Shown in pieces: positions 1 through 64,000 of a stretch of DNA of 64,000 nucleotides (positions within the stretch are counted from its first letter, which is position 1; each line of letters begins with the position of its first letter). The notes under the pieces were generated by a model. It did not search any database and was not told where the DNA came from. It saw only the letters and a list, made by a program, of their open reading frames with translations. Position numbers and translations under genes: made by a program. This DNA is from Phyllobacterium bourgognense (GTDB lineage: Bacteria > Pseudomonadota > Alphaproteobacteria > Rhizobiales > Rhizobiaceae), in assembly GCF_003337575.1 (NCBI RefSeq), contig NZ_QPJM01000008.1, positions 1-64,000 of the forward strand. The letters are read 5' to 3'.

Positions 1-280
1 AGCAGCATAAAACATCGTCATCTCCCTTCATCTCGGTCAAGCCGGGATAGTAGTGGGAGCTCGTCCCTGGGGGGACCGCCCGATTACACATGCTTTGCGC
101 CAATAGCGGACTCCCCTCTGGTATAGTCCCTCCCATATCGAACCGCTGCACTTTCGAGATTTTATGATCTTGTTTGCGGCTGGACATCGTACAGTCGCCA
201 GAAAGGGCGTTTGATTTCGATGAGTTGGCGAAGGGGATCGCGAGCCTTTACTTGTCGCGGATGAGCGCAACAAGTCCACC

Positions 281-529
281 TTAACAGCCGGACGTGTGAT
301 GCAGATAGCCATCGCCGTCAAAATCGACAAAGTGCGAAGATGCCGACACGGTATCGACATCTAAACCGTTGCCAGACAGATCGAGCAGAACCGGTGCAGA
401 TCTAGTTCCCTGTCCGCCCATTCCATTCGTACGGTTTGCATCAGGATAACCACCGCTATTATAACGACCCTTGGTACCGGTACTCGTAGCCTCATCGTAA
501 CTTCCTCGTCCCCCGAAACAGCATGGTCG
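281..529 (-). pseudogene. Decayed fragment of an RTX-like calcium-binding protein
   Basis: The reverse strand holds an 83-codon open stretch without a plausible start, bounded by in-frame stops. It contains the motif APVLLDLSGNGLDVDTV followed by HFVDFDGDGYLHHTSG. That pattern (LDLDGNG, then FDxDGDG and an H-x-T turn) is typical of the C-terminal region of large secreted haemolysin-type calcium-binding proteins. The expected continuation after HHT is lost at a stop codon, and upstream the frame is closed, so only a remnant survives. It lies just before the divergently oriented GntR gene at 661. The family call rests on this one motif block. The rest of 1-660 shows nothing else coding. Confidence 0.5.
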
Positions 530-660
530 CTACCAACACCGCTAGCGCGTTCATTCTTGCTGGTGCGTGGCCCACTCAGGCTTCTGCCTGGACCGGCGCC
601 AGCACAAGGGACGGTCGCCACCGGAATGATCGACTGCACAGAAATTGAGCAAAATCGAAT

Positions 661-1473
661 ATGCTCAAAAAATACCTTGACGCAGCTCTAAAAATGACTT
701 CGACTGAACCAATATCACAATTGGTTCGAACCATTACCCGCATGGCAACTAATCAGTCCCAGGAAAATTCAAACTATGCGCTCGAGCGCCTGCGCGGTCT
801 CTTGGCGTCTGATCAACTCGATAGTGATGGAAAATTACCCACCGAACGGGCGCTGGCGCTCATGTTCAGAGTGAGCCGCCGTTCTATACGGCGTGCGCTG
901 GAAGTATTGGCAGCCGAGGGTCAAATCTGGCGTCGCCAAGGCTCAGGCACCTATGCCGGCCGCGAGCAGGATGACTGGGCCAATCACGTCGAAACTATCG
1001 TTGCCGGTACCAATTTCATGGAAATCATGGAGGTCCGCCTCAGGATAGAGCCGCAGCTGGCACAACTTGCAGCAATGCGCGCCAAGAAGGATGAGATAAC
1101 CCGCATGCGGGAACTCGCGCTGAAGATACGCGAAAGCGATGACTCCGATTCGCGTGAGCTGTGGGACGGCGCCCTGCATCGGCAAATCGCCCAGAGTGCC
1201 GGCAACCAGTTCTTTCTGACGATCTTCGATGTGATCAACAAAGTTCGCCAGGACGAGGCCTGGCGGCTTATTCGCGAAAAAGCGCGCAGCGCCAACGACA
1301 CCCTGTCGGTCTCTCACGCTCAACACGCAACGCTCATCGATGCAATCGCTGCACATGATCCAGCAAAAGCCGGCGAAGCCATGCGTCAGCATCTTCTGAT
1401 GCTGCAAGAACGGTTGATCCGCCAGACGTCAATGGACACCGCCGGAAAGGGTGTTCTGAGCGACGCATCATAG
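661..1473 (+). CDS. GntR/FadR-family transcriptional regulator
   Basis: A 270-residue regulator. Residues about 40-100 form a winged helix-turn-helix of GntR type (LPTERALALMFRVSRRSIRRAL, then the wing GQIWRRQGSGTYAG). Residues about 120-250 form an all-helical FCD effector domain, recognisable by MEVRLRIEPQLAQLAA and by late His residues (ALHRQIA, HAQHATLIDAI) that usually help bind a metal and a carboxylic-acid ligand. It is followed after about 100 bases by the ABC transporter and gamma-glutamyltransferase operon in the same direction and most likely controls it. The start is uncertain: the ATG at 661 lacks a clear ribosome site, and ATGs at 694 and 742 are alternatives. Confidence 0.85.
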   Translation: MLKKYLDAALKMTSTEPISQLVRTITRMATNQSQENSNYALERLRGLLASDQLDSDGKLPTERALALMFRVSRRSIRRALEVLAAEGQIWRRQGSGTYAGREQDDWANHVETIVAGTNFMEIMEVRLRIEPQLAQLAAMRAKKDEITRMRELALKIRESDDSDSRELWDGALHRQIAQSAGNQFFLTIFDVINKVRQDEAWRLIREKARSANDTLSVSHAQHATLIDAIAAHDPAKAGEAMRQHLLMLQERLIRQTSMDTAGKGVLSDAS

Positions 1474-1578
1474 GAACGCGCTTTCAACGGCGCCGTCACC
1501 AAAAGACCGAGAAAACAATCGGCATTCAATATGGAACAACCGAGCGCATGCAACCGCTCACAATGAGGAGTTTAACGT

Positions 1579-3087
1579 ATGAAAACGGCGAGATTTATTG
1601 CGACGCTTGTGGTGGGAGCGATTTTGGCGTTTCCAGCCTTTGCTACCGAGTTGAAAATCGGTCTCCAGGATGATGCCGATGTCCTTGACCCGGCTCAGTC
1701 AAGAACCTTTGTTGGCCGCATCGTATACACGGCGCTGTGCGACAAGCTCGTCGATGTCAACCAGAAGCTCGATATCGTGCCGCAGCTTGCGACTGACTGG
1801 AAATGGTCGGAAGACGGTACGGAACTTGTCATGGACCTTCGCCAGGGCGTGACATTCCATGACGGCACGCCGTTCAACGCGGCAGCTGTCGTTGCCAATA
1901 TCGAACGTTCGAAAACACTGCCGGAATCCCGGCGCAAGAGCGAACTCACCTCCGTCAAGACGGTCGAGGCGATCGGTGATTATCAGGTCAGGTTCACGCT
2001 GAACAGTCCGGACGTGACGCTGCTCGCCCAGCTTTCCGATCGCGCCGGCATGATGGTTTCGCCAAAAGCCGCCGCGGAAATGGGTGCGAATTTCGGCAAC
2101 AAGCCGATATGTTCCGGGCCGTTCAAGTTCGTCGAACGCGTCCAGCAGGATCGCATCGTTCTAGAGAAGTTCCCGCAATACTGGAACGCCGCCAACATCT
2201 TCATCGACAAGTTAACCTTCCTGCCAATTCCCGATACGACTGTTCGCCTCGCCAACCTCCAGTCGGGTGATCTGGACATGCTGGAACGGCTGGCCGCAAG
2301 TGATCTGGATGCGGTCAAGAGCGATTCCAGCCTGAATTATGCCGATACGATCAACATCGGCTACATGGCTCTTTACGCCAATATTGCCAATGGTCCGCGT
2401 GCCGATAATCCCTTCGGCAAGGACAAGAGGCTGCGGCAGGCATTTTCGCTCGCCATCGATCGTGAGGCCGTCAACCAGGTCGTCTATGAAGGGACGTCTG
2501 TCGCCGGCAACCAGCCCTATGCTCCTAACAGCCCCTGGTTCGACAAGGATATACCTGTGCCGGCTCGCGATGTTGAAAAAGCCAAGGCCTTGATGAAGGA
2601 AGCCGGGCACGAGAAACTCGATATCGAGCTTCAGGTACCCAACAACCCGGTTGCGATGCAGATGATGCAGATTATCCAGTCGATGGTCGCGGAAGCCGGT
2701 TTCAATGTCACGCTGAAGGCAACGGAATTCGCAACGCTATTGTCGGAGCAGACCGCAGGTAACTACCAGCTCAGCCGTTCCGACTGGTCCGGCCGTGTCG
2801 ATCCGGACGGCAACCTGCATCAGTTCGTCACCTGCAAGGGCGGCATCAACGATGTAAAATACTGCAATCCGGAAGTAGACGCTCTTCTCAACGATGCCCG
2901 CAAATCGACTGACAATGCGGTGCGCAAGCAAAAGTACGACGCGGCTGCAAAGATCCTGAACGACGATATGCCGGTCATCTATCTTGGCCATCAGTCCTAC
3001 ATCTGGGCGTTCAAGAAGGGCGTAACAGGCTTTGTCCCCTATCCGGACGGAATGATCCGTCTGCAGGGCGTGAAGAAGAGCGGCTAG
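1579..3087 (+). CDS. ABC transporter substrate-binding protein, peptide family (SBP family 5)
   Basis: A 502-residue periplasmic binding protein of the DppA/OppA/GsiB class. A cleavable signal peptide covers residues 1-22 (ending PAFA). It is followed by the family opening LKIGLQDDADVLDPAQSRTF and the conserved block LVMDLRQGVTFHDGTPFNA; the later segment LRQAFSLAIDREAVNQVVYEG is also diagnostic. GAGGAG eight bases before the ATG fixes the start. It heads an operon with two permeases, a gamma-glutamyltransferase and a fused double ATPase, so its ligand is probably a gamma-glutamyl peptide, glutathione or a related small peptide. That substrate is inferred from context. A strong hairpin follows the stop codon. 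Confidence 0.9.
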   Translation: MKTARFIATLVVGAILAFPAFATELKIGLQDDADVLDPAQSRTFVGRIVYTALCDKLVDVNQKLDIVPQLATDWKWSEDGTELVMDLRQGVTFHDGTPFNAAAVVANIERSKTLPESRRKSELTSVKTVEAIGDYQVRFTLNSPDVTLLAQLSDRAGMMVSPKAAAEMGANFGNKPICSGPFKFVERVQQDRIVLEKFPQYWNAANIFIDKLTFLPIPDTTVRLANLQSGDLDMLERLAASDLDAVKSDSSLNYADTINIGYMALYANIANGPRADNPFGKDKRLRQAFSLAIDREAVNQVVYEGTSVAGNQPYAPNSPWFDKDIPVPARDVEKAKALMKEAGHEKLDIELQVPNNPVAMQMMQIIQSMVAEAGFNVTLKATEFATLLSEQTAGNYQLSRSDWSGRVDPDGNLHQFVTCKGGINDVKYCNPEVDALLNDARKSTDNAVRKQKYDAAAKILNDDMPVIYLGHQSYIWAFKKGVTGFVPYPDGMIRLQGVKKSG

Positions 3088-3099
3088 TCAAATCGGTAT

Positions 3100-3128
3100 A
3101 GCGCGGCTGCCGTAATTGCAGCCGCGCT
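3100..3128 (+). other. Intercistronic hairpin after the binding-protein gene
   Basis: A perfect 11-base-pair inverted repeat (AGCGCGGCTGC, 7-base loop, GCAGCCGCGCT) lies between the binding-protein and permease genes. No T-run follows, so it is not a classical terminator. Such hairpins commonly protect the 3' end of the highly expressed binding-protein message or attenuate transcription into the permeases. Confidence 0.75.
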
Positions 3129-3161
3129 GGAATGCCGATCAACACCTCAGGATTGCAAGCC

Positions 3162-4109
3162 ATGTACACCTACATCGGAAAGCGGCTGTTGCTCGCCATA
3201 CCGACCTTGATCATCATATCGATCTTTGCGTTCTCCCTGCAAAAGCTTCTGCCAGGCGATCCAATTCTGGCAATGGCGGGTGAGGAGCGGGACCCGCAGG
3301 TGATCGAATTCCTGCGTGACAAGTATCGTCTGAACGATCCAGTGGTCTATCAGTATTTCTATTGGATTGGCGCAGTGGTCCAGGGTGATTTCGGCATTTC
3401 GCTGCGGACCAACCAGCCGGTGCTTTCATTGATTGCGGAAAAGCTCCCGGTCACGATCCAGCTTGCGATCATGGCAATGATATTCGCGCTCGCCATCGGC
3501 GTTCCCATCGGCATCCTGGCGGCGGTGAAGAAAAACACCTGGATCGACTATGTCGCCAATATCGTTGCGCTATCAGGTCTATCGGTGCCGAATTTCTGGA
3601 TGGGGATCATGCTCATCCTACTTGTCTCGGTTAAACTTGGCTGGCTTCCTGCCTCGGGTTATGAGCCGTTTTTCAGCGATCCCGTACGATCCCTGCAGAC
3701 AATGATCATGCCTGCCTTCGTTCTAGGGCTGGCGCTTGCCGCCACCCTGATGCGGCACACGCGGTCATCCATGCTCAGCGTGTTGCGCTCCGACTACATT
3801 CGCACGGCGAGAGCCAAGGGCGTTTCCGAACAGGCGGTCATTCTGCAGCACAGTTTTCGCAATGCGCTTCTGCCGATCGTCACGCTCACCGCCCTCCTCT
3901 TCGGAGAGCTGCTTGCAGGCGCGGTCCTTACGGAGCAAATTTTCACCATTCCCGGCTTTGGCAAGCTCATCGTCGATGCTGTTTTCAACCGCGATTATGC
4001 GGTGGTCCAGGGCGTTGTTCTGTGTACGGCGATCGGCTTCATCCTGATGAACCTCGTCGCTGATGTGCTCTACGTCCTGCTCAATCCCAGAATGAGGGCT
4101 GCGCTATGA
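3162..4109 (+). CDS. ABC transporter permease, DppB type
   Basis: A 315-residue inner-membrane permease that starts MYTYIGKRLLLAIPTLIIIS, the typical DppB/OppB/GsiC N-terminus. Six hydrophobic segments are visible. The cytoplasmic EAA loop that contacts the ATPase reads YIRTARAKGVSEQAVILQHS, followed by FRNALLPIVT. An ATG ten codons upstream (3132) is in frame, but the 3162 start matches the family. It partners with the DppC-type permease whose start overlaps its stop by four bases. Together they form the membrane channel for the binding protein at 1579. Confidence 0.9.
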   Translation: MYTYIGKRLLLAIPTLIIISIFAFSLQKLLPGDPILAMAGEERDPQVIEFLRDKYRLNDPVVYQYFYWIGAVVQGDFGISLRTNQPVLSLIAEKLPVTIQLAIMAMIFALAIGVPIGILAAVKKNTWIDYVANIVALSGLSVPNFWMGIMLILLVSVKLGWLPASGYEPFFSDPVRSLQTMIMPAFVLGLALAATLMRHTRSSMLSVLRSDYIRTARAKGVSEQAVILQHSFRNALLPIVTLTALLFGELLAGAVLTEQIFTIPGFGKLIVDAVFNRDYAVVQGVVLCTAIGFILMNLVADVLYVLLNPRMRAAL

Positions 4110-4984
4110 CGATGCTGCAACAAACCCTGCAGACAGCCCCCAAGCACATGCGTTCCGGCAATCGCGCCTGGAGAAAGCTCAAGGCCAACAAAAGTGCCGT
4201 TGTGGGGCTGGTCATCATTGTCTTTTTCGTGACTCTTGCCGTCATTGCGCCGCTGCTGCCTATCGCCGATCCCATGGCCACAAGCTGGTCGGCAATCCGC
4301 AAGGCGCCATCGGCGGCACATTGGCTGGGGACGGATGACATCGGCCGCGACATTCTCTCCCGCATGATCTGGGGTGCCCGGGCATCGCTGATGGCAGGCG
4401 TCTTTTCGGTCGGTATCGCAGTGGCCATTGGCGTTCCTCTCGGCCTGATGTCCGGCTATTTCGGTGGGTGGGTCGATATGATCATTTCCCGCGTCACCGA
4501 GGCCTTCCTCGCTATGCCATTTCTCATTATGGCGATCGCGCTCGCTGCCTTTCTTGGGCCAAGCCTGTTCAATGCGATGATTGCAATCGGTCTGTCGGCG
4601 ATGCCGCTTTTCGTGCGTTTGACCCGCGGTCAGGTCCTCAGCGTGAAGACAGAAGATTATGTGGAGGGCGCCCGGTCCATCGGTCTCGGTCACTACCAGA
4701 TCATTACACGCTACATCCTGCCGAATGTCTTCTCGCCGCTTCTGGTTCAGGCAAGCCTGACAATCGCGACCGCAATCATCGCCGAGGCCAGCCTGTCGTT
4801 TCTAGGCCTGGGGCAACAACCCCCTGCTCCGAGCTGGGGCTCGATGCTCAACGTGGCCAAAAACTTCCTGTCGCAAGCCCCATGGATGGCAATGTGGCCG
4901 GGTGCGGCAATCTTCCTGGTCGTTATCGGCTTCAATCTTCTTGGTGACGGTTTGCGCGACGCCCTCGATCCGCGCGAAGCATGA
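4106..4984 (+). CDS. ABC transporter permease, DppC type
   Basis: A 292-residue permease that overlaps the preceding gene by ATGA, which indicates translational coupling. The N-terminal extension ends in the first membrane helix (VGLVIIVFFVTLAVIAPLLP). It is followed by the DppC hallmark HWLGTDDIGRDILSRMIWGA, which marks the periplasmic segment. The EAA loop is DYVEGARSIGLGHYQIITRY. It forms the heterodimeric channel with the permease at 3162. Length and motifs are those of an intact protein. The next gene starts 22 bases later with its own ribosome site. Confidence 0.9.
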   Translation: MTMLQQTLQTAPKHMRSGNRAWRKLKANKSAVVGLVIIVFFVTLAVIAPLLPIADPMATSWSAIRKAPSAAHWLGTDDIGRDILSRMIWGARASLMAGVFSVGIAVAIGVPLGLMSGYFGGWVDMIISRVTEAFLAMPFLIMAIALAAFLGPSLFNAMIAIGLSAMPLFVRLTRGQVLSVKTEDYVEGARSIGLGHYQIITRYILPNVFSPLLVQASLTIATAIIAEASLSFLGLGQQPPAPSWGSMLNVAKNFLSQAPWMAMWPGAAIFLVVIGFNLLGDGLRDALDPREA

Positions 4985-5006
4985 ATATTCAAAAAGGAAA
5001 CTTCCT

Positions 5007-6794
5007 ATGACCGCATTTACGACTCGGCCCGAAATCCTGGGGACATTCGGCGTCGTCACCTCAACGCACTGGATCGCTTCCGCCGTCGGCATGAGCATTC
5101 TGGAAAAGGGCGGCAACGCATTCGACGCTGCCGTTGCAACAGGTTTCGCACTCCAGATCGTCGAACCACATTTGAATGGTCCCGGTGGCGACATGCCGGC
5201 CATCATCTATTCGAAGAAAAAGGACAAGGTCGAGGTCATTTGCGCGCAGGGACCGGCCCCCGCGGGTGCTACCATCGACCACTACAAGGGTGAAGGACTT
5301 GACCTCATCCCCGGTGATGGCCTGCTGGCCACTGTTATTCCCGGATCATTCGACGGCTGGATGCTCATGCTTCGCGACTATGGCACGCTTTCCGTCCGCG
5401 ATGTTCTTGAGCCGGCTATCTACTATGCCGCAAACGGTCACCCCGTTCTTCCGCGTGTGGCGGCCACCATCGATGGATTGGGCGAGTTCTTTCGCAGGGA
5501 GTGGCCGACATCCTTTGAAACCTGGTTGCCTGGCGGCAGTGCACCCGAGCCTTGTTCCAATTTCAGGAATCCGGTCCTTGCCGAAACCTGGAAGCGCATC
5601 ATTGCCGAAGCCGAAACCAGGAAAAATCGCGAAGACCAGATCGACGCGGCGCGCAATGCCTTCTATCGCGGTTTCGTTGCCGAAAAGATTGCCGATTACC
5701 TGAAAAACGCCGAGGTCATGGATGCAAGCGGCAATCGGCACAAAGCCGTGCTCATGGCCGATGACATGGCGAACTGGAAAGCTACCGTCGAAGAGCCTCA
5801 GACTTACGACTATCACGGCTGGAATATTGCCAAGACAGGCCCCTGGGGCCAGGGTCCTGTACTCCTGCAGTCGCTCGCCCTTCTGAAGGGTTTCGATCTC
5901 GCGTCCATGGATCCGAACGGCGCCGACTTCATCCATACGGTGACAGAAGCCATGAAGCTGGGATATGCCGACCGGGAAGTCTACTACGGCGACCCGGCTT
6001 TCTGTGAGGTTCCGATGCGGCACCTCCTGTCCGACACTTACAACGATGAGCGCCGAAAGCTGATATCCGCTGAGGCTTCAATCGAGCTTCGGCCTGGCAC
6101 AATCGCGGGCTTCGAAACGCAATATGATCTGACGATGGCCATGCTGGGTGGCATGAGTTCGACGAAAGGTCCCGTCTACGAGCCGACGATGGCACATCTA
6201 TCGGAAAAGCGGGGCGATACGGTCCATATCGATGTCATCGACCGCGAGGGGAACATGGTGTCGGTAACGCCGTCCGGCGGCTGGTTGCAGTCGTCGCCCA
6301 CTATTCCCGGCCTCGGCTTCTGCCTCAACTCCCGCGCCCAGATGTTTTGGCTGAGCGAGGGTCTGCCGACGTCGCTTGCTCCGGGCAAGCGGCCGCGCAC
6401 CACCCTCACCCCGACGATTGCGCTCTTTGAGGGCCGACCAGCCATGGCATTTGGCACGCCCGGCGGCGACCAGCAGGATCAATGGCAGCTTCCGTTCTTC
6501 CTGCGCCATGTCCACCACGGAATGAATCTTCAGGCGGCGATCGACCAGCCGCTGTTCCATACGACACATTTTCCCAGCAGCTTTTATCCCCGCACCAGTC
6601 AGCCGGGCAACATCACCGTTGAGGCCGGTGTCGGAGCGGAGGTACTCGACGCACTGCGCCGGAAGGGTCACGAAATCACTGTGGCCGATCCCTGGACGGT
6701 GGGGCGTATGACCGCCGCCAAGCGCGATGCAGACGGTTTATTACGCGCTGCAGCTACACCCAGATTGATGCAAGCCTATGCAGTAGGACGGTAG
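5007..6794 (+). CDS. ggt: Gamma-glutamyltransferase-family Ntn hydrolase, no signal peptide
   Basis: A 595-residue member of the GGT family, which hydrolyses or transfers the gamma-glutamyl group of glutathione and related amides after autocleavage into two subunits. N-terminal family motifs are ILEKGGNAFDAAVATGFAL and HLNGPGGDMPAIIY. The expected nucleophile is Thr405 in GDTVHIDVIDREGNMVSVT, corresponding to the T-x-H start of the small subunit. The oxyanion-hole Gly pair appears in FGTPGGDQQDQWQLPFF. The ATG at 5007 is preceded by AAAAGGAAA; an open frame extends upstream but overlaps the permease gene. No signal peptide is visible, unlike periplasmic GGTs, so it probably acts in the cytosol on substrates brought in by the surrounding ABC transporter. 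It may be specific for another gamma-glutamyl or acyl amide. Confidence 0.85.
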   Translation: MTAFTTRPEILGTFGVVTSTHWIASAVGMSILEKGGNAFDAAVATGFALQIVEPHLNGPGGDMPAIIYSKKKDKVEVICAQGPAPAGATIDHYKGEGLDLIPGDGLLATVIPGSFDGWMLMLRDYGTLSVRDVLEPAIYYAANGHPVLPRVAATIDGLGEFFRREWPTSFETWLPGGSAPEPCSNFRNPVLAETWKRIIAEAETRKNREDQIDAARNAFYRGFVAEKIADYLKNAEVMDASGNRHKAVLMADDMANWKATVEEPQTYDYHGWNIAKTGPWGQGPVLLQSLALLKGFDLASMDPNGADFIHTVTEAMKLGYADREVYYGDPAFCEVPMRHLLSDTYNDERRKLISAEASIELRPGTIAGFETQYDLTMAMLGGMSSTKGPVYEPTMAHLSEKRGDTVHIDVIDREGNMVSVTPSGGWLQSSPTIPGLGFCLNSRAQMFWLSEGLPTSLAPGKRPRTTLTPTIALFEGRPAMAFGTPGGDQQDQWQLPFFLRHVHHGMNLQAAIDQPLFHTTHFPSSFYPRTSQPGNITVEAGVGAEVLDALRRKGHEITVADPWTVGRMTAAKRDADGLLRAAATPRLMQAYAVGR

Positions 6795-6800
6795 CCGACG

Positions 6801-8660
6801 ATGACGAACACTTTAGCAGCCACCGTGCCGGAAAATACGACCGACATTGCCAGGCCCAAGCCTGTCCTGTCAGTTGAAGGACTGTCCACGTCGTTCAGCG
6901 TTGATGGTGACTGGAAAAACGTGGTGCGCAACGTGTCGTTTGACGTCATGCCCGGCGAGACTGTTGCCATCGTTGGCGAATCCGGTTCGGGCAAGAGCGT
7001 CACCTCACTCTCCATCATGCGGCTCCTCGCCAAGGGTACGAGCCGCATCAATGGCAAGATCATGCTGAACGGCAAGGATCTTCTGTCGCTCACGGACAAG
7101 CAGATGCGCGATGTACGCGGCAATGACGCGTCGATGATCTTTCAGGAACCGATGACCAGTCTCAACCCCATCTTCACCATCGGCCGGCAAATATCGGAAG
7201 CTTTGACCTGCCACAGCAATCTGTCGCAGGCCGACGCGCGTGCCGAAACGATACGGCTCCTGGAAAAAGTGCGCATCCCCAACGCCTCATCACGGTTCGA
7301 CGAATATCCGCACCAGTTTTCCGGCGGTATGCGCCAGCGTGTGATGATCGCCATGGCCCTCGCCAGCCGGCCAAAACTTCTCATTGCCGACGAGCCTACA
7401 ACGGCACTGGATGTAACAATTCAGGGCCAGATTCTCGATCTCATCAAGGTTTTGCAGGAAGAGGAAGGCATGGCCGTTCTCTTCATCACCCATGATATGG
7501 GCGTGGTCGCGGAGATTTCCGACCGCACAATCGTTATGTATCGCGGTGAGGCAGTCGAGAGCGGCCCGACCGATGATATCTTCCATCGCGGCAAACACCC
7601 GTATACCCGCGCCCTGCTTTCCGCTGTGCCGCGATTGGGTTCGATGAAGGACAGCCGTTGGCCGCTGCGGTTTCCGATCGTCGATGTTACCACCGGCGTA
7701 TCCACCGTCCCGACCGAAGTCGCCGATACAGTCGACAAGCGCAAAACACCCATCCTCGAAGTCAAGAACCTCACCACGCGCTTCGATATCCGCTCCGGCT
7801 TGTTCGGGCGCAAGTCCGGCGCCATCCACGCAGTGGAAAACGTCTCCTTCGATCTGTTTCAGGGTGAAACCCTGTCCCTCGTCGGCGAGTCCGGCTGCGG
7901 AAAATCCACAACCGGCCGCTCGATCACCCGGCTTGTGCAACCCGACAGTGGCGAGGTTTATCTCGATGGCTACAATGTACTCACTCTTGACCAGGCGAGC
8001 CTGCGCAATATGCGCAAGAGCATCCAGATGATCTTCCAGGATCCTTTCGCCAGCCTCAATCCACGCATGAGTGTCGGCGCAACGATCGCCGAGCCCTTCA
8101 TTGCCCACAGGCTTGGAACCAAGAAACAAGCGCAGGACAAAACCGTCGACCTGCTCGAACGTGTCGGTTTGACCGCGGATATGATGAAACGCTATCCGCA
8201 TGAGTTCTCCGGTGGCCAACGTCAACGTATCGCCATCGCGCGTGCGCTCGCTCTTGATCCAAAGGTCATCGTTGCCGACGAGTCCGTCTCGGCACTCGAC
8301 GTTTCTATCAAGGCGCAGGTGGTCAATCTGCTGCTTGATCTGCAACAGAGCTTCAATCTGGCATTCCTGTTCATTTCCCACGATATGGCCGTGGTCGAGC
8401 GCGTGAGCCACCGGGTCGCCGTCATGTACCTTGGCGAAATCGTTGAAATTGGCCCGCGCGCCGCGGTGTTCGAAAATCCCCAGCACGACTATACGAAAAA
8501 GCTGATGGCTGCGGTGCCCGTGCCCGATCCCGCGCGCCGCGCGATCAAGCGCGACGTTGCGACCGATGAACTGAAAAACCCTGTTCGGTCCGTCGACTAT
8601 TTGCCGCCGGTCCGCAAATATTGTGAGGTGTCGAATGGACACCTCGTTCAAGTCGAGTGA
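6801..8660 (+). CDS. Fused double ABC ATPase (DppD-DppF / GsiA type)
   Basis: A 619-residue cytoplasmic ATPase made of two complete nucleotide-binding domains in tandem, replacing the usual separate DppD and DppF. The first domain has Walker A GESGSGKSVTS near residue 60, the signature FSGGMRQRV and Walker B LLIADEPTTALD. The second has Walker A GESGCGKSTTG near residue 365, the signature FSGGQRQRI and Walker B VIVADESVSALD. Each domain is followed by the oligopeptide-transporter C-terminal segment (HPYTRALLSAVPRL; HDYTKKLMAAVPVPDP), which often carries an Fe-S site. It starts six bases after the gamma-glutamyltransferase gene and powers the permease pair at 3162-4984. Confidence 0.93.
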   Translation: MTNTLAATVPENTTDIARPKPVLSVEGLSTSFSVDGDWKNVVRNVSFDVMPGETVAIVGESGSGKSVTSLSIMRLLAKGTSRINGKIMLNGKDLLSLTDKQMRDVRGNDASMIFQEPMTSLNPIFTIGRQISEALTCHSNLSQADARAETIRLLEKVRIPNASSRFDEYPHQFSGGMRQRVMIAMALASRPKLLIADEPTTALDVTIQGQILDLIKVLQEEEGMAVLFITHDMGVVAEISDRTIVMYRGEAVESGPTDDIFHRGKHPYTRALLSAVPRLGSMKDSRWPLRFPIVDVTTGVSTVPTEVADTVDKRKTPILEVKNLTTRFDIRSGLFGRKSGAIHAVENVSFDLFQGETLSLVGESGCGKSTTGRSITRLVQPDSGEVYLDGYNVLTLDQASLRNMRKSIQMIFQDPFASLNPRMSVGATIAEPFIAHRLGTKKQAQDKTVDLLERVGLTADMMKRYPHEFSGGQRQRIAIARALALDPKVIVADESVSALDVSIKAQVVNLLLDLQQSFNLAFLFISHDMAVVERVSHRVAVMYLGEIVEIGPRAAVFENPQHDYTKKLMAAVPVPDPARRAIKRDVATDELKNPVRSVDYLPPVRKYCEVSNGHLVQVE

Positions 8661-8711
8661 CGAAATCGATAGCCAACTAATCGGAATACCGCGCAAGCAG
8701 CATCGTTCAAT

Positions 8712-10394
8712 TCAGATTATCTGGCGGGCACGCGGATCGGGAATGGGAACGGCAGCCATCAGCGCGCGGGTGTATTCGTCCTTTGGCGATTCGAACACCT
8801 CGCGTCGCGTGCCCATCTCGACTATCCGGCCTGCTCTCATGACGGCGACATTATGCGACATACGCTCAATCACGGCCATGTCATGCGAGATGAAGAGGTA
8901 GGCCAACCCCATCGTTTCCTGCAATTCGAGCATCAGATCGAGAACGCGAGCCCGCACCGAAACATCGAGCGCTGCCACGCTCTCGTCTGCAACGATGAGC
9001 TTTGGCTCCAAGGCAAGAGCGCGCGCAATGCAGATGCGCTGGCGCTGACCTCCGGAAAACTCGTGTGGATAGCGGCTGGCGGCGTCAGCCTGCAGACCGA
9101 CACGGCGGAGCAGTTCGGCGATACGATCGTCTCGCTCGCTCTTGTCGGCGAGACCGTGAATGATCAGTGGTTCTGCTATCGCAGCGCCCACAGCCATACG
9201 CGGGTCCAGCGAAGCATAAGGGTCCTGAAAGATCATCTGCGCCGAGCGTCGGATGGGCTGCATCTGGCGTGCGCTCAGACCGCCAATATTCTTTCCATCG
9301 ATCACCACATCACCCGTGAATGGGATCAGGCCAAGCACGGCCTTGCCGGTCGTCGATTTGCCCGAGCCGCTTTCACCAACAAGGCCGAGCGTTTCGCCCG
9401 GACGAAGCTCGAATGATACATCTGTAACAGCGGAAACAGGTGGCTTGCCCTTGAACAGCCAACGCGTCGGACTTCCATAAGTAACGTTGAGATTGCGCGC
9501 AAGGAGCACTGGCGAACGGTCTGGCACCTCCACGCGCGCAACTTCAGAACCGACGCGCGGTGGTCCGTCCGTCCCCGCATGGGCACCAAGGCGAGGGACG
9601 GCGGCAAGCAACTGTCGCGTGTAGAGCTTGGTCGGACGGTCGAAGACCGTCATGGCACTGCCTTGTTCAATGATCCGCCCGTTCTGCATGATCGCAACAC
9701 GGTCGGCCATCTCGGCGACCACGCCCATATCATGGGTGATCAAGATGATCGACGCCCCGAATTCCTGCTTCAATTCCCGCATCAGTTTGAGGATCTGCGC
9801 CTGTACCGTGACATCAAGCGCTGTCGTCGGCTCGTCGGCAATCAGGACCTTCGGTCTGCACGAAAGAGCCATCGCTATCATGACCCGTTGGCGCATGCCA
9901 CCGGAGAGTTCGTGCGGATATTGCGTCAGGCGGCGGCCGGGCTCGGTGATGTGGACTGCGTCGAGCATTTGCCGGGCTATCGCTTCAGCCTTGCCGCTTT
10001 CGGCCGCCTGATGCTCGCGGATCGCTTCGATGAGTTGTGTTCCGATTGAAAGCACAGGATTGAGCGACGTCATCGGTTCCTGAAAAACCATGGCTATATC
10101 GCCGCCGCGTACGCTCCGCATTGCACGATCGGATAGCTTGGTCAGCTCGCGATCGCCGAGCTGGATGCTGCCTGATGCAATCTGCAGCGATGCCTTGGGT
10201 AATAGTTGCATGATTGACAGCGACGTTACGGATTTACCAGATCCCGACTCCCCGGCGATACACAAAGTCTCGCCGGGATTGAGATTAAAGCTAACGTCCT
10301 CGAGAACACGCCGCCTGCCTTCCGGCGTGCGGGCGTCCACACACAGGTCTCGTACTGACAGGACTGGCACGGATGCTGGTGCAACCAATTTCAC
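8712..10394 (-). CDS. Fused double ABC ATPase of the ami transport operon
   Basis: A 560-residue tandem ATPase, last gene of the reverse-strand operon that starts at amiC. The first domain contains GESGSGKSVTSLSIM, LSGGMRQRV and VLIADEPTTALDVTVQAQIL. The second contains GESGSGKSTTGKAVLGL, FSGGQRQRICIARALALEP and LIVADESVAALDVS. It is similar in architecture to the fused ATPase at 6801, which ends 51 bases away in convergent orientation, so the two peptide-type importers meet tail to tail here. Its start overlaps the formamidase stop by four bases, consistent with a single transcript. It should energise the permeases at 13053 and 13975. Confidence 0.93.
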   Translation of the reverse strand: MKLVAPASVPVLSVRDLCVDARTPEGRRRVLEDVSFNLNPGETLCIAGESGSGKSVTSLSIMQLLPKASLQIASGSIQLGDRELTKLSDRAMRSVRGGDIAMVFQEPMTSLNPVLSIGTQLIEAIREHQAAESGKAEAIARQMLDAVHITEPGRRLTQYPHELSGGMRQRVMIAMALSCRPKVLIADEPTTALDVTVQAQILKLMRELKQEFGASIILITHDMGVVAEMADRVAIMQNGRIIEQGSAMTVFDRPTKLYTRQLLAAVPRLGAHAGTDGPPRVGSEVARVEVPDRSPVLLARNLNVTYGSPTRWLFKGKPPVSAVTDVSFELRPGETLGLVGESGSGKSTTGKAVLGLIPFTGDVVIDGKNIGGLSARQMQPIRRSAQMIFQDPYASLDPRMAVGAAIAEPLIIHGLADKSERDDRIAELLRRVGLQADAASRYPHEFSGGQRQRICIARALALEPKLIVADESVAALDVSVRARVLDLMLELQETMGLAYLFISHDMAVIERMSHNVAVMRAGRIVEMGTRREVFESPKDEYTRALMAAVPIPDPRARQII

Positions 10395-11335
10395 GCGAAC
10401 ACGATCCTCGGGAAGTAGAACGAAACCACCCAGTTGGGCGCGTCAACGATCTCGCTGATCCGCAGATCGCCACAAACCGAGCAGAGCAGGTAGGCATCGA
10501 TCGGGCTCATACCGTGCTCAACCCCGAGCAGATCGATCATACGCATAAGGCTTTCGCGTGCGCCTGTCATAAGATCAGGCCCAACACCTGTCGTCACCTC
10601 ATAGCCCGCACCATCGAGATGGCGGGTGACCGGCTGTGTCGTCGTAAACCTTGGACTTTTCAGCCGGGCGTCCTTAACGAGTTCGATAGTGGCTTCGACC
10701 TCCATCTGGCTTTCGATGGCCGTTCCGCAAACTTCGCCATCGCCCTGCGCCGCATGTGTGTCGCCAATGGAAAACAGCGCTCCTTCGACTTCCACCGGAA
10801 GATAAAGCGTTACGCCCGCCGTCAGATCGCGGATATCCATATTGCCACCGACCTGCCGCGGTGGCACCACCGAGTGCAATCCCGGTTCCGCAGGAGCAAC
10901 ACCGATTGTACCGGCAAAGGGCTTCAGGGGAACGCGTCCGCCCGGACCATAAAGCGAAGGTGTCATGGCGACCGGGTCATAAGTCCACATATGCAAAGCC
11001 GGTTCTGCAAACTGATCCGCAAGCAGACCGAATCCTGGAATATTAGCCGTCCAGCCGACGCCTGAAGGCACGAAGCGGCGAAGTGTGACCTTCAGCGCAT
11101 CACCGGGTTTGGCACCCTCCACGTAGACTGGGCCCGTAACAGGGTTGATCTTGCCGAAGTCGAGATTGGAAAGGGTTTCAAGCGTCGCACCCTTGCCGAG
11201 TTGTCCACCGGAGGAGTCCAGACATTCGAAATGGATCGTCTCGCCGGCCTTGGCGACAAGAGCAGGCTCGAAGTCGCGGTTCCAGCCGAAATGATGTCTC
11301 GCACGATGGATGGTGTGGGTGCAGGCAACGCACAT
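10391..11335 (-). CDS. fmdA: Acetamidase/formamidase family amidohydrolase
   Basis: A 314-residue cytoplasmic hydrolase of the FmdA/AmdA family, which converts short amides such as formamide to the acid and ammonia. Visible family features are the opening HFGWNRDFEPALVAKAGETI, the block PVTGPVYVEGAKPGDALKV, the metal/active-site region DTHAAQGDGEVCGTAIESQM, and the C-terminal YLLCSVCGDLRISEIVDAPN. Length is slightly short but typical. It sits between the binding-protein gene and the fused ATPase inside an operon led by the amide-sensor pair amiC-amiR, which supports an amide substrate and a nitrogen-scavenging role. The exact amide is not determined. Confidence 0.88.
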   Translation of the reverse strand: MCVACTHTIHRARHHFGWNRDFEPALVAKAGETIHFECLDSSGGQLGKGATLETLSNLDFGKINPVTGPVYVEGAKPGDALKVTLRRFVPSGVGWTANIPGFGLLADQFAEPALHMWTYDPVAMTPSLYGPGGRVPLKPFAGTIGVAPAEPGLHSVVPPRQVGGNMDIRDLTAGVTLYLPVEVEGALFSIGDTHAAQGDGEVCGTAIESQMEVEATIELVKDARLKSPRFTTTQPVTRHLDGAGYEVTTGVGPDLMTGARESLMRMIDLLGVEHGMSPIDAYLLCSVCGDLRISEIVDAPNWVVSFYFPRIVFA

Positions 11336-11364
11336 GGGCAGCTCTCCAGAAAATTGAATATCAT

Positions 11365-11391
11365 TCCCCGGGACTTTTTACGCCCCGGGGA
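11365..11391 (-). other. Intercistronic hairpin between binding protein and fmdA
   Basis: An 8-base-pair perfect stem (TCCCCGGG / CCCGGGGA) with an 11-base loop lies immediately after the binding-protein gene in the operon. No T-run follows the stem. It occupies the same relative place, after the binding-protein gene, as the hairpin at 3100-3128 and probably adjusts transcript stability or read-through. Confidence 0.6.
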
Positions 11392-11405
11392 TCACACGAA
11401 GGCGA

Positions 11406-13025
11406 TTACTGCTTCACGTAGATGGCGTCGTAGTTGATGACGCGGGTTGGATCGATATAGATATTGTCGGCACCGCCCATGCGTAGCGACTTGGCAACGA
11501 CGCGCCGCTCGTTGATAAGCGGAATCCATGGAGCATCGGCCATGATGTCTGTGAATATCTTGCCCCATGTGGCTGAGCGTTCGGCCACCTTAGCCGGATC
11601 AGACATCGAATCCGCAGCAACCGCCCGCTTGTCGATATCCTGATTGCAATACCAGGACCAATTCCAGCCACCGGGTACAGCGCCGGAGCAGCCGAGGATT
11701 GGTCCGTAGAAATTCGACGGGTCCGGAAAGTCTGCGATCCAGGCCATGCCGCCAGACCAGATCATGGGTGCTTCACCCTCGGTCCCGCCTGCAGCAATAA
11801 CGTTCGCTTGCGCCAGCGCGCGAACTTCCGCCTTCACGCCGACAGCCGCCAAATCCTGCTGAATCGCCTGCGCTATACGCGGCTGTGGATCTGTGTTGGT
11901 GGAGTAGAGCACGGTTTCGAAACCGGTTGGGAACCCTGCCTCCGCCAGCAGCGCTTTGGCCTTTTCAACGTCATAGGCATAGCCGGTAAAGCTCTTGTCA
12001 TAGCCCGGCATTAGTGGCGGAAGCGGCTGGTTCGCCGCCGTCGCACGGCCGTTCAGGATACGCGTAATGCGATCCTTATTGATTGCCATGTTGAGCGCTT
12101 GGCGAACCTTAAGATTGTCGAGGGGCTTTACCTTCGTGTTCAACGTAATGTAGCCGGTTTGAAGTTGTTGGCCATCGACGATCATCTTCGGACCATCGGC
12201 AGAGTTCTTGATCTCGAGAAACTTTGCCGGAGGTATGCCATCGCCGGCGATATCGACTTCGCCCTTCTGCAGCCGTAGCAGTGCCACAAGCGGCTCTTGA
12301 CCCACTTCGACCGTAAACTTGTCGATGTGCGGCATGTCCTTGACGAAATATTCCGGATTGCGTTCAAAGACGAGGTGCTGACCAATTGTCCAATCCTTGA
12401 GAACAAAGGTGCCGGAGCCGACAGGTTTCTTGCCGAAATCGCCGCCCGCTGCCTCGACTGCTTCGTGCGGAACGACGGAAGCAAAATTGATTGCAAGGAC
12501 GTGGAGGAAGGTCGCGTCAGGACGGGACAGGTGGAAGATGACAGTCGAGTCGTCCGGTGCCGCAATACCTTCCAATGTGGTCGTCTTGCCACCTGTGACG
12601 TCTTCATACCCCTTGATCGACCCGAAGAAACCAGCGCCGGGTCCTTGAGTCTTTGGATTTACAGCCCGCTCGATTGAATATTTCACGTCGGAGGCCACGA
12701 CTTCGCGGCCGTTTGTAAATTTCACACCCTTGCGAAGCTTGAACGTGTAAGTGAGGCCGTCATCCGAAACCCCGAAGGTCTCGGCGAGCGATGGAATCAG
12801 ATTGGCCGTCCCTGGTTCATAATCCATCAGCCGGGAATAAAGGCTCTTGATCATCGACCAGTTGACCCAGTCGTAACCGATCGCTGGATCAAGGGTGGCG
12901 ATGTCATCCTTATAGGTAACGATGATATCGCCGCCTTGTTGCGGCGTATCCTGTGCAAACGAAGGCAGTGGCGTGAGTGCCAGTACCGTCGCAATTGTTG
13001 TGTTTCTAAGCCAGCTTTTGAACAT
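11406..13025 (-). CDS. ABC transporter substrate-binding protein, peptide family, of the ami operon
   Basis: A 539-residue periplasmic binding protein (SBP family 5). The signal peptide covers residues 1-24 (LALTPLPSFA), followed by QGGDIIVTYKDDIATLDPAIG. Later family blocks are YTFKLRKGVKFTNGREVVAS and VRQALNMAINKDRITRILNG. An AAGGGG-type ribosome site precedes the ATG. Its genes for permeases lie upstream and fmdA downstream, so the imported substrate is probably an amide or small peptide that is then deaminated or hydrolysed; this is inferred from the operon. It is a different subfamily from the binding protein at 1579, with little similarity beyond shared motifs. Confidence 0.9.
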   Translation of the reverse strand: MFKSWLRNTTIATVLALTPLPSFAQDTPQQGGDIIVTYKDDIATLDPAIGYDWVNWSMIKSLYSRLMDYEPGTANLIPSLAETFGVSDDGLTYTFKLRKGVKFTNGREVVASDVKYSIERAVNPKTQGPGAGFFGSIKGYEDVTGGKTTTLEGIAAPDDSTVIFHLSRPDATFLHVLAINFASVVPHEAVEAAGGDFGKKPVGSGTFVLKDWTIGQHLVFERNPEYFVKDMPHIDKFTVEVGQEPLVALLRLQKGEVDIAGDGIPPAKFLEIKNSADGPKMIVDGQQLQTGYITLNTKVKPLDNLKVRQALNMAINKDRITRILNGRATAANQPLPPLMPGYDKSFTGYAYDVEKAKALLAEAGFPTGFETVLYSTNTDPQPRIAQAIQQDLAAVGVKAEVRALAQANVIAAGGTEGEAPMIWSGGMAWIADFPDPSNFYGPILGCSGAVPGGWNWSWYCNQDIDKRAVAADSMSDPAKVAERSATWGKIFTDIMADAPWIPLINERRVVAKSLRMGGADNIYIDPTRVINYDAIYVKQ

Positions 13026-13052
13026 TTTGTTCCCCTTTTTGGTTGTTGGAAT

Positions 13053-13973
13053 TCAGCGTGCACGAATGCGCGGATCGATAAGCGGTGCAATAATGTCCGC
13101 CACGAGATTGCCGAGAACGATGGCGAGCGCCGAAACGAGCGTCACGCCCATGATGATCGGGATGTCGACCTGCTGGATCGCCTGCCAGGCGAGTTGACCG
13201 ATACCGGGCCATCCGTAAACGGCCTCGACAACCACAACGCCGCCCATGAACTGGCCGATATCGATTCCGATCATCGCAATGATGGGCAGCATCGCATTGG
13301 GAAGAGCGTGCCGGAGGATGATACGGGCCGACGACAGGCCTTTGGCCCGCGCGGTCCTGACGTAATCCTGATTGAGAACGTCGATCATGGCCGAGCGCAC
13401 CATGCGGGCGTACCATCCCGCGCCAAGAATACCGAGTGTCGCCGCCGGCAAAACCACATGGGCTGGCGTGCCGAAACCGCTCATCGGGAACCAGCCAAGT
13501 GTCACTGCGAAAACATAAAGAAGAAGCAGGGCAACAACGAATTGGGGAGCGGAAACACCAACAAACGACGCCATCATGACAACCCTGTCGACAGCTCCGC
13601 CCCGGCGCAGCGCCGCAATGATGCCAAACGTCAGACCGAGCAAGACTTCGACCAGAATTCCCGCCGCCATCAAAACAAGTGTGGCCGGGATACGGGCCGC
13701 TATCAACGAGCCTACATCTGTCTTTTGCGCATAGGAGCGGCCAAGATCGCCCTGTACGATACCCTGCAGATAGGCCCAGAACTGAACAAGGAGTGGTTGG
13801 TCGAGACCAAGTTCGCGGCGGATATTGGCAACCGTCTGCGCCGTCGCACTGCGGCCTGCAATCATGCGTGCCGGGTCAGCTGGCAGGGCATAAAGCAGCA
13901 GGAAGGTGATTGCCGCCACACCAAGCAAGATCAGAGCGGTTTGCACGAGGCGGCGCAGGATAAGGAGTGCCAT
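13053..13973 (-). CDS. ABC transporter permease, DppB type (ami operon)
   Basis: A 306-residue membrane permease starting MALLILRRLVQTALILLGVA, the usual DppB N-terminus; an in-frame extension upstream runs into the neighbouring permease and is unlikely. Motifs include YALPADPARMIAGRSA after the first helix and the EAA loop YVRTARAKGLSSARIILRHA with LPNAMLPIIAMIG. It starts one base after the stop of the DppC-type gene, so translation is probably coupled. With that protein it forms the channel for the binding protein at 11406. Confidence 0.9.
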   Translation of the reverse strand: MALLILRRLVQTALILLGVAAITFLLLYALPADPARMIAGRSATAQTVANIRRELGLDQPLLVQFWAYLQGIVQGDLGRSYAQKTDVGSLIAARIPATLVLMAAGILVEVLLGLTFGIIAALRRGGAVDRVVMMASFVGVSAPQFVVALLLLYVFAVTLGWFPMSGFGTPAHVVLPAATLGILGAGWYARMVRSAMIDVLNQDYVRTARAKGLSSARIILRHALPNAMLPIIAMIGIDIGQFMGGVVVVEAVYGWPGIGQLAWQAIQQVDIPIIMGVTLVSALAIVLGNLVADIIAPLIDPRIRAR

Positions 13974-13974
13974 A

Positions 13975-14826
13975 TCAGCCACGCCCGCGCTGCGTCGGAT
14001 CGAGAATGTCGCGCAACGCATCACCGACGAGATTGAATGAAAGTGCCGTCAAAAGGATGATTGCGCCAGGAAAGAACACGAGCCAGGGTGCCGCTTGAAA
14101 ATAGCTCTGGCTTTCGAAGATGATATTGCCCCAGGACGGCTGCGGCGGCTGCACCCCGATGCCAAGAAATGACAACGTCGCTTCCAGAAGCACCGTTGTC
14201 GCTATGCCGAGTGTTCCCCAGACAATGGCTGTCGGCATCAGATGCGGGAGAATGTGCATGAACAGAATACGGAAATGTCCAGCACCGAGCGAACGTTCCG
14301 CAAGGATGAAATCCCGTTCAACCAGCCCTCGTGTTTCCGTGTAGACGATGCGCGCCACCTGCACCCAATTCACCAATGCAATAACCATCGCGACGATCCA
14401 CAGGCTGGGTCGAAGCAGTGCCGCGAGTACGATGGCGAGAAGAAGGGCAGGAAACGCCATCATCAAATCTGTGAAGCGCATGAGCAGCCCGCCAACGAAG
14501 CCGCGCAAATACCCGGAGAGAATGCCGATGAACAATCCGATCGCGACGGCGATTCCGTTGGCGACGAGACCGATGACCAAGGAAGTGCGAGCACCGAAAA
14601 GCAGCCGCGAAAACAGATCGCGCCCCAACGTATCTGTTCCAAGCAGAAACTGGTCGCTTGGCGGCATGGGAGCCCCTTCAAGCGTCAGCCCGTCGAACAT
14701 CTGATTGTCAGGACTATAGGGCGCGATAAGGGGCGCTGCGATTGCCATTGCCACAACCACCACAACGACGATGAGCCCGAAAAGCGCTGCCGGCTGGCGC
14801 AACATGGCCTTCAGCACCCGCATCAA
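13975..14826 (-). CDS. ABC transporter permease, DppC type (ami operon)
   Basis: A 283-residue permease with the DppC hallmark FLLGTDTLGRDLFSRLLFGA near residues 60-80, six predicted helices and an EAA-like loop DFILAERSLGAGHFRILFMH. The final helix ends in LVGDALRDILDP, a strong family signature. Its start codon overlaps the amiR stop by four bases. The order DppC before DppB is the reverse of the first transporter in this window, so the two clusters are not a simple duplication. Confidence 0.9.
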   Translation of the reverse strand: MMRVLKAMLRQPAALFGLIVVVVVVAMAIAAPLIAPYSPDNQMFDGLTLEGAPMPPSDQFLLGTDTLGRDLFSRLLFGARTSLVIGLVANGIAVAIGLFIGILSGYLRGFVGGLLMRFTDLMMAFPALLLAIVLAALLRPSLWIVAMVIALVNWVQVARIVYTETRGLVERDFILAERSLGAGHFRILFMHILPHLMPTAIVWGTLGIATTVLLEATLSFLGIGVQPPQPSWGNIIFESQSYFQAAPWLVFFPGAIILLTALSFNLVGDALRDILDPTQRGRG

Positions 14827-15404
14827 CCGGCCTCCGGCAGGGGATCTGCGCCACCGACGATCGAGGCGGCGACCTGTTCCATCGGAAGCCTTTTCTGCAT
14901 CGCGCAGTTGCGCAAGATGCTGTAGGCATGCTCTTCGTCGATCTGGCGCGCCGCCATGATTTTCTGTACCGCGGCATGAACCAATGGGCGCAGGCGAATA
15001 CGCTCTTCGAGGTGCAACAGTCTGTTGCGAACCGCTTCACGCTCCTTGTGGATGCTCACTGCCATAACCAGTGCAGGATAGATCGCAGACGCAGTAATCG
15101 GCTTGGATATGATCGTGCAAGAACCGTTTTCCATCGCCCAGGCGATGCGGCCCGGCGCTTCCGATCCGAGCAATGCGACAACCGGCCGGGGTGCACCGGC
15201 GCCGCTCCAAGGCAGAAGATCGTTCCATCCCTGATCGGCATCAACCAGAATTACGTCTGGCAGTTCGTCGGCATCGAGCGGTATCCATTGGACTGTCACG
15301 TGGAAACCCAACAGCTTCAACTGACGCGTCAGCCGCTCCGTCGTGGCGTCGGAACGATGCAGGACGGTAACCCGCCAACCGGTGAAGTTCGGCGTCTCCT
15401 TCAT
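14823..15404 (-). CDS. amiR: AmiR/NasT-type ANTAR antitermination regulator
   Basis: A 193-residue protein with an N-terminal receiver-like fold (VTVLHRSDATTERL, VILVDADQG, TIISKPI) lacking a full acidic pocket. A coiled-coil linker (EREAVRNRLLHLEERIRLRP) leads to a C-terminal ANTAR RNA-binding domain (VHAAVQKIMAARQIDEEHAY, then SILRNCAMQKRLPMEQVAASIV). ANTAR proteins bind paired short hairpins in leader RNA and prevent termination. In the Pseudomonas amidase system AmiR is held inactive by AmiC until amide is present. Here the gene directly follows an amiC-like gene with a four-base overlap, and a strong terminator lies in front of amiC, so the same logic is likely. Confidence 0.85.
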   Translation of the reverse strand: MKETPNFTGWRVTVLHRSDATTERLTRQLKLLGFHVTVQWIPLDADELPDVILVDADQGWNDLLPWSGAGAPRPVVALLGSEAPGRIAWAMENGSCTIISKPITASAIYPALVMAVSIHKEREAVRNRLLHLEERIRLRPLVHAAVQKIMAARQIDEEHAYSILRNCAMQKRLPMEQVAASIVGGADPLPEAG

Positions 15405-16534
15405 GACACGATCCGCAATTTCGGTGCTGAGCGCCTCCGGCGTCCGGTCAGATAGGGGTCAGCTGCGATTGCAGGCTGCGAGGCGATGATTTCGAAACCA
15501 TTATCGGCGGTGATGCGGCCGAGATGAAATGGCAGCGCCGCATGATTGGTTTCGCCATCGATGCGAATAGTGCCATGTACTGTCGACAGAGGTGCTCCCG
15601 ACAATCTGCGGCGAACGATTCGTGGCTCGTCCGTTCCTGCGGCCAGAATGGCCTCGCCGCACATTTTTACAGCCGAATAGGCGCTGGCAAAGAAATTGGA
15701 GATGCGCCGCTCCGTCCCGAAGCGCTTTGCGAGGCGCGCCTTGAACGCCAGATTTTCGGGCGAGTTAAGGCTGTCGAAGTACGAAGCTGCCGACAATTGT
15801 CCCGTGGCAACGCCGCGACCGACTTCGCCGAGTTCGCATTCCGTCAGATCGCAACTGACAACGGGGCAGTTCTCGGGCTTGAAGGCCGGGTCGCGATCTC
15901 CAAGCTGCTTGAAAGCTTTCAGGAAAGCATAGCTTGCCGGACCAATAAGATTACTGAGGACGAAACTTGGCCTGCGCTGTTCGATGTCATTGACGATGCG
16001 TTCAACCGCCGTTTCTTCGAACGGCAAATAGCGCTCGCCAAGAATTTCACCCCCTGACTCGTTGATCAGTTCACGCGAGAGCCGATTCATCTCCCAACCC
16101 CAGACATAATTGGCGCCGACGAGGTAGGGCCGCTTGCCATAGCGGGGAAGGAGATACTCGAACAGGGGAATAAGATGCTGATTGGGACAGGCGCCGGTAT
16201 AGATGACGTTCTCATTGGCTTCGAAGCCCTCATAGGGGCACATATACCAAAGCAGACCATCATATTTTTCGACAAGCGGAATGACTTCCTTGCGCGCCAG
16301 AGACGTGATCGTTCCAACGATGTGACGGCAACCGGAATCGCGCAGCATTGCACGAGCGCCTTCGAGATATTCCGGGATTATGCCATGCGGATCGATGAAA
16401 ATTGGCTGGATCGAATCGCCATGCCCAGCGCCCAACTCTTCGATCGCAAATTCGGCACCGTCGCGGGATTCACGCCCCATCGCGCCATAGGGTCCCGTAG
16501 TCGAATAAAGAATGCCGATTCTCACCGCGTCCAT
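15401..16534 (-). CDS. amiC: AmiC-like cytoplasmic amide sensor (periplasmic-binding fold)
   Basis: A 377-residue protein with the type I periplasmic binding fold of the urea/short-chain amide family: VRIGILYSTTGPYGAMGRES at the N-terminus, DPHGIIPEYLEGA, then YLVGANYVWGWEMNRLSREL in the middle. No signal peptide is present, as expected for a cytosolic ligand sensor like AmiC rather than a transport binding protein. The start at 16534 (MDAVRIG) is 15 codons inside the longest frame and follows GGCAGG; the longer start would lie within the terminator hairpin region. It is the first gene of the amiR-transporter-fmdA operon and presumably releases AmiR when an amide binds. Confidence 0.82.
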   Translation of the reverse strand: MDAVRIGILYSTTGPYGAMGRESRDGAEFAIEELGAGHGDSIQPIFIDPHGIIPEYLEGARAMLRDSGCRHIVGTITSLARKEVIPLVEKYDGLLWYMCPYEGFEANENVIYTGACPNQHLIPLFEYLLPRYGKRPYLVGANYVWGWEMNRLSRELINESGGEILGERYLPFEETAVERIVNDIEQRRPSFVLSNLIGPASYAFLKAFKQLGDRDPAFKPENCPVVSCDLTECELGEVGRGVATGQLSAASYFDSLNSPENLAFKARLAKRFGTERRISNFFASAYSAVKMCGEAILAAGTDEPRIVRRRLSGAPLSTVHGTIRIDGETNHAALPFHLGRITADNGFEIIASQPAIAADPYLTGRRRRSAPKLRIVS

Positions 16535-16549
16535 TAACCTGCCAATACG

Positions 16550-16597
16550 AAAAACCCCACGACGCTTGCTCCCGTCCAAGACGGGGCGTCATGGGGC
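16550..16597 (-). terminator. Leader terminator in front of amiC, candidate AmiR target
   Basis: On the reverse strand, GCCCCATGACGC pairs with GCGTCGTGGGG (one mismatch). The internal stem CCCGTC-TTG-GACGGG sits in the loop, and TTTTT follows immediately, 16 bases before the amiC ATG. This is a textbook intrinsic terminator placed inside a leader. A small upstream hairpin at 16594-16607 (GGGC, six-base loop AGTTTC, GCCC) shares four bases with the terminator's left arm, so the two folds exclude each other, as in ANTAR-controlled leaders. The loop does not perfectly fit the A1/G4 consensus I recall for ANTAR loops. Confidence 0.75.
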
Positions 16598-16661
16598 GAA
16601 ACTGCCCGTCGACCATCGAAAGTCATGTGATTGCAGAAGCTATGCACAATCTGCAGGCACG

Positions 16662-16691
16662 ATTAAAATACGGGCAGGCAATTGTTGTCAA
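16662..16691 (-). promoter_or_regulatory. Candidate promoter of the ami operon
   Basis: On the reverse strand a consensus -35 box TTGACA (16686-16691) is followed, 15 to 18 bases on, by the AT-rich TATTTTAAT (16662-16670), a possible -10 region. Transcription from here would produce a leader of roughly 120 bases containing the hairpins described at 16550-16607. The remaining stretch 16700-17060 shows no coding potential that I can support. Confidence 0.45.
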
Positions 16692-17060
16692 GTGGGAATC
16701 GACCAGTGCCCGGGCTTGGTGCATCGACACCGAAAACCGCTCACAGAGTTTAGAGCGACAGCTGATATTAGCGCGGTTTCAGTCAAACCGGATGCTCACG
16801 ATACCCGTCAAACATAATTCCGATCGCACATACCGGATCCCGAAGCCGAAGTCGAAGTTCGAGGCGACAATACTGGGCAGCGGATGAGTCGTGACGGCTG
16901 TTTCTCAGAGCTGGCGTCAACATCCTAAGCGGATCCGGTTCCAGAGGAGCCGTTATGCGATTCGGGATCACATACCGAGGCTATCGAAGTGCCCCTGCAA
17001 GTGCGGTGCTCTGAATGACTTTCGTCAGCCGTTGTTCGAGCACCAATGCTTCGCATTCGC

Positions 17061-17867
17061 CTAGAATGGCTTGTCCGCTCGAATGGCATATCGGTGCTGG
17101 GTGGCCCGGGCCAACCCTTTAAGGATGTTCCAGTGCCTGGCCTGCGTGTGGTGAATTTCGCTCAGATCGATATCTATGACGATATTTTCGAACCCGGCCG
17201 CAGCCAGCAGGCGGGCGACAGTTTCGGCGCGTGCACCGTTTGAGAAATAGATCCTCGAAATGATGTTGCGATGCGTTTCCATCATGCCGGGCGGAGCATT
17301 CAGCGGGTCCCTCTTCAAAAGTCTGCAACGCTGCCCCCATCCGGCGAGCGTCATCAATGCTCGCTCAAACATCGTCGTGTTGACGAAATCGCCGTCGATC
17401 ACCAGCAGTGTGCCGCCGGGTTTTAGAACCCGCAGCCATTCTACAAAGGCACTTGCCGGATCCACCAGCGTCCAGACCAGGTGCCGGTTAATGATCGCGT
17501 CATAATGATCGTCCGGTTCCATGGTGTTCTCGGCGTCGGCCATGCGGAAGGTGATGTTTCGGGTGCGGATTTTCGCTTTGTTGCGGGCGCGCTCCAACAT
17601 CGGTTCGGCCCAATCTAATCCGGTCACCTTGAAGCCGAGATCGTCCATCAGATGCGAGACTACGCCGGTACCGCTGGCAAGGTCCAGCGCCGAGCGGCCA
17701 TTGCCCCTGCCGAGATGCTTGACGACCAGCCGATGCCATGCGGCGCGTTCTGCATCGGAGAAAATCTCGTGTCCAGGCGATTGATCGAACGTTGCCGCCC
17801 GCGCCGACCAGTAGGCTTTAATTTCCTCGCGCAGGTCATAGTTCGAGAGACGGGGGTTATCGGTCAT
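17061..17867 (-). CDS. Class I SAM-dependent methyltransferase
   Basis: A 268-residue cytosolic methyltransferase of the UbiE/Methyltransf_11 type. Motif I is SALDLASGTGVVSHLMDDLG, followed by FKVTGLDWAEPMLERARNKA (the acidic residue that binds the ribose). Motif II/III lies in HYDAIINRHLVWTLVDPASA, with the later LRVLKPGGTLLVIDGDF. The acceptor substrate cannot be read from the sequence. It is transcribed away from the siderophore-type ABC importer that starts 120 bases away and may share its iron-responsive control region. A role in modifying or releasing the imported metal chelate is possible but unproved. Confidence 0.85.
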   Translation of the reverse strand: MTDNPRLSNYDLREEIKAYWSARAATFDQSPGHEIFSDAERAAWHRLVVKHLGRGNGRSALDLASGTGVVSHLMDDLGFKVTGLDWAEPMLERARNKAKIRTRNITFRMADAENTMEPDDHYDAIINRHLVWTLVDPASAFVEWLRVLKPGGTLLVIDGDFVNTTMFERALMTLAGWGQRCRLLKRDPLNAPPGMMETHRNIISRIYFSNGARAETVARLLAAAGFENIVIDIDLSEIHHTQARHWNILKGLARATQHRYAIRADKPF

Positions 17868-17901
17868 GGATGGCCGCCTTGCATTGCAGTTTGCCTTTTA
17901 A

Positions 17902-17945
17902 TTTCTGGAAAGCTTCTAAAAGATAAATCTTGACTGTCAATGTCA
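17902..17945. promoter_or_regulatory. Candidate iron-responsive sites: RirA box and partial Irr-like box
   Basis: TGACTGTCAATGTCA at 17931-17945 fits the RirA (IRO) box TGA-N9-TCA used for iron repression in rhizobia. Just upstream, TTCTGGAA-AGC-TTCTAAA (17903-17920) resembles the Irr/ICE palindrome in its right half and GAA-N3-TTC core only. Both lie between the divergent methyltransferase and the iron-type ABC operon, 42 bases or more before the latter's ATG. Confidence 0.5.
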
Positions 17946-17986
17946 TGATACCTACCAAGCCCACAGTTTCTCGAGTGGAGTAGGAA

Positions 17987-19123
17987 ATGATGGGTATGAT
18001 CGGTAGGGCGGCCCTGATCGTCGTGGGTTTCGGCGCGATGTTTTCCAGCACCGCGCTGGCCGGTGAAAAGGTCATTATTAAAGATATAACCGGCCGTGAC
18101 GTTGCGGTCAGCGTCCCGGTCGAGAATGTCATTCTCGGTGAAGGCAGGCAGATCTATTTTGTCGCCGCGCTGGACCGGGATGCGCCCTTCAAGCGCGTCG
18201 TGGGCTGGCGGGATGATTTGTCGAAGGCCGATCCGGAAAGCTATGCTGCCTACCTCGCCAAATATCCGGACATCGCAAAACTGCCGACCTTCGGTGGCAT
18301 GAAGGACGGCACCTTCGACATCGAACAGGCGGTTTCACTGAAGCCCGACGTCATCATCATGAACCTTGATGCAAAGACCTCGACCGAAGAGTCCGGCTAT
18401 ATCGAAAAGCTCGGCAAGGTCGGTATCCCGCTCGTCTATATCGACTTCCGCGAAAAACCGATGGAAAACACCGAAGCCAGTATGCGAATCATGGGCAAGC
18501 TGCTTGGTGAGGAAACCAAGGCCGAGGACTTCATCAAGTTTCGCGCCGACAGCATCGCCAAGGTCACGAACGTGCTTGCCAAGACCGACCTTGTTCGACC
18601 GGTCGTCTTCATCGAACGCGCCGGAGGCTTTTCCGACGATTGCTGCATGTCGTTCGGCAATGAGAATTTCGGCAAGATGGTTGAAATTGCCGGCGGCACG
18701 AATATGGCCAAGGACATCATACCTGGCACGTTTGGTGCGGTAAATCCGGAACAGATTATCGCCTCCAATCCCGATCAGATCATAATCACCGGTGGCAATT
18801 GGCAGGGTTATGTTCCAGGTGGCAACTGGGTCGGCGTCGGCTACGGTGCTGATCTCAAGCAAGCACACCGCAAGCTTGTGAACCTGACCAAGCGCCCGGC
18901 ATTCACCGGCGTCAAGGCGGTCAAGGACGGCAATGTCCACGCCATCTGGCACCAGTTCTACAATAACCCGTATCAGTTCGTGGCGATCCAGGAGATTGCC
19001 AAATGGCTGCATCCGGAACTGTTCAAAAATCTCGATCCGGAAGCCACTTTCAAGGAGCTGCATGCGCGCTTCCTGCCGCTGGATTACATGCCCGGCTATT
19101 TCGTCTCCCTGAGCGGCGAATAA
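17987..19123 (+). CDS. Iron-siderophore-type ABC transporter substrate-binding protein
   Basis: A 378-residue periplasmic binding protein of the helical-backbone type III class (FepB/FecB/BtuF). The signal peptide covers residues 1-25 (FSSTALAGE). It is followed by VIIKDITGRDVAVSVPVENV, the family's DxxGRxVxVP opening. The middle domain has SLKPDVIIMNLDA and GIPLVYIDFREKPMENTEAS; the C-terminal part has NPDQIIITGGNWQGYVPGG. GAGTAGGAA precedes the ATG; a second ATG follows at 17990. It is the first of three same-strand genes forming a complete metal-chelate importer, with a candidate RirA box upstream. Ferric siderophore is the likely cargo, with haem or cobalamin as alternatives. Confidence 0.87.
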   Translation: MMGMIGRAALIVVGFGAMFSSTALAGEKVIIKDITGRDVAVSVPVENVILGEGRQIYFVAALDRDAPFKRVVGWRDDLSKADPESYAAYLAKYPDIAKLPTFGGMKDGTFDIEQAVSLKPDVIIMNLDAKTSTEESGYIEKLGKVGIPLVYIDFREKPMENTEASMRIMGKLLGEETKAEDFIKFRADSIAKVTNVLAKTDLVRPVVFIERAGGFSDDCCMSFGNENFGKMVEIAGGTNMAKDIIPGTFGAVNPEQIIASNPDQIIITGGNWQGYVPGGNWVGVGYGADLKQAHRKLVNLTKRPAFTGVKAVKDGNVHAIWHQFYNNPYQFVAIQEIAKWLHPELFKNLDPEATFKELHARFLPLDYMPGYFVSLSGE

Positions 19124-19126
19124 CCG

Positions 19127-20194
19127 ATGGCCATTGTCGCCGAACAGCGCGAAACGACAACAGGGGGAGCCCAATACCGCGCCCTGGCTTTTCGCCGGAT
19201 CGTCCTAATCTGCGGTATGGTGGCGGCGCTATTCTTCAGCGTCTCTATCGACATGGCACTGGGGCCGGCGAATTACAGTTTGAAAGAAGTGCTGATCTGC
19301 CTGTTCTATCCCGGTTCGGTCAGCGATCAGCTTCGCGTCGTCATCTGGGATATCCGGATGCCGATCGCACTGATGGCCGTGACTGTCGGCGCGTCGCTGT
19401 CGGTTGCTGGCGCGCAGATGCAGACTATTCTCGCCAATCCGCTGGCAAGCCCTTTTACGCTTGGTATTTCCGCTGCCGCCGGATTTGGCGCGGCGCTTGG
19501 ACTTGTTGGCGGGGTGGCGCTCTTTCCGACGGCCGTTCAGTTCATGATCCCTATCAATGCCTTCCTAATGGCGATGGCAGCGGCTTTGTTCATTCACTTC
19601 GCCTCGACCATGCGCGGTGTTACGGTCGAAACCATCGTGCTGCTCGGCATCGCACTGGTCTTCACCTTCAATGCGCTTTTGTCACTCCTCGAATATCTCG
19701 CCTCGGAACAGGCGCTGGCAGCGGTCGTTTTTTGGACCATGGGCAGCCTCACCAAAGCTACCTGGCCGAAGGTGTATATTACTGGCGCAGTACTTCTATT
19801 CGCTCTTCCAGTATTTGCACGGCAGGCTTGGGCGCTGACCGCGTTACGGCTGGGTGAAGACAAGGCGGCAAGCCTTGGAATTGATGTACGTGGACTGCGG
19901 CTGAAGACAATGATGACAGTTAGCCTGCTTGCAGCTATTCCGGTCTCCTTTGTTGGCACCATTGGTTTCGTCGGCCTGGTCGGCCCGCATATCGCCCGTA
20001 TGCTGGTGGGTGAAGACCAGCGGTTTTTCCTGCCGGCGTCTGTGCTTTGTGGCGCGTTGCTTCTGTCGGCCACATCTGTCGTGTCAAAGACACTCATTCC
20101 TGGCGCCATCCTGCCGATCGGGGTAATTACCGCGCTGGTAGGCGTACCCTTCTTCTTCATTCTGATTTTCACCAATCGGAGGCGGGCTTGGTAG
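19127..20194 (+). CDS. FecCD-family ABC transporter permease
   Basis: A 355-residue permease with about ten transmembrane segments. Diagnostic motifs of the FecCD/BtuC family are IWDIRMPIALMAVTVGASLS, GAQMQTILANPLASPFTLGI near residue 100, LGEDKAASLGIDVRGLRLK as the ATPase-contact loop, and GTIGFVGLVGPHIARMLVGE. It starts three bases after the binding-protein gene, and its last seven bases overlap the ATPase gene. It would act as a homodimeric channel for the metal chelate. Confidence 0.92.
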   Translation: MAIVAEQRETTTGGAQYRALAFRRIVLICGMVAALFFSVSIDMALGPANYSLKEVLICLFYPGSVSDQLRVVIWDIRMPIALMAVTVGASLSVAGAQMQTILANPLASPFTLGISAAAGFGAALGLVGGVALFPTAVQFMIPINAFLMAMAAALFIHFASTMRGVTVETIVLLGIALVFTFNALLSLLEYLASEQALAAVVFWTMGSLTKATWPKVYITGAVLLFALPVFARQAWALTALRLGEDKAASLGIDVRGLRLKTMMTVSLLAAIPVSFVGTIGFVGLVGPHIARMLVGEDQRFFLPASVLCGALLLSATSVVSKTLIPGAILPIGVITALVGVPFFFILIFTNRRRAW

Positions 20195-20943
20195 GTCTGA
20201 CACTCAAGGGCGTCGGCGCCAAATACGGTAAGCACGTCGTGCTGTCGGACGTCGATACCGATGTGCTGCATGGCGGCGTTATCACCGCCGTCATCGGTCC
20301 GAATGCCGCGGGCAAATCCACCTTGTTCAAGCGCATCGCCGGGCTCGCTTCAGGGCCGGGAACGGTTGTCCTGTCTGATACACTGAAAGGTCCGGAAACC
20401 ATCTGCTACCTGCCGCAGGACACTGGCGCCAATTCTGTCCTGACGGTCTATGAATCCGTGCTGCTCGCCAGCAAGCAAGGCTCAAGCTGGAACGTGCGCG
20501 ATAGCGAGCTTCTGGAAATTGACCGCGTCCTGCAGTCCCTGCGGATCGACGACCTTGCCTTTCGCGGCCTTGACGAGCTTTCCGGCGGGCAGCGCCAGCT
20601 GGTCTCGATTGCCCAGGCGCTTGTCCGCAAGCCCGAAATCTTGCTGATGGACGAGCCCACCTCGGCGCTCGACCTCTTTCGGCAGATCGAAGTGCTGGGC
20701 TTCATGCGGTCGTTGGCCGGAAAGTCCGGTATGTCGGTGCTGATTGCCCTGCATGACCTCAATCACGCGCTGCGCTATTGCGAAAACACCATCGTCATCG
20801 CCAAGGGCGCGATGGTGGCCAGCGGCCTGACCCGCGATGTGATCACCGGTTCCATGCTGCGCGATATCTACCGGGTCGAGGCGCGGGTAGAGGCGTGCTC
20901 GCATGGTAAGCCGGTCGTCATCGTCGACCACTCCATCCTTTAG
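20188..20943 (+). CDS. ABC transporter ATP-binding protein, siderophore type
   Basis: A 251-residue ATPase of the FecE/FepC family. Walker A is GPNAAGKSTLFKR near residue 38, the signature is LSGGQRQLVSIAQALVRKP, Walker B is ILLMDEPTSALDLFRQ, and the switch His lies in LIALHDLNHALRYC. The longer open frame starts deep in the permease gene, so the true start is probably TTG at 20188, five bases after GGAGG and overlapping the permease stop. A TTG start with a strong ribosome site suggests coupled, limited translation. Confidence 0.88.
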   Translation: MVGLTLKGVGAKYGKHVVLSDVDTDVLHGGVITAVIGPNAAGKSTLFKRIAGLASGPGTVVLSDTLKGPETICYLPQDTGANSVLTVYESVLLASKQGSSWNVRDSELLEIDRVLQSLRIDDLAFRGLDELSGGQRQLVSIAQALVRKPEILLMDEPTSALDLFRQIEVLGFMRSLAGKSGMSVLIALHDLNHALRYCENTIVIAKGAMVASGLTRDVITGSMLRDIYRVEARVEACSHGKPVVIVDHSIL

Positions 20944-21220
20944 GGAAATCAAAATCAATCTTCCGCAACCTGCAGCCTTCGGTCAGCGGCATGGAAGAGT
21001 CCGTTACCATACATTTCCAGCGTTTGGGTATGAAGAGCGTTCCAACGCCCTGGGCGGGCGATGACAAAATCTACCGCCGGCATTTTGCCTGGCGCAGTAA
21101 AATCCAGCGATTGGTAGGCTGTCCTCTTTTCCGAGGATAGCCGAAGATGTTTGTCGTGGAGAGTTACGCCCTGCCCCTGGTGGAAAAATATAGATTTGAG
21201 GCCGGGGCCAACGCTTGTCA

Positions 21221-21886
21221 CTAGCCTGCGCGCGCTTCGCGCTGCGCCAGCGTTGCAACCAAATCACTGAAGCGATCACCCTGCACGGCGATATGTTGCC
21301 TAAGCAGGGTACGGGCCCGTTCCGCCTCTCCGGAAAGGATGGCTTCGACGATTCCCGCATGCTCGCTGTATGACGTTTTCATACGATTGCGCACCCGAAG
21401 CTGGAGGCGGCGATAAGGGCGCAGGCGGCGATGCAGCGCGCTACACTGCTCGATCAGAAAGCTGCTATGGCTCGCGATGTAAATGGCCCGATGAAACAGC
21501 TCATTGTCATAGTAATAGGCGTCCGCATCATCGGCGTTGGCGGATTGTTCGCATCGGCCGTGAGCGGCAAGCAGTTCGGTCCGGTCCGCGTCCGTATGGC
21601 GGCGTGCGGCGAGGGACCCGGCCATTCCTTCCAATTCCGCCATCACCTCGAACATTTCATAGATCCGGTGCGGTCCGGGCTCGACAACGACGGCACCGCG
21701 CCGAGGACGAATCTCGATCAGGCCGATGGCGCTGAGCTGCATCAACGCTTCGCGGACGGGCGTTCGCGACACGCCGAATTGCTTCGCCAACTGCATCTCA
21801 TCCAGTCTGTCTCCTGGGGCGAACTGATTGGTGAGAATACCGTTTTCGATGTCATCCCGCAGTTTTTGTACGATGTTTTCGGTCAT
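21221..21886 (-). CDS. matR: GntR-family regulator of malonate catabolism (MatR-like)
   Basis: A 221-residue regulator with an N-terminal GntR winged helix (LDEMQLAKQFGVSRTPVREALMQ, residues about 28-55, cut here to the helix-turn-helix core) and a C-terminal FCD ligand domain (FEVMAELEGMAGSLAARR, then DNELFHRAIYIASHSSFL). It is transcribed divergently from the malonyl-CoA decarboxylase, malonyl-CoA synthetase and malonate carrier genes, the classical rhizobial mat arrangement. The palindrome TTGTATACAA between them is the operator I recall for MatR of Rhizobium. Gene order and operator together support the name; malonate as inducer follows from the known system. The 277 bases between its stop and the iron ABC operon show no supportable gene. 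Confidence 0.85.
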   Translation of the reverse strand: MTENIVQKLRDDIENGILTNQFAPGDRLDEMQLAKQFGVSRTPVREALMQLSAIGLIEIRPRRGAVVVEPGPHRIYEMFEVMAELEGMAGSLAARRHTDADRTELLAAHGRCEQSANADDADAYYYDNELFHRAIYIASHSSFLIEQCSALHRRLRPYRRLQLRVRNRMKTSYSEHAGIVEAILSGEAERARTLLRQHIAVQGDRFSDLVATLAQREARAG

Positions 21887-21916
21887 GATCCCTCGTCAAA
21901 TGCAATACGTCCATTC

Positions 21917-21926
21917 TTGTATACAA
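21917..21926. promoter_or_regulatory. Candidate MatR operator TTGTATACAA
   Basis: A perfect ten-base palindrome of FadR/GntR type lies 30 bases upstream of matR and about 220 bases upstream of matA. It matches the operator described for Rhizobium MatR as far as I recall it, so it likely serves both divergent promoters. Confidence 0.7.
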
Positions 21927-22144
21927 AATAGTTGACTCTGCACACAAGATGGGTAAAACATTATATATCATTCCAGAGCATGGATTGGAACAAACGAATG
22001 ACCAATGACCGGGCTATGCAAATGCTGTCACATTATCCCGTTTACAAATAGCAGGGCCCGAGCAGCGCCGGAGGGCGTTCGGGAGAATGTGGATGCAACA
22101 TATCTACTTTGGTAATCAAGAATCCTGCGGATCGGAGTCATACA

Positions 22145-23578
22145 ATGACGGGTACGACCTTCTTCAGCGATATGGTGCAGACAATAACGGAGCGGGGCCG
22201 GAAGCTGTGGGCCTTCGCCCCGCGTGAGGAGCGCCTCTCCCATGGCATTTCGGGCCTCGAAGGCCTGTGTGAAAAACTGCTATCGAGCCGCGGCGAAGCG
22301 TCCGGCATGGCGCTGGCGGCAGAAATCCTGCAGCAGTGGTCGCGCTTGAGCGATGAAGACCAGCGCAAGTTCATGGTTCTGCTGTTCGACACGTTCGGAG
22401 CGGATTCAAAAAGGCTCGACGCAGCGATTGAGACCTATCGCGCCGCGCGGACCCCACGCGCGGTGCTTGAACTTCATCAGGCGGCCGAACCGCGCCGGCA
22501 GGAGCTGATCCGGCGCCTCAATCTCGCGCCCAACGGCATATCCACGCTTGTTGGCATGCGTGAGCGGCTATTGAGCCTTAAGGCCGATACGGCAGATCTT
22601 GAATCCGTCGATGCCGACTTCGCCCACCTCTTTGCCTCCTGGTTCAACCGTGGTTTTCTGATCCTGCGCCCTATTGATTGGTCGACACCCGCCCATATCC
22701 TGGAAAAGATCATTCGCTACGAGGCGGTGCATGAGATCGGCAACTGGGATGAATTGCGCCGGCGGCTTGCGCCTGCCGACCGGAGGTGTTTCGCCTTTTT
22801 TCATCCGCAGCTCGCGGATGACCCGCTCATCTTTGTGGAAGTGGCGCTGACGAAGGCCATTCCCGCGACCATCACCGACGTCCTCGATGAGACGCGCGCG
22901 CCCATTCAGGCACAGGATGCGAGAACCGCCGTTTTCTATTCTATTTCAAACTGTCAGGCGGGCCTGCGCGGCATCTCCTTTGGCAATTTCCTCATCAAGC
23001 AGGTGGTGGAAGATTTGCGCCGGGACCTTCCCAAGCTGGATACATTCGTCACACTCTCACCGGTTCCGGGATTTTCTGGCTGGCTGACACGTGAACGACG
23101 CAAGGAACACTCGGATACACTGAGTGCGGCCGATCAGGCCGCCCTGGCCGCGCTGGACGATGCCGAATGGGCAAATGATCCGCTAAGGTCAGCGGCCGTG
23201 AAGACTATATTGATGCCCGCCGCCGCGTCGTATTTCCTCAAAGGGCGCACAGCAGATGGACGTCCGATCGACCCCGTTGCCCGTTTTCACCTTGGCAATG
23301 GTGCGCGGCTGGAGCGGATGAATTTTCTTGGCGACACGTCAAGCCGTGCGATGCGGCAGGCGCACGGTCTCATGGTCAATTACCTCTACAAACTCGACGA
23401 CATCGAAACCAATCACGAAGCATTTGCCCAGCGCAACGAGATCGTGGCCGCACCGGCCGTCAAGAAATTGCTGCGCGGCGACAGGCCGGCCCGCAGCCTT
23501 GCTTCTGCGAAGGGGGCGAACACGAAAGACAAACAGCCGCCCAAGAACAAGGCGAACAGCAAGGAATTGAGTTCATGA
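22145..23578 (+). CDS. matA: Malonyl-CoA decarboxylase
   Basis: A 477-residue enzyme that converts malonyl-CoA to acetyl-CoA and CO2. The N-terminal helical domain (GLEGLCEKLLSSRGEASGMA) is followed by the catalytic GNAT-like domain with FLILRPIDWSTPAHILEKII, RRCFAFFHPQLADDPLIFVE, and the conserved block AVFYSISNCQAGLRGISFGN. FLIKQVVEDLRRDLPKL and FVTLSPVPGFSGWL follow; the C-terminus has FHLGNGARLERMNFLGDTS. The Ser/Thr and His residues expected in the SNCQ.G and FHLGNG regions are present. The start at 22145 is chosen over an upstream ATG because it follows GGAGTC and fits the family. Its stop overlaps matB by four bases. Confidence 0.93.
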   Translation: MTGTTFFSDMVQTITERGRKLWAFAPREERLSHGISGLEGLCEKLLSSRGEASGMALAAEILQQWSRLSDEDQRKFMVLLFDTFGADSKRLDAAIETYRAARTPRAVLELHQAAEPRRQELIRRLNLAPNGISTLVGMRERLLSLKADTADLESVDADFAHLFASWFNRGFLILRPIDWSTPAHILEKIIRYEAVHEIGNWDELRRRLAPADRRCFAFFHPQLADDPLIFVEVALTKAIPATITDVLDETRAPIQAQDARTAVFYSISNCQAGLRGISFGNFLIKQVVEDLRRDLPKLDTFVTLSPVPGFSGWLTRERRKEHSDTLSAADQAALAALDDAEWANDPLRSAAVKTILMPAAASYFLKGRTADGRPIDPVARFHLGNGARLERMNFLGDTSSRAMRQAHGLMVNYLYKLDDIETNHEAFAQRNEIVAAPAVKKLLRGDRPARSLASAKGANTKDKQPPKNKANSKELSS

Positions 23579-25101
23579 GCAATCATCTGTTTGACGCCAT
23601 TCGTCGTTCAATCGCTGCCGATGACGCCGTTTTCATCGAAACCGCAGAGGGTCGCTGGACCTATGGCGACATGGTTGAGTGGTCGGGCCGGATCGCAGGC
23701 GCCATCGATACGCTTGGCGTCAGACCCGGCGATCGCGTTGCCGTTCAGGTGGAAAAGAGCGCTGAGGCGCTGATGCTTTACCTGGCCTGTATCCGCTGCG
23801 GGGCTGTGTATCTGCCTCTGAATACGGCCTACACACTGGCAGAGCTTGATTATTTCATCAGTGACGCCGAGCCGCGCCTTATCGTGACCGACCCCAAGGC
23901 TGCAGACGGCATCAAGACGATCGCGTCCAAATATGGGGCGCTTGTCGAAACACTGGATGAACGCGGCGGCGGATCGTTGGTCGAGCTCGCAAATGATGAG
24001 ACACCGGATTTTGTTGAAGCTGCCAGAATGGCCGATGATCTTGCCGCTATCCTTTATACCTCCGGCACAACCGGCCGGTCGAAAGGCGCGATGCTTACCC
24101 ATGCGAACCTGTTATCGAATGCCTTGACCCTAAGGGATTGCTGGCGCTTTACACCGGACGACCGGCTGATCCATGCACTGCCCATCTTTCACACCCATGG
24201 ACTTTTCGTTGCCACGAATGTCATTTTAACTTCCGGCGCATCGATGTTTCTTTTGCCGAAGTTCGATCCAGCGCAAATCCTGGCATTGATGCCGCGTGCT
24301 ACAACCTTAATGGGTGTTCCAACCTTCTATGTCCGCTTGCTCCAGCATGAAGGGCTGAACCGTCAGGTCGTGGCCAATATGAGGCTGTTTATTTCCGGCT
24401 CGGCACCGCTTCTGGCCGATACCCATCGCGCGTTTCAAGAACGCACCGGCCACGCCATCCTCGAGCGCTACGGCATGACGGAAACCAACATGAACACTTC
24501 CAATCCCTATGACGGTGAGCGGATGGCCGGGACCGTCGGCTTCCCGCTTCCAGGTGTCACATTGCGCATTAGCGAACCCGAAACCGGCGAGATCCTAGAG
24601 CAAGATGAGACCGGCATGATTGAAGTGAAGGGGCCGAATGTCTTCAAAGGCTATTGGCGCATGCCGGAAAAGACAAAAGCAGAATTCCGCGACGATGGTT
24701 TCTTCCTCACGGGGGATCTCGGCAAAATAGACCCGCAAGGCTATGTCCACATCATCGGCCGCGGCAAGGATCTGGTGATTTCCGGCGGCTACAACATCTA
24801 TCCAAAGGAAGTCGAGAGCGAGATCGACCAGCTTCCCGGCGTTGTCGAATGCGCGGTCATAGGCGTGACGCATCCTGATTTTGGCGAAGGGGTTACTGCC
24901 ATCGTGGTCAAACAGCCCGGGTCAAGCCTTGATGAACGGGCTATTCGAGATGCACTTGGGGATCGTCTTGCACGTTACAAGCAGCCAAAACAGATCATCT
25001 TTGTTGACGACCTGCCGCGCAACACAATGGGCAAGGTACAGAAAAACGTCCTGCGCGAGCGGTATTGCAATCTTTATACCGCTCGCGCAGGCGATGATTG
25101 A
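23575..25101 (+). CDS. matB: Malonyl-CoA synthetase
   Basis: A 508-residue AMP-forming acyl-CoA synthetase that activates malonate with ATP and CoA. The P-loop motif is AAILYTSGTTGRSKGAMLTH near residue 160. The acyl-pocket region includes LPIFHTHGLFVATNVIL and LMGVPTFYVRLL. The adenylate motif is ERYGMTETNMNTSNPYDGER, and the hinge and C-terminal domain contain FFLTGDLGKIDPQGYVHIIG and GRGKDLVISGGYNIYPKEVE. The catalytic lysine is in PRNTMGKVQKNVLR. Position between matA and matC makes malonate the clear substrate. ATGA overlap with matA points to coupled translation. Confidence 0.94.
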   Translation: MSNHLFDAIRRSIAADDAVFIETAEGRWTYGDMVEWSGRIAGAIDTLGVRPGDRVAVQVEKSAEALMLYLACIRCGAVYLPLNTAYTLAELDYFISDAEPRLIVTDPKAADGIKTIASKYGALVETLDERGGGSLVELANDETPDFVEAARMADDLAAILYTSGTTGRSKGAMLTHANLLSNALTLRDCWRFTPDDRLIHALPIFHTHGLFVATNVILTSGASMFLLPKFDPAQILALMPRATTLMGVPTFYVRLLQHEGLNRQVVANMRLFISGSAPLLADTHRAFQERTGHAILERYGMTETNMNTSNPYDGERMAGTVGFPLPGVTLRISEPETGEILEQDETGMIEVKGPNVFKGYWRMPEKTKAEFRDDGFFLTGDLGKIDPQGYVHIIGRGKDLVISGGYNIYPKEVESEIDQLPGVVECAVIGVTHPDFGEGVTAIVVKQPGSSLDERAIRDALGDRLARYKQPKQIIFVDDLPRNTMGKVQKNVLRERYCNLYTARAGDD

Positions 25102-25217
25102 AGCGAGCAAGGTTGCCATCGGGAGGATGACCGCCGCGAACGAGGCGTAAGGCTCACGCCACGTCCATGAGGAAGAGACGGCCGTCTCTGGCGCGCCGTA
25201 GAGGGAGGATTATTGCC

Positions 25218-26570
25218 GTGAATATCGAGATTTTATCCATTCTTGTGCTGATTGGCATGTTCGTTATCGCAACCCTGCTGCCCATCAATATGGGTGCGCT
25301 GGCGTTTGCGGCAGCCTTCATCGTCGGTTCCCTGATCATGGGACTGTCACCCAATGATATCTTCGCCGGTTTCCCCAGCGATCTTTTTTTGACGCTCGTC
25401 GGTATTACCTACCTGTTTGCAATCGCCCAAAATAACGGAACGATTGACTGGCTGGTCGAGAAGGCCGTCCAGCTGGTGCGCGGACATATGGCGCTCATAC
25501 CCTGGGTCATGTTCCTGGTCGCAGCGATCATTACAGGCTTTGGAGCACTCGGTCCGGCGGCCGTCGCTATTCTCGCTCCGGTCGCCTTGCGTTTTGCCGC
25601 GCAATACCGCATCAGCGCGGTCATGATGGGACTGATGGTCATCCACGGCGCCCAGGGAGGTGGTTTTTCGCCAATCAGCGTCTATGGTGGCATCACCAAC
25701 CAGATCGTCGAGAAGGCGGGCTTGCCCTATGGCCCGACATCGCTGTTTCTCTCGAGCCTCTTCTTCAACCTAGCCATCGCCATTGTCGTGTTCTTCGTCT
25801 TCGGCGGCTGGAAGAGCCTGCGTGAGCAGGCCGCCGCGTCGGGGCCGGATCCGGACACGCACCTGGCGGGAGCATCGCGCGCAATCGTCGGCCATGGCGG
25901 CACGCCGGCCTCTCCAGCCTATCACCGCAGCGACGTTTCACCTTCCGGCGCGCACATTCCGTCTAGCGAAGGTCTGACCCGCGAACGGCTGCTGACGTTG
26001 ATCGGTCTGACAGCGCTTGCCATCGGTGCCCTCGTCTTCAAATTCAACGTGGGCCTTGTCGCCATCACCGTCGCCGTCGCCCTGGCCCTGCTGTCGCCTA
26101 AAACGCAAAAAGCTGCGATCGACAAGGTCAGCTGGTCAACCGTGTTGTTGATCGCCGGCATCATCACCTATGTCGGTGTACTGCAGAAAGCCGGTACGGT
26201 GGACTATGTGGCATCCGGCATCTCTGGTCTCGGCATGCCGCTTCTGGCCGCCCTGCTCCTGTGTTTCACCGGCGCGATCGTTTCGGCCTTCGCCTCATCG
26301 ACCGCACTGCTGGGCGCGATCATTCCGCTGGCCGTCCCCTTTCTCATGCAGGGACACATCAGCGCCATCGGTGTTGTTGCCGCCATCGCGATCTCGACCA
26401 CAATCGTCGATACAAGCCCGTTTTCGACCAACGGCGCACTTGTGGTGGCAAATGCACCTGAAGCCGAGCGCGATGATGTCCTGCGCAAGCTGCTCATCTA
26501 TAGTGCATTGATTGCTATCATTGGCCCCGTTGTCGCCTGGCTCGTTCTTGTCGTCCCGGGCACTATCTGA
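25218..26570 (+). CDS. matC: Malonate carrier of the MatC family
   Basis: A 450-residue inner-membrane transporter with about 11-12 hydrophobic segments. The N-terminal half is the MatC dicarboxylate-carrier domain (FVIATLLPINMGALAFAAAF, FAGFPSDLFLTLVGITYLFA). Both halves have the ion-transporter hairpin pattern: GGFSPISVYGGITNQIV in the first and STTIVDTSPFSTNGALVVAN in the second. A long hydrophilic loop (residues about 215-255, GPDPDTHLAGASRA) separates them. The GTG at 25218 is preferred because GGAGG lies nine bases upstream; the longer ATG version adds an Arg-rich, unlikely N-terminus. It brings malonate in for MatB and MatA. Confidence 0.88.
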   Translation: MNIEILSILVLIGMFVIATLLPINMGALAFAAAFIVGSLIMGLSPNDIFAGFPSDLFLTLVGITYLFAIAQNNGTIDWLVEKAVQLVRGHMALIPWVMFLVAAIITGFGALGPAAVAILAPVALRFAAQYRISAVMMGLMVIHGAQGGGFSPISVYGGITNQIVEKAGLPYGPTSLFLSSLFFNLAIAIVVFFVFGGWKSLREQAAASGPDPDTHLAGASRAIVGHGGTPASPAYHRSDVSPSGAHIPSSEGLTRERLLTLIGLTALAIGALVFKFNVGLVAITVAVALALLSPKTQKAAIDKVSWSTVLLIAGIITYVGVLQKAGTVDYVASGISGLGMPLLAALLLCFTGAIVSAFASSTALLGAIIPLAVPFLMQGHISAIGVVAAIAISTTIVDTSPFSTNGALVVANAPEAERDDVLRKLLIYSALIAIIGPVVAWLVLVVPGTI

Positions 26571-26589
26571 CCATAGACACGGGCAAAAT

Positions 26590-26614
26590 GGCGCGGGCGG
26601 TCCCCTTCCGCGCC
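26590..26614 (+). terminator. Weak candidate terminator after matC
   Basis: GGCGCGG and CCGCGCC form a seven-base-pair stem with an 11-base loop 19 bases after the matC stop. No T-run follows, so efficiency as an intrinsic terminator is doubtful. From here to 26984 the sequence shows no supportable gene. Confidence 0.35.
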
Positions 26615-26984
26615 TCACCTGTTGCAAAACGTCTAGGTGTAACCGTCGATCGCCGGGGCGCCACCGAAAAGGCTTAACACATTCTCCAATGCCAGATGCG
26701 TTCCGTTGAGCACGCTGACAACAGCTGATTTTTGACAATTTTCGATTGGTTCCACGAATTCCACAATCGCAGCAACGGCGGCAAATAGAACTTTGATTCG
26801 ATTGGGCATTTTGGTCCATTTACGACGTGCAACCAAGGTCACAACCCAACGCGGACCCGCGCCATGTACCCGAAGAGGCATTATGCGCCTTCAAGGTCTA
26901 GAAAGTGCGTCCCCTACCGATCTCGTTGGCGGAAGGACCTGATTCGTCGCAGATTATTGCGTCGAACTTCGATTGGACCGCGCC

Positions 26985-27048
26985 GGACTTATGCCGGACC
27001 GTAGTCAGACCAAAGTCTGATTACGGTGCGACCAATGTTTGCTATGGA
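26985..27048 (+). promoter_or_regulatory. Promoter-like module A, in front of the polysaccharide operon
   Basis: The half-site GGACTTATG (26985) is followed 20 bases later by the palindrome TCAGAC-CAAA-GTCTGA (27005-27020) and then by TATGGA (27043-27048), a possible -10 box. The same parts at the same spacing recur at 33317, 33505 and, reversed, 37353. The core resembles a LuxR/NarL-type dyad. Transcription from here would give a 5' leader of about 235 bases before the acyltransferase ATG; that leader contains no clear gene or terminator. Confidence 0.65.
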
Positions 27049-27290
27049 AAGATTTGGGAGGCAGGCAGCACCTTGCTCTTTGTGCCACGTGCCAAATACG
27101 AGCTGCCCCAATGTTCTGTGCCGAATGAAGCTTTGGTACGTCGCGGCTGATTTTTTTAGTGGGGTGATCACGCCCCGAGAGCTTGTTTGTTGGGTCAACG
27201 AGGGAGGCCACTCGGCAAGAACCGTCGCTGGTTGGAGGGTTGGCGCGGTCCCAGGAGATTGCCGGCATAGCTGAACGCTGAAGGATCCCG

Positions 27291-28481
27291 ATGTCGAATG
27301 TGCGTTATCGGCAGTTGGACGGTCTGAGAGCCGTTGCCGTCGCCATGGTATTGTATGCGCATTTTTTTGCTGCCGATGGCTCCTATTGGGGCCACGTCGG
27401 GGTGCGCCTGTTCTTCGTGCTGAGCGGGTTCCTGATTACGCGGCTTCTCCTGGAAGCGCGCTCCGCCGCAGAATTCGAACCCGTTGCGGCAATCAAGTCG
27501 TTTTACATTCGCCGGGCATTGCGCATTTTTCCCCCATATTTTGGCATGTTGGGCTTCGTCTGGCTGGCGGGCCTGGAGGAATCCAAACGCGTGCTGGCCT
27601 GGCATGCGTTTTACCTTTCGAATTTCTGGTATGCCCTTCGCGATGAGTGGACGCCGTGGATCTTATGTCACACCTGGAGTCTGAGTATCGAAGAGCAGTT
27701 CTACATCATCTGGCCGTTGATTATTCTGTTGGCACCGCGTCGTTCGATCGAACGGATTTGTATTGGCGTCATCCTCTTTTCGTTAGCATTTCGCTTCTAC
27801 TGGCCTGTTACGGGAACGCCTTCTCTCGCGCGTGATCTGCTTCCTCCGGCATCGATGGACGCACTGGCATCCGGTGCATTGCTCGCAGCGTGGCAATCGA
27901 GGACCGCACCCTTGCCCCGATGGATGTCGATGAGCTCGGTGCCGCTCGCGGCTGCCTTTCTCATTTTGTTGTGGCTGAGACCGATGCCGATGCCCATGAC
28001 GCTGGATTGGGCACGCTGGATCGGTCTTGAGGTTCTTCCTCTCGTCCCGCTGGTGATAATTGTGAGCTGCTGTTCGGCAGGATTGGGCGGCTATCTGGGC
28101 CGGTTGGCTGAATGCCGGCCACTGACTGCCCTTGGTCGCATCAGCTACGGCGTTTACCTTTTTCACGCGATCGTTCTTGCGTTGATCGTCAAGGCTCAGC
28201 CCTGGATACCCGTTAATGTCTCGGAGCAAGGATTTGGCCGGCTCCTCATTGCAGGTGCCGGCACACTGACGCTCGCTTCGATCTCATGGCTGGTCCTGGA
28301 AAAGCGGATCAACGCACTAAAAGATTTCTTCCCCTACGTGGTTCCAAAAGAGCGCAGCTCCGCTCAAGGGCTATATGGGACGAAAGACCCGGGGAGTCCC
28401 GCTTATCTGCACCATCATTCGGTGACAACGACGTTCTCCCAAACCCTCAATCGTCAACGAACTGGCCCCGGTGAACCATGA
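27291..28481 (+). CDS. Membrane acyltransferase, family 3 (OafA/ExoZ-like)
   Basis: A 396-residue integral membrane O-acyltransferase with about ten helices. Family motifs are YRQLDGLRAVAVAMVLYAHF at the N-terminus (the R and H are the usual active-site residues), VGVRLFFVLSGFLITRLLLE, FYIRRALRIFPPYFGMLGF and HTWSLSIEEQFYIIWPLIIL. LGRISYGVYLFHAIVLALIV lies near the end. Such enzymes add acetyl or succinyl groups to exopolysaccharide or lipopolysaccharide sugars. It is the first gene of a four-gene unit with two glycosyltransferases and an ABC exporter and overlaps the next gene by four bases. Confidence 0.9.
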   Translation: MSNVRYRQLDGLRAVAVAMVLYAHFFAADGSYWGHVGVRLFFVLSGFLITRLLLEARSAAEFEPVAAIKSFYIRRALRIFPPYFGMLGFVWLAGLEESKRVLAWHAFYLSNFWYALRDEWTPWILCHTWSLSIEEQFYIIWPLIILLAPRRSIERICIGVILFSLAFRFYWPVTGTPSLARDLLPPASMDALASGALLAAWQSRTAPLPRWMSMSSVPLAAAFLILLWLRPMPMPMTLDWARWIGLEVLPLVPLVIIVSCCSAGLGGYLGRLAECRPLTALGRISYGVYLFHAIVLALIVKAQPWIPVNVSEQGFGRLLIAGAGTLTLASISWLVLEKRINALKDFFPYVVPKERSSAQGLYGTKDPGSPAYLHHHSVTTTFSQTLNRQRTGPGEP

Positions 28482-29587
28482 CGCGCACTCCACTCGTCTC
28501 CGTCCTGTTACCTGTCTATAACGGCGAACCCTACCTCGCCGCGGCGCTCGCCAGTATTCTACGTCAGGACCACGAGCGTCTGGAGGTCATCGCGATCGAT
28601 GACGGCTCAACGGATGGCTCCTTGCAGATTCTGCAGCGATACCAGAAGGCCGACGGTCGTATATCCATCGTCTCACGAGAGAACCGTGGACTCATCGCGA
28701 CCTTGAACGAGGGCCTGGTTCTGGCCAAGGGTGACCTTGTCGCCCGGATGGATGCCGATGACGTCTGCTACACGACTCGTCTGTCGCGGCAAGTCTCGGT
28801 GTTTAAGGAGCAACCGCACCTGGCAATCTGCGGTACGGCTATCGACACGCTCATCGGCGACCGTATCGTGCGGGGCTCGCTTGATCCGCTCTACCAATGG
28901 GCGAGTTTGGGGATATTATCGAAGTTCTTTACAATCTTCATGCACTCGACCGTGGTCTACAACAGACAAGTTATCCCGGCTGAGATGCTGTTCTATGACG
29001 CCCGCTATGTGCACGCCGAAGATTTCGATCTTTTCAGACGGATTACGGATCGCTTTTCAGCGGCAATGATCGGTGAAAGTTTGGTCGCCTACCGTATCCA
29101 CGGCGAAAGCGTCACAAACAAACACAAGCGACAAATGCGCAAGACGCATCTGAAAATCGTCGCTGAGAATCTCGAGCGAGAAGGTTTGGTCGATAGTTCT
29201 GATGTTTTCGACGACATCGCCGACGCCGTGACGACGAAAAGTGTTCAGCAGGTTGCGGAATGTATCCTGGGGCTCGAAAAGAAGATCTCGACACAACCCG
29301 CGGCGACACGGCCAAGTTATGAAGAAGGCACATTGAACCTCTTCTACTTTCTCTATCAGCTCATCAGCGATGAACAGCGACCGGAGTTCACGCATGAGTT
29401 CTTAACCCGAACGCAAAAATGGGGGCTCATCCGGCGCCGCGAACGATATAGTCTTCTCCCCGGTGCCTACATGCCGTGGTTCAGTGGCATTTCAATTGCC
29501 GCCAACAAGCGCGTCGACGCATTATCCCGGTATTTGCAGTCCGTACCCGCTGCGACCGTCCTTCCCCGTTCTGACCTGATCGGCTGA
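28478..29587 (+). CDS. Family 2 glycosyltransferase
   Basis: A 369-residue cytoplasmic GT-A-fold glycosyltransferase. The nucleotide-sugar site is VSVLLPVYNGEPYLAAALAS with VIAIDDGSTDGSLQILQRY. The metal-binding DxD-like motif is LVARMDADDVCYTTRLSRQV, and the acceptor loop region includes YVHAEDFDLFRRITDRF (ED is the usual catalytic base position). Residues 230-369 form a helical tail of unknown role. It probably adds one sugar to a lipid-linked repeat unit made by this operon. Donor and acceptor are not readable from sequence. Confidence 0.88.
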   Translation: MTRTPLVSVLLPVYNGEPYLAAALASILRQDHERLEVIAIDDGSTDGSLQILQRYQKADGRISIVSRENRGLIATLNEGLVLAKGDLVARMDADDVCYTTRLSRQVSVFKEQPHLAICGTAIDTLIGDRIVRGSLDPLYQWASLGILSKFFTIFMHSTVVYNRQVIPAEMLFYDARYVHAEDFDLFRRITDRFSAAMIGESLVAYRIHGESVTNKHKRQMRKTHLKIVAENLEREGLVDSSDVFDDIADAVTTKSVQQVAECILGLEKKISTQPAATRPSYEEGTLNLFYFLYQLISDEQRPEFTHEFLTRTQKWGLIRRRERYSLLPGAYMPWFSGISIAANKRVDALSRYLQSVPAATVLPRSDLIG

Positions 29588-29593
29588 GCTAGA

Positions 29594-30628
29594 ATGGATA
29601 CCGAACTCCACCAGACCGCCCCACACAGCTTCAAGATGGCGCATGCCCTGTCAACAACAGCTACGCCGGAGTCAGAAAAACCGGTGCATGCGAGTTTCAT
29701 TGTGTGTACGCGAAACCGTGCCGCGGCACTTGCGGCCTGTATTAGATCAATCGAGGCGGCGTGCCGGTCTCATGCTGCCTTTACGAGCGAACTCGTCGTT
29801 GTCGACAACGGCTCGACGGACAGCACGCGAGAATACGTGACCGGCGTGGCCGCGACCTCGGACATCGCAATCACCCTGCTATCGGAAGCCCGTCCGGGCT
29901 TAGCCGCAGCACGCAACGCCGGGCTGCGGCACGCGCGGGGCAATATCGTTATTTTCATCGACGACGATTGCGTAGTTCATCGTGGCTATCTCATTGACCT
30001 GGAACGTCACTATGCGACCGGTGAACCTTTGGTCATCCGCGGTGGACGCGTTGAGCTCGGCAACGCCAATGACTTACCGTTCACGATCAAGCGGTCGCCG
30101 ACGCGCGCGCGGCTTACACGCGATGTCCATCCCGGCGGCTTCGTGGTGGGCTGCAACATGACGATGCATCGCGATGTCGCGGCCCGTATCGGCCGTTTCG
30201 ACGAGCTGCTCGGCGCGGGTGCACCGCTGCGGGCCGCAGAGGACACCGACTACCTGATACGCGCATTTCAGCTCAACGTCCCTGTCGAGTACGTGCCTGA
30301 CATGACTGTCTACCACCACCACGGACGAAGCTCTCGCCAGGATGTCGAAAGGCTCCACCGAAATTACAGCTTGGGCAACGGGGGGCTTTACGTGAAGCAT
30401 ATCCGATGCGCGCCATGGCTGCTTCGTCACTTCTTCTGGTCCGTGAGGTCGGCTTGCAGGGAGCTTTTCGGCGGCCCTCAATTCGACCCTGATCTGCACC
30501 TGTCGCACTGGCCAATTGTGTTCATGAATTTGCTTGGCGCTGCCGCGTTCGCCGGTCTTCGTTTGACAAAACCGTGGCGTCGCCGCGAGGTGCGCCAAGA
30601 CAAACAGGCAACTCTTGAGCTAAGGTGA
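29594..30628 (+). CDS. Family 2 glycosyltransferase
   Basis: A 344-residue glycosyltransferase. The N-terminal GT-A fold shows ASFIVCTRNRAAALAACIRS, then SELVVVDNGSTDSTREYVTG and the DxD motif NIVIFIDDDCVVHRGYLIDL. Catalytic-base region: GAPLRAAEDTDYLIRAFQLN. The C-terminus carries an amphipathic or membrane-associated stretch (HWPIVFMNLLGAAAFAGLRL). It starts six bases after the preceding glycosyltransferase and is followed two bases later by the exporter, so it belongs to the same polysaccharide operon. Confidence 0.87.
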   Translation: MDTELHQTAPHSFKMAHALSTTATPESEKPVHASFIVCTRNRAAALAACIRSIEAACRSHAAFTSELVVVDNGSTDSTREYVTGVAATSDIAITLLSEARPGLAAARNAGLRHARGNIVIFIDDDCVVHRGYLIDLERHYATGEPLVIRGGRVELGNANDLPFTIKRSPTRARLTRDVHPGGFVVGCNMTMHRDVAARIGRFDELLGAGAPLRAAEDTDYLIRAFQLNVPVEYVPDMTVYHHHGRSSRQDVERLHRNYSLGNGGLYVKHIRCAPWLLRHFFWSVRSACRELFGGPQFDPDLHLSHWPIVFMNLLGAAAFAGLRLTKPWRRREVRQDKQATLELR

Positions 30629-30629
30629 C

Positions 30630-32420
30630 ATGATGTTGCAATTCGTATTGCCAGGCACGCGGATGCTCCGAGACGCGCTGGGGCGCCAACTGCCCCTGCT
30701 TTCGGCTGTGGTCATCCTCGGTTTGAGCAGCGCTGCGCTCGAAGGCGCCGGTATCGGTCTCGTCATTCCCATGCTGAGCATCATTGCCGGCCACGAGAAT
30801 GACACGGGGATGGGCGGCCTCTCTGCTGTCTTCCAACAAGTCGGATCGGGGTTGGATGATGGAGAACGGCTCGTTGTCATCGCGGTGATCGTCCTCGCCT
30901 TGATCACGCTGAAGAACATTTTGGCATTTTCAAACACGGTGCTCACGACCTACATCTACGGTAAAGCCAGCCATTCCATTCGAAGCGCGCTCTCACAGCA
31001 GCTCCTGAGCATAGGATACCCTTTCTTCCTGCAACAGAGTCCCGGGCGACTGCTGAATATCATCTCCAACGAGTCGTGGCGGGCTTCAGATGCCATCCAG
31101 ACCGTCCTCGCGTCGATTGTGAGCGCGTCGGCGGCGATCATTCTGCTGGGGTTCCTTCTGCTTCTGTCCTGGCCGATGACAGTGTTCGTGGCGCTGGGTC
31201 TGGCGCTGGTCCAACTTGCGCATGCCGTTCTTTCCGCCAGTCTGAAAGACCCGAGCCGTAGCGTCACATCGCTCAATAGCGAACTTGCATCCAGAATGCT
31301 CCACCTCGTGCATGCCGGGCGGCTGATCCGTATCTTTGGGCAGGAGCGGCGTGAAAAGGCGGTGTTCGACAAAGCATCGGACGCCGTTCGCCGGGCCGGC
31401 TTCGTTCTCCAAACCCGCCAGGGGGCACTGCCGCCGCTGACCGAGGTCCTGCATGCTATGCTTTTCCTGGCAGTGGTCGTGGTCGCATGGTTCGCGAACG
31501 TGAGTTTTCCGGTCATCGTCGCATTCATCGTCCTGCTCTACCGCCTGCAGCCACATATGCGTGCCCTGCAATTGTCATGGAGCCAGATCCAGGGTTGGAG
31601 CGGTTCACTGGAAGAAGTGAGATGGTTGCTCGATTCATCAGACAAGCCAGAACCTCCATCGGGCACGCAGCCCGCCCAAGGCATACGTCAACGGATGCAA
31701 TTCGACGGCGTGACCTTTAAATACCCTGGTTCAGGTTCCCGCGCCGCGGTGTTGCATTCCGCGACCTTCGAAATCCGCAGCGGTTGCTCGACAGCAATCA
31801 TCGGGCGATCAGGTGCAGGCAAAACCACTGTCGTAAACCTTTTATGCAGATTTGTGGAGCCGGATGAGGGGCATATCATCGTTGATGGCGTGCCCTTGAG
31901 CCAGATCGATCCGATGCAATGGCGAAGCCAGATTGCGTTGGCCAGCCAGGACCTGGAACTTGTGGACGGTACGATTTTAGAGAACATCACCTACGGGCAA
32001 GACCTGGCGACAGCCGCAGAAGCGGAGGGCGCAGCGAAATTGGCCGAGGCACACGAGTTTATAGAAAACCTGCCTTATGGATACCAGACGATCGTTGGCT
32101 ACAGAGGCGTCAATCTGTCTGCCGGACAACGGCAGCGCATTGCATTGGCAAGAGCAATGGTGCGCGACCCCGAAATACTGATTCTGGACGAAGCAACAAA
32201 TGCTGTGGACGGTCTTTCGGAAGCGGCAATCGTCGAGACGCTGAAGTCGAGGGCAGGACGGCGTACAACGATCGTGATCAGTCATCATCGGAGCACCATT
32301 GCATTTTGCGATGATGTTGTGGTCCTCAGCGGGGGTCGCGTGAAAACCCAGGCTCCATTTGCCGAAGTAGCCTCGCTGAGTATGGACCAACTCTATGAGC
32401 ATGAGCATCGAAAGGTCTGA
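30630..32420 (+). CDS. ABC exporter, fused membrane and ATPase domains (MsbA type)
   Basis: A 596-residue half-transporter. Residues 1-330 hold six transmembrane helices (for example VVILGLSSAALEGAGIGLVI and ILLGFLLLLSWPMTVFVALG). Residues 350-590 hold the ATPase with Walker A IIGRSGAGKTTVVNLLCRF, the signature LSAGQRQRIALARAM and Walker B ILILDEATNAVDGLSEAA, followed by the switch His in TIVISHHRSTI. Working as a homodimer it should flip a lipid-linked glycan or similar product of the preceding glycosyltransferases across the inner membrane. A second copy-like sequence is not present. It is the last gene of the unit. Confidence 0.9.
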   Translation: MMLQFVLPGTRMLRDALGRQLPLLSAVVILGLSSAALEGAGIGLVIPMLSIIAGHENDTGMGGLSAVFQQVGSGLDDGERLVVIAVIVLALITLKNILAFSNTVLTTYIYGKASHSIRSALSQQLLSIGYPFFLQQSPGRLLNIISNESWRASDAIQTVLASIVSASAAIILLGFLLLLSWPMTVFVALGLALVQLAHAVLSASLKDPSRSVTSLNSELASRMLHLVHAGRLIRIFGQERREKAVFDKASDAVRRAGFVLQTRQGALPPLTEVLHAMLFLAVVVVAWFANVSFPVIVAFIVLLYRLQPHMRALQLSWSQIQGWSGSLEEVRWLLDSSDKPEPPSGTQPAQGIRQRMQFDGVTFKYPGSGSRAAVLHSATFEIRSGCSTAIIGRSGAGKTTVVNLLCRFVEPDEGHIIVDGVPLSQIDPMQWRSQIALASQDLELVDGTILENITYGQDLATAAEAEGAAKLAEAHEFIENLPYGYQTIVGYRGVNLSAGQRQRIALARAMVRDPEILILDEATNAVDGLSEAAIVETLKSRAGRRTTIVISHHRSTIAFCDDVVVLSGGRVKTQAPFAEVASLSMDQLYEHEHRKV

Positions 32421-32512
32421 CGCGCTCAATTCGCCGTCTTTTCTCTTGGCGGGTCCCGTTTCCCCTTGCAGTGCGCGCTGGAACTCGATTCTATCCGGCC
32501 CACCAAGCCGTA

Positions 32513-33172
32513 TCAATACGACCCGCGAGACGCGCATACGGCAGGAATGGTCTTGAGAATGATTATGATATCTTTCTGAAAGGACCAGTTTTCGACGTAC
32601 TGCTTATCGAAAGCGATGCGCTCGTCATAGTTCACGTCATTGCGCCCGCTGATTTGCCACACACCAGTCAGGCCCGGGCGTGATTTGAAATAGTAGGTTG
32701 CGGCGGAACCATAGAGTTCGATCTCGTCCTTCACTACAGGACGCGGCCCAACCAGGCTCATCTCGCCGCGAAGAATGTTAACCAGCTGGGGTAGTTCGTC
32801 GAGGCTCAATTTCCGCAACACGAAGCCGACTGTGGTGATACGTGGATCGACCTGCAGCTTTCGCGCTGCCAACCATTCCGCACGTGCCTCCGGATTTGCA
32901 GCGAAATGGGCTTCAAGGATGGCATCACCGTCGGTAACCATGGTGCGGAACTTGAGGCAATAGAACGGATTCCCGCCGCGCCCGATGCGGCGATGGCCAT
33001 AAAAAACAGGCCCACCGTCCGACAATTTAACCAGACAGGAGAGCAGTATGAACAGCGGGCTGAGAAGGATGAGGGCAAGGATCGCGGCAAGCACATCGAA
33101 CGATCGTTTCAAGAGCCCTCCGATGGGAAGTTTTTCAAGTTCTTCGGATTGTCGAATTATTTTCGTCGTCAC
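32513..33172 (-). CDS. Bacterial sugar transferase, ExoY/PssA-like priming enzyme
   Basis: A 219-residue monotopic membrane phosphoglycosyl transferase that loads the first sugar-phosphate onto undecaprenyl phosphate. It has one N-terminal hydrophobic hairpin (FDVLAAILALILLSPLFILL) followed by the conserved blocks GGPVFYGHRRIGRGGNPFYC, KFRTMVTDGD, LRKLSLDELPQLVNILRGEM, SLVGPRPV and RPGLTGVWQISGRNDVNYDE. The catalytic Asp-Glu pair of the family is in LSLDELPQ. The start is GTG at 33172 with AAAGGA upstream. It points toward the polysaccharide operon from the opposite strand and lacks the large N-terminal membrane domain of WbaP-type relatives, as in ExoY. Confidence 0.9.
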   Translation of the reverse strand: MTTKIIRQSEELEKLPIGGLLKRSFDVLAAILALILLSPLFILLSCLVKLSDGGPVFYGHRRIGRGGNPFYCLKFRTMVTDGDAILEAHFAANPEARAEWLAARKLQVDPRITTVGFVLRKLSLDELPQLVNILRGEMSLVGPRPVVKDEIELYGSAATYYFKSRPGLTGVWQISGRNDVNYDERIAFDKQYVENWSFQKDIIIILKTIPAVCASRGSY

Positions 33173-33316
33173 AAGAAGTCCTTTCGAGTGGTTCTCAAGA
33201 AGCTGGCTTCGTGTTTTGGATGGCTAAACCAACCCTTCATATGCGCGGTAATGCCCGACGCCAACCCGGGACTGGCGACTTCGTTCCACGGTTGGGCTTC
33301 AGCCCTAGGAGGCGTC

Positions 33317-33381
33317 AGACCTATGCCAAGTCCAAGATCAGACCAAAGTCCGATTGCCGTGCGGCAATGAATAGATTTGGT
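33317..33381 (+). promoter_or_regulatory. Promoter-like module B
   Basis: The half-site AGACCTATG (33317) stands 21 bases before the dyad TCAGAC-CAAA-GTCCGA (33338-33353). A TAGATT box (33372-33377) is a possible -10. The downstream 20 bases resemble those of module A closely (CCGTGCGGCAATG versus CGGTGCGACCAATG). It lies in the 543-base gap between the divergent sugar transferase and the Gly-rich gene and could serve either. I see no gene in that gap. Confidence 0.6.
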
Positions 33382-33504
33382 CGCCGTGGGCACTCGATGA
33401 ACCAGGTCGCAAACACCCAGCACACCATCGCGTCACAAAGCGGTACGCTCCAAATGTCCCAAGACAGTCACGTTCCGCCCCGGACTTCAGACCAGCGAAG
33501 GATG

Positions 33505-33568
33505 AGACTTATGATAATCGATGATCAGACCAAAGTCGGAATACCTCGAGGCAATCGTTTGGTATGGA
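33505..33568 (+). promoter_or_regulatory. Promoter-like module C, in front of the Gly-rich gene
   Basis: AGACTTATG (33505) is followed 20 bases later by TCAGAC-CAAA-GTCGGA (33525-33540) and by TATGGA at 33563, exactly the spacing of module A; over the aligned 65 bases I count 44 identities with A. It lies about 150 bases before the ATG of the secreted Gly/Asn-rich protein at 33716. Confidence 0.65.
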
Positions 33569-33715
33569 ACAGTACGGTGTTGACACGAGCGCCAACTGCA
33601 AGGGAGCCCTGTGAGGTCCGCCATTTCTGCGACTGCAGTTGCGTTGAGCCGCAACAGAGACCAGACTTTTTCTTTGTCTTGCCTCTGTTATGAGGACAGA
33701 ATTTCAGGAGGCACT

Positions 33716-34195
33716 ATGCATACCCGTTTTGGACTGACTCGCGTTCTTTGTAGCGCTTGCGTAGCTGCAACGTTGGTGGCGACGCCCTTGGAAATCACCC
33801 TCGATGGTCAATCCCTGAGTTTGCACGCACAATCGGCATGGGCAAAAGATGGGAATAATGGCGGCGGCAATGGAGGCGGCAATGGAGGTGGTAAGGGCGG
33901 CGGCAATGGCAACGGAGGCGACGGTGGAAGCAGTGGCGGCGGCAATGGGAAAGGTAACAACGGCAAGAACGGGAAAAACGACAATGCGAGCCAGAGCGGC
34001 GAGGACAAGGGCACTGCCGTGACCCGCGAAAAAGTGGCAGTCGATGGCACTTCGATTGAAGTTCGTCACAAGAATGGAATGACCGAAAGGATTGAGGCCG
34101 GGCGCTACATGATGAAGGATGCAAAGGGGCGCACAATCATAAACCGCACAGCAACAAATTCTGATCAATCGAGATTACAATCGTTCGTCCGCTGA
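33716..34195 (+). CDS. Secreted Gly/Asn-rich protein of unknown function
   Basis: A 159-residue protein. The start at 33716 has AGGAGG four bases upstream; the longer open frame begins 35 codons earlier without support. Residues 1-43 form a long signal region ending in AQSAWA. Residues 46-87 are built of GGGN/GGGK units encoded by near-identical AATGGAGGCGGC-type codon runs. Residues 110-159 form a compact charged domain (IEVRHKNGMTERIEAGRYMM, then KDAKGRTIINRTAT). I recall this R-H-x-N-G...GRY...D-x-x-GRT-x-x-x-R pattern from uncharacterised rhizobial proteins. It is probably exported to the cell surface. It neighbours a two-component pair and has a promoter module in common with the polysaccharide operon. 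Confidence 0.72.
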   Translation: MHTRFGLTRVLCSACVAATLVATPLEITLDGQSLSLHAQSAWAKDGNNGGGNGGGNGGGKGGGNGNGGDGGSSGGGNGKGNNGKNGKNDNASQSGEDKGTAVTREKVAVDGTSIEVRHKNGMTERIEAGRYMMKDAKGRTIINRTATNSDQSRLQSFVR

Positions 34196-34201
34196 TCGTT
34201 T

Positions 34202-34218
34202 GCACCCACGCCGGGTGC
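34202..34218. terminator. Candidate hairpin between convergent genes
   Basis: GCACCC and GGGTGC form a six-base-pair stem with a five-base loop, between the ends of the Gly-rich gene (+) and the response regulator (-). No clear T-run is seen on either side, so it is only a weak bidirectional terminator candidate. Confidence 0.35.
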
Positions 34219-34235
34219 GCCCCTGTATTGACCAA

Positions 34236-34892
34236 TCATACCAGGCGGATATCGTGACCGGCGTCACGCAGCGCCATCGCGGCTTCGGTCCTGTTCGTGA
34301 CATTGAGTTTCGCAAATATGCGCCCCATATGGTGCTTTACAGTTTTTTCGTGAATGTCGAGCTTCAGCGCAATCCGCTTGTTGCTCAATCCGGACGCAGC
34401 AAGATCCAAGACCTCATACTCGCGACTTGAGAGTTCGGAGATCGGATCGGTCCTATTGGGCGCATTGGATATGGATGACAGATCCGATAGCATCCGGGCC
34501 GATAGAGCCGGAGAAACATAACCTTCACCAGAAGCAACAGCCCGGATTATTTCGGCCAGCGCCCGTGAGCCGACGCCTTTAAGGACATATGCTTTCGCGC
34601 CGCTGTTGAGAGCCTTCGTCACGTCGTCGCTCCTCTCTGATACAGTCAGCATGATGATCTTTTGGTCGGGGAAATGATCAAGGATCGGCGAGACCGCGTC
34701 CAAACCTCCCCCCGGCATGGAGATGTCCAATAAAATAACGTCCGGGCTGTGATCCCGGGCAATCCGGATCGCGTCCTCCTTTGTGCAGCCTTCTCCAACG
34801 ATCTGAAAGCCGTTGATTTCGCTGAGGCTGCGCCTGACCCCCTCCCTGAACAATGGATGATCGTCAATCACTGCAATACGTAGTCCCGTCAT
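34236..34892 (-). CDS. NarL/LuxR-family response regulator
   Basis: A 218-residue DNA-binding response regulator. The receiver domain has the acidic pair in IAVIDDHPLFREGVRRSL, the phospho-acceptor Asp56 in VILLDISMPGGGLDAV, Thr in MLTVSERSDD and Lys105 in AYVLKGVGSRALAEII. The C-terminal LuxR helix-turn-helix reads LSSREYEVLDLAASGLSNKR, with recognition helix residues in HEKTVKHHMGRIFAKLNV. It overlaps the kinase stop by one base, so the pair is co-translated. It is the prime candidate to bind the dyads TCAGAC-CAAA-GTCNGA found nearby, because NarL-type dimers bind short palindromes; that link is inference. Confidence 0.92.
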   Translation of the reverse strand: MTGLRIAVIDDHPLFREGVRRSLSEINGFQIVGEGCTKEDAIRIARDHSPDVILLDISMPGGGLDAVSPILDHFPDQKIIMLTVSERSDDVTKALNSGAKAYVLKGVGSRALAEIIRAVASGEGYVSPALSARMLSDLSSISNAPNRTDPISELSSREYEVLDLAASGLSNKRIALKLDIHEKTVKHHMGRIFAKLNVTNRTEAAMALRDAGHDIRLV

Positions 34893-36283
34893 TACGCCTG
34901 CTCCAGTCCGTCCAAATTCAGTGACATCCGTACCCGAGTGCCTCGTGCCGAAGACTCTATTGTGAAATGGCCGCCAAGGCTTTCCACCCGGTCCCTTAGT
35001 CCGGCAAGTCCAATACCGCTACGACAGACATCGGCAGGATCGAAACCCGGCCCGCTGTCAGAAACATCGACTACAACGCGCTGATCCCGGAAAGTTTCCA
35101 CAACCCGTTGTTCAATGCCTCCACCATGCTGGAAGCCGTTGTTCAAAGCTTCTTGTATAAACCGATAAATGCAAATTTTTGCCGAAGGTTCAAGCTGCAC
35201 CGGCGTGCCTGATATCGATATATCGACGCTCGACCCGGTGCGATACTCGTGGGCTTTGACCGCCCGTTGGATGATTTCCGGCAAATCGGCCGCCTCTATA
35301 TGTGGCAGCACGAGGCCTTCGCAGATGTTCCTGATCTCACGCATCGCCTCGTCCAGGCTTTCCTTTATCGCCATCACTTCAACTTCACGCGTTTCTTCCG
35401 AGACGGCAGGATTGACAAGGACATCGCTGTCCAACCTCAGCGCAGCGAACGCCATGAGTTGCGCGGGGCCGTCATGGATATCCGCCCCTATGCGCCTGAG
35501 ATAGCTCTCATTCAGTGCCGCCGCACGTTGAGAGGCGCGTTGGACACGCGCATGTAACCTCTTATTTTGCAGCAGCAGATCGGAAAGCTCGCTCACCCGT
35601 TGCTTTAGGTCCCTGCGTTGGTCGTCGATGGTCTTGCTGCCGCGCAACACGATCACGGACAAGACCAGAAAAAAAGCCAGTGTAAAGAAGGCTACAGCAA
35701 GCCAGCTGCGCAGGCGCGCCTGATCCAAACTGTGTTGAAATTCGTCAGCTATCTCGTAAAATTCCGATACGGCGACCACTTTGCCCGACCACGGTTGGAG
35801 GACCGGATTATAAATCTCCAGAAGCGGCTTGCCGCTCGCCCGCTCAGCTTCGCTTTCCACGTCATCAATCTTGTTAAAATTAGCGACCATCTTGCCAGCA
35901 AACGCCGTCTTCAGGTCATCGTTGACGGCAAAGCGTTTGCCCATAAGCTTTTTGTCGTTGGAATACAGAACCAGCCCGTCGCTTCGCCAGAGTCTGAAAG
36001 ACATGAGCCTCGCAGCCAGCGCCCCCTGCCCCAACGTCTCATCCAACGCACGCGTAACGGTTTCGTCGAGCATCTGATTGGTTTGCATGTCGGGAAGAAT
36101 GGGCGCGACAACGCTATCCACATACAAGGCGGTTGCCGCCGCCGAATTACGAGTAACGGCAGCTTCAATCAAGCCCGCGACAAAAGCGCCAATCAAAATC
36201 ATCGCACCCACCGAGACTAACCCTCCAATGAGCAGAAACTGCCTTGCAAGAGACTGAGAATTCCAGCGGGTCAGCAGATTCAT
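34892..36283 (-). CDS. Membrane histidine kinase, HisKA_3 (NarX/DegS) type
   Basis: A 463-residue sensor kinase. Membrane helices at residues 15-40 and 193-213 flank a periplasmic sensor of about 150 residues with no recognisable fold. A coiled coil (DDQRRDLKQRVSELSDLLLQ) leads to the dimerisation/phosphorylation domain with His270 in YLRRIGADIHDGPAQLMAFA. The ATPase domain shows EALNNGFQHGGG and VDVSDSGPGFDPADV, then GIGLAGLRDRVESLGGHF. It is the cognate partner of the overlapping response regulator. No strong ribosome site precedes the ATG. The 438 bases upstream contain no supportable gene apart from the terminator at 36662. Confidence 0.92.
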   Translation of the reverse strand: MNLLTRWNSQSLARQFLLIGGLVSVGAMILIGAFVAGLIEAAVTRNSAAATALYVDSVVAPILPDMQTNQMLDETVTRALDETLGQGALAARLMSFRLWRSDGLVLYSNDKKLMGKRFAVNDDLKTAFAGKMVANFNKIDDVESEAERASGKPLLEIYNPVLQPWSGKVVAVSEFYEIADEFQHSLDQARLRSWLAVAFFTLAFFLVLSVIVLRGSKTIDDQRRDLKQRVSELSDLLLQNKRLHARVQRASQRAAALNESYLRRIGADIHDGPAQLMAFAALRLDSDVLVNPAVSEETREVEVMAIKESLDEAMREIRNICEGLVLPHIEAADLPEIIQRAVKAHEYRTGSSVDISISGTPVQLEPSAKICIYRFIQEALNNGFQHGGGIEQRVVETFRDQRVVVDVSDSGPGFDPADVCRSGIGLAGLRDRVESLGGHFTIESSARGTRVRMSLNLDGLEQA

Positions 36284-36661
36284 GGCTGTGTACGTTGGGT
36301 TGGCTCAAAGCCCTTTGATCGAGGCGATATTCGAATGTCAGTTAAGCACCGATAACCCGATGCGTTCATTGTCAATCTCCATTCTGGGTACCCATGCGGT
36401 CGCAGCACCGGTCTGCCCATAGCGGTCGCGAGCCACGAGTTTCGTTCTACCGCGATGTGTCGCGTGATCACCGTTAGCGCAATGTCTGCCATCGTGCAAA
36501 TTGTGCATGGGTTGGTTTTCGCCGCGTGCCTCGTTCAATATTCCGCGGCATTCTTGTTCGAAAGCTCGCTGTGTTGACGCTACTTTCGATGGCCGCTGCG
36601 TTCATAAGATGAAGATTTGGAATTCTTCCCAACTGAACATGACGCCGTGTCAGCTCCCTGT

Positions 36662-36687
36662 GAAAACAGCGACCCGAAGGCCGCTGT
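36662..36687 (-). terminator. Intrinsic terminator after the second Gly-rich gene
   Basis: On the reverse strand, ACAGCGGCC-TTCG-GGTCGCTGT forms a nine-base-pair stem (one G-T pair) closed by a UUCG tetraloop and followed by TTTTC, 35 bases after the stop codon of the gene at 36722. All features of a rho-independent terminator are present. Confidence 0.85.
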
Positions 36688-36721
36688 CGAAAGATTACCC
36701 AAGTATAGATCCTTTAAGATC

Positions 36722-37237
36722 CTATTGGCGCGCATCCAGCAATGCATCAATGCGATCGACCTGTGCCGGGGTGAGCGTGCGGCCAAAGGCGGTTTCAAGC
36801 TGTGCAACCGCATCGTCAAGCGCCTCCTCCTGCAGTGCAGGGTCAGTCAGCGCCAAGGCCTCTTCCCGGCTGCGCTCATAGGTCGCAATCTTGCCTACGG
36901 AAGAGTTCGGTGCGGCCCGCTCTCTTGCCCGTGCAGACGCATGCGCAGCGTTGAGCGGACCCAATCCAGTTTTATCGTCGTCGCTGTCCAGGGATGATTT
37001 CTCGACTTTGGCTTTGTCGTGGGCATTTACAGAATTGCCGCGCTCGGACGATTTGCCATGGCTTCCACCGTTGTTTCCTTTACCGCCGCCATTGCCGTTG
37101 CCGCCACCATTGCCACCGCCGTTTTTGGCAAATGCCGAACCTACGGGATTGAAGTGATCTGTGGTTGCACACATTGCGCCGGCAAAAAACAAACCAAGAC
37201 ACGCTGCTGCGACGATACCAACTTTAGATTGAACCAT
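36722..37237 (-). CDS. Secreted Gly/Asn-rich protein of unknown function, second copy type
   Basis: A 171-residue protein; the start at 37237 follows GAGGAGG by seven bases. Residues 1-37 form a signal peptide (VAAACLGLFFAGAMCATT, ending SAFA). Residues 39-61 are GGGN/GGGK repeats like those of the protein at 33716. Residues 95-171 form a helical domain beginning GPLNAAHASARARERAAPNS, a pattern I recall from uncharacterised rhizobial proteins, and ending in a helix-rich FGRTLTPAQVDRIDALLDAR. The C-terminal domain differs from that of the protein at 33716, so the two share only the export signal, the Gly-rich linker and the promoter module. A strong terminator follows. Confidence 0.72.
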   Translation of the reverse strand: MVQSKVGIVAAACLGLFFAGAMCATTDHFNPVGSAFAKNGGGNGGGNGNGGGKGNNGGSHGKSSERGNSVNAHDKAKVEKSSLDSDDDKTGLGPLNAAHASARARERAAPNSSVGKIATYERSREEALALTDPALQEEALDDAVAQLETAFGRTLTPAQVDRIDALLDARQ

Positions 37238-37288
37238 TATCCACCTCCTCAATGAATTGCATGCCGACAGAGCCGGACCGACGATCCA

Positions 37289-37353
37289 AACATAGGCTTC
37301 TTCGGGGAACGAGAAATCGGACTAAAGACCTACCAGTAAAAATCAATAGGCCT
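37289..37353 (-). promoter_or_regulatory. Promoter-like module D, in front of the second Gly-rich gene
   Basis: On the reverse strand the half-site AGGCCTAT (from 37353) precedes, by 21 bases as in module B, the diverged dyad TAGGTC-TTTA-GTCCGA (37317-37332). A TATGTT box (37289-37294) stands at the same distance as TATGGA in modules A and C. It is the most diverged copy, but the spacing of all three parts is conserved. It lies about 50 bases before the ATG at 37237. Confidence 0.55.
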
Positions 37354-37427
37354 AACGCGTGTAGGCTCGTCGACCTCGCCGTTGGCGGCATAGCGGGTCA
37401 AACTGGGGCCTTTTGTTCTTTCAAGAT

Positions 37428-38822
37428 TTACTTTGCGTCGTGTACGTGCCCGAAAAAGTGGGCATCCTGTTGCTGACGCAAACCAAGAAGGTGTGAGGTT
37501 TCCAGCCCCACATCCGCGAGCCGGATTGCATCGCCCGCCTTCACCGGGCGGATCAGTCTGCGGTTGGCCACCAGATAGAACGGAGCTGGTCGCTCGGCAG
37601 CGAGCCGATCCGCAGGAACGAGGACGGCCGATACCTGTTCAATGGCATGGTGGTGTCCCGTCGCAGCCAGTATTCTGCCGCTGCCAAGATCGGCTTCCGC
37701 GATGGCGGCGATATCGAAACGCGGTTGCGGGTGCCGTGACCCACTGGAGCGAAGCTTCAGACCTGCTTCGAGGACACTGGTAGCCGCCTCAAGCCCGAGA
37801 AGGTGGCGCGGGAGGTAGACCATCGCCGTCGCTCCGTTGCGGCTTAGAACATGGCCTTTTTCAGCGAGAAGGCTCCAACTCGCCGTGTCGCGGCACCGAA
37901 TCACGACGAAGACTCCGCCGGCAAAGCTGACTTCGCCAGGCAAGCGCAGGCAATGGAAAACATCCATTCGGCGCTCGCCCTTCAAGAGCCCCCCATCTGT
38001 CTGCGCGGAGAAGAATGTTGGCACCTCCGAAATCCGGGCTATAGGACAATGAAGGTCTGGGCGGTCGGGGACAAGATCGATCGAATGGGAGACGACCACG
38101 AGTTCGCAAAGATCGGGAACCGCGCGTTGCGGCAATGCGGCGGCCGACCGTGACCGGGCGGCGGCAATTTCGGTGACATCACGTTGGCCAAGTTCAATGT
38201 GATCGGCAAAGCCGGGAGCATCGATAGTGACGCCATTGCTCGTAAGCGTTTGCGTCAGAGGATCGAAGAGGAAATCATACTCGCTGGCCTTTCCGGCGCA
38301 GACAATTTCGAAGCCCAGAACCTCTGCCCATGTAACAAGGCCGATCAGCAGGCTGGGCTGATCGCCATCGACCGGAGTAACCACTGTTCCCCTTTGCGAT
38401 GCCATTCGAGCCAGGCCGGGCCCGATAACGCTGTCAACCTCTTTCGATACAAGCGCGACATGTTTGCCGGCAGCAATTGCCAGCTCGGCATGACGTGCAC
38501 CGGCTTCCGGGTGCCCCGTCGATTCGACCAGCACATCAAATGGCAAATCGACGATGTGCGCGACGTCTTCGGCAGCAATGTACAGGCCATTCTCCCAGGC
38601 CCGCCTGGCCTCGTCCGTGCTGCGGCATTCAGCGACCTCCTCGAAGCCGGCGGACCTCATGGCCGCGGCAGCCGTAGCGACATCGACATCGACGGCGATG
38701 CGCAGATCGAGGAGAGGAACATGCCTGCCCTGGGCCAGGAAACTTCGGCCAAACCCGCCAGTGCCTACGATGCACACGCCGATGGGCCGTGGTGCATGGC
38801 CAAAATAATCATGATAATTCAC
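37428..38822 (-). CDS. NAD(P)-dependent oxidoreductase with C-terminal SAF domain
   Basis: A 464-residue protein. The N-terminal Rossmann domain begins PIGVCIVGTGGFGRSFLAQG, with the homoserine-dehydrogenase-like VDVDVATAAAAMRSAGFEEV and LVESTGHPEAGARHAELAIA. The C-terminal part has a SAF-type domain (YLVANRRLIRPVKAGDAIRL). The substrate is unknown; proteins of this layout are often mislabelled as flagellar. The GTG at 38822 has GAAAGGAT upstream and leaves a 25-base gap after tctA; the longer ATG frame would overlap tctA by 65 bases. It ends the operon pdxA2-tctC-tctB-tctA and probably oxidises the imported hydroxy acid or its product. Confidence 0.8.
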   Translation of the reverse strand: MNYHDYFGHAPRPIGVCIVGTGGFGRSFLAQGRHVPLLDLRIAVDVDVATAAAAMRSAGFEEVAECRSTDEARRAWENGLYIAAEDVAHIVDLPFDVLVESTGHPEAGARHAELAIAAGKHVALVSKEVDSVIGPGLARMASQRGTVVTPVDGDQPSLLIGLVTWAEVLGFEIVCAGKASEYDFLFDPLTQTLTSNGVTIDAPGFADHIELGQRDVTEIAAARSRSAAALPQRAVPDLCELVVVSHSIDLVPDRPDLHCPIARISEVPTFFSAQTDGGLLKGERRMDVFHCLRLPGEVSFAGGVFVVIRCRDTASWSLLAEKGHVLSRNGATAMVYLPRHLLGLEAATSVLEAGLKLRSSGSRHPQPRFDIAAIAEADLGSGRILAATGHHHAIEQVSAVLVPADRLAAERPAPFYLVANRRLIRPVKAGDAIRLADVGLETSHLLGLRQQQDAHFFGHVHDAK

Positions 38823-38847
38823 GGTGTTGATCCTTTCGGTACGGCGC

Positions 38848-40371
38848 TTAAACCTTCGCCGAATGTCCTGCGGCACGGCGCCGGAGATTGCGGACGCCGA
38901 CTGCGTTCGCAAATACCGGCCAGAGAAGCATCAGCAGCCCCAGTGCCATGATTCCAGTGACCAGCGGGTTCGACCAGAAAATCGATAAGGAGCCGTTGGA
39001 CATCAGCATGGATTGGCGGAAAGCATCCTCAGCCTTGTCGCCAAGGACCATGGCGAGAACGAGCGGAGCGATCGGGTAGTCCAGTTTCTTGAACAGGTAG
39101 CCGAGTACGCCGAAGCCGAGCACCAGCCACATATCGAAGGTTGAATTGGCTATCTGATAGGCCCCTGAAAAGATAATGGCCACGATCACCGGTCCGACGA
39201 TCGAGAAGGGTACGCGCAGAATGGACGCATAGATCGGAACCGTGGCAAGTACCAGCACAACGGCGACGACGTTGCCAAGATACATCGACGCAATGAGACC
39301 CCACACGAAATCCGGTCGGTCGATAAAGAGCATGGGTCCGGGTGTCAGCCCCCATATCATCAGCCCTCCCATCATCACCGCCGCCGTTGCCGAGCCAGGC
39401 ACGCCAAGGGCAAGCATCGGGAGCAGCGCCGCTGTACCTGCCGAGTGGTCGGCCGTCTCGGGCGAGACGATGCCGCGAGGGTCGCCCTTGCCAAATCCGG
39501 ACTTGTCCTTGGCAAACCGCCGCGCCAGGCCATAGCTCATGAACGAGGCCGCCGTCGGGCCGGCCGGCGTGATCCCCATCCAGATGCCAATCACCGTTGA
39601 ACGCAGGATCGACCAGCTGTAACGGGGCATTTCCTTTAACGCCTTCAGCACATCCACGATCCTGACCCGCGCCTTGATGCCATCAAACCGCAAGCCTTCT
39701 TCGGTGGTCAGCAGCAACTCGCCAATACCGAAAAGCCCCATGACCGCCACGAGGAAGGAGACCCCCTTGATCAGATCCGGAATGCCGAATGTAAGGCGCA
39801 ATCCGCCTGAAATCGTATCCATGCCAACGGTGGCAAAGGCAAAGCCCAGCATCATCGTGACAAGAGTCTTGGCCGGTGCATTTCCGCTCATTCCGATGAA
39901 GCTGGCGAATGCCAGAAAATAAACGGCGAAAAATTCCGGCGACGAGAACTGCAATGCAAAACCGGCAACCCAGGTGGAAAGCAGGGTGATCATGATCACA
40001 CCGGCCAATGCCCCGATACCCGCGGACATGAACGCAAGCGTCAGCGCCCGTGTTGCCTGCCCGTTCTTTGCCATAGGATAGCCATCAAAGGTCGTTGCCA
40101 CAGATGAGGGTTCACCGGGGATATTGAAAAGTATCGAGGTCGTTGAACCACCAAACAACGCGCCCCAATACATGCAGGACAGGAGGATGATGGCCGAGAT
40201 CGGATCCATCGTGAACGTCAGCGGCAGGAGCAGCGACACGCCGTTCGGCGCACCGAGGCCCGGGAGTACACCAACGAGGATCCCCAGCATGACCCCGATG
40301 ATCATGATAAGAATGTGGTGACCGGTGATGATGGTCGAAAATCCATCCATCAGGTAGCTGAAATTTCCCAT
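38848..40371 (-). CDS. tctA: Tripartite tricarboxylate transporter large membrane subunit TctA
   Basis: A 507-residue membrane protein with about 12 helices. The family hallmark is GVLPGLGAPNGVSLLLPLTF near residue 40, followed by GALFGGSTTSILFNIPGEPS. Similar elements recur in the second half (GITPAGPTAASFMSYGLARR, GTAALLPMLALGVPGSATAA). The start MGNFSYLMDG at 40371 has GGAGG eight bases upstream. With TctB and the periplasmic TctC it forms a secondary, ion-driven importer for carboxylates. The cargo is unknown, but the neighbouring pdxA2 and oxidoreductase suggest a sugar acid or hydroxy acid. Confidence 0.92.
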   Translation of the reverse strand: MGNFSYLMDGFSTIITGHHILIMIIGVMLGILVGVLPGLGAPNGVSLLLPLTFTMDPISAIILLSCMYWGALFGGSTTSILFNIPGEPSSVATTFDGYPMAKNGQATRALTLAFMSAGIGALAGVIMITLLSTWVAGFALQFSSPEFFAVYFLAFASFIGMSGNAPAKTLVTMMLGFAFATVGMDTISGGLRLTFGIPDLIKGVSFLVAVMGLFGIGELLLTTEEGLRFDGIKARVRIVDVLKALKEMPRYSWSILRSTVIGIWMGITPAGPTAASFMSYGLARRFAKDKSGFGKGDPRGIVSPETADHSAGTAALLPMLALGVPGSATAAVMMGGLMIWGLTPGPMLFIDRPDFVWGLIASMYLGNVVAVVLVLATVPIYASILRVPFSIVGPVIVAIIFSGAYQIANSTFDMWLVLGFGVLGYLFKKLDYPIAPLVLAMVLGDKAEDAFRQSMLMSNGSLSIFWSNPLVTGIMALGLLMLLWPVFANAVGVRNLRRRAAGHSAKV

Positions 40372-40407
40372 CGGCATCTCCTCCAAGGCGTCCCGGCAAT
40401 TGCAGGA

Positions 40408-40908
40408 TCAGTAAATTCCGAGCCAAGCTTCGATTGGCCCCTTGAGCAGCGGCACCTGAAAGCCGATCTCAAAAACAAGATAGAACAGTGCGGAAACGGC
40501 GAGCGCGGCGCAGGCCGATATCCACCACCGGTAGCCTCCCTGCCATTTCATGGAGCCGAAGATGTAGAGCGCCGTACCGACGTAGAGACCAAGGAGCAGC
40601 GATATGATGATGAAGGCAACGATAGGCAGAAAAAACCCAAGGACCGGTTTGGCCCGTTCGATATCAAGAAAAACCTCACCTTCGTGATTGTAGAAGAAGA
40701 GGCTGCGCAAGAGGGTAACCATACTTCCGAGGATGACCAGGCTACCGACGATGAAGGGGAAATAACCTGCCTCGGGTCCCGTATCACTCCAGCCGACCCC
40801 GCTTCGCCACGACGCAGTGCAGATGGCGATTCCGGCGCCTCCGGTCAGGAAGGTTGTTACGATTTCCATCGTCCTGCGGGATACATATCCCTTTTGCAAA
40901 TCGGCCAT
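40408..40908 (-). CDS. tctB: Tripartite tricarboxylate transporter small membrane subunit TctB
   Basis: A 166-residue protein with four hydrophobic segments (TFLTGGAGIAICTASWRSG, AGYFPFIVGSLVILGSMVTL, FFLPIVAFIIISLLLGLYVG and VSALFYLVFEIGFQVPLLKG). The phrase GPEAGYFPFIVG matches the conserved GPGxFPxxxG of TctB proteins. The start MADLQKG at 40908 has GGAGGAG just upstream. It is located between tctC and tctA as usual. The family is poorly conserved, so identity rests on topology, this motif and position. Confidence 0.88.
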   Translation of the reverse strand: MADLQKGYVSRRTMEIVTTFLTGGAGIAICTASWRSGVGWSDTGPEAGYFPFIVGSLVILGSMVTLLRSLFFYNHEGEVFLDIERAKPVLGFFLPIVAFIIISLLLGLYVGTALYIFGSMKWQGGYRWWISACAALAVSALFYLVFEIGFQVPLLKGPIEAWLGIY

Positions 40909-40932
40909 GCTCTCCTCCATCCGCCATCAAAC

Positions 40933-40959
40933 GCGAGGCGCCCAACGCGAGCGCCTCGC
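40933..40959 (-). other. Intercistronic hairpin between tctC and tctB
   Basis: GCGAGGCGC and GCGCCTCGC form a perfect nine-base-pair stem with a nine-base loop. It sits just after the in-phase tctC stop at 40967, with no T-run. It is placed after a binding-protein gene like the hairpins at 3100 and 11365. Confidence 0.7.
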
Positions 40960-40966
40960 GATCAGA

Positions 40967-41951
40967 TCACTCGACCAGCCAGCCTTCACGCTTGAGCACC
41001 TTGAGCACATTTTCGCGATCACTGGTCTGATAGCTGGTAAAGTCACCGCCAGCGAGGAACTGCGACGTTTGCGAAGTCTTGGCCACATAGTCGGCCCCAT
41101 TCCGGGGTCTCGGAGACCTTCTTCAGAACGTCGCGATAGAATGTCACGGCGTCCTCGCCGACTCCCGCAGGCAACCAGACCGTGCGCGGCATGCGGTAGC
41201 TGTCAATCGCGAGCCCGGCCTCGGCGCATGTCGGTATGTCGCTCCAGCCCTTGCCGTCATGCACAGGCTCGCTTTTGGGAAAACGGTCGGGCCGGAAGAC
41301 GCATAGCGGCTTCACCATTCCCGCCTGCCATTGGCCGCGGTTCTCATTGGGATTGTTCACATTGGCGTCGATGTGGCCCCCAGCCAGCTGAACTGCTGCC
41401 TCGCCGCCGCTCTTGAACGGAATGTAGCGGAACTCGGCCCCTGTCGTCTCCGCTATGGTCGAGACGAGAATCTGATCCGTGTCCTTGGACTGGCTGCCGC
41501 CGAACTGGATTGCTTTCGGCTCGGCCTTTGCTGCCGTCACGAAAGTCTTGATGTCATTGACTTCGGATTTGCCGTTCACCCAGACCAGGAACTCGTCAAG
41601 CGCGAGTGCGGCGACCGGCGTCAGATCTTCCGGCTTGTAAGGAACAGCGGCAACACTCGGCAACAGATATTCGTTGTTCGTGCCGAATGTCAGTTTGTAA
41701 GGATCGCCCTTGTAACCGGCGGCGTAGACGAAACCCTCGGCGCCGCTGCCGCCACCCTTGTTGGTCACAACGACCGGTGCCTCCATCAATTTATGCTTGG
41801 CGATGATGGATTGAACCGTCCTGGCAAAGTTGTCCGTGCCGCCACCTGGCCCGGAGGTGACAACGAACTCGACTGGTTTTGTCGGTTCGAAGGCCATTGC
41901 CGGAGCGACGGCTGTCATCGCGAGCAGTGTTAATGCGATTTGTTTCAACAT
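40967..41951 (-). pseudogene. tctC: TctC substrate-binding protein gene with a 3' frameshift
   Basis: The frame from 41951 encodes a 302-residue Bug/TctC-type protein. It has a signal peptide ending AMAFEP, then VEFVVTSGPGGGTDNFARTV, VVVTNKGGGSGAEGFVYAAG and FIPF-like receptor-loop regions. After TPEWG it runs into an unrelated short tail and stops at 41043. Removing one G from the GGGG run at 41095-41098 restores the family ending (ADYVAKTSQTSQFLAGGDFT, then VLKVLKREGWLVE) and a stop at 40967, next to the hairpin and tctB. The intact protein would be 327 residues. Either the gene is a recent frameshift mutant or the extra base is a sequencing error in a homopolymer. The truncated product lacks the last helices. 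Confidence 0.85.
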
Positions 41952-42018
41952 ATCAATTCCTCCCTGTTGCTATACCGCCCGCCGCATGCTCCTACCCGGC
42001 GGCACGGTGCTGTCCTCG

Positions 42019-43080
42019 TTAACGCAGATTGCGCGCCGCCTCCCTCGAGGCGATTTGCTGCGTGGCCATCCTCGCCGCCAATAGCCCGGCCTCGCGCGAG
42101 GCGCCGACGTCGGCAACGCCGTGGCCGGCAATATCGTAGGCTGTGCCGTGTGCCGGGGTGCAGAGCGGGAATGGCAGCCCACCCATCATTGTAACCCCCT
42201 TGTCGAAGCCCATCATCTTCATGGCGATCTGACCCTGGTCGTGATACATGGTCAAAACTGCGTGGAAGCCTTCCTTCAAGGCCCGCAGGAATACCGTGTC
42301 TGCAGGAAAAGGCCCATCCACAGCGTAACCGGCAGCCTTCGCACGGGCGACGGCAGGCTCGATGACTTCGATTTCCTCCATTCCGAAACTGCCGCCATCG
42401 CCAGCGTGCGGATTGAGCCCCGCGACTGCGATTTTGGGGTTGCCGATGCCGGCGAGGCGCAGACAGGCGGCCGTTAGCTCGACCTCCGCCAGGATAGCAT
42501 CGATGCTGATGTGGGCGGAAACGGCGGAAAGCGGGATATGCGAGGTGACACGCGCATTCCAGATACGTTCGAGCACGTTGAACTCACGCATCTTGCCGTT
42601 GAATGAAAGGACATCGGAGACAAATCGAATCTCGTCGTCGTAGCCGGGATAGGCGTAGCGCATCGCCTTCTTGTTGAAGGGTGTGAAGCAGATTCCGTCA
42701 ACGCGGCCTTTGTCGGCCAGATGGAGAGCGAAGCGAAAATTTTCAGTCGCAAACAGACCACCCGCAAGTGTTGCCTCGCCGCGCACAACATCCTTGGGAT
42801 CGAGATTGCCAAGGTCAACGAAGACTGGCCGCTCCGAGAGTCCGGTCGAAAAATCACTCGCCGACCGATAGTCGAGATCGAGATCGACATTTGCGATCGC
42901 AGCCCCCTCCTCCAGGATGCGACGATCGCCGACGGCGATGAAATGCGCGGCCTCCCTGAGTTCCGGCAGCACAAGCATGCGTGCGGTCAGTTCCGGACTA
43001 ATCCCGGCCGGATCGCCCATGGCAAGCGCCAGAACGGGTCGCACAGCCTCGGCAGTGGCTGCTGGTTTGGCGTTCGCCAT
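42019..43080 (-). CDS. pdxA2: PdxA2-type 4-phospho-hydroxyacid dehydrogenase
   Basis: A 353-residue NAD-dependent decarboxylating dehydrogenase of the PdxA family. Motifs: LALAMGDPAGISPELTARML at the N-terminus, FTPFNKKAMRYAYPGYDDE, GLNPHAGDGGSFGMEEIEV, and LTMYHDQGQIAMKMMGF, then CTPAHGTAYDIAGHGVADVG with metal-binding His and Asp residues. The start at 43080 follows GAGGAGGAG; the longer frame has no support. Catabolic PdxA2 proteins act on 4-phospho-D-threonate or -erythronate made by a DUF1537-type kinase. That kinase is not in this window. It is the first gene of the operon with tctCBA, divergent from a GntR regulator. Confidence 0.85.
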   Translation of the reverse strand: MANAKPAATAEAVRPVLALAMGDPAGISPELTARMLVLPELREAAHFIAVGDRRILEEGAAIANVDLDLDYRSASDFSTGLSERPVFVDLGNLDPKDVVRGEATLAGGLFATENFRFALHLADKGRVDGICFTPFNKKAMRYAYPGYDDEIRFVSDVLSFNGKMREFNVLERIWNARVTSHIPLSAVSAHISIDAILAEVELTAACLRLAGIGNPKIAVAGLNPHAGDGGSFGMEEIEVIEPAVARAKAAGYAVDGPFPADTVFLRALKEGFHAVLTMYHDQGQIAMKMMGFDKGVTMMGGLPFPLCTPAHGTAYDIAGHGVADVGASREAGLLAARMATQQIASREAARNLR

Positions 43081-43128
43081 GAAAACTCCTCCTCTCAGTG
43101 ATGCGAAAAGGACTACAAACAAATCTTT

Positions 43129-43153
43129 CTGTATGCAAGCATTTTGTATACAG
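43129..43153. promoter_or_regulatory. Candidate GntR operator
   Basis: CTGTAT (43129-43134) and ATACAG (43148-43153) form an inverted repeat with a 13-base spacer; the right half lies in TTGTATACAG, which differs by one base from the MatR-type palindrome at 21917. It lies between pdxA2 and the divergent GntR gene, a natural place for the regulator to control both. Confidence 0.5.
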
Positions 43154-43260
43154 TATAAAAAATAACGTATGAAGGCAGTATCATTTCTGTTCGAGCGGTG
43201 CAAAAATGATGCAAGGAACCGACTCGCCCCTGGGGCGGCGGTATGAAGGGGAGACACACC

Positions 43261-43944
43261 ATGGCATCGGACATGATCGAGACCAATGGACGACGGACCG
43301 TTGCCACCATCTCGCGTCAATCGCTCCATGGAGAAATCGTCACGCGTTTGCGGGACATGATCATCGAAGGAGACCTGCAGCCGGGCGAGCGCATCTACGA
43401 AACCCAGCTTGGGGAGGAATTGGGCGTATCGCGCACACCGCTACGCGAGGCTCTGAAGTTTCTGGCCAGCGAAGGATTGGTGGAACTGGTGCCGAGCCGA
43501 GGGGCCGTGGTCAAGCGCTTCTCGGCCAAGGATGTCGAGGATATGCTCATTGTCTTGCGATCATTGGAAATGCTTGCAGGACGCATTGCATGCGCGGTGG
43601 CAAGCGAGGAAGGCATCGCGCGGTTGCGGTCGCTGCATGATGCCATGGTAAAACACTACAAAGCTGCTGAACGGCTCGAATATTACAAGGTAAACCAACA
43701 GATACACACGGGGATTGTAGCCCTGGCGAACAATGCCCCCCTGGCCGAAGTGCACGGATTGCTGCAATCGCGTGTCAAGCGCATCCGCTTCATCGGGCAC
43801 GAGGGAGCGGAACGGTGGGCGGGAGCCGTCGCGGAGCATGAAAGGATTATCGCAGCGCTCGAAGCACGCGACGCCGAGACTTTAGCCCGCGAGCTCGACA
43901 CTCACCTTGTCAATGGCTGGGAACGGGTAAAGTCTGTCGTGTGA
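43261..43944 (+). CDS. GntR/FadR-family transcriptional regulator
   Basis: A 227-residue regulator. The GntR winged helix covers residues about 15-80 (LQPGERIYETQLGEELGVSR, then TPLREALKFLASEGLVELVP). The FCD domain covers residues about 90-215 (RSLEMLAGRIACAVASEEGI, VNQQIHTGIVALANNAPLAE, and HERIIAALEARDAETLAREL). The start at 43261 is chosen because AAGGGGAG lies seven bases upstream; an ATG six codons earlier overlaps that site. It is divergent from pdxA2-tctCBA and probably represses it until a hydroxy-acid inducer binds. Its stop is two bases from that of the convergent SLC13 gene. Confidence 0.9.
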   Translation: MASDMIETNGRRTVATISRQSLHGEIVTRLRDMIIEGDLQPGERIYETQLGEELGVSRTPLREALKFLASEGLVELVPSRGAVVKRFSAKDVEDMLIVLRSLEMLAGRIACAVASEEGIARLRSLHDAMVKHYKAAERLEYYKVNQQIHTGIVALANNAPLAEVHGLLQSRVKRIRFIGHEGAERWAGAVAEHERIIAALEARDAETLARELDTHLVNGWERVKSVV

Positions 43945-43946
43945 TA

Positions 43947-45779
43947 TCAGAAATGCCAGATCAGCGGCACGATGAAAACCGAAACCACAAAAAACCAGAT
44001 CAGCAGTGGCAAGCCGAGTTTCCAATAATCGCTGAAGGCATAGCCGCCCGGACCCATAACCATCAGGTTGGTGGGCGTGGCGATCGGCGTCAGGAACGCC
44101 GCTGCCGCTGCCACCGCTGTGCTCATCAGTACCGGACGGGGCGAGACACCCATCGCCGTGGCAGCGGCCACACCGATCGGGATGACGATCAAAGCAGTTG
44201 CGGTGTTGCTGATGAGCTGCCCCATTATCGCCGTCAGGATGAACAGGCCCGCAAGCAGCGCTACGGGTCCGGCATCGCCGACGAGATTGACAAGATGTTC
44301 GGCCATCAGTTTTGCCGCTCCGGTTTCCACCATCGCGGTGGAAAGCGGCATCATCGCACCCACGAGGATGACAGTCGTCCAGCCGATCGCACGATAGGCC
44401 TGCTCGACATTCATGATCCCTGACAGGATAATCGCACCGGCAGCAAGCAGTCCGGATACCGCCGGCGGCACAATACCGGTCGCGAGAAGCAAAACCATTG
44501 CAATCAGGATGATAATGGCATGGCGGGCGCCGGGGCCCATGGGGACGGCCTGACGGCGAACCAACTCCGGCGAATTGACCACCAGGACGTCAGGATCGTC
44601 AAGGTGAACGTCAAGAGCTTTCCAGGTTCCCTGCAGCAGCATGGTGTCACCCGCTTGCAGCTCGATTCCGCCTGCGCCCTTGGCTTTGATGGCGGCGGTT
44701 TCCAGGCCCGGGCGCTGCACCGCCAGAATGATCAGGTCACCACTTTCGGTGACCATGCCAGGAAAAACCTTCTCCCCAATAAGGCCTGAGCGTGGGGGGA
44801 TAACAACTTCGGCAAGCCCGGAACTGCGATTGAAGAGCGTGTCCTCGCCTTGGCCGGCCGCCTTTTCATCGCGAAACGCAAGATGCATCTGCGCCGCAAA
44901 TGCCGCGGCCGCATCGCTTTCACCGCGTATCAGCAGATGGTCGCCCTCGGCCACCAGGGGCTTGCGCAAGGGCCCGGCCGTTTCGCCCTCCTGTATAGCA
45001 ACGAGCTGCAGGTCGGGATGCGCGGATAGTTCGACCTGCGATGGCGGCACGCCCGCATAGGGTGAGCTTGCACGGATCCGCAACTGGTAGATCCCGCTGG
45101 CGAGCCCGTATTGCTCGACCAATGTTTTGGCGTGACGGCTGAAATCGGCTGGCATGGTTGCGCCGTTGCGTTCGGGAAGCAGCTGCTTGCCGAACAGCAC
45201 GATGATCGCCATGGTTCCGGCCAGGAGCGGCACGCCGACAAGTGCGAACTCGAAGAAGCCGAAGCCGCCCACCCCCGCGTCAAAGCCCGCTTCGGAAACC
45301 AGCACGTTCACCGGCGTTCCGGTCAGCGCAAGCATCGAGCCGGCATGCGCGGAGAAAACCAGCGGCATGAGCAATTGCGACGAATTGCGTTTGAGGCGAA
45401 CGGCGATCACAACCACCACCGGCAGGAGAGCTGCGACAGCGCCGTTGACGCTGATCAGCGCCGTCAGCAGCGAAACCAGCCCCATCTTCAGCAGCAAAAG
45501 GCGCGTCCGGCTTTCTTCGCCGGCACCACGGATGAGCAACTGCCCGGCCCAGGCGGTGACTCCGGTCACCTCTAGCCCGGAGCTGACGACAAAGAGCGAC
45601 GCTATGAAAATAACCGCGGGATCACCGAAGCCACCAAGCGCCTGGCTAATCGTCAGCACGCCGGTCGCCCACAGGGCCAACGCGGTCAGCATGGCCACAA
45701 CGACGACCGGCAACTTGTTCCAGACGAACAAAACCACGGCAACGGCTATAATGGTGGCTGTATAGGCTATCGGGCTCAA
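43947..45779 (-). CDS. SLC13-family anion transporter with two TrkA-C domains
   Basis: A 610-residue membrane protein. Residues 1-205 and 400-610 hold the transport helices with the paired motifs LTALISVNGAVAALLPVVVV, LALTGTPVNVLVSEAGF and ISNTATALIVIPIGVAAATA, then FLTPIATPTNLMVMGPGGY. Between them are two cytosolic RCK/TrkA-C domains (residues about 215-300 and 315-395, with GVPPSQVELSAHPDLQLVAI and IELQAGDTMLLQGTWKALDV). Proteins of this layout move sulfate, phosphate-like anions or dicarboxylates with sodium. It is the third gene after an AbgT transporter and an M20 peptidase in the same direction, 85 bases from the latter. Confidence 0.88.
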   Translation of the reverse strand: MSPIAYTATIIAVAVVLFVWNKLPVVVVAMLTALALWATGVLTISQALGGFGDPAVIFIASLFVVSSGLEVTGVTAWAGQLLIRGAGEESRTRLLLLKMGLVSLLTALISVNGAVAALLPVVVVIAVRLKRNSSQLLMPLVFSAHAGSMLALTGTPVNVLVSEAGFDAGVGGFGFFEFALVGVPLLAGTMAIIVLFGKQLLPERNGATMPADFSRHAKTLVEQYGLASGIYQLRIRASSPYAGVPPSQVELSAHPDLQLVAIQEGETAGPLRKPLVAEGDHLLIRGESDAAAAFAAQMHLAFRDEKAAGQGEDTLFNRSSGLAEVVIPPRSGLIGEKVFPGMVTESGDLIILAVQRPGLETAAIKAKGAGGIELQAGDTMLLQGTWKALDVHLDDPDVLVVNSPELVRRQAVPMGPGARHAIIILIAMVLLLATGIVPPAVSGLLAAGAIILSGIMNVEQAYRAIGWTTVILVGAMMPLSTAMVETGAAKLMAEHLVNLVGDAGPVALLAGLFILTAIMGQLISNTATALIVIPIGVAAATAMGVSPRPVLMSTAVAAAAAFLTPIATPTNLMVMGPGGYAFSDYWKLGLPLLIWFFVVSVFIVPLIWHF

Positions 45780-45864
45780 TCGCTCAGTTCCTCATCTGGC
45801 CCTGATCGGGCTGTCCAACTGATCGGACACGTCAACCGCGCAAGCCAGACCGCCTGGCAGGGCT

Positions 45865-47067
45865 CTACTCATCGAGCGTCGCCATCAGGACACCAATGCG
45901 GCAGCCTTTTTCAAACTCCGGAAGGTTGACATATTCCTTGATGGTATGGATCTCTGCCTGGCCGGAGCCGATGGTGATGGTAGGAACGCCATGCTTATCG
46001 AGCCAGTTGGCGTCCAGGCCGCCATTCGAGAATACATATTGTGGCTCCATGCCGAGCATCTGTAATGCCCTTGTCGCACGCTTTACGATCGGAGCGTCCT
46101 TACCGAGTTCGAACGGCGGATAGGACGTCACATGGCTGAATTTCAGCGCCGCGGTGTCGCCCGCGTCATCCGTGACCTCACTTTGTGCTTTGATGAATGC
46201 TTCTTCATAACCTTTGGCGATCTTCGTTGCAAAGGCGGATTCGGGACTGCGCGCCTCACCCTTGATGAAGGCATAGTCGGTCACGACATTGGTCGCGTCG
46301 CCCGCGGGTTTGTTGTCCTTGCCACCGAAGATGCCGACATTGCTGGTGCCGCGGCCGTCCGGCTTGACGACCTTGCCGAACCAGCCAGCCCGCCGCGCTT
46401 CGGCAAGCGCCATTGCTCCAACCATCGTTGCCGATATGCCCTTTTCAGGGGCAACACCGGCATGCGAGGCGCGGCCGGTGATTTCTACTTCCCAGTTCTC
46501 CTGGCCGACGGCGCCGATGATCAGGTCGGATGCCATCTGGCCATCGACATTGATGCACATGACCGCGCCACCAAGCGCGGCGGGGTTGAGCTCCCGTGCA
46601 CCATGCAGCCCGCTTTCCTCGCGTACAGTAAAAAGCAGCGTGATTGGTGGGTGCGGCAGCTTATTCTTGATAAGCGTTTCGGCGACCACGACGAGAACCG
46701 CGACGCCGGTCCGGGCATCGCCGCCAAGGGCAGTAGTGCCATCCGAGACGATACGGTCGCCCTCGCGACGCGGTTTTGCTCCTGCACAGAGCGGCACGGT
46801 GTCGAGGTGCGTGGAAAAGAGAAGCCTCGGACCTGGACGTGTTCCAGGCAGATCCACGATCAGATTGCCCGTTTCCGTCGGTAGCGGAATACGTTTGTTG
46901 GCGTCGTCGAAACGAATGGCCGATGCCGGCACGCCGACCTTTTGCAGAGCGTCGCTGACCGCAGCGGCAATGTTGGCTTCTTGCCCGGTTACGCCTTCGA
47001 CCGAGAGGAACCGCATCAGGTGATCTTCCGCCGCGGCGACGTCGAGGGGGATAGCGTTGTTGTTCAT
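45865..47067 (-). CDS. M20-family metallopeptidase, PepT-like
   Basis: A 400-residue zinc exopeptidase. Metal ligands are visible as His87 in LLFSTHLDTVPLC (Asp89 next to it), Asp117 in ALGGDARTGVAVL and the Glu150-Glu151 pair in LLFTVREESGLHGAREL. A lid domain in the middle (NWEVEITGRASHAGVAPEKG) is followed by a C-terminal His near the end (GSGQAEIHTIKEYVNLPEFE). The VPLCAGAKP block is typical of tripeptidase T relatives. The start at 47067 (MNNN) follows GGA; an ATG at 47076 is an alternative, and the much longer open frame runs into the AbgT gene. It lies between AbgT and SLC13 transporters and presumably hydrolyses an imported aminoacyl or aminobenzoyl-type conjugate. Confidence 0.88.
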   Translation of the reverse strand: MNNNAIPLDVAAAEDHLMRFLSVEGVTGQEANIAAAVSDALQKVGVPASAIRFDDANKRIPLPTETGNLIVDLPGTRPGPRLLFSTHLDTVPLCAGAKPRREGDRIVSDGTTALGGDARTGVAVLVVVAETLIKNKLPHPPITLLFTVREESGLHGARELNPAALGGAVMCINVDGQMASDLIIGAVGQENWEVEITGRASHAGVAPEKGISATMVGAMALAEARRAGWFGKVVKPDGRGTSNVGIFGGKDNKPAGDATNVVTDYAFIKGEARSPESAFATKIAKGYEEAFIKAQSEVTDDAGDTAALKFSHVTSYPPFELGKDAPIVKRATRALQMLGMEPQYVFSNGGLDANWLDKHGVPTITIGSGQAEIHTIKEYVNLPEFEKGCRIGVLMATLDE

Positions 47068-47117
47068 GATATCCATCCGATCATTGTGTTGTAATCGATG
47101 ATATGTCCGACGGTTCT

Positions 47118-48668
47118 CTACAGGCCCCACGGCAGCCCGAGTGCCTTCCAGACCGCAAAGAGAGCCGTCCACAGCACGAACATCAAAACGACATAGGGCA
47201 GCATCAGCGAGACTATGGTGCCGACGCCCGCGGACTTGTCGTATTTCTGGGCGAAGCCGACGACGAGCGCAAAATAGGCGTTCAGCGGGGTGATCGCGTT
47301 CATCGGCGAGTCGCCAACACGATAGGCCGCAAGCACAGCCTCCGGCTCGACGCCAAGCTTCATCAGCAGCGGCACGAAGACGGGCGCGAAGATTGCCCAC
47401 TTTGCGATTGCGCCGGTCAGCAACAGGTCGATGATCGCGACAACGACGATAAAGCCGATCAGCAGTGGCAGGGCTCCAATATTCGCCGCCTGCAGTGCGC
47501 CGGAAAGGCTGAGTGCCATAACGGTGCCTATGTTGGTGTAAGTGAAATAGGAGACGAACTGGCTGAGGACGAAAAACAGGAAGATTGTCCCGCCCATATT
47601 CTTGATAGACTTCTCAATGGCGGCGATCACCTCCGATAATGTCCGCAAAGTGCCGGCGCCAATACCGTAAGTCCACCCTGTCACCAGAAACATGAGCATG
47701 ATGAGCGCGATCAGCCCATTCATGAATGGGGAATTACCGATCAGTTCGCCGGTTTCAGGATTGCGCAACGGCGCGCCACTGGGAAGCGTCAACAGCAAGA
47801 ACACCACCAGAAGGCCTATGAGTCCATAGAGCGCAAACCTTAAACCGCGTGATTCCTGCTCGGACAGCGTGGCTCCTTGATCCGGGATGCTTCCGTCGGC
47901 CGCTGCCTCCGGCTTGTAGTCTCCCAGCCGTGGCGAAATCATGCGGTCCGTGATGAATGCGATAATGAAAGTCAGGAAAATTACCGATGCGATGGAAAAC
48001 CAGACATTCGATGCCAGCCCGATCGATCGCGCGGGATCGACCAGCCGTGCCGCATCGTTGGTGAATTCCACGAGGACCGCATCGAGAGGTTTGATAAGCA
48101 TGTTGACGGTGAAAGCGCCGGCTACCGCCGCAAAACCGAGCGCCAGACCAGCCAGCGGATGTCTCCCGACCGCCAGATAGGCAACCCCTGCAAGCGGGAT
48201 GAGCACCAGGTAACCTGCATCGGCTGCAATACTTGCGAGAATACCCACGAACGCCAGAATGTAGGTCAGCGCCCAGCGCGGCGAAACAATGACAAGCTTG
48301 CGTATCAATGCTGTGACCAGACCGGATTCCTCGGCTACACCCGCACCGATCATGGCGGCGATCATAAGCCCCACCGCCGTGAAACTCATGAAGTTGGGAA
48401 TGAGCGAGGCGTAGAGGAAGCGGATGCCTTCCACGTTCAGGAGGCTGCGTATTTCCGTTGAAGCCGTTTCGATCTGGTGCGTGTCAGGGTTGATGCGATC
48501 GTAGCTGACCGCCGCCCCGAAAGCACCTAGCACAGCCGACAAAACAATCACGATGCCGATCAGGATCAGGAAGATGATGACGGGATGGGGAACCATGTTT
48601 CCCACTTTCTCGACGCCGTCCAGCAGTCTTTGCATCACGGTCTTTGGCGCAGTATTGGCAGTGGCCAT
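47118..48668 (-). CDS. abgT: AbgT-family transporter
   Basis: A 516-residue inner-membrane transporter with about 12 helices, family of the p-aminobenzoyl-glutamate importer AbgT and of related sulfonamide exporters. Motifs include LLDGVEKVGNMVPHPVIIFL at the N-terminus, MIAAMIGAGVAEESGLVTAL, ADAGYLVLIPLAGVAYLAVG and GVEPEAVLAAYRVGDSPMNA, then ITPLNAYFALVVGFAQKYDK. The start at 48668 is preceded by GGGAGA. It is the first gene of a three-gene unit; in E. coli abgT is coupled to M20 hydrolases that split p-aminobenzoyl-glutamate, and a PepT-like M20 enzyme follows here. The 594 bases between this start and 49263 show no supportable gene. Confidence 0.9.
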   Translation of the reverse strand: MATANTAPKTVMQRLLDGVEKVGNMVPHPVIIFLILIGIVIVLSAVLGAFGAAVSYDRINPDTHQIETASTEIRSLLNVEGIRFLYASLIPNFMSFTAVGLMIAAMIGAGVAEESGLVTALIRKLVIVSPRWALTYILAFVGILASIAADAGYLVLIPLAGVAYLAVGRHPLAGLALGFAAVAGAFTVNMLIKPLDAVLVEFTNDAARLVDPARSIGLASNVWFSIASVIFLTFIIAFITDRMISPRLGDYKPEAAADGSIPDQGATLSEQESRGLRFALYGLIGLLVVFLLLTLPSGAPLRNPETGELIGNSPFMNGLIALIMLMFLVTGWTYGIGAGTLRTLSEVIAAIEKSIKNMGGTIFLFFVLSQFVSYFTYTNIGTVMALSLSGALQAANIGALPLLIGFIVVVAIIDLLLTGAIAKWAIFAPVFVPLLMKLGVEPEAVLAAYRVGDSPMNAITPLNAYFALVVGFAQKYDKSAGVGTIVSLMLPYVVLMFVLWTALFAVWKALGLPWGL

Positions 48669-49262
48669 TTCAAGTCTCCCGTTAAGCCGACCGTTTGCGG
48701 CCAATTGCACACAGGTCATTAAGGTGCTGATGGCGCGGTTTCTTGGCCGGTCTGCTCAATCTGTGGTCGCCAAGACGAAAAATTATGGTCAATGGCCCTT
48801 CCGCGACATCCGCCAAAGCATCTTAGCAATCGTTGGTAATTGAACCGCCAATGACCGGATTGGGTACCGATTCTGGCTCTTTCAGTCATCGAGCGACGAG
48901 CCGAAAGGTGAAACTGAAACACCTCCTCTATCCCTCCGTGAAGATTATCCGTTCGAGGCGTGCGACAAGCGCCGCAGCGCAATGGTGTGAATATAGGGGT
49001 GCTCTAAATATCTGTGATAGGCATGGAATCCCAAAACCAGGCTCTCAGTTCAAATTTCCCGAGGGTTCATACAGCGATCCGCATCGACGGAATCTCGCCT
49101 GTTTTGGATCGTCTGATCAATGGCCATCGCTTCATCAACGCATAAACGCAGCGTTTGGACGAATAGATGCTCAATAACGGCGTGACACCACTTGGAATTG
49201 ACATCACTATTCGACGAGGCAGCGAGTCGATGCGCCACGCCGTCGGTTGAGGGGAACGCGAT

Positions 49263-50939
49263 TTGAGAGCTTATATGTCGATCCTGGCAAAGTCGTTCTC
49301 CGCCATTGGTCTGCTTTTCGGCATTCTTTTCTTTGCCGCATCCCTTACACCCAGTCTGATGCCACGCTCCTATCTCGTTCAGGGGGCGCTCTCCGGATTT
49401 TGTGCAGCGCTCGGCTATGGCGTGGGCGTGGCAACTGTTTGGCTTTGGCACCATCTGGAAATTCCAGTGCCAAGAGCGCGGGTTCAGAAAACCGCCAAAT
49501 GGATTGCCGTCATTCTGTGCATCGGAACCGCCGGGGTTTTCCTGTGGAGGGCCGCCGCATGGCAAAACACCGTTCGAAGTCTCATGGGGCTTGGGCCGGT
49601 CGGAAGTGTGGAACCTATCGAACTCGCGGCCATCGCACTCGGCATTTTTCTAGTGGTCATTCTGCTCGCCCGCCTCTTCAGGCAGACGTTCCAGATTTTC
49701 TCGAGCTGGTTGAACCGGATCGTGCCGCGCCGTGTGTCCAAGGTCATTGGCGGCATGCTCGCGGTGGCACTCTTCTGGTCGGTGGCACAGGGTGTCTTGT
49801 TCAAAGTCGTCTTGCGCATGGTCGACACATCCTTTCGCGAACTCGATGCCATGATCGATGACAGCTCGACACCTCCTTTGGACCCCACAAAACCTGGCGG
49901 CCCGGGATCGATCCTCGACTGGCAGGGGCTGGGACGGCAGGGGCGCGCCTTCATCGCTTCCGGGCCTACAGGTGCGCAGATCGGCAATTTCTTCAACGCA
50001 AAGGCGCTTGATCCCATTCGGGTCTATGTGGGTTTGAATGCCGCGGAAACCGTCGATGAACGAGCGCGCCTCGCGCTGGAAGAATTGAAGCGTGATGGCG
50101 GGTTTGAACGATCAGCGTTGATTGTCATCGTTCCGACGGGAACAGGATGGGTCGACCCCGAGGGCATCGACACCGTCGAGTACCTTCATCGCGGCGACAT
50201 CACCAGCGTCGCCATGCAATATTCTTATCTCAGCAGTTGGTTATCCTTGCTTGTGGAACCCGGCTATGGCGCTGAGGCAGGTCAAGCGCTGTTTCGCGAG
50301 GTATACCGTCACTGGGTTACGCTTCCGCGCGAGAGCCGTCCCAAGCTATACCTGTACGGTCTGAGCCTCGGAGCGATGAATTCCGAACTTTCGACGCATC
50401 TCTACGATATCATCGGCGATCCTTTTCAAGGTGCCCTGTGGAGCGGCCCACCCTTTCAGAGCCGCATTTGGAGCTCCATAACCGCCGACCGGTATCCCGG
50501 TTCGCCAGCATGGCTGCCGCGTTTCCGCGACGGTTCAATCATACGATTTACCAATCAGAACAACGCCCTGGATATCCCAGATGCCGTCTGGGGACCCATT
50601 CGCATAGTCTATCTGCAATATGCCAGCGATCCCGTGACGTTCTTTGATTTTCACGCCCTCTACCGGGAACCGGAATGGATGATGAACCCGCGTGGCCCGG
50701 ATGTTTCGCCAAGTCTGCGCTGGATTCCGGGCGTTACCATGCTGCAGCTGCTGTTCGACATGGCAATCGCCACGACCTCGCCGATGGGATATGGCCATGT
50801 CTATGCCCCTGAGCACTATATCGACGGCTGGATTGCCGTTACCGATCCGCAAGGAATACAGCCAGAGGATATTTCGCGCCTGAAGGCTTTTTTCTTCGAA
50901 CGGTCGCGAAGCACCGGCTATCCACCTCCAAGTGACTGA
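49263..50939 (+). CDS. Membrane-anchored alpha/beta-hydrolase family protein
   Basis: A 558-residue protein. The N-terminal third has four hydrophobic helices (AIGLLFGILFFAASLTPSLM, GALSGFCAALGYGVGVATVW, and two more to residue about 185). The C-terminal two thirds form an alpha/beta hydrolase domain with IRVYVGLNAAETVDERARLA, RSALIVIVPTGTGWVDPEGI, and the nucleophile elbow KLYLYGLSLGAMNSE (Ser in G-L-S-L-G). A TTG at 49263 lies eight bases after GAGGGG; an ATG four codons later is the alternative start. The two-domain layout matches an uncharacterised hydrolase family common in actinobacteria and rhizobia. Substrate unknown. Confidence 0.82.
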   Translation: MRAYMSILAKSFSAIGLLFGILFFAASLTPSLMPRSYLVQGALSGFCAALGYGVGVATVWLWHHLEIPVPRARVQKTAKWIAVILCIGTAGVFLWRAAAWQNTVRSLMGLGPVGSVEPIELAAIALGIFLVVILLARLFRQTFQIFSSWLNRIVPRRVSKVIGGMLAVALFWSVAQGVLFKVVLRMVDTSFRELDAMIDDSSTPPLDPTKPGGPGSILDWQGLGRQGRAFIASGPTGAQIGNFFNAKALDPIRVYVGLNAAETVDERARLALEELKRDGGFERSALIVIVPTGTGWVDPEGIDTVEYLHRGDITSVAMQYSYLSSWLSLLVEPGYGAEAGQALFREVYRHWVTLPRESRPKLYLYGLSLGAMNSELSTHLYDIIGDPFQGALWSGPPFQSRIWSSITADRYPGSPAWLPRFRDGSIIRFTNQNNALDIPDAVWGPIRIVYLQYASDPVTFFDFHALYREPEWMMNPRGPDVSPSLRWIPGVTMLQLLFDMAIATTSPMGYGHVYAPEHYIDGWIAVTDPQGIQPEDISRLKAFFFERSRSTGYPPPSD

Positions 50940-51088
50940 TCACCTGGCCAAGATACGAGCGCCCCGACGGAAAAAGAAACACAATGCATAGCCGTGGGAT
51001 TCAGGGCTAATCTCTTCGACGTGCCGGGCACGATATAGTTTTTTTGCAGCGCGTCCCGCGTTCGACACCGTGGAGAAATGGAGGCAAT

Positions 51089-51580
51089 ATGTCTGACCTG
51101 ATTGCGATCGTCTATCCGACCGAACCAAAAGCCGAGGAGGTGCGCAATCGCCTGCTCGAACTCCAGAAAGAGTACCTGATCACACTCGGCGATGCTGTCA
51201 TCGCCACCAAAACGGACGCCGGCAAGATCAGGCTCAACCAGATGGTGAGCACGACAGCAGCCGGCGCGGTTTCCGGCAGCTTCTGGGGCCTGCTGATTGG
51301 CGTCCTGTTTCTCAATCCGCTGATAGGCGCCGCGGTGGGTGCGGCGTCGGGCGCCCTCGGCGGAGCGTTGACCGACGTCGGTATCAACGACACCTTCATG
51401 AAGGATCTCGCGGCAAACATTCAGCCCGGAAATGCCGTACTGTTCGTGCTCGTGCAATCGATGACAGCCGACAAGGTGCTGAAGGATATTTCGCACTACG
51501 GCGGTATCGTTCTCAAAACGTCGTTGGATGAAACCAAGGAGCAGGTTCTGCGCGACGCTCTGCAAAAGGCCACATCGTGA
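51089..51580 (+). CDS. DUF1269-family small membrane protein
   Basis: A 163-residue protein. It opens MSDLIAIVYPTEPKAEEVRN with LLELQKEYLITLGDAVIATK, the soluble part of DUF1269 proteins, then a Gly/Ala-rich double hydrophobic segment (AGAVSGSFWGLLIGVLFLNP, LIGAAVGAASGALGGALTDV). A C-terminal domain has NIQPGNAVLFVLVQSMTADK. The start at 51089 follows GGAGG closely, with the longer frame unsupported. The function of the family is unknown; members are often stress-induced. It lies between a membrane hydrolase and an AI-2E-type permease on the same strand. Confidence 0.85.
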   Translation: MSDLIAIVYPTEPKAEEVRNRLLELQKEYLITLGDAVIATKTDAGKIRLNQMVSTTAAGAVSGSFWGLLIGVLFLNPLIGAAVGAASGALGGALTDVGINDTFMKDLAANIQPGNAVLFVLVQSMTADKVLKDISHYGGIVLKTSLDETKEQVLRDALQKATS

Positions 51581-51756
51581 CCTTTTAACAGTAGGGCACA
51601 GTCCATCTCTAAACCGCAGGCTCCATCGTCCAGTTAGAAATCGAGATGGTTTGCGGAGCCGTCGGGCAAATGGCCTTAAACCATTGGGTAAAAGTCTTCG
51701 CCCAGCGCTTGCGGCGAGACCGGGATTATTGGGTAAGAGGGGCGGGTAAGCAGGAC

Positions 51757-52803
51757 ATGGCAGTTCTAGATGCAAAACCGATGATCGGCTATCTTGCAAC
51801 CGGTATCCTCGTTCTCGGACTGCTCCGCGTCGGACACGCAATCTTCGTTCCGCTCGCCTTTTCCCTGTTCATCATCGCACTCGTCGCGCCGCTCCAGATC
51901 AGATTGCAGCGCTGGATACCGAAACTCCTTGCTCTGCTCGTGACACTTTCTGCAACAATCTTCCTTATCGTCGCCGTCGGCTCCTCAGTGACTTGGGGCC
52001 TGAGCAAGCTTGGCCAATGGCTGTTGGTCAATGCCCGCAGATTCCAGGATGTCTATGTCCACTGGACCGACTGGCTGGAAGAACACGGCATTGCCATCGC
52101 AGGTCCACTCGCCGACCGTTTCGACGTAACATGGCTGGTTGGCCTTACGCAGGGACTAGCGGGACGCCTCAATAGCTTTGCGGGATCCGCATTGTTGGTC
52201 TTTGTCTTCGTCATGCTCGGCCTCCTGGAAATGGAGGACTTTGGCAAGCGTCTTGGCTCCCCCGCCCTGCAACCGCAGGGCATGAACATGCTTAATGCCA
52301 ATCGCGAAATATCAAGGAAGCTGCGCCGGTTCATGCTTGTGCGTACGTTTGCCAGCATCTCGACCGGATTGATTGTCTGGGCATTCGCCTCCTTCGCCGG
52401 CCTCGAACTGGCTGCCGCCTGGGGCGCAATTGCCTTCGCCCTCAACTATATACCGTTCCTTGGACCATTCGTAGCGACTGTCCTTCCGACGCTTTTTGCC
52501 ATAGGCCAATTTGATTCCTGGCAGATGGCCCTGGCTGTGTTTGCCGGACTGAACCTGATCCAGTTCCTGATTGGAAGCTATCTTGAACCCCTGTTAACGG
52601 GCGCATCCTTGGCGATCTCGCCTTTCGCCGTCATCTTTTCGGTATTCTTCTGGAGCTTCATGTGGGGTGTGCCGGGCGCATTCATTGGCGTCCCCATTCT
52701 CATCGCGTTCATCATCTACTGCGAGAAATCGTCCGTGGCGAAATGGATTGCCGTGTTGCTGTCCGCCACGTCTTTTGACCACTCCGACAAAGCTCCTACC
52801 TAG
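51757..52803 (+). CDS. AI-2E-family (PerM/TqsA-like) permease
   Basis: A 348-residue membrane protein with about seven helices. It starts MAVLDAKPMIGYLATGILVL; an open frame of 37 extra codons upstream has no hydrophobic or family support. Family features are HAIFVPLAFSLFIIALVAPL near the N-terminus, the large soluble segment with VYVHWTDWLEEHGIAIAGPL, and the C-terminal FALNYIPFLGPFVATVLPTL and QFLIGSYLEPLLTGASLAIS, then FWGFM-like FFWSFMWGVPGAFIGVPIL. Members export signalling molecules or ions; cargo cannot be told from sequence. Confidence 0.87.
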   Translation: MAVLDAKPMIGYLATGILVLGLLRVGHAIFVPLAFSLFIIALVAPLQIRLQRWIPKLLALLVTLSATIFLIVAVGSSVTWGLSKLGQWLLVNARRFQDVYVHWTDWLEEHGIAIAGPLADRFDVTWLVGLTQGLAGRLNSFAGSALLVFVFVMLGLLEMEDFGKRLGSPALQPQGMNMLNANREISRKLRRFMLVRTFASISTGLIVWAFASFAGLELAAAWGAIAFALNYIPFLGPFVATVLPTLFAIGQFDSWQMALAVFAGLNLIQFLIGSYLEPLLTGASLAISPFAVIFSVFFWSFMWGVPGAFIGVPILIAFIIYCEKSSVAKWIAVLLSATSFDHSDKAPT

Positions 52804-53069
52804 TTTCGAAATGTCTACAGGTGGAGACACCACCAGTTGCGCAACCCGTTTCGTAACAGTTACGTACTGAACAGACGGCAGCGCCTGTGACATTCTTTTC
52901 AAAACGAGCATTTATACTGCGTGATTTCCACTTCCGGTGGCTTTATTGGAGCATCCATGCCTGTACTTCCCCCAGTAAAAATGGATCGAAGTATCGCCAT
53001 AGCCGGCTCAAGCAGCAGGGCAACGCCAACCTGTTTGCACCTCGTTCTGGTACGACGAATGGTGAAATC

Positions 53070-54221
53070 ATGAACGCTCATGATCAGGTCGCGCCAGCGG
53101 ATGCGACGCTCGACAAAAACTTCCAACGGGCAGCAGCAGCCGCTGCCGTCAACTGCACTCGTTGCCAACCGAAGCGGACATCTTCCAGCGTATCTTCTAT
53201 TCCCGCTTTCACGTTTGACACCAGCGGCGTGCCTGTTGATCAACAGTATGACTCCTGGTGCAAAAGCTTCTCGTCGATGCTCGAATTTGGCCAACGCAGG
53301 GACAGGTCCCGTGGCTTTGACGGAAAGCAAACGGTCTGGGATCTCGGCCGTCTGGTGTTCTCGCGGATCCGAACGGGCGCACTCGAGTTCGCAAGTGTCC
53401 CTGCTCACACGCGCAGGCAAGCGCTCGATCACTGGACTTTGACCATTCCACTCGACGGATCGATCAGCACCATTGGTCCGGCAGGAAGCTTTCAAGGCGG
53501 CGCCGGTATAGTACAGGTCCATTCCTTGGGGCGTTGGTTTGAAGGGCGTGTAACAAATAGCGAAATGCTGATGCTTTTTGTTCCCCGAGACTCCGATCCG
53601 GAATTGGCACATGTCCTCGCCGCTTCCGAATTCTCCACAGTCGATACGGCGATGGGCCGGCTATTGTCCGACTACTTCATCGGACTAGCCAAGCGGCTGC
53701 CAGCGGTCGAGACAAACAATCTGCCTGAACTCGTCGGCGCGACGCAGGCGATGATCCGGGCGTGCCTGCTGCCGTCTTCAGGCAATATCGAGACGGCTCA
53801 AACGCCTATCGCCCGCGTGTTGCTCGACAAGGCACGCCGCATAATGCAATCCAGATTGTTCGACCCATCGTTCAATGCGCATGCGTTGCGGCGCGACCTT
53901 GCGATTTCACGCACAGGACTTTATCGGATGTTCGAGCCATTCGGCGGCGTTATGCATTACCTGCAGCACCAGCGTCTCCTCGATGCACACGCAGCGTTGG
54001 CGGACCCGAACGACAAACGTCGTATTATCGAGATCGCTGAGCAGCGGTGTTTCAGTGATGGCGCCGAGTTCAGCCGGGCATTCAAGCGGGAGTTCGGCTA
54101 TACGCCAAGCGAAGTGAGAGCCGGCCGCAAGAGCGGTGTGCCGAGCAGGCCGACGGGCGAGATCGCCACGGCAGCCCCTGAAGAACGGCTAGGGTTGCTG
54201 CTACGCAAGCTTCACGGTTGA
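53070..54221 (+). CDS. AraC-family transcriptional regulator
   Basis: A 383-residue regulator. The C-terminal 100 residues form the double helix-turn-helix (FNAHALRRDLAISRTGLYRM, then IIEIAEQRCFSDGAEFSRAF and KREFGYTPSEVRAGRKSG). The N-terminal part resembles the AraC-binding-like domain (FDTSGVPVDQQYDSWCKSFS, RQALDHWTLTIPLDGSISTI), the NahR/FeaR-type sensory half. The start is set at 53070 (MNAHDQ) from fit; the open frame goes on 61 codons upstream and no convincing ribosome site decides it. Target genes are not clear; the nearest genes downstream are on the other strand. Confidence 0.85.
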   Translation: MNAHDQVAPADATLDKNFQRAAAAAAVNCTRCQPKRTSSSVSSIPAFTFDTSGVPVDQQYDSWCKSFSSMLEFGQRRDRSRGFDGKQTVWDLGRLVFSRIRTGALEFASVPAHTRRQALDHWTLTIPLDGSISTIGPAGSFQGGAGIVQVHSLGRWFEGRVTNSEMLMLFVPRDSDPELAHVLAASEFSTVDTAMGRLLSDYFIGLAKRLPAVETNNLPELVGATQAMIRACLLPSSGNIETAQTPIARVLLDKARRIMQSRLFDPSFNAHALRRDLAISRTGLYRMFEPFGGVMHYLQHQRLLDAHAALADPNDKRRIIEIAEQRCFSDGAEFSRAFKREFGYTPSEVRAGRKSGVPSRPTGEIATAAPEERLGLLLRKLHG

Positions 54222-54317
54222 TCTGCAACACACGATCAACCGCTGGGACCCTGCACTATCCTGGTAAATCGTCATTGGTTATACTTGACAACAACAGTTT
54301 CATCGGAAGGTCGTGTT

Positions 54318-54404
54318 ATGTTGCGTGGCACTACGATTATTATAGTTTGTATCGTCCTGGTTCTGGTGGCATGGAAGTTGATGCTTGCGTTCATGATACT
54401 CTGA
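54318..54404 (+). CDS. Possible 28-residue single-helix membrane peptide
   Basis: ATG at 54318 is preceded at seven bases by GGAAGG. It opens a frame for a 28-residue peptide that is almost wholly hydrophobic (IIIVCIVLVLVAWKLMLAFM), with a charged N-terminal Arg and one Lys. Such a composition with a good ribosome site suits a small membrane protein, but a reading this short can arise by chance. It lies in the 296-base gap between araC-type and NmrA-type genes, which otherwise shows nothing. Confidence 0.35.
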   Translation: MLRGTTIIIVCIVLVLVAWKLMLAFMIL

Positions 54405-54517
54405 TAGCTGAGGCGCGTTCAGGACAAATCTTCTCGTCGGACAGGGTCAGGTTCGACGCTCGTGAAACCGGATAAACCACTGCATCAATCATCTGTGCCG
54501 CGGTCAACACGGCAGCT

Positions 54518-55270
54518 CTAACTGGCCATCGAGCGGTACAGCCAGTCGCCGTAGCGCATCGAACCGACATGCGTGTCGCTGCGTGGAAGCAGTGTGTCAT
54601 CATTTAGTTCGACACCATAATAGGGCACGCTATCGTCGCTAATCACCTGGCGCGTATCCTCGTTTGCTGTGAGATACACACGCGCAATCTCATCGAGGCC
54701 GAACTGCTCGGGTCCGCTGATCTCCACCGTGTCGTTCCTTGCAGCGCCTACTACCAGTTCGGCCAGCATTTCAGCGACATTGTCGGCAGCTATGGGCTTT
54801 ACAGATGCAGATGGAAGCCGAAAACCATTTCCATCTGCTCCCAAATCAATCACACCGCTGACAAATTCAAAGAATTGAGTGGAATGGAGGATAGTATAGG
54901 GCCTCCTTGATGCCCTGATGAGATTTTCCTGCACCATTTTCGCGCGGAAATAATCGCTCTCGACAAGGCGCGGCGTTCCCACAACGGAAAGCGCCAAGTA
55001 GTGCCTGACGCCTGCACCTGCTGATGCATTCAACAAGTTCCGGGTGGAAGACTTGAAAAACTCCAGGGCGGAATCGTCGCCAAATGACGGGGTGTTGGTG
55101 ACGTCGATAACGGCATCAGCTCCAGAAATGGCGGCCGTGAGGCCCTCTCCAGTGACACTGTTGACCCCGAAAGAAATCGATGCCGGGACCACTTCGATAT
55201 CCATCTGTCGAAGTTTCTCGACAAGTCGCGTTCCGATGAGTCCGCTCGCTCCGATGACCGTAATTTTCAT
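54518..55270 (-). CDS. NmrA-like NAD(P)-binding protein
   Basis: A 250-residue Rossmann-fold protein of the atypical short-chain dehydrogenase/NmrA class. The nucleotide site is MKITVIGASGLIGTRLVEKL. It continues with GADAVIDVTNTPSFGDDSAL, HYLALSVVGTPRLVESDYFR (Y-x-x-x-K-like: YFRAK) and PYTILHSTQFFEFVSGVIDL. Such proteins sense the redox state of NADP or act as reductases. It is clearly paralogous to the protein at 55935 (same layout GLIG, GVNSVTGEGL/GVNTITGEGL, LHSTQF/VHSTQF, YFRAK). A cupin gene lies between the two on the same strand. Confidence 0.87.
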   Translation of the reverse strand: MKITVIGASGLIGTRLVEKLRQMDIEVVPASISFGVNSVTGEGLTAAISGADAVIDVTNTPSFGDDSALEFFKSSTRNLLNASAGAGVRHYLALSVVGTPRLVESDYFRAKMVQENLIRASRRPYTILHSTQFFEFVSGVIDLGADGNGFRLPSASVKPIAADNVAEMLAELVVGAARNDTVEISGPEQFGLDEIARVYLTANEDTRQVISDDSVPYYGVELNDDTLLPRSDTHVGSMRYGDWLYRSMAS

Positions 55271-55418
55271 CAGCTTGCTCCCGCTGTCGTGTTGAGTGGC
55301 TTCAACGTGATCCGCCGCTCAGATCGCAAATGATGCCGGAGCAGTGTTCTGATAGGCACTCCGACATCGATAAAGCTTAGCCTCATGCCAATCCGTGGCG
55401 AACAAGGCGCATGGATTG

Positions 55419-55826
55419 TCACTCCACCGGCATGACGACCGGAGCGTCCTTGTTCTTGAGCAGCACAACAATAAATTTCGCCGGCTTAGAGGTGCTCGCA
55501 TTGCGGCTGATCAGGTGAATGTCAGATGGGCTTTCGTAGAAGGTGTCTCCCGGCGACAACGTGACTTCTTTTTCTCCCTTGACCTGCATCACGATCGAGC
55601 CTTCCAAAACGTAGACGAATGCATTTGCATCGTGTTTGTGGATAGGCGAGGAACCTCCGGGCTCATACTCGACCGATATCATCAGCCCCTCCTTGCCAGG
55701 ATAATTTGGCAGGTCCTTTTGCATGAGGGGCTTAACCTTTGCAGCATCTTCAGCGGCAATGACCGGCAACGTGCCAAGCAGGCCAATTGCAGCCGACACA
55801 ACGAGCGTTAAGAATCCAGATTTCAT
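55419..55826 (-). CDS. Periplasmic cupin-domain protein
   Basis: A 135-residue protein. The signal peptide covers residues 1-24 (FLTLVVSAAIGLLGTLPVIA). The rest is one small cupin barrel: ISVEYEPGGSSPIHKHDANA (cupin motif 1 with H-x-H and the later E in FVYVLEGSIVMQVKGEKEVT), then LSPGDTFYESPSDIHLISRN as motif 2. The start at 55826 follows AAGGGA by eight bases. It should bind a metal in the periplasm. It belongs to a run of genes with two NmrA-type reductases, but a shared pathway is not evident. Confidence 0.87.
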   Translation of the reverse strand: MKSGFLTLVVSAAIGLLGTLPVIAAEDAAKVKPLMQKDLPNYPGKEGLMISVEYEPGGSSPIHKHDANAFVYVLEGSIVMQVKGEKEVTLSPGDTFYESPSDIHLISRNASTSKPAKFIVVLLKNKDAPVVMPVE

Positions 55827-55934
55827 TGTTGTAATCCCTTTTGGTTTTGGATGCATGTGCGTTGTGCACGCGTATCGACCTCTACTACGCTGAGGCCAAC
55901 AGCTCACGTGCCCTAGGTGTTCGCCACACGGGGC

Positions 55935-56690
55935 TCACTTCGGCTGCTGGGACTGACGGAACCAATCGTCGAAGCTGATCTTGCCGAGCCGCGCACCGTC
56001 ACCGGGCACGATCGACTGGTCGTTGAGTTCAGATCCGAAATAACGCGCATGGACATCCGCCTCGACCGTGCGCGGATCGTTGGCGGCTTTCAGATACCGG
56101 GCAACGATCTCGTTCATCGGAGCGCGCTCGGGCCCGGCAATCTCGATCGTGCCATTGAGCGGCTTGCCCAGAGCGGCATCTGCCATTGCATCGGCAACAT
56201 CGTCCGATGCGATCGGCTGGAAAGATGCTGGCGAAAGCCGAGCGACGGTGCCGACTGTCGCTTCATCAGCGATGCCTTTCAGAAATTCCATGAACTGGGT
56301 GGAATGGACGATCGTGTATGGAATCGGCGATTGCTTGATGAGCCGCTCCTGGGCCAGTTTGGCCCGGAAGTAACCATTTTCCGGCAACCGCTCCGTTCCG
56401 ACGATGGATAGCGCAATGTGGTGCTTTACGCCGGCCTTGGCTTCTGCAGCGAGCAGGTTGCGGCCCGATGTTTCAAAAAATTCGAGCACAGCCTTGTCTT
56501 CCCATACAGGCGCATTTGCAAGGTCAACGACAACCTCGGCGCCGACCAGCGCTTCCGCCAGGCCTTCGCCGGTGATGGTGTTAACGCCAGTGTTTGGTGA
56601 TACGGCAAGAACCTCGTGGCCTTTATTGCGCAGACGTACGGCGGTCTTGGATCCGATGAGCCCGGTTCCACCGACAATAACAATTTTCAT
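55935..56690 (-). CDS. NmrA-like NAD(P)-binding protein
   Basis: A 251-residue Rossmann-fold protein, MKIVIVGGTGLIGSKTAVRL at the nucleotide site, VVVDLANAPVWEDKAVLEFF, HHIALSIVGTERLPENGYFR and YTIVHSTQFMEFLKGIADEA. The start at 56690 has GGAGAC upstream; the longer frame is unsupported. It is a paralogue of the protein at 54518. It is divergent from an Rrf2 regulator 354 bases away, so it is the best candidate target of that regulator. The gap between them holds the palindrome at 57002 and no gene. Confidence 0.88.
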   Translation of the reverse strand: MKIVIVGGTGLIGSKTAVRLRNKGHEVLAVSPNTGVNTITGEGLAEALVGAEVVVDLANAPVWEDKAVLEFFETSGRNLLAAEAKAGVKHHIALSIVGTERLPENGYFRAKLAQERLIKQSPIPYTIVHSTQFMEFLKGIADEATVGTVARLSPASFQPIASDDVADAMADAALGKPLNGTIEIAGPERAPMNEIVARYLKAANDPRTVEADVHARYFGSELNDQSIVPGDGARLGKISFDDWFRQSQQPK

Positions 56691-57001
56691 AATTTGTCTC
56701 CTCGTTGTGGGCCCTTTGGGGCCGGATGACTTTATCGCTTCGGAGAATGGCTGGGGAGACAAAATCATTCCATTGTGCAGGGGGGCGGTCGCTCTAATCG
56801 CCGGGTTTAGTCAACCCATCCTCAAGTCTAGGAACGCGTGACACGGGTATTGCCGAGCGACGCAATCAGCTGATCGCCGCGACATGTCTGCGCAGGTCCC
56901 AAATAAGGCAAAGGGCTATGGCGCCATCGGATTTGATCACGAAGTTCGTCCTTATCAGGTGTGCGATGATATCAATGCTAGCCTGCGCATCTGTTGCCCA
57001 A

Positions 57002-57017
57002 AAAACGCTGGCGTTTT
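57002..57017. promoter_or_regulatory. Candidate Rrf2 operator
   Basis: AAAACGC-TG-GCGTTTT is a perfect seven-base inverted repeat with a two-base spacer, 28 bases before the Rrf2 ATG. Its place fits autoregulation of the regulator and control of the divergent reductase gene. Confidence 0.5.
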
Positions 57018-57044
57018 ATAACGCGTACGTGTAGATGAGGTGTT

Positions 57045-57692
57045 ATGAACACAAACGCGACAAAGCCCAGGGACCGCGTTGATGCAGCGACGCACAGCGC
57101 CCGTCCGCCAAGCCTGTATGGGGCCACGGTCGAATATGGCATCCACTGCATGATGTATTTGATCCAGCCGCGCGCAACGCCTGTAAGCAGCCGTGATCTT
57201 GCCGAATTGCAGGGGGTTCCCGTTACCTTGATGGCGAGAATTATGCCACGGCTTGAAAAGGCCGGAATCGTTGTTTCGACCAGCGGCATCAATGGCGGAT
57301 ATAGGCTCGCCAAAGAGCCACGGAAAATCACAGTGCTCGATATTGTCGATGCCATAGATGGCCGTAAGAATGTTTTCGACTGTAAGGACGTCCGCAAGAA
57401 TTGCGTTCTGTTTGCTGGTGATGCGCCCACGTGGATGACCAGCGGCGTCTGCGGTATTCACGCTGTGATGCTTCGCGCCCAAAAAAGCATGCGCCAGGAA
57501 ATGGCGCGCACGACGCTTGAAGACCTTTCCGGGGCCTTCGATCGGCGGGCTCCGGCAGCGTTTGGAGAAGATGTGGGTGCGTGGCTCGACAATCGCGCGG
57601 TGAACCGCGAAGCTACGCGTATTTCGGCAGTCAAGGACAGTTCAAGGAGAAGAGTACGGGGCGGCCAGAAAAATTTGGGGCCGCAGTCGTGA
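57045..57692 (+). CDS. Rrf2-family transcriptional regulator with candidate Fe-S cysteines
   Basis: A 215-residue regulator, longer than the usual 150. The winged helix covers residues about 25-100 (YGATVEYGIHCMMYLIQPRA, VSSRDLAELQGVPVTLMARI, and the wing GIVVSTSGINGGYRLAKEP). Cys113, Cys120 and Cys136 stand in the region that carries the Fe-S ligands of IscR, NsrR and RirA (FDCKDVRKNCVLF and SGVCGIHAVM), though the spacing to the third Cys is wider than usual. Residues 160-215 are an extra basic tail. A redox- or iron-sensing role is likely. It is divergent from an NmrA-type reductase gene. Confidence 0.87.
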   Translation: MNTNATKPRDRVDAATHSARPPSLYGATVEYGIHCMMYLIQPRATPVSSRDLAELQGVPVTLMARIMPRLEKAGIVVSTSGINGGYRLAKEPRKITVLDIVDAIDGRKNVFDCKDVRKNCVLFAGDAPTWMTSGVCGIHAVMLRAQKSMRQEMARTTLEDLSGAFDRRAPAAFGEDVGAWLDNRAVNREATRISAVKDSSRRRVRGGQKNLGPQS

Positions 57693-57720
57693 AGCTATGG
57701 AATGCATTGGAGGATGGCAA

Positions 57721-58398
57721 ATGAACATTTCTTTGGGAAATGCAGTCGGCACCATTGAAGCCCGTCCCGAGACGACCCCCTTGGTGCTGGTCGTGGATGA
57801 TGACGAGTCGGTGCGGCTTTCTATTTGTGAACTGATGGAATCGGTGGAAATTGAGACTGCAGCGTTTAGCTCGACTCAAGCACTGTTGGATGCCGACATT
57901 CTGGACAGACCGGGCTGCATGATTCTCGACGTGCGGATGCCAGGTGCAAGCGGTCTTGATTTCCAGACTCGCCTGATCGCCAATGGCATCTCAGCCTCCA
58001 TCATTTTTCTGACCGGTCATGGCGATATTCCAATGACGGTTCAGGCGATGAAGGCAGGTGCAGTCGAATTTCTGACCAAGCCTGTTCGCGATCAGACCCT
58101 GCTCGATGCGGTGAACAAGGCTATCGAAACTGACAAGGAACGGCGCGCCGAGCAACGCACCACCAAGACGAACATAGCGCTTTATGGGACGCTCACGCAC
58201 CGCGAGCGCCAGGTCATGGAGGCCGTCGTGCGCGGTGCGCTGAGCAAGCAGATCGCCTTCGATCTCAACATTTCTGAAATCACGGTCAAGCTTCATCGAA
58301 GCAGTGTGATGCGCAAGATGAAGACGCCGTTCGTCACACACCTTGTTCGTGCCTGGCAGTCGATACCAGCGGATATACGTGATGACTACCTGGCCTAG
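57721..58398 (+). CDS. FixJ-type response regulator
   Basis: A 225-residue response regulator. The receiver domain shows PLVLVVDDDESVRLSICELM, the phospho-acceptor Asp in CMILDVRMPGASGLDFQTRL, FLTGHGDIPMTVQAMKAGAV and the Lys in EFLTKPVRDQTLLDAVNKAI. The LuxR-type helix-turn-helix is LTHRERQVMEAVVRGALSKQ, then LNISEITVKLHRSSVMRKMK. The start at 57721 has GGAGG about eight bases upstream. It precedes a stand-alone receiver and a PAS kinase on the same strand, so the three probably form a phosphorelay like FixLJ or NodVW relatives. Confidence 0.9.
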   Translation: MNISLGNAVGTIEARPETTPLVLVVDDDESVRLSICELMESVEIETAAFSSTQALLDADILDRPGCMILDVRMPGASGLDFQTRLIANGISASIIFLTGHGDIPMTVQAMKAGAVEFLTKPVRDQTLLDAVNKAIETDKERRAEQRTTKTNIALYGTLTHRERQVMEAVVRGALSKQIAFDLNISEITVKLHRSSVMRKMKTPFVTHLVRAWQSIPADIRDDYLA

Positions 58399-58448
58399 AC
58401 TTCCGTATGGATTTGATAAGGCGGTGATCCGGCAGATACTAAGCCATT

Positions 58449-58871
58449 GTGACGAAAGTCCGCTGTGTGAAAGTTTGCGAATTGATCCTTACCCCAACCA
58501 TTGCAGTCGTCGACGACGATGTGAGCATCTGCAAAGCCTTGGCCGAATTGCTCGAGGTACTCGATTTCAAGTGCCAGACGTTCGACCGTCCGGAAAAGTT
58601 TCTAGCCGCATCCATCAGTGGGCGGTTCGACTGCCTTATCACCGATCTCAATATGAAAGGCATGACCGGTTTGGAGCTTCAACAAAAGCTGTCTGCCGCC
58701 GATCCCGATTTGCCTATTATCTTCATGTCGGCCCAGTCGGCCGCCGAAGCAAAATCCCAGGCACTGCGTCTGGGCGCGGTAGCCTTTCTAAGCAAGCCGA
58801 TCAATGACGATGTCTTGCACAGGCATATCATTTCAGCTCTCAATCGACGGTCAAGGCCTCGAGAGCCGTAA
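58449..58871 (+). CDS. Stand-alone receiver-domain protein
   Basis: A protein of up to 140 residues that is only a receiver domain: TIAVVDDDVSICKALAELLE, the acceptor Asp in FDCLITDLNMKGMTGLELQQ, IIFMSAQSAAEAKSQALRLG and the Lys in AFLSKPINDDVLHRHIISAL. No output domain follows, so it may relay phosphate or act as a sink for the kinase at 58928. The start is uncertain: GTG at 58449 or 58467, or TTG at 58482, all without a good ribosome site. It sits 50 bases after the FixJ-type regulator. Confidence 0.85.
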   Translation: MTKVRCVKVCELILTPTIAVVDDDVSICKALAELLEVLDFKCQTFDRPEKFLAASISGRFDCLITDLNMKGMTGLELQQKLSAADPDLPIIFMSAQSAAEAKSQALRLGAVAFLSKPINDDVLHRHIISALNRRSRPREP

Positions 58872-58927
58872 CAATAGCGTTTCATCGAATTAAACAGCAT
58901 CGACCATCGCTCGAAGAGAGGTCGCCA

Positions 58928-60670
58928 ATGGAACCAGACGAATACCCCACCAAAGGAGAGCAACCCCGTGAGGCGGCTGCCGGACAGGTTGCTTGCTGGC
59001 AATTCAATCTGACGCGTGTACGCGCTTTGCTTGAAAGCGTGGATGCAGCCCCTCGTGGGGATCAGGAATGGCAGCCTGATCGATTGGATATGCTGCTCTC
59101 TGCCGTTCGGATTGTGGACGTCAACGATGAAGCAATCCGCCTGTTCGGCCTGCCGGCAGACCGGGACAAAGTGCTGGACCGGCCAACAGCAAGCCTCTGG
59201 CCCGAACAAAGCCGCGCTGCTCTCGGAGATCTGCTCACTACCATCGCTGCCTCCGTTCATAAAGAACCGGTAACACGAGAGATCCCCACAGTCGGCCGGT
59301 TGCAGCATGTCGTTCTGACAGGCTGGAAGGCTTTTGATTCAAGGTGCGCCGACACCGTGTTCGTCTCGGTCAGAGCAACCTTGAACACACCAAATGCGGT
59401 GATCGAACTCGAAGCCAGCCAGAAACGTTATCGCAACCTGATTTCCTCCCTGCCCATTCCTGTCTGGCAGATCGACGCCCGGCCGGCAGGGCGCATATTT
59501 GAGCGCCTCAGAGCCAGCGGCATCACGGACATGGCGGCATACTCGGATGAACATCCGGAGATCGTCAATCTTGCGTGCGAGATTGTACAAGTCTTCGACG
59601 TCAACCAAGAAGCTATGGTCCTTTTCGGCGGGAAGCGCCGCTCAGAGTTCATCGGGTCGGTGAAGTATCTGTTTTCAACTACACCCGGCGCAACAAGACG
59701 CGTGATGCTGGCGCATTTTTCAGGTGCCAGAAATCATGTCGAAGAGTTGAAGGTGAAGACCTTCGATGGCCGCCTGCTCGATGTGCTGTTGTTGATGACC
59801 TTCCCGGTACCGGGCGAGCGCCTCGATACCACGATCCTCATGATGATCGACAACACCGCTCGCCTCGAGGCAGAGGCAAAATTACGAAAGATCGAGGCCG
59901 ACTTCTCCCATGCAGCGCGTCTTTCCACATTGGGTGAAATGACCACATCCATAGCGCATGAAATCAAGCAGCCGCTTTCGGCCATCCTGATGAATGCACA
60001 GACAAGCCTGCGATATCTCAGGAGAGCCGAGCCAAACCTTGACAAGGTAGACATCCTGACATCCCGTGTCGTTGAAAGCGCCCAGCGAGCAGGCGATATT
60101 ATCGGCCGCATTCAGGATATGGCCGGCAAGCGCGAGGCCACCTCGACTTTGCTTGATTTCAATGATGTTGTTCGTCAATGCGTGGTTTTTCTTCGTCACG
60201 AAAGCGAAGATAAAGATGTTGTCATTACGACCAAGCTGCAACCGGACCTTCCCGCTGTCCAGGGTGATCGCATCCAGTTGCAACAGGTGATCGTCAATCT
60301 GATCGCCAACAGTATCCAGGCCATGAAGGTGACACCGCAAATGCAGCGCGAGATCTATCTCGAAACGCAACTGGATGAGACCGCGCGCGTCTCATTCTCG
60401 ATCCGGGACACAGGGATTGGTATTCCGGTCGATCACCTGGATCAGATATTCGATGGGTTCTTTACAACAAAGGAAGGCGGCCTGGGCATAGGATTGGCCA
60501 TCTGTCAGTCAATCATCCAAGCTCACGGCGGAGAGATAACCGCTTCAAACCATCCGGAAGGCGGAGCCGTATTCAGTTTCTCGATACCGGCAAAATCCGC
60601 GGCCGAGGGTCAACTCCAAAATGGGCAGCCGTTCGGTCTTCAGGAGGACTTGGTCCCTCGTATAATTTAG
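58928..60670 (+). CDS. Cytosolic PAS-domain sensor histidine kinase
   Basis: A 580-residue kinase without membrane helices. Two PAS-like regions are visible: residues about 15-150 (QFNLTRVRALLESVDAAPRG, VDVNDEAIRLFGLPADRDKV) and about 165-305 (SLPIPVWQIDARPAGRIFER, HPEIVNLACEIVQVFDVNQE). The HisKA domain has the H-box STLGEMTTSIAHEIKQPLSA. The ATPase domain shows QQVIVNLIANSIQAMKV, FSIRDTGIGIPVDHLDQIFD and FFTTKEGGLGIGLAICQSII. It is FixL-like in its last part. It probably phosphorylates the two receivers upstream. Its second PAS segment closely resembles domains in the diguanylate cyclase at 62333. An ATG with GAGGTC upstream starts it. Confidence 0.92.
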   Translation: MEPDEYPTKGEQPREAAAGQVACWQFNLTRVRALLESVDAAPRGDQEWQPDRLDMLLSAVRIVDVNDEAIRLFGLPADRDKVLDRPTASLWPEQSRAALGDLLTTIAASVHKEPVTREIPTVGRLQHVVLTGWKAFDSRCADTVFVSVRATLNTPNAVIELEASQKRYRNLISSLPIPVWQIDARPAGRIFERLRASGITDMAAYSDEHPEIVNLACEIVQVFDVNQEAMVLFGGKRRSEFIGSVKYLFSTTPGATRRVMLAHFSGARNHVEELKVKTFDGRLLDVLLLMTFPVPGERLDTTILMMIDNTARLEAEAKLRKIEADFSHAARLSTLGEMTTSIAHEIKQPLSAILMNAQTSLRYLRRAEPNLDKVDILTSRVVESAQRAGDIIGRIQDMAGKREATSTLLDFNDVVRQCVVFLRHESEDKDVVITTKLQPDLPAVQGDRIQLQQVIVNLIANSIQAMKVTPQMQREIYLETQLDETARVSFSIRDTGIGIPVDHLDQIFDGFFTTKEGGLGIGLAICQSIIQAHGGEITASNHPEGGAVFSFSIPAKSAAEGQLQNGQPFGLQEDLVPRII

Positions 60671-60679
60671 TCCCGCATG

Positions 60680-60874
60680 TCAACTGACGTCCGGAGGACC
60701 CATCACCTGTCGAGACTTCAGCGCAAGCTGATTGTCCAGATCGACGAATGCCCCCAGAAAACTGCCACAGCGGCTGCAAACAATGGCACTGGAATCGCGT
60801 AAGTTGCGCCGCACCGCGATCATGATCGCTTTGCAGTTTTGGCATTCGAACTCAGGATAATCAAGATTTGCCAT
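60680..60874 (-). CDS. Small zinc-ribbon protein
   Basis: A 64-residue protein with two CxxC pairs: FECQNCKAIMIAV and IVCSRCGSFLGAF, 18 residues apart, forming a probable zinc ribbon. The C-terminal 20 residues are polar. It lies tail to tail with the histidine kinase, nine bases apart, on the opposite strand. Role unknown; such short ribbons may bind nucleic acid or proteins. The 326 bases from 60875 to 61200 show nothing else that I can support. Confidence 0.7.
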   Translation of the reverse strand: MANLDYPEFECQNCKAIMIAVRRNLRDSSAIVCSRCGSFLGAFVDLDNQLALKSRQVMGPPDVS

Positions 60875-61200
60875 ATAAGCGGACTTTATTACAGTTTTAC
60901 AAGATGCGGGATTCAGAAATTTGAGTTAGGCATTTCGGTTAGGACTAACCCGTTGCTTCACAGGTCGCAAATGGAAACCTGTCTTCGGCCAGTCAACTGG
61001 TTGATTTGGCGCGCGGGACATCGCATTGACGACCGCCCGGGCTCGCGACCCGAGCACCAGCCGCTTTCGCTCATTACGAACCCGTTACTTGACTTCCGGC
61101 GGACAGGATCCATTTGTGCAATGTCAAATTCAGCGCGAACCTGCTGCGACGAAACTCCCAATTTCGCGACGCAGCTACCCAAAAAGTTGAGGTCATATAG

Positions 61201-62310
61201 ATGAGCCAGTTGTTTCAGCCACTGCGATTGGATTCGCTCGAACTCGCGAACAGGATCATAATCGCTCCCATGTGCCAATATTCCGCCGAGGATGGCTCGG
61301 CGTCGGACTGGCATATGATGCACCTGGGTCACCTTGCCCTGTCGGGTGCCGGCTTGCTGGTCACGGAAGCTACCGCCGTAACACCTGAAGGACGCATCTC
61401 CCCCCGGGATCTCGGGCTTTATTCCGATGCCAATGAAGCAGCACTCGGGCGTATTGTCGCCGCGATCCGCGACTATTCGCCGATACCCGTCGCCGCGCAA
61501 CTCGCGCACGCGGGGCGAAAGGCATCAACCCGCGTACCATGGGAGGGTGGTAAGCAGATTGCGCCGAATGAGCCGACCGGCTGGAAAACCGTGGCCCCTT
61601 CGCCAGTGCCATATCTGAATGAATACGATGCTCCAACGGCATTGGATGGCGCTGGCCTCGATCGCATACGGGATGCGTTCGTCAAGGCGGCAAAACGCGC
61701 CGACAGGATCGGCATAGAGGGCATCGAAATTCATGGAGCGCATGGATATTTGCTGCACGAGTTCCTGTCACCGCTCTCGAATATGCGTGACGATCGATAT
61801 GGTGGAAGTCTGGAAAATCGAATGCGCTTCCCTCTCGAAGTGTTCGAGGCAGTACGGGAAGCGTTTCCCGCCAACAAGCCGGTCTGGATACGCGTTTCCG
61901 CTTCCGACTGGGTCGATGGTGGCTGGGACGTCGAGAGCACCGTGATCTTTGCAAAGGAATTGGCGGCGCGCGGTTGTGCCGCCATTCACGTCAGCAGTGG
62001 CGGTCTTTCGCCCCTGCAGAAAATGCCGGTTGAACCCAACTATCAGGTTCCATTCGCGCAGCGGATCAAAGCCGAGGTAAAAATGCCCGTCATTGCTGTC
62101 GGACTAATCACCGAGGCGAAACAGGCGGAAGACATCATTGCCAACGGCGACGCCGATGCGATCGCGCTTGCACGCGCAATCCTCTATGACCCTCGCTGGC
62201 CGTGGCACGCAGCGGCGGAACTCGGAGCACAGGTCGTGGCTCCCGAACAATATTGGCGATCGCAGCCCCGGAATCATGCGGATCTGTTCAAAATCCCGCA
62301 AACAGCCTGA
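61201..62310 (+). CDS. Old-yellow-enzyme family NAD(P)H:flavin oxidoreductase (YqjM-like)
   Basis: A 369-residue FMN-dependent TIM-barrel reductase of activated alkenes. Near the N-terminus ANRIIIAPMCQYSAEDGSAS has the Cys that tunes FMN in the YqjM class. LVTEATAVTPEGRISPRDLG, then QLAHAGRKASTRVPWEGG supply the FMN and substrate His region. IEIHGAHGYLLHEFLSPLSN holds the H-x-x-H pair that binds the carbonyl, and DRYGGSLENRMRFPLEV is the signature block. The FMN phosphate site includes VIAVGLITEAKQAEDIIANG and DAIALARAILYDPRWPWHAA. It likely reduces electrophilic alkenes or quinones. It stands between two PAS-sensor genes. Confidence 0.92.
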   Translation: MSQLFQPLRLDSLELANRIIIAPMCQYSAEDGSASDWHMMHLGHLALSGAGLLVTEATAVTPEGRISPRDLGLYSDANEAALGRIVAAIRDYSPIPVAAQLAHAGRKASTRVPWEGGKQIAPNEPTGWKTVAPSPVPYLNEYDAPTALDGAGLDRIRDAFVKAAKRADRIGIEGIEIHGAHGYLLHEFLSPLSNMRDDRYGGSLENRMRFPLEVFEAVREAFPANKPVWIRVSASDWVDGGWDVESTVIFAKELAARGCAAIHVSSGGLSPLQKMPVEPNYQVPFAQRIKAEVKMPVIAVGLITEAKQAEDIIANGDADAIALARAILYDPRWPWHAAAELGAQVVAPEQYWRSQPRNHADLFKIPQTA

Positions 62311-62332
62311 ATTAAAACGCGAGCGGTCGTAG

Positions 62333-63793
62333 CTATTCGAGGTTACGGCGCTCGTTGTCTGACGAATAATGCGAACGCTTGTCCTCGTACATGAGCAGAT
62401 CAGCACGCTTGGCCACAGCTTCCAGCTTTTCGCCAATATTGCTGGTGGCCCAACCGATCGATATGTTCAAGGGAATATTGGAGTAATACTGGTTGTTTAT
62501 CTCGATAAGGCTGCGGATTTCGTCGATCATGCTTGCGGCGCCAAGCTCATCGATGGCCGGCAGCAGAACGGCGAATTCATCGCCGCCAATACGCGCAGCG
62601 TAGCAGGGAGGCTTGACTGCTCCCGCCAGTACCTCGCCAACGCGTCGTAACAAAGCATCTCCAACGCCATGCCCCCACTGATCATTGACCACCTTCAGTC
62701 CGTTGAGGTCGAGGATAATGATCGAGACGGGATAAAACTCACGGCGCTCAAGCCTGTTCAGCTCGTCCACGTAGAAGGCGCGGTTGTAAAGCTTGGTGAG
62801 CACATCATGCTTGCCGAGATATTCCAGATAAGCCTCGGCCTTCTTGCGCGCCGTGATATCGGTCAAGGATATTTGGACCAAGGACCAATCCTGTTCGTGG
62901 CCCGGCAGAACCGAAAATTGCAGCAGCACATGGCGTTCGGTTCCATCAAGTGCATAGTTTACGGTCTCACGCTGATGAAAGAGGTTGCCGTTCCAAAGTT
63001 CGATCAGCTGTTCCCTGAAATGCGCATTCATGCCGTCGCGGAAAATATCGGGAAGCCGGCGCAACAATGTCAGCTTGTCGGGCGCGAGAAACATCCTGAG
63101 CGTCTCGTTGTTGACATCGACAACGCGGATCTCGCTTGCACATTGTCCAACGAATTCAGGATGGACATCGGTAAACACACGAAAATCGATAATACCCTGC
63201 CCCCGCACTTCGTCAAGCAGACGCTTGATGCGGCTGAAATCTTCCACCCAAAGAGATACGGGAGAATATTCAAACAACCCTTCCGCGTAGCGCTTGCTCT
63301 CGATCTGCTGCCGCCGCGCGTCCTCGCGCTCGGTGACGTCTTCGATGGAAAGCAATACCCGCGTCCACGAATCTTCATATCCCGGCAGAACCGCGCCGCG
63401 AAGCTGGATATCCAGCCGGCGACCCGTCAGCGTGTAATTCACTGTACCACTGGAGAATTCGGTATCGCCATCCCACAGAGCCGAGAGCTCCTGTATATGC
63501 GACTGGAGCATGTCGTCGCGAAAGATGGAGTCGAGATTGCCGGTCAGGTGGTTGAAATCATTTGCCTCGAAAAGAGCAAGGGTCTTTTTGTTGACCTTTA
63601 GAACCCGGATCAGGCTTGCGCATTCTCTAATCCGGCCCTCGTCCTCACGCAGATAGGATCTGATATCGGTGACGCCGGATCGCCGCCATTTCTCGAACAG
63701 GTGCTTGACCCCACTGAAATCCTCCAGCCACAACGAGATCGGTGCGAGATCGAATGTCTCGACATCGGCGTGATTATCGACATGCTCATTCAT
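62333..63793 (-). CDS. Diguanylate cyclase with tandem PAS-like sensory domains
   Basis: A 486-residue cytosolic protein. Three parts are visible: a first PAS-like domain (residues about 15-145, FDLAPISLWLEDFSGVKHLF), a second one (residues about 165-300, SPVSLWVEDFSRIKRLLDEV and IRVVDVNNETLRMFLAPDKL), and a GGDEF domain (residues about 320-480) with YLGKHDVLTKLYNRAFYVDE and the active motif AARIGGDEFAVLLPAIDEL. It should make cyclic di-GMP. The inhibitory RxxD site expected five residues before GGDEF reads KPPC, so product inhibition is probably absent. No EAL domain follows. The start at 63793 (MNEHVD) is chosen by fit with GAGAG upstream. The last 200 bases of the window show no gene. Confidence 0.9.
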   Translation of the reverse strand: MNEHVDNHADVETFDLAPISLWLEDFSGVKHLFEKWRRSGVTDIRSYLREDEGRIRECASLIRVLKVNKKTLALFEANDFNHLTGNLDSIFRDDMLQSHIQELSALWDGDTEFSSGTVNYTLTGRRLDIQLRGAVLPGYEDSWTRVLLSIEDVTEREDARRQQIESKRYAEGLFEYSPVSLWVEDFSRIKRLLDEVRGQGIIDFRVFTDVHPEFVGQCASEIRVVDVNNETLRMFLAPDKLTLLRRLPDIFRDGMNAHFREQLIELWNGNLFHQRETVNYALDGTERHVLLQFSVLPGHEQDWSLVQISLTDITARKKAEAYLEYLGKHDVLTKLYNRAFYVDELNRLERREFYPVSIIILDLNGLKVVNDQWGHGVGDALLRRVGEVLAGAVKPPCYAARIGGDEFAVLLPAIDELGAASMIDEIRSLIEINNQYYSNIPLNISIGWATSNIGEKLEAVAKRADLLMYEDKRSHYSSDNERRNLE

Positions 63794-64000
63794 ATAGCGC
63801 GAATCTCTCGGCTGACTGCTGTATCGGCAGCTATCTATATGAACGAAATTCACTGAACAATCATTACCTCGCGCAGAACGAACGCGCGAAGACCGCACCT
63901 CGTCTACACCACACTGTGCAGACGCCTTGAGGGCATCTGCACAGGATCGCTACGGGATGATTTTATTCTTCCCGCTGACCGGTCAGGCTGAGCAACAGCT

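Follow-up and report, generated by a model that had tools for sequence, protein, structure and literature searches.

The window analysed here is a stretch of 64,000 nucleotides from Phyllobacterium bourgognense (contig NZ_QPJM01000008.1, positions 1 to 64,000). Four copies of a promoter-like module lie in it among polysaccharide-type genes, two genes of predicted exported Gly-rich proteins, designated GLY1 and GLY2, and a kinase-regulator pair. The genes of the locus are as follows.

27291..28481, + strand, membrane acyltransferase (Acyl_transf_3; PF01757, E 5.8e-27), first gene of the polysaccharide-type operon
28478..29587, + strand, family 2 glycosyltransferase (PF00535)
29594..30628, + strand, family 2 glycosyltransferase (PF00535)
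30630..32420, + strand, ABC exporter, MsbA/HepA-like (PF00664 and PF00005; under the curated NCBIfam cut-offs of the MsbA/HepA families)
32513..33172, - strand, sugar-1-phosphate transferase (Bac_transf; PF02397, E 4.3e-61)
33716..34195, + strand, GLY1, predicted exported Gly/Asn-rich protein with conserved C-terminal domain GRYxMKDxxGRTIxNR
34236..34892, - strand, response regulator with receiver and LuxR/GerE DNA-binding domain, recognition helix EKTVKHH
34892..36283, - strand, membrane histidine kinase (HATPase_c, HisKA_3, H270) with extracytoplasmic sensor part
36722..37237, - strand, GLY2, predicted exported Gly-rich protein resembling a Rhizobium Gly-rich protein

The sugar-1-phosphate transferase resembles the C-terminal part of WbaP (NCBIfam, under the cut-off). 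The C-terminal part of GLY1, from about residue 110, has a high-confidence structure model, and in 53 of 80 named loci its motif recurs past the regulator, in convergent orientation. No Pfam family was found for GLY1 at E ≤ 0.001, and comparison of the model with solved structures gave no significant relative (best E 0.077). Of 18 GLY1-family members, 10 match Pfam TrAA12 at E ≤ 1, the best with 9.6e-8; the assignment was rejected, the matches being judged low-complexity Gly-rich ones. The C-terminal part of GLY2 is similar, by eye and unscored, to the Gly-rich protein encoded divergently from the kinase in Rhizobium (TDPALxxEAL).

The predicted regulator is of the NarL/FixJ type, with a receiver (PF00072, E 2.7e-21) and a C-terminal LuxR/GerE helix-turn-helix domain (PF00196, E 3.4e-20), both past the gathering cut-off. 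Its gene adjoins that of a predicted cognate histidine kinase of the HisKA_3 type, in which HATPase_c is past the cut-off and HisKA_3 just below it (22.9 bits, cut-off 24); the fold matches listed for the kinase are mostly kinase cores, DesK among them. According to a script, the regulator directly follows the kinase in 77 of the 80 named loci; in two more the genes abut, and in one the contig ends there.

The four modules have the following parts.

26985..27046, + strand, module 1: half-site 26985-26992, dyad TCAGACCAAAGTCTGA 27005-27020, TATG 27043-27046
33317..33353, + strand, module 2: half-site 33317-33324, dyad TCAGACCAAAGTCCGA 33338-33353, without TATG box
33505..33566, + strand, module 3: half-site 33505-33512, dyad TCAGACCAAAGTCGGA 33525-33540, TATG 33563-33566
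37291..37353, - strand, module 4: half-site 37353-37346, degenerate dyad TAGGTCTTTAGTCCGA 37332-37317, TATG 37294-37291

The half-site RGVCYTAT, which the first-pass annotation had read at 26985, 33317 and 33505 (+) and 37353 (-), was reproduced by script, as was its offset of 20 or 21 bases from dyads starting at 27005, 33338 and 33525 (+) and 37332 (-); the dyad sequences given there are correct. A TATG box about 38 bases after the dyad start had been claimed for all copies. This holds for modules 1, 3 and 4, where the distance is exactly 38, and fails for module 2, which has no TATG within 60 bases of its dyad, nor at the corresponding place in its four orthologues. The modules were also placed properly, ahead of the acyltransferase operon and of each of the Gly-rich genes: the dyad starts 286 bp upstream of the acyltransferase start codon in module 1, 191 bp upstream of the GLY1 start codon in module 3, and 95 bp upstream of the GLY2 ATG (37237) in module 4. 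Module 2 has the divergent gene of the sugar transferase on one side and module 3 on the other, and module 4 is the weakest of the four. A third element, missed by the earlier reader, lies between dyad and TATG at about +27 to +36 (CAATGTTTG in module 1, CAATCGTTTG in module 3), and homologous sites have similar copies.

A regular expression combining half-site and dyad matched four places on both strands of the window, and these were the four modules reported; it never matched in 200 shuffles of the window (one strand). The same pattern had exactly four matches in the whole genome of 5,615,054 bases, again the four modules, which all fall between genes of the locus; its reversed control had none. 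The 13-mer TCAGACCAAAGTC, said to be identical in three copies, indeed occurs three times in the genome, always at this locus (reversed control: one). The simple dyad alone was rejected as a search pattern; with up to two mismatches it gave 126 forward and 135 reverse matches genome-wide, no more than its reversed control (131 and 142), so the dyad alone is unspecific and half-site plus dyad is the specific combination. Profile R1 was built from alignment A3 of 19 sequences, 15 from Phyllobacterium and four from other genera, in which one row, L062:12126-12164, is out of alignment to the left of the dyad; alignment A2, of 20 longer sequences of the modules, was discarded, as it had module 4 in the wrong register. 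In the own genome, R1 found module 1, a member of its training set, as top match (E 1.2e-8), and module 4 with E 0.008. By pattern count and R1 search alike, the motif is not scattered at random over the genome.

Conservation of the module was seen ahead of orthologous genes of the same genus, ahead of an acyltransferase homologue not linked to the pair, and around the pair in other genera. Four orthologous loci keep the dyads, none with more than one changed arm base or one inverted centre; the four orthologues of module 1 have unchanged arms, and one has the inverted centre TTTG for CAAA. Of 20 Phyllobacterium genomes, seven encode an orthologous kinase (79-100%), and all seven have R1 matches with E ≤ 0.05; the 13 genomes without it have none. 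Training sites of R1 come from six of these seven genomes; with trained sites and their orthologues left out, the counts are 6 of 7 and 0 of 13 (p about 2e-4). In P. endophyticum (G006), an untrained module stands 554 kb away from the kinase-regulator pair, ahead of the acyltransferase homologue (77%). The genus correlation and the locus counts may partly reflect shared ancestry, because the loci are mutually related and were counted without a tree.

Outside Phyllobacterium, 74 loci were collected through the kinase, and a dyad scoring at least 22 was taken as strong. Seventy-five of the 99 strong dyads fall in 96 kb, 7% of the sequence, in the stretches immediately before the kinase and immediately past the regulator, and 24 in the other 1,352 kb, a density ratio of 44. 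In 42 of the 74 loci at least one such dyad lies before the kinase, at a distance of up to 420 bases, or 300-1,700 bases past the regulator; the remaining 32 have none of this score at either expected place. The sites are arranged in arrays phased by 22 bp, such as the two dyads 22 bp apart before the GLY1 homologue of S. meliloti 1021, and the GLY1-side arrays of Rhizobium and Sinorhizobium are in mirrored orientation. In a consensus-free count on dereplicated regions, GACC-N2-GGTC was found in 17 of 59 regions on the GLY1 side (30 shuffles: mean 0.5, maximum 2) and in 10 of 62 on the kinase side (30 shuffles: mean 0.5, maximum 3), and GTCC-N10-GGAC, which represents the 22-bp spacing, in 11 of 59 GLY1-side regions (30 shuffles: mean 0.4, maximum 2). 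Since shuffling leaves shared ancestry in place, these de novo counts are supportive and not proof. Unrelated dyads, e.g., CAAT-N14 and GCCT-N4, are also lifted above the shuffles in this count. The shuffles of the array, GLY1-family and window pattern tests were mononucleotide ones. In an order-wide search, a kinase match was present in 17 genomes, two of which (the own and one other) gave an R1 match at E ≤ 0.03, as did two of the 232 others. This search is uninformative; R1 is biased to Phyllobacterium, and the filters are stricter in searches of more than 40 genomes.

Further candidate targets were sought among GLY1-family and DUF1236 genes. Twelve loci with GLY1-family genes elsewhere in the genus were submitted and 11 gave a result; a dyad of score 24 was found at three. 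Two of these three are nearly identical and lie at contig ends in G006 (C4 and C10); the one on C4 is a trained site. No dyad above shuffles was found at the other eight. The window genome has a second GLY1 gene (G000:C5), located after the strongest R1 match outside the window (E 0.31); its simple dyad scores no better than shuffles, and as a target it is suggestive only. A homologue of the DUF1236 protein of the own genome (at least 55% identity over at least 110 residues) was found in 28 of the 74 loci. Upstream of the own-genome copy on C1 there is a dyad of score 22, and only five of the 28 loci (L091, L099, L102, L107, and L128) have one of at least 22 before the homologue. DUF1236 genes are a probable, weaker part of the putative regulon.

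The DevR/DosR-DevS/DosT system of the dormancy regulon likewise has a regulator of the NarL subfamily. The consensus core of DevR, GAC-N4-GTC, is common to the Phyllobacterium dyads, which differ from DevR sites in their outer bases (TCRGACC-NN-GGTCYGA) and 22-bp phasing. In the HMMER alignment, EKTVK of the recognition helix equals the DevR residues, with both contact lysines kept; these are Lys179 and Lys182, which contact bases according to PMC4082495. DevR promoters are described in PMC3029386 as having a strong site and a weaker adjacent one, the start-proximal site overlapping the -35 element, and the strong-plus-weak arrangement described there resembles that of the modules. Membership in the DevR/DosR regulon was rejected, as the regulator similarity is distant only (PDB 3c3w, E 1.2e-27) and the gene set differs, the putative Phyllobacterium targets being polysaccharide and Gly-rich genes and not dormancy genes. 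The best solved relatives of the regulator are of the NarL, VraR, and DesR class, with the same two-domain architecture but other targets. Named NCBIfam regulators (NarL, MctR, MadR, and others) were rejected as well, all being under the cut-off in the best 25 of 109 matches (NarL 158 of 250 bits). The MctRS and MadRS systems belong to the same superfamily as the Phyllobacterium pair (NCBIfam), but the regulator reaches 128 of 300 bits against MctRS and the kinase 86 of 700 bits, in a match confined to its C-terminal half.

The modules are probably operator-promoters of the adjacent kinase and NarL-type regulator. The sites, phased and conserved, co-occur and co-locate with the pair, and they are most likely its switch sites because sites of the same kind adjoin the same sensor-regulator pair in many rhizobia. 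Binding of the dyads by the putative regulator has strong comparative support. As for activation, transcription starts, signal, and a cell-surface role of the products, we infer that the membrane kinase would sense an extracytoplasmic signal and phosphorylate the regulator on D56, its expected phospho-acceptor. Regulator dimers would then bind arrays of the consensus dyad at a spacing of 22 bp, two helical turns; the central, strong dyad would lie about 42 bp ahead of the transcription start, and weaker half-sites about 22 bp to each side of it. The bound regulator may stand in for the missing -35 element and recruit RNA polymerase to a -10-like TATGG box, so that the polysaccharide assembly and export operon and the exported Gly-rich proteins would be switched on together, probably with the DUF1236 protein encoded elsewhere in the genome. 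A common promoter geometry of all copies is less well supported, because module 2 lacks TATG, leaving three of four window modules with the fixed spacing, and because GLY1-side arrays elsewhere are mirrored.

The dyads are unlikely to belong to another regulator of which the kinase-regulator pair is merely a target. A dyad of score at least 21 within 420 bases upstream of the kinase, present in 38 of the 74 other loci, fits a target and autoregulation alike, and a further kinase, of 37% identity, is encoded in the window genome; however, the 13 Phyllobacterium genomes without an orthologous kinase have no site with E ≤ 0.05, the sites of other genera cluster around the pair, and the recognition helix suits a GAC/GTC core as that of DevR does. 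Several copies with a common core could also represent a dispersed repeat or small mobile element with no regulatory role, and module-4-like sequences with no evident gene behind them occur in other Phyllobacterium genomes (L062, L064, L209, and L224). Such an origin is very improbable: only the core is common, the flanks of modules 1 to 3 differ, all modules lie upstream of genes, the genome count is four, and the same palindrome stands before homologous genes of other genera. Hairpins in leader transcripts (6-bp stem, 4-base loop), e.g., attenuators, are extremely improbable. The inverted repeats with 4-base centres could fold, and the arms of module 1 pair fully, but pairing is 5/6 in modules 2 and 3 and 4/6 in module 4, the dyads are upstream of the likely -10 box in three modules, and the centre inversion in one orthologue fits a symmetric protein-DNA site.

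A surface-matrix role of the programme is less well supported; its genes are polysaccharide-type ones and those of predicted exported Gly-rich proteins. A wider reading is tentative and rather doubtful: a conserved, undescribed rhizobial envelope-signalling system, in which a pair with 22-bp-phased operators of its own might co-induce a secreted glycan, two exported Gly-rich families (GLY1 and GLY2/GlyA), and DUF1236 Gly-zipper proteins, which would together form a composite extracellular matrix for plant surfaces or symbiosis. The regulon is apparently undescribed, but of a known kind of system; a literature search found no description of it, which is weak evidence of absence. Searching by S. 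meliloti tags SMb21516-21524, which we take to be those of the locus, gave no paper and has little weight, as the minCDE tags gave none either. The analysis offers, for a two-component pair of many rhizobia and agrobacteria, a concrete operator, a candidate regulator, and a list of targets; if it is true, deleting this one regulator would give access to the roles of several conserved proteins, Gly-rich ones and DUF1236 ones, that have no assigned function at present. The kinase has a match at E ≤ 1e-40 in 185 of 72,556 plasmid records, and a regulator match lies on pSymB of S. meliloti 1021.

The window genome is 5.6 Mb in size, and the locus carries a polysaccharide-type gene set (acyltransferase, glycosyltransferases, exporter and sugar transferase), a kinase-regulator pair and two predicted exported Gly-rich proteins, GLY1 and GLY2, arranged with the four modules as follows.

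26985, + strand: module 1
27291-32420, + strand: acyltransferase, two family 2 glycosyltransferases, ABC exporter
then, - strand: sugar transferase
33317 and 33505, + strand: modules 2 and 3
then, + strand: GLY1
then, - strand: response regulator and kinase
then, - strand: GLY2
37353, - strand: module 4

In both Gly-rich proteins, a hydrophobic stretch near the N-terminus is followed by a middle part rich in Gly and Asn and by conserved C-terminal parts, for which no convincing family was recognized in Pfam. Judged by this locus, the closest named relatives are Phyllobacterium. In P. zundukense, a kinase 99% identical to that of the window is coded on a 990-kb plasmid, and the window locus may therefore belong to a large secondary replicon as well. 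As a NarL-type two-component regulon, the system is of a known kind; no description of the regulon itself was found in the literature listings searched.

The first-pass annotation had described each module as a half-site, a gap of 20-21 bases, a dyad and a TATG box. Half-site, gap and dyad were recovered by script at all four positions. In modules 1, 3 and 4 the box lies exactly 38 bases past the start of the dyad, and module 2 lacks it. Random scatter over the genome was not found, as the pattern of half-site plus dyad matches these four positions only and its reversed control none; the dyad without the half-site was not specific in the genome scan. In a profile of half-site and dyad constructed from 19 sites (R1), the four modules rank on top of the window genome, with the best other place at E 0.31. 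The modules are themselves in the training set, so the gap beneath them is the informative fact and not their rank. The four-module arrangement is confirmed at a level far above chance, except that one copy lacks its box.

Conservation upstream of orthologous genes, on which the earlier claim also depended, was observed as well. When upstream regions of the acyltransferase, GLY1 and GLY2 were aligned from five genomes (window, G013, G008, G018 and G002), dyads were kept at all three genes in all five, and TATGG likewise at the acyltransferase and GLY1 sites. The dyads of these two sites have at most one arm base changed each, G013 excepted; its acyltransferase-site dyad (L061:2066-2081, against 27005-27020 in the window) has the centre TTTG for CAAA and identical arms. 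The distance between modules 2 and 3 is about 67 bases shorter in the Phyllobacterium stretch L062, which indicates that the space between sites drifts while the sites themselves persist. Module 4 retains its dyad in all five genomes, with CCTATC replacing CCTATG in three of four relatives. In P. endophyticum (G006), the acyltransferase homologue (77%) and the pair share a contig but are 554 kb apart; the homologue nevertheless retains a module with TATGG, a site outside the R1 training set.

Among 20 Phyllobacterium genomes, R1 matches with E<=0.05 were present in all seven with an orthologous kinase (79-100%), whereas the best match in the 13 without it was no better than E 0.29. After removal of trained sites and their orthologues, matches remained in 6/7 and 0/13 genomes, respectively. 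The strict pattern gave 15 places in six of the 20 genomes, each with the pair, and none in G009, where the pair is present; both matches of the control pattern were in genomes without it. The acyltransferase at E<=1e-60 was likewise confined to kinase-bearing genomes (6/7 versus 0/13).

Outside the genus, a kinase-alignment scan of one genome per species (84,980 species) gave 394 stretches encoding relatives, of which the best 80 were retained, 74 of them without Phyllobacterium label. According to a script, the regulator directly follows the kinase in 77 of these 80 loci; two more abut, and in one the contig ends there. The GLY1 C-terminal motif is convergent past the regulator in 53/80 loci (48/74 non-Phyllobacterium), and in S. 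meliloti ml66 the set adjoins minCDE. In the 74 loci, 99 dyads scored at least 22. Of these, 75 lie in two kinds of place, the 420 bases leading up to the kinase and the stretch 300-1,200 past the regulator (96,307 bases together), and the remaining 1,351,520 bases hold 24. Such dyads occur on the kinase side in 36 loci, on the GLY1 side in 36 and on either side in 42; on neither side was one found in 32 of the 74. Score 22 was reached by 23/48 GLY1-upstream regions versus 0.5% of shuffled regions.

A consensus-free count in dereplicated regions gave GACC-N2-GGTC in 17/59 GLY1-side and 10/62 kinase-side regions, and GTCC-N10-GGAC, which corresponds to neighbouring dyads at 22-bp spacing, in 11/59 GLY1-side regions. 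Relative to the dyad start, 35 dereplicated arrays on the kinase side show GACC maxima at -19 (14) and +3 (20) and GGTC maxima at +9 (23) and +30 (27). In S. meliloti 1021, TCGGACGATCGTCCGA and TCGGACCAAAGTCCGA precede the GLY1 homologue 22 bp apart. In isolate R129_K (L142:3602-9941), a Gly-rich gene runs divergently from the kinase and is directly followed by an acyltransferase, two glycosyltransferases and an ABC exporter, the polysaccharide enzymes being 65-79% identical to those of the window; this is an independent linkage of the same parts. Provided that an internal ATG (9809 or 9713) is the start of the Gly-rich gene, the dyad at 9836 lies between it and the kinase (10001, +), and this locus, not labelled Phyllobacterium, would tie the same polysaccharide set to the same kind of site.

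The response regulator is a receiver-GerE protein with NarL, VraR and DevR as the closest in PDB. Its helix EKTVKHH aligns with EKTVKNY of DevR; counted from the alignment, K183 and K186 correspond to DevR K179 and K182, and H187 to N183. According to PMC4082495, K179, K182 and N183 are the three base-contacting residues. DevR promoters, as described in PMC3029386, combine a primary with a secondary site under cooperative binding, the start-proximal one overlapping -35. With TATGG as a putative -10 box, the midpoint of the central dyad would fall near -42, as in class II promoters, and the half-sites would lie about one 22-bp step from it. Judged from sequence comparison, the link of the regulator to the candidate operator dyads is well supported. 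On the kinase side of several Rhizobium loci, a TAGATT-like box seen by eye at similar distance suggests autoregulation.

Further candidate targets and related sequences were noted. DUF1236 homologues are inside the fetched stretch in 28/74 non-Phyllobacterium loci, with a strong dyad (at least 22) upstream in only five of the 28. Far from the window in the same genome, an array TTTCAGACCTTTGCC..TCAGACTTTCGTCCGA..CCCAAGTCC precedes a DUF1236/Gly-zipper gene (L222, G000:C1:714500-722500, about 3990-4070), and similar arrays are present in other Phyllobacterium genomes with the pair. A second GLY1 gene (4125-4682) lies in L220 (G000:C5:308500-316500) behind an R1 match at 3953-3978; this is the best match outside the window (E 0.31), yet its simple score is not above shuffles. 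Near a second kinase-regulator pair of G002:C2, a frame at L065:8206-8700 has the GLY1 C-terminal tail without the Gly-rich part and overlaps a sugar-transferase-like stretch on the opposite strand; it looks like a deletion remnant. In G013, a second regulator gene adjoined by only short kinase fragments has a good module (E 9e-5; L205, G013:C4:422000-434000, 5878-7174). Module-4-like sites (GATTTTTACTGGTAGGCCTTTAGTCCGATCTCG and variants) with no evident long gene directly behind were recognized in other Phyllobacterium (L062:16349, L064:13942, L209:299 and L224:3967), and could serve as small-RNA or short-gene promoters.
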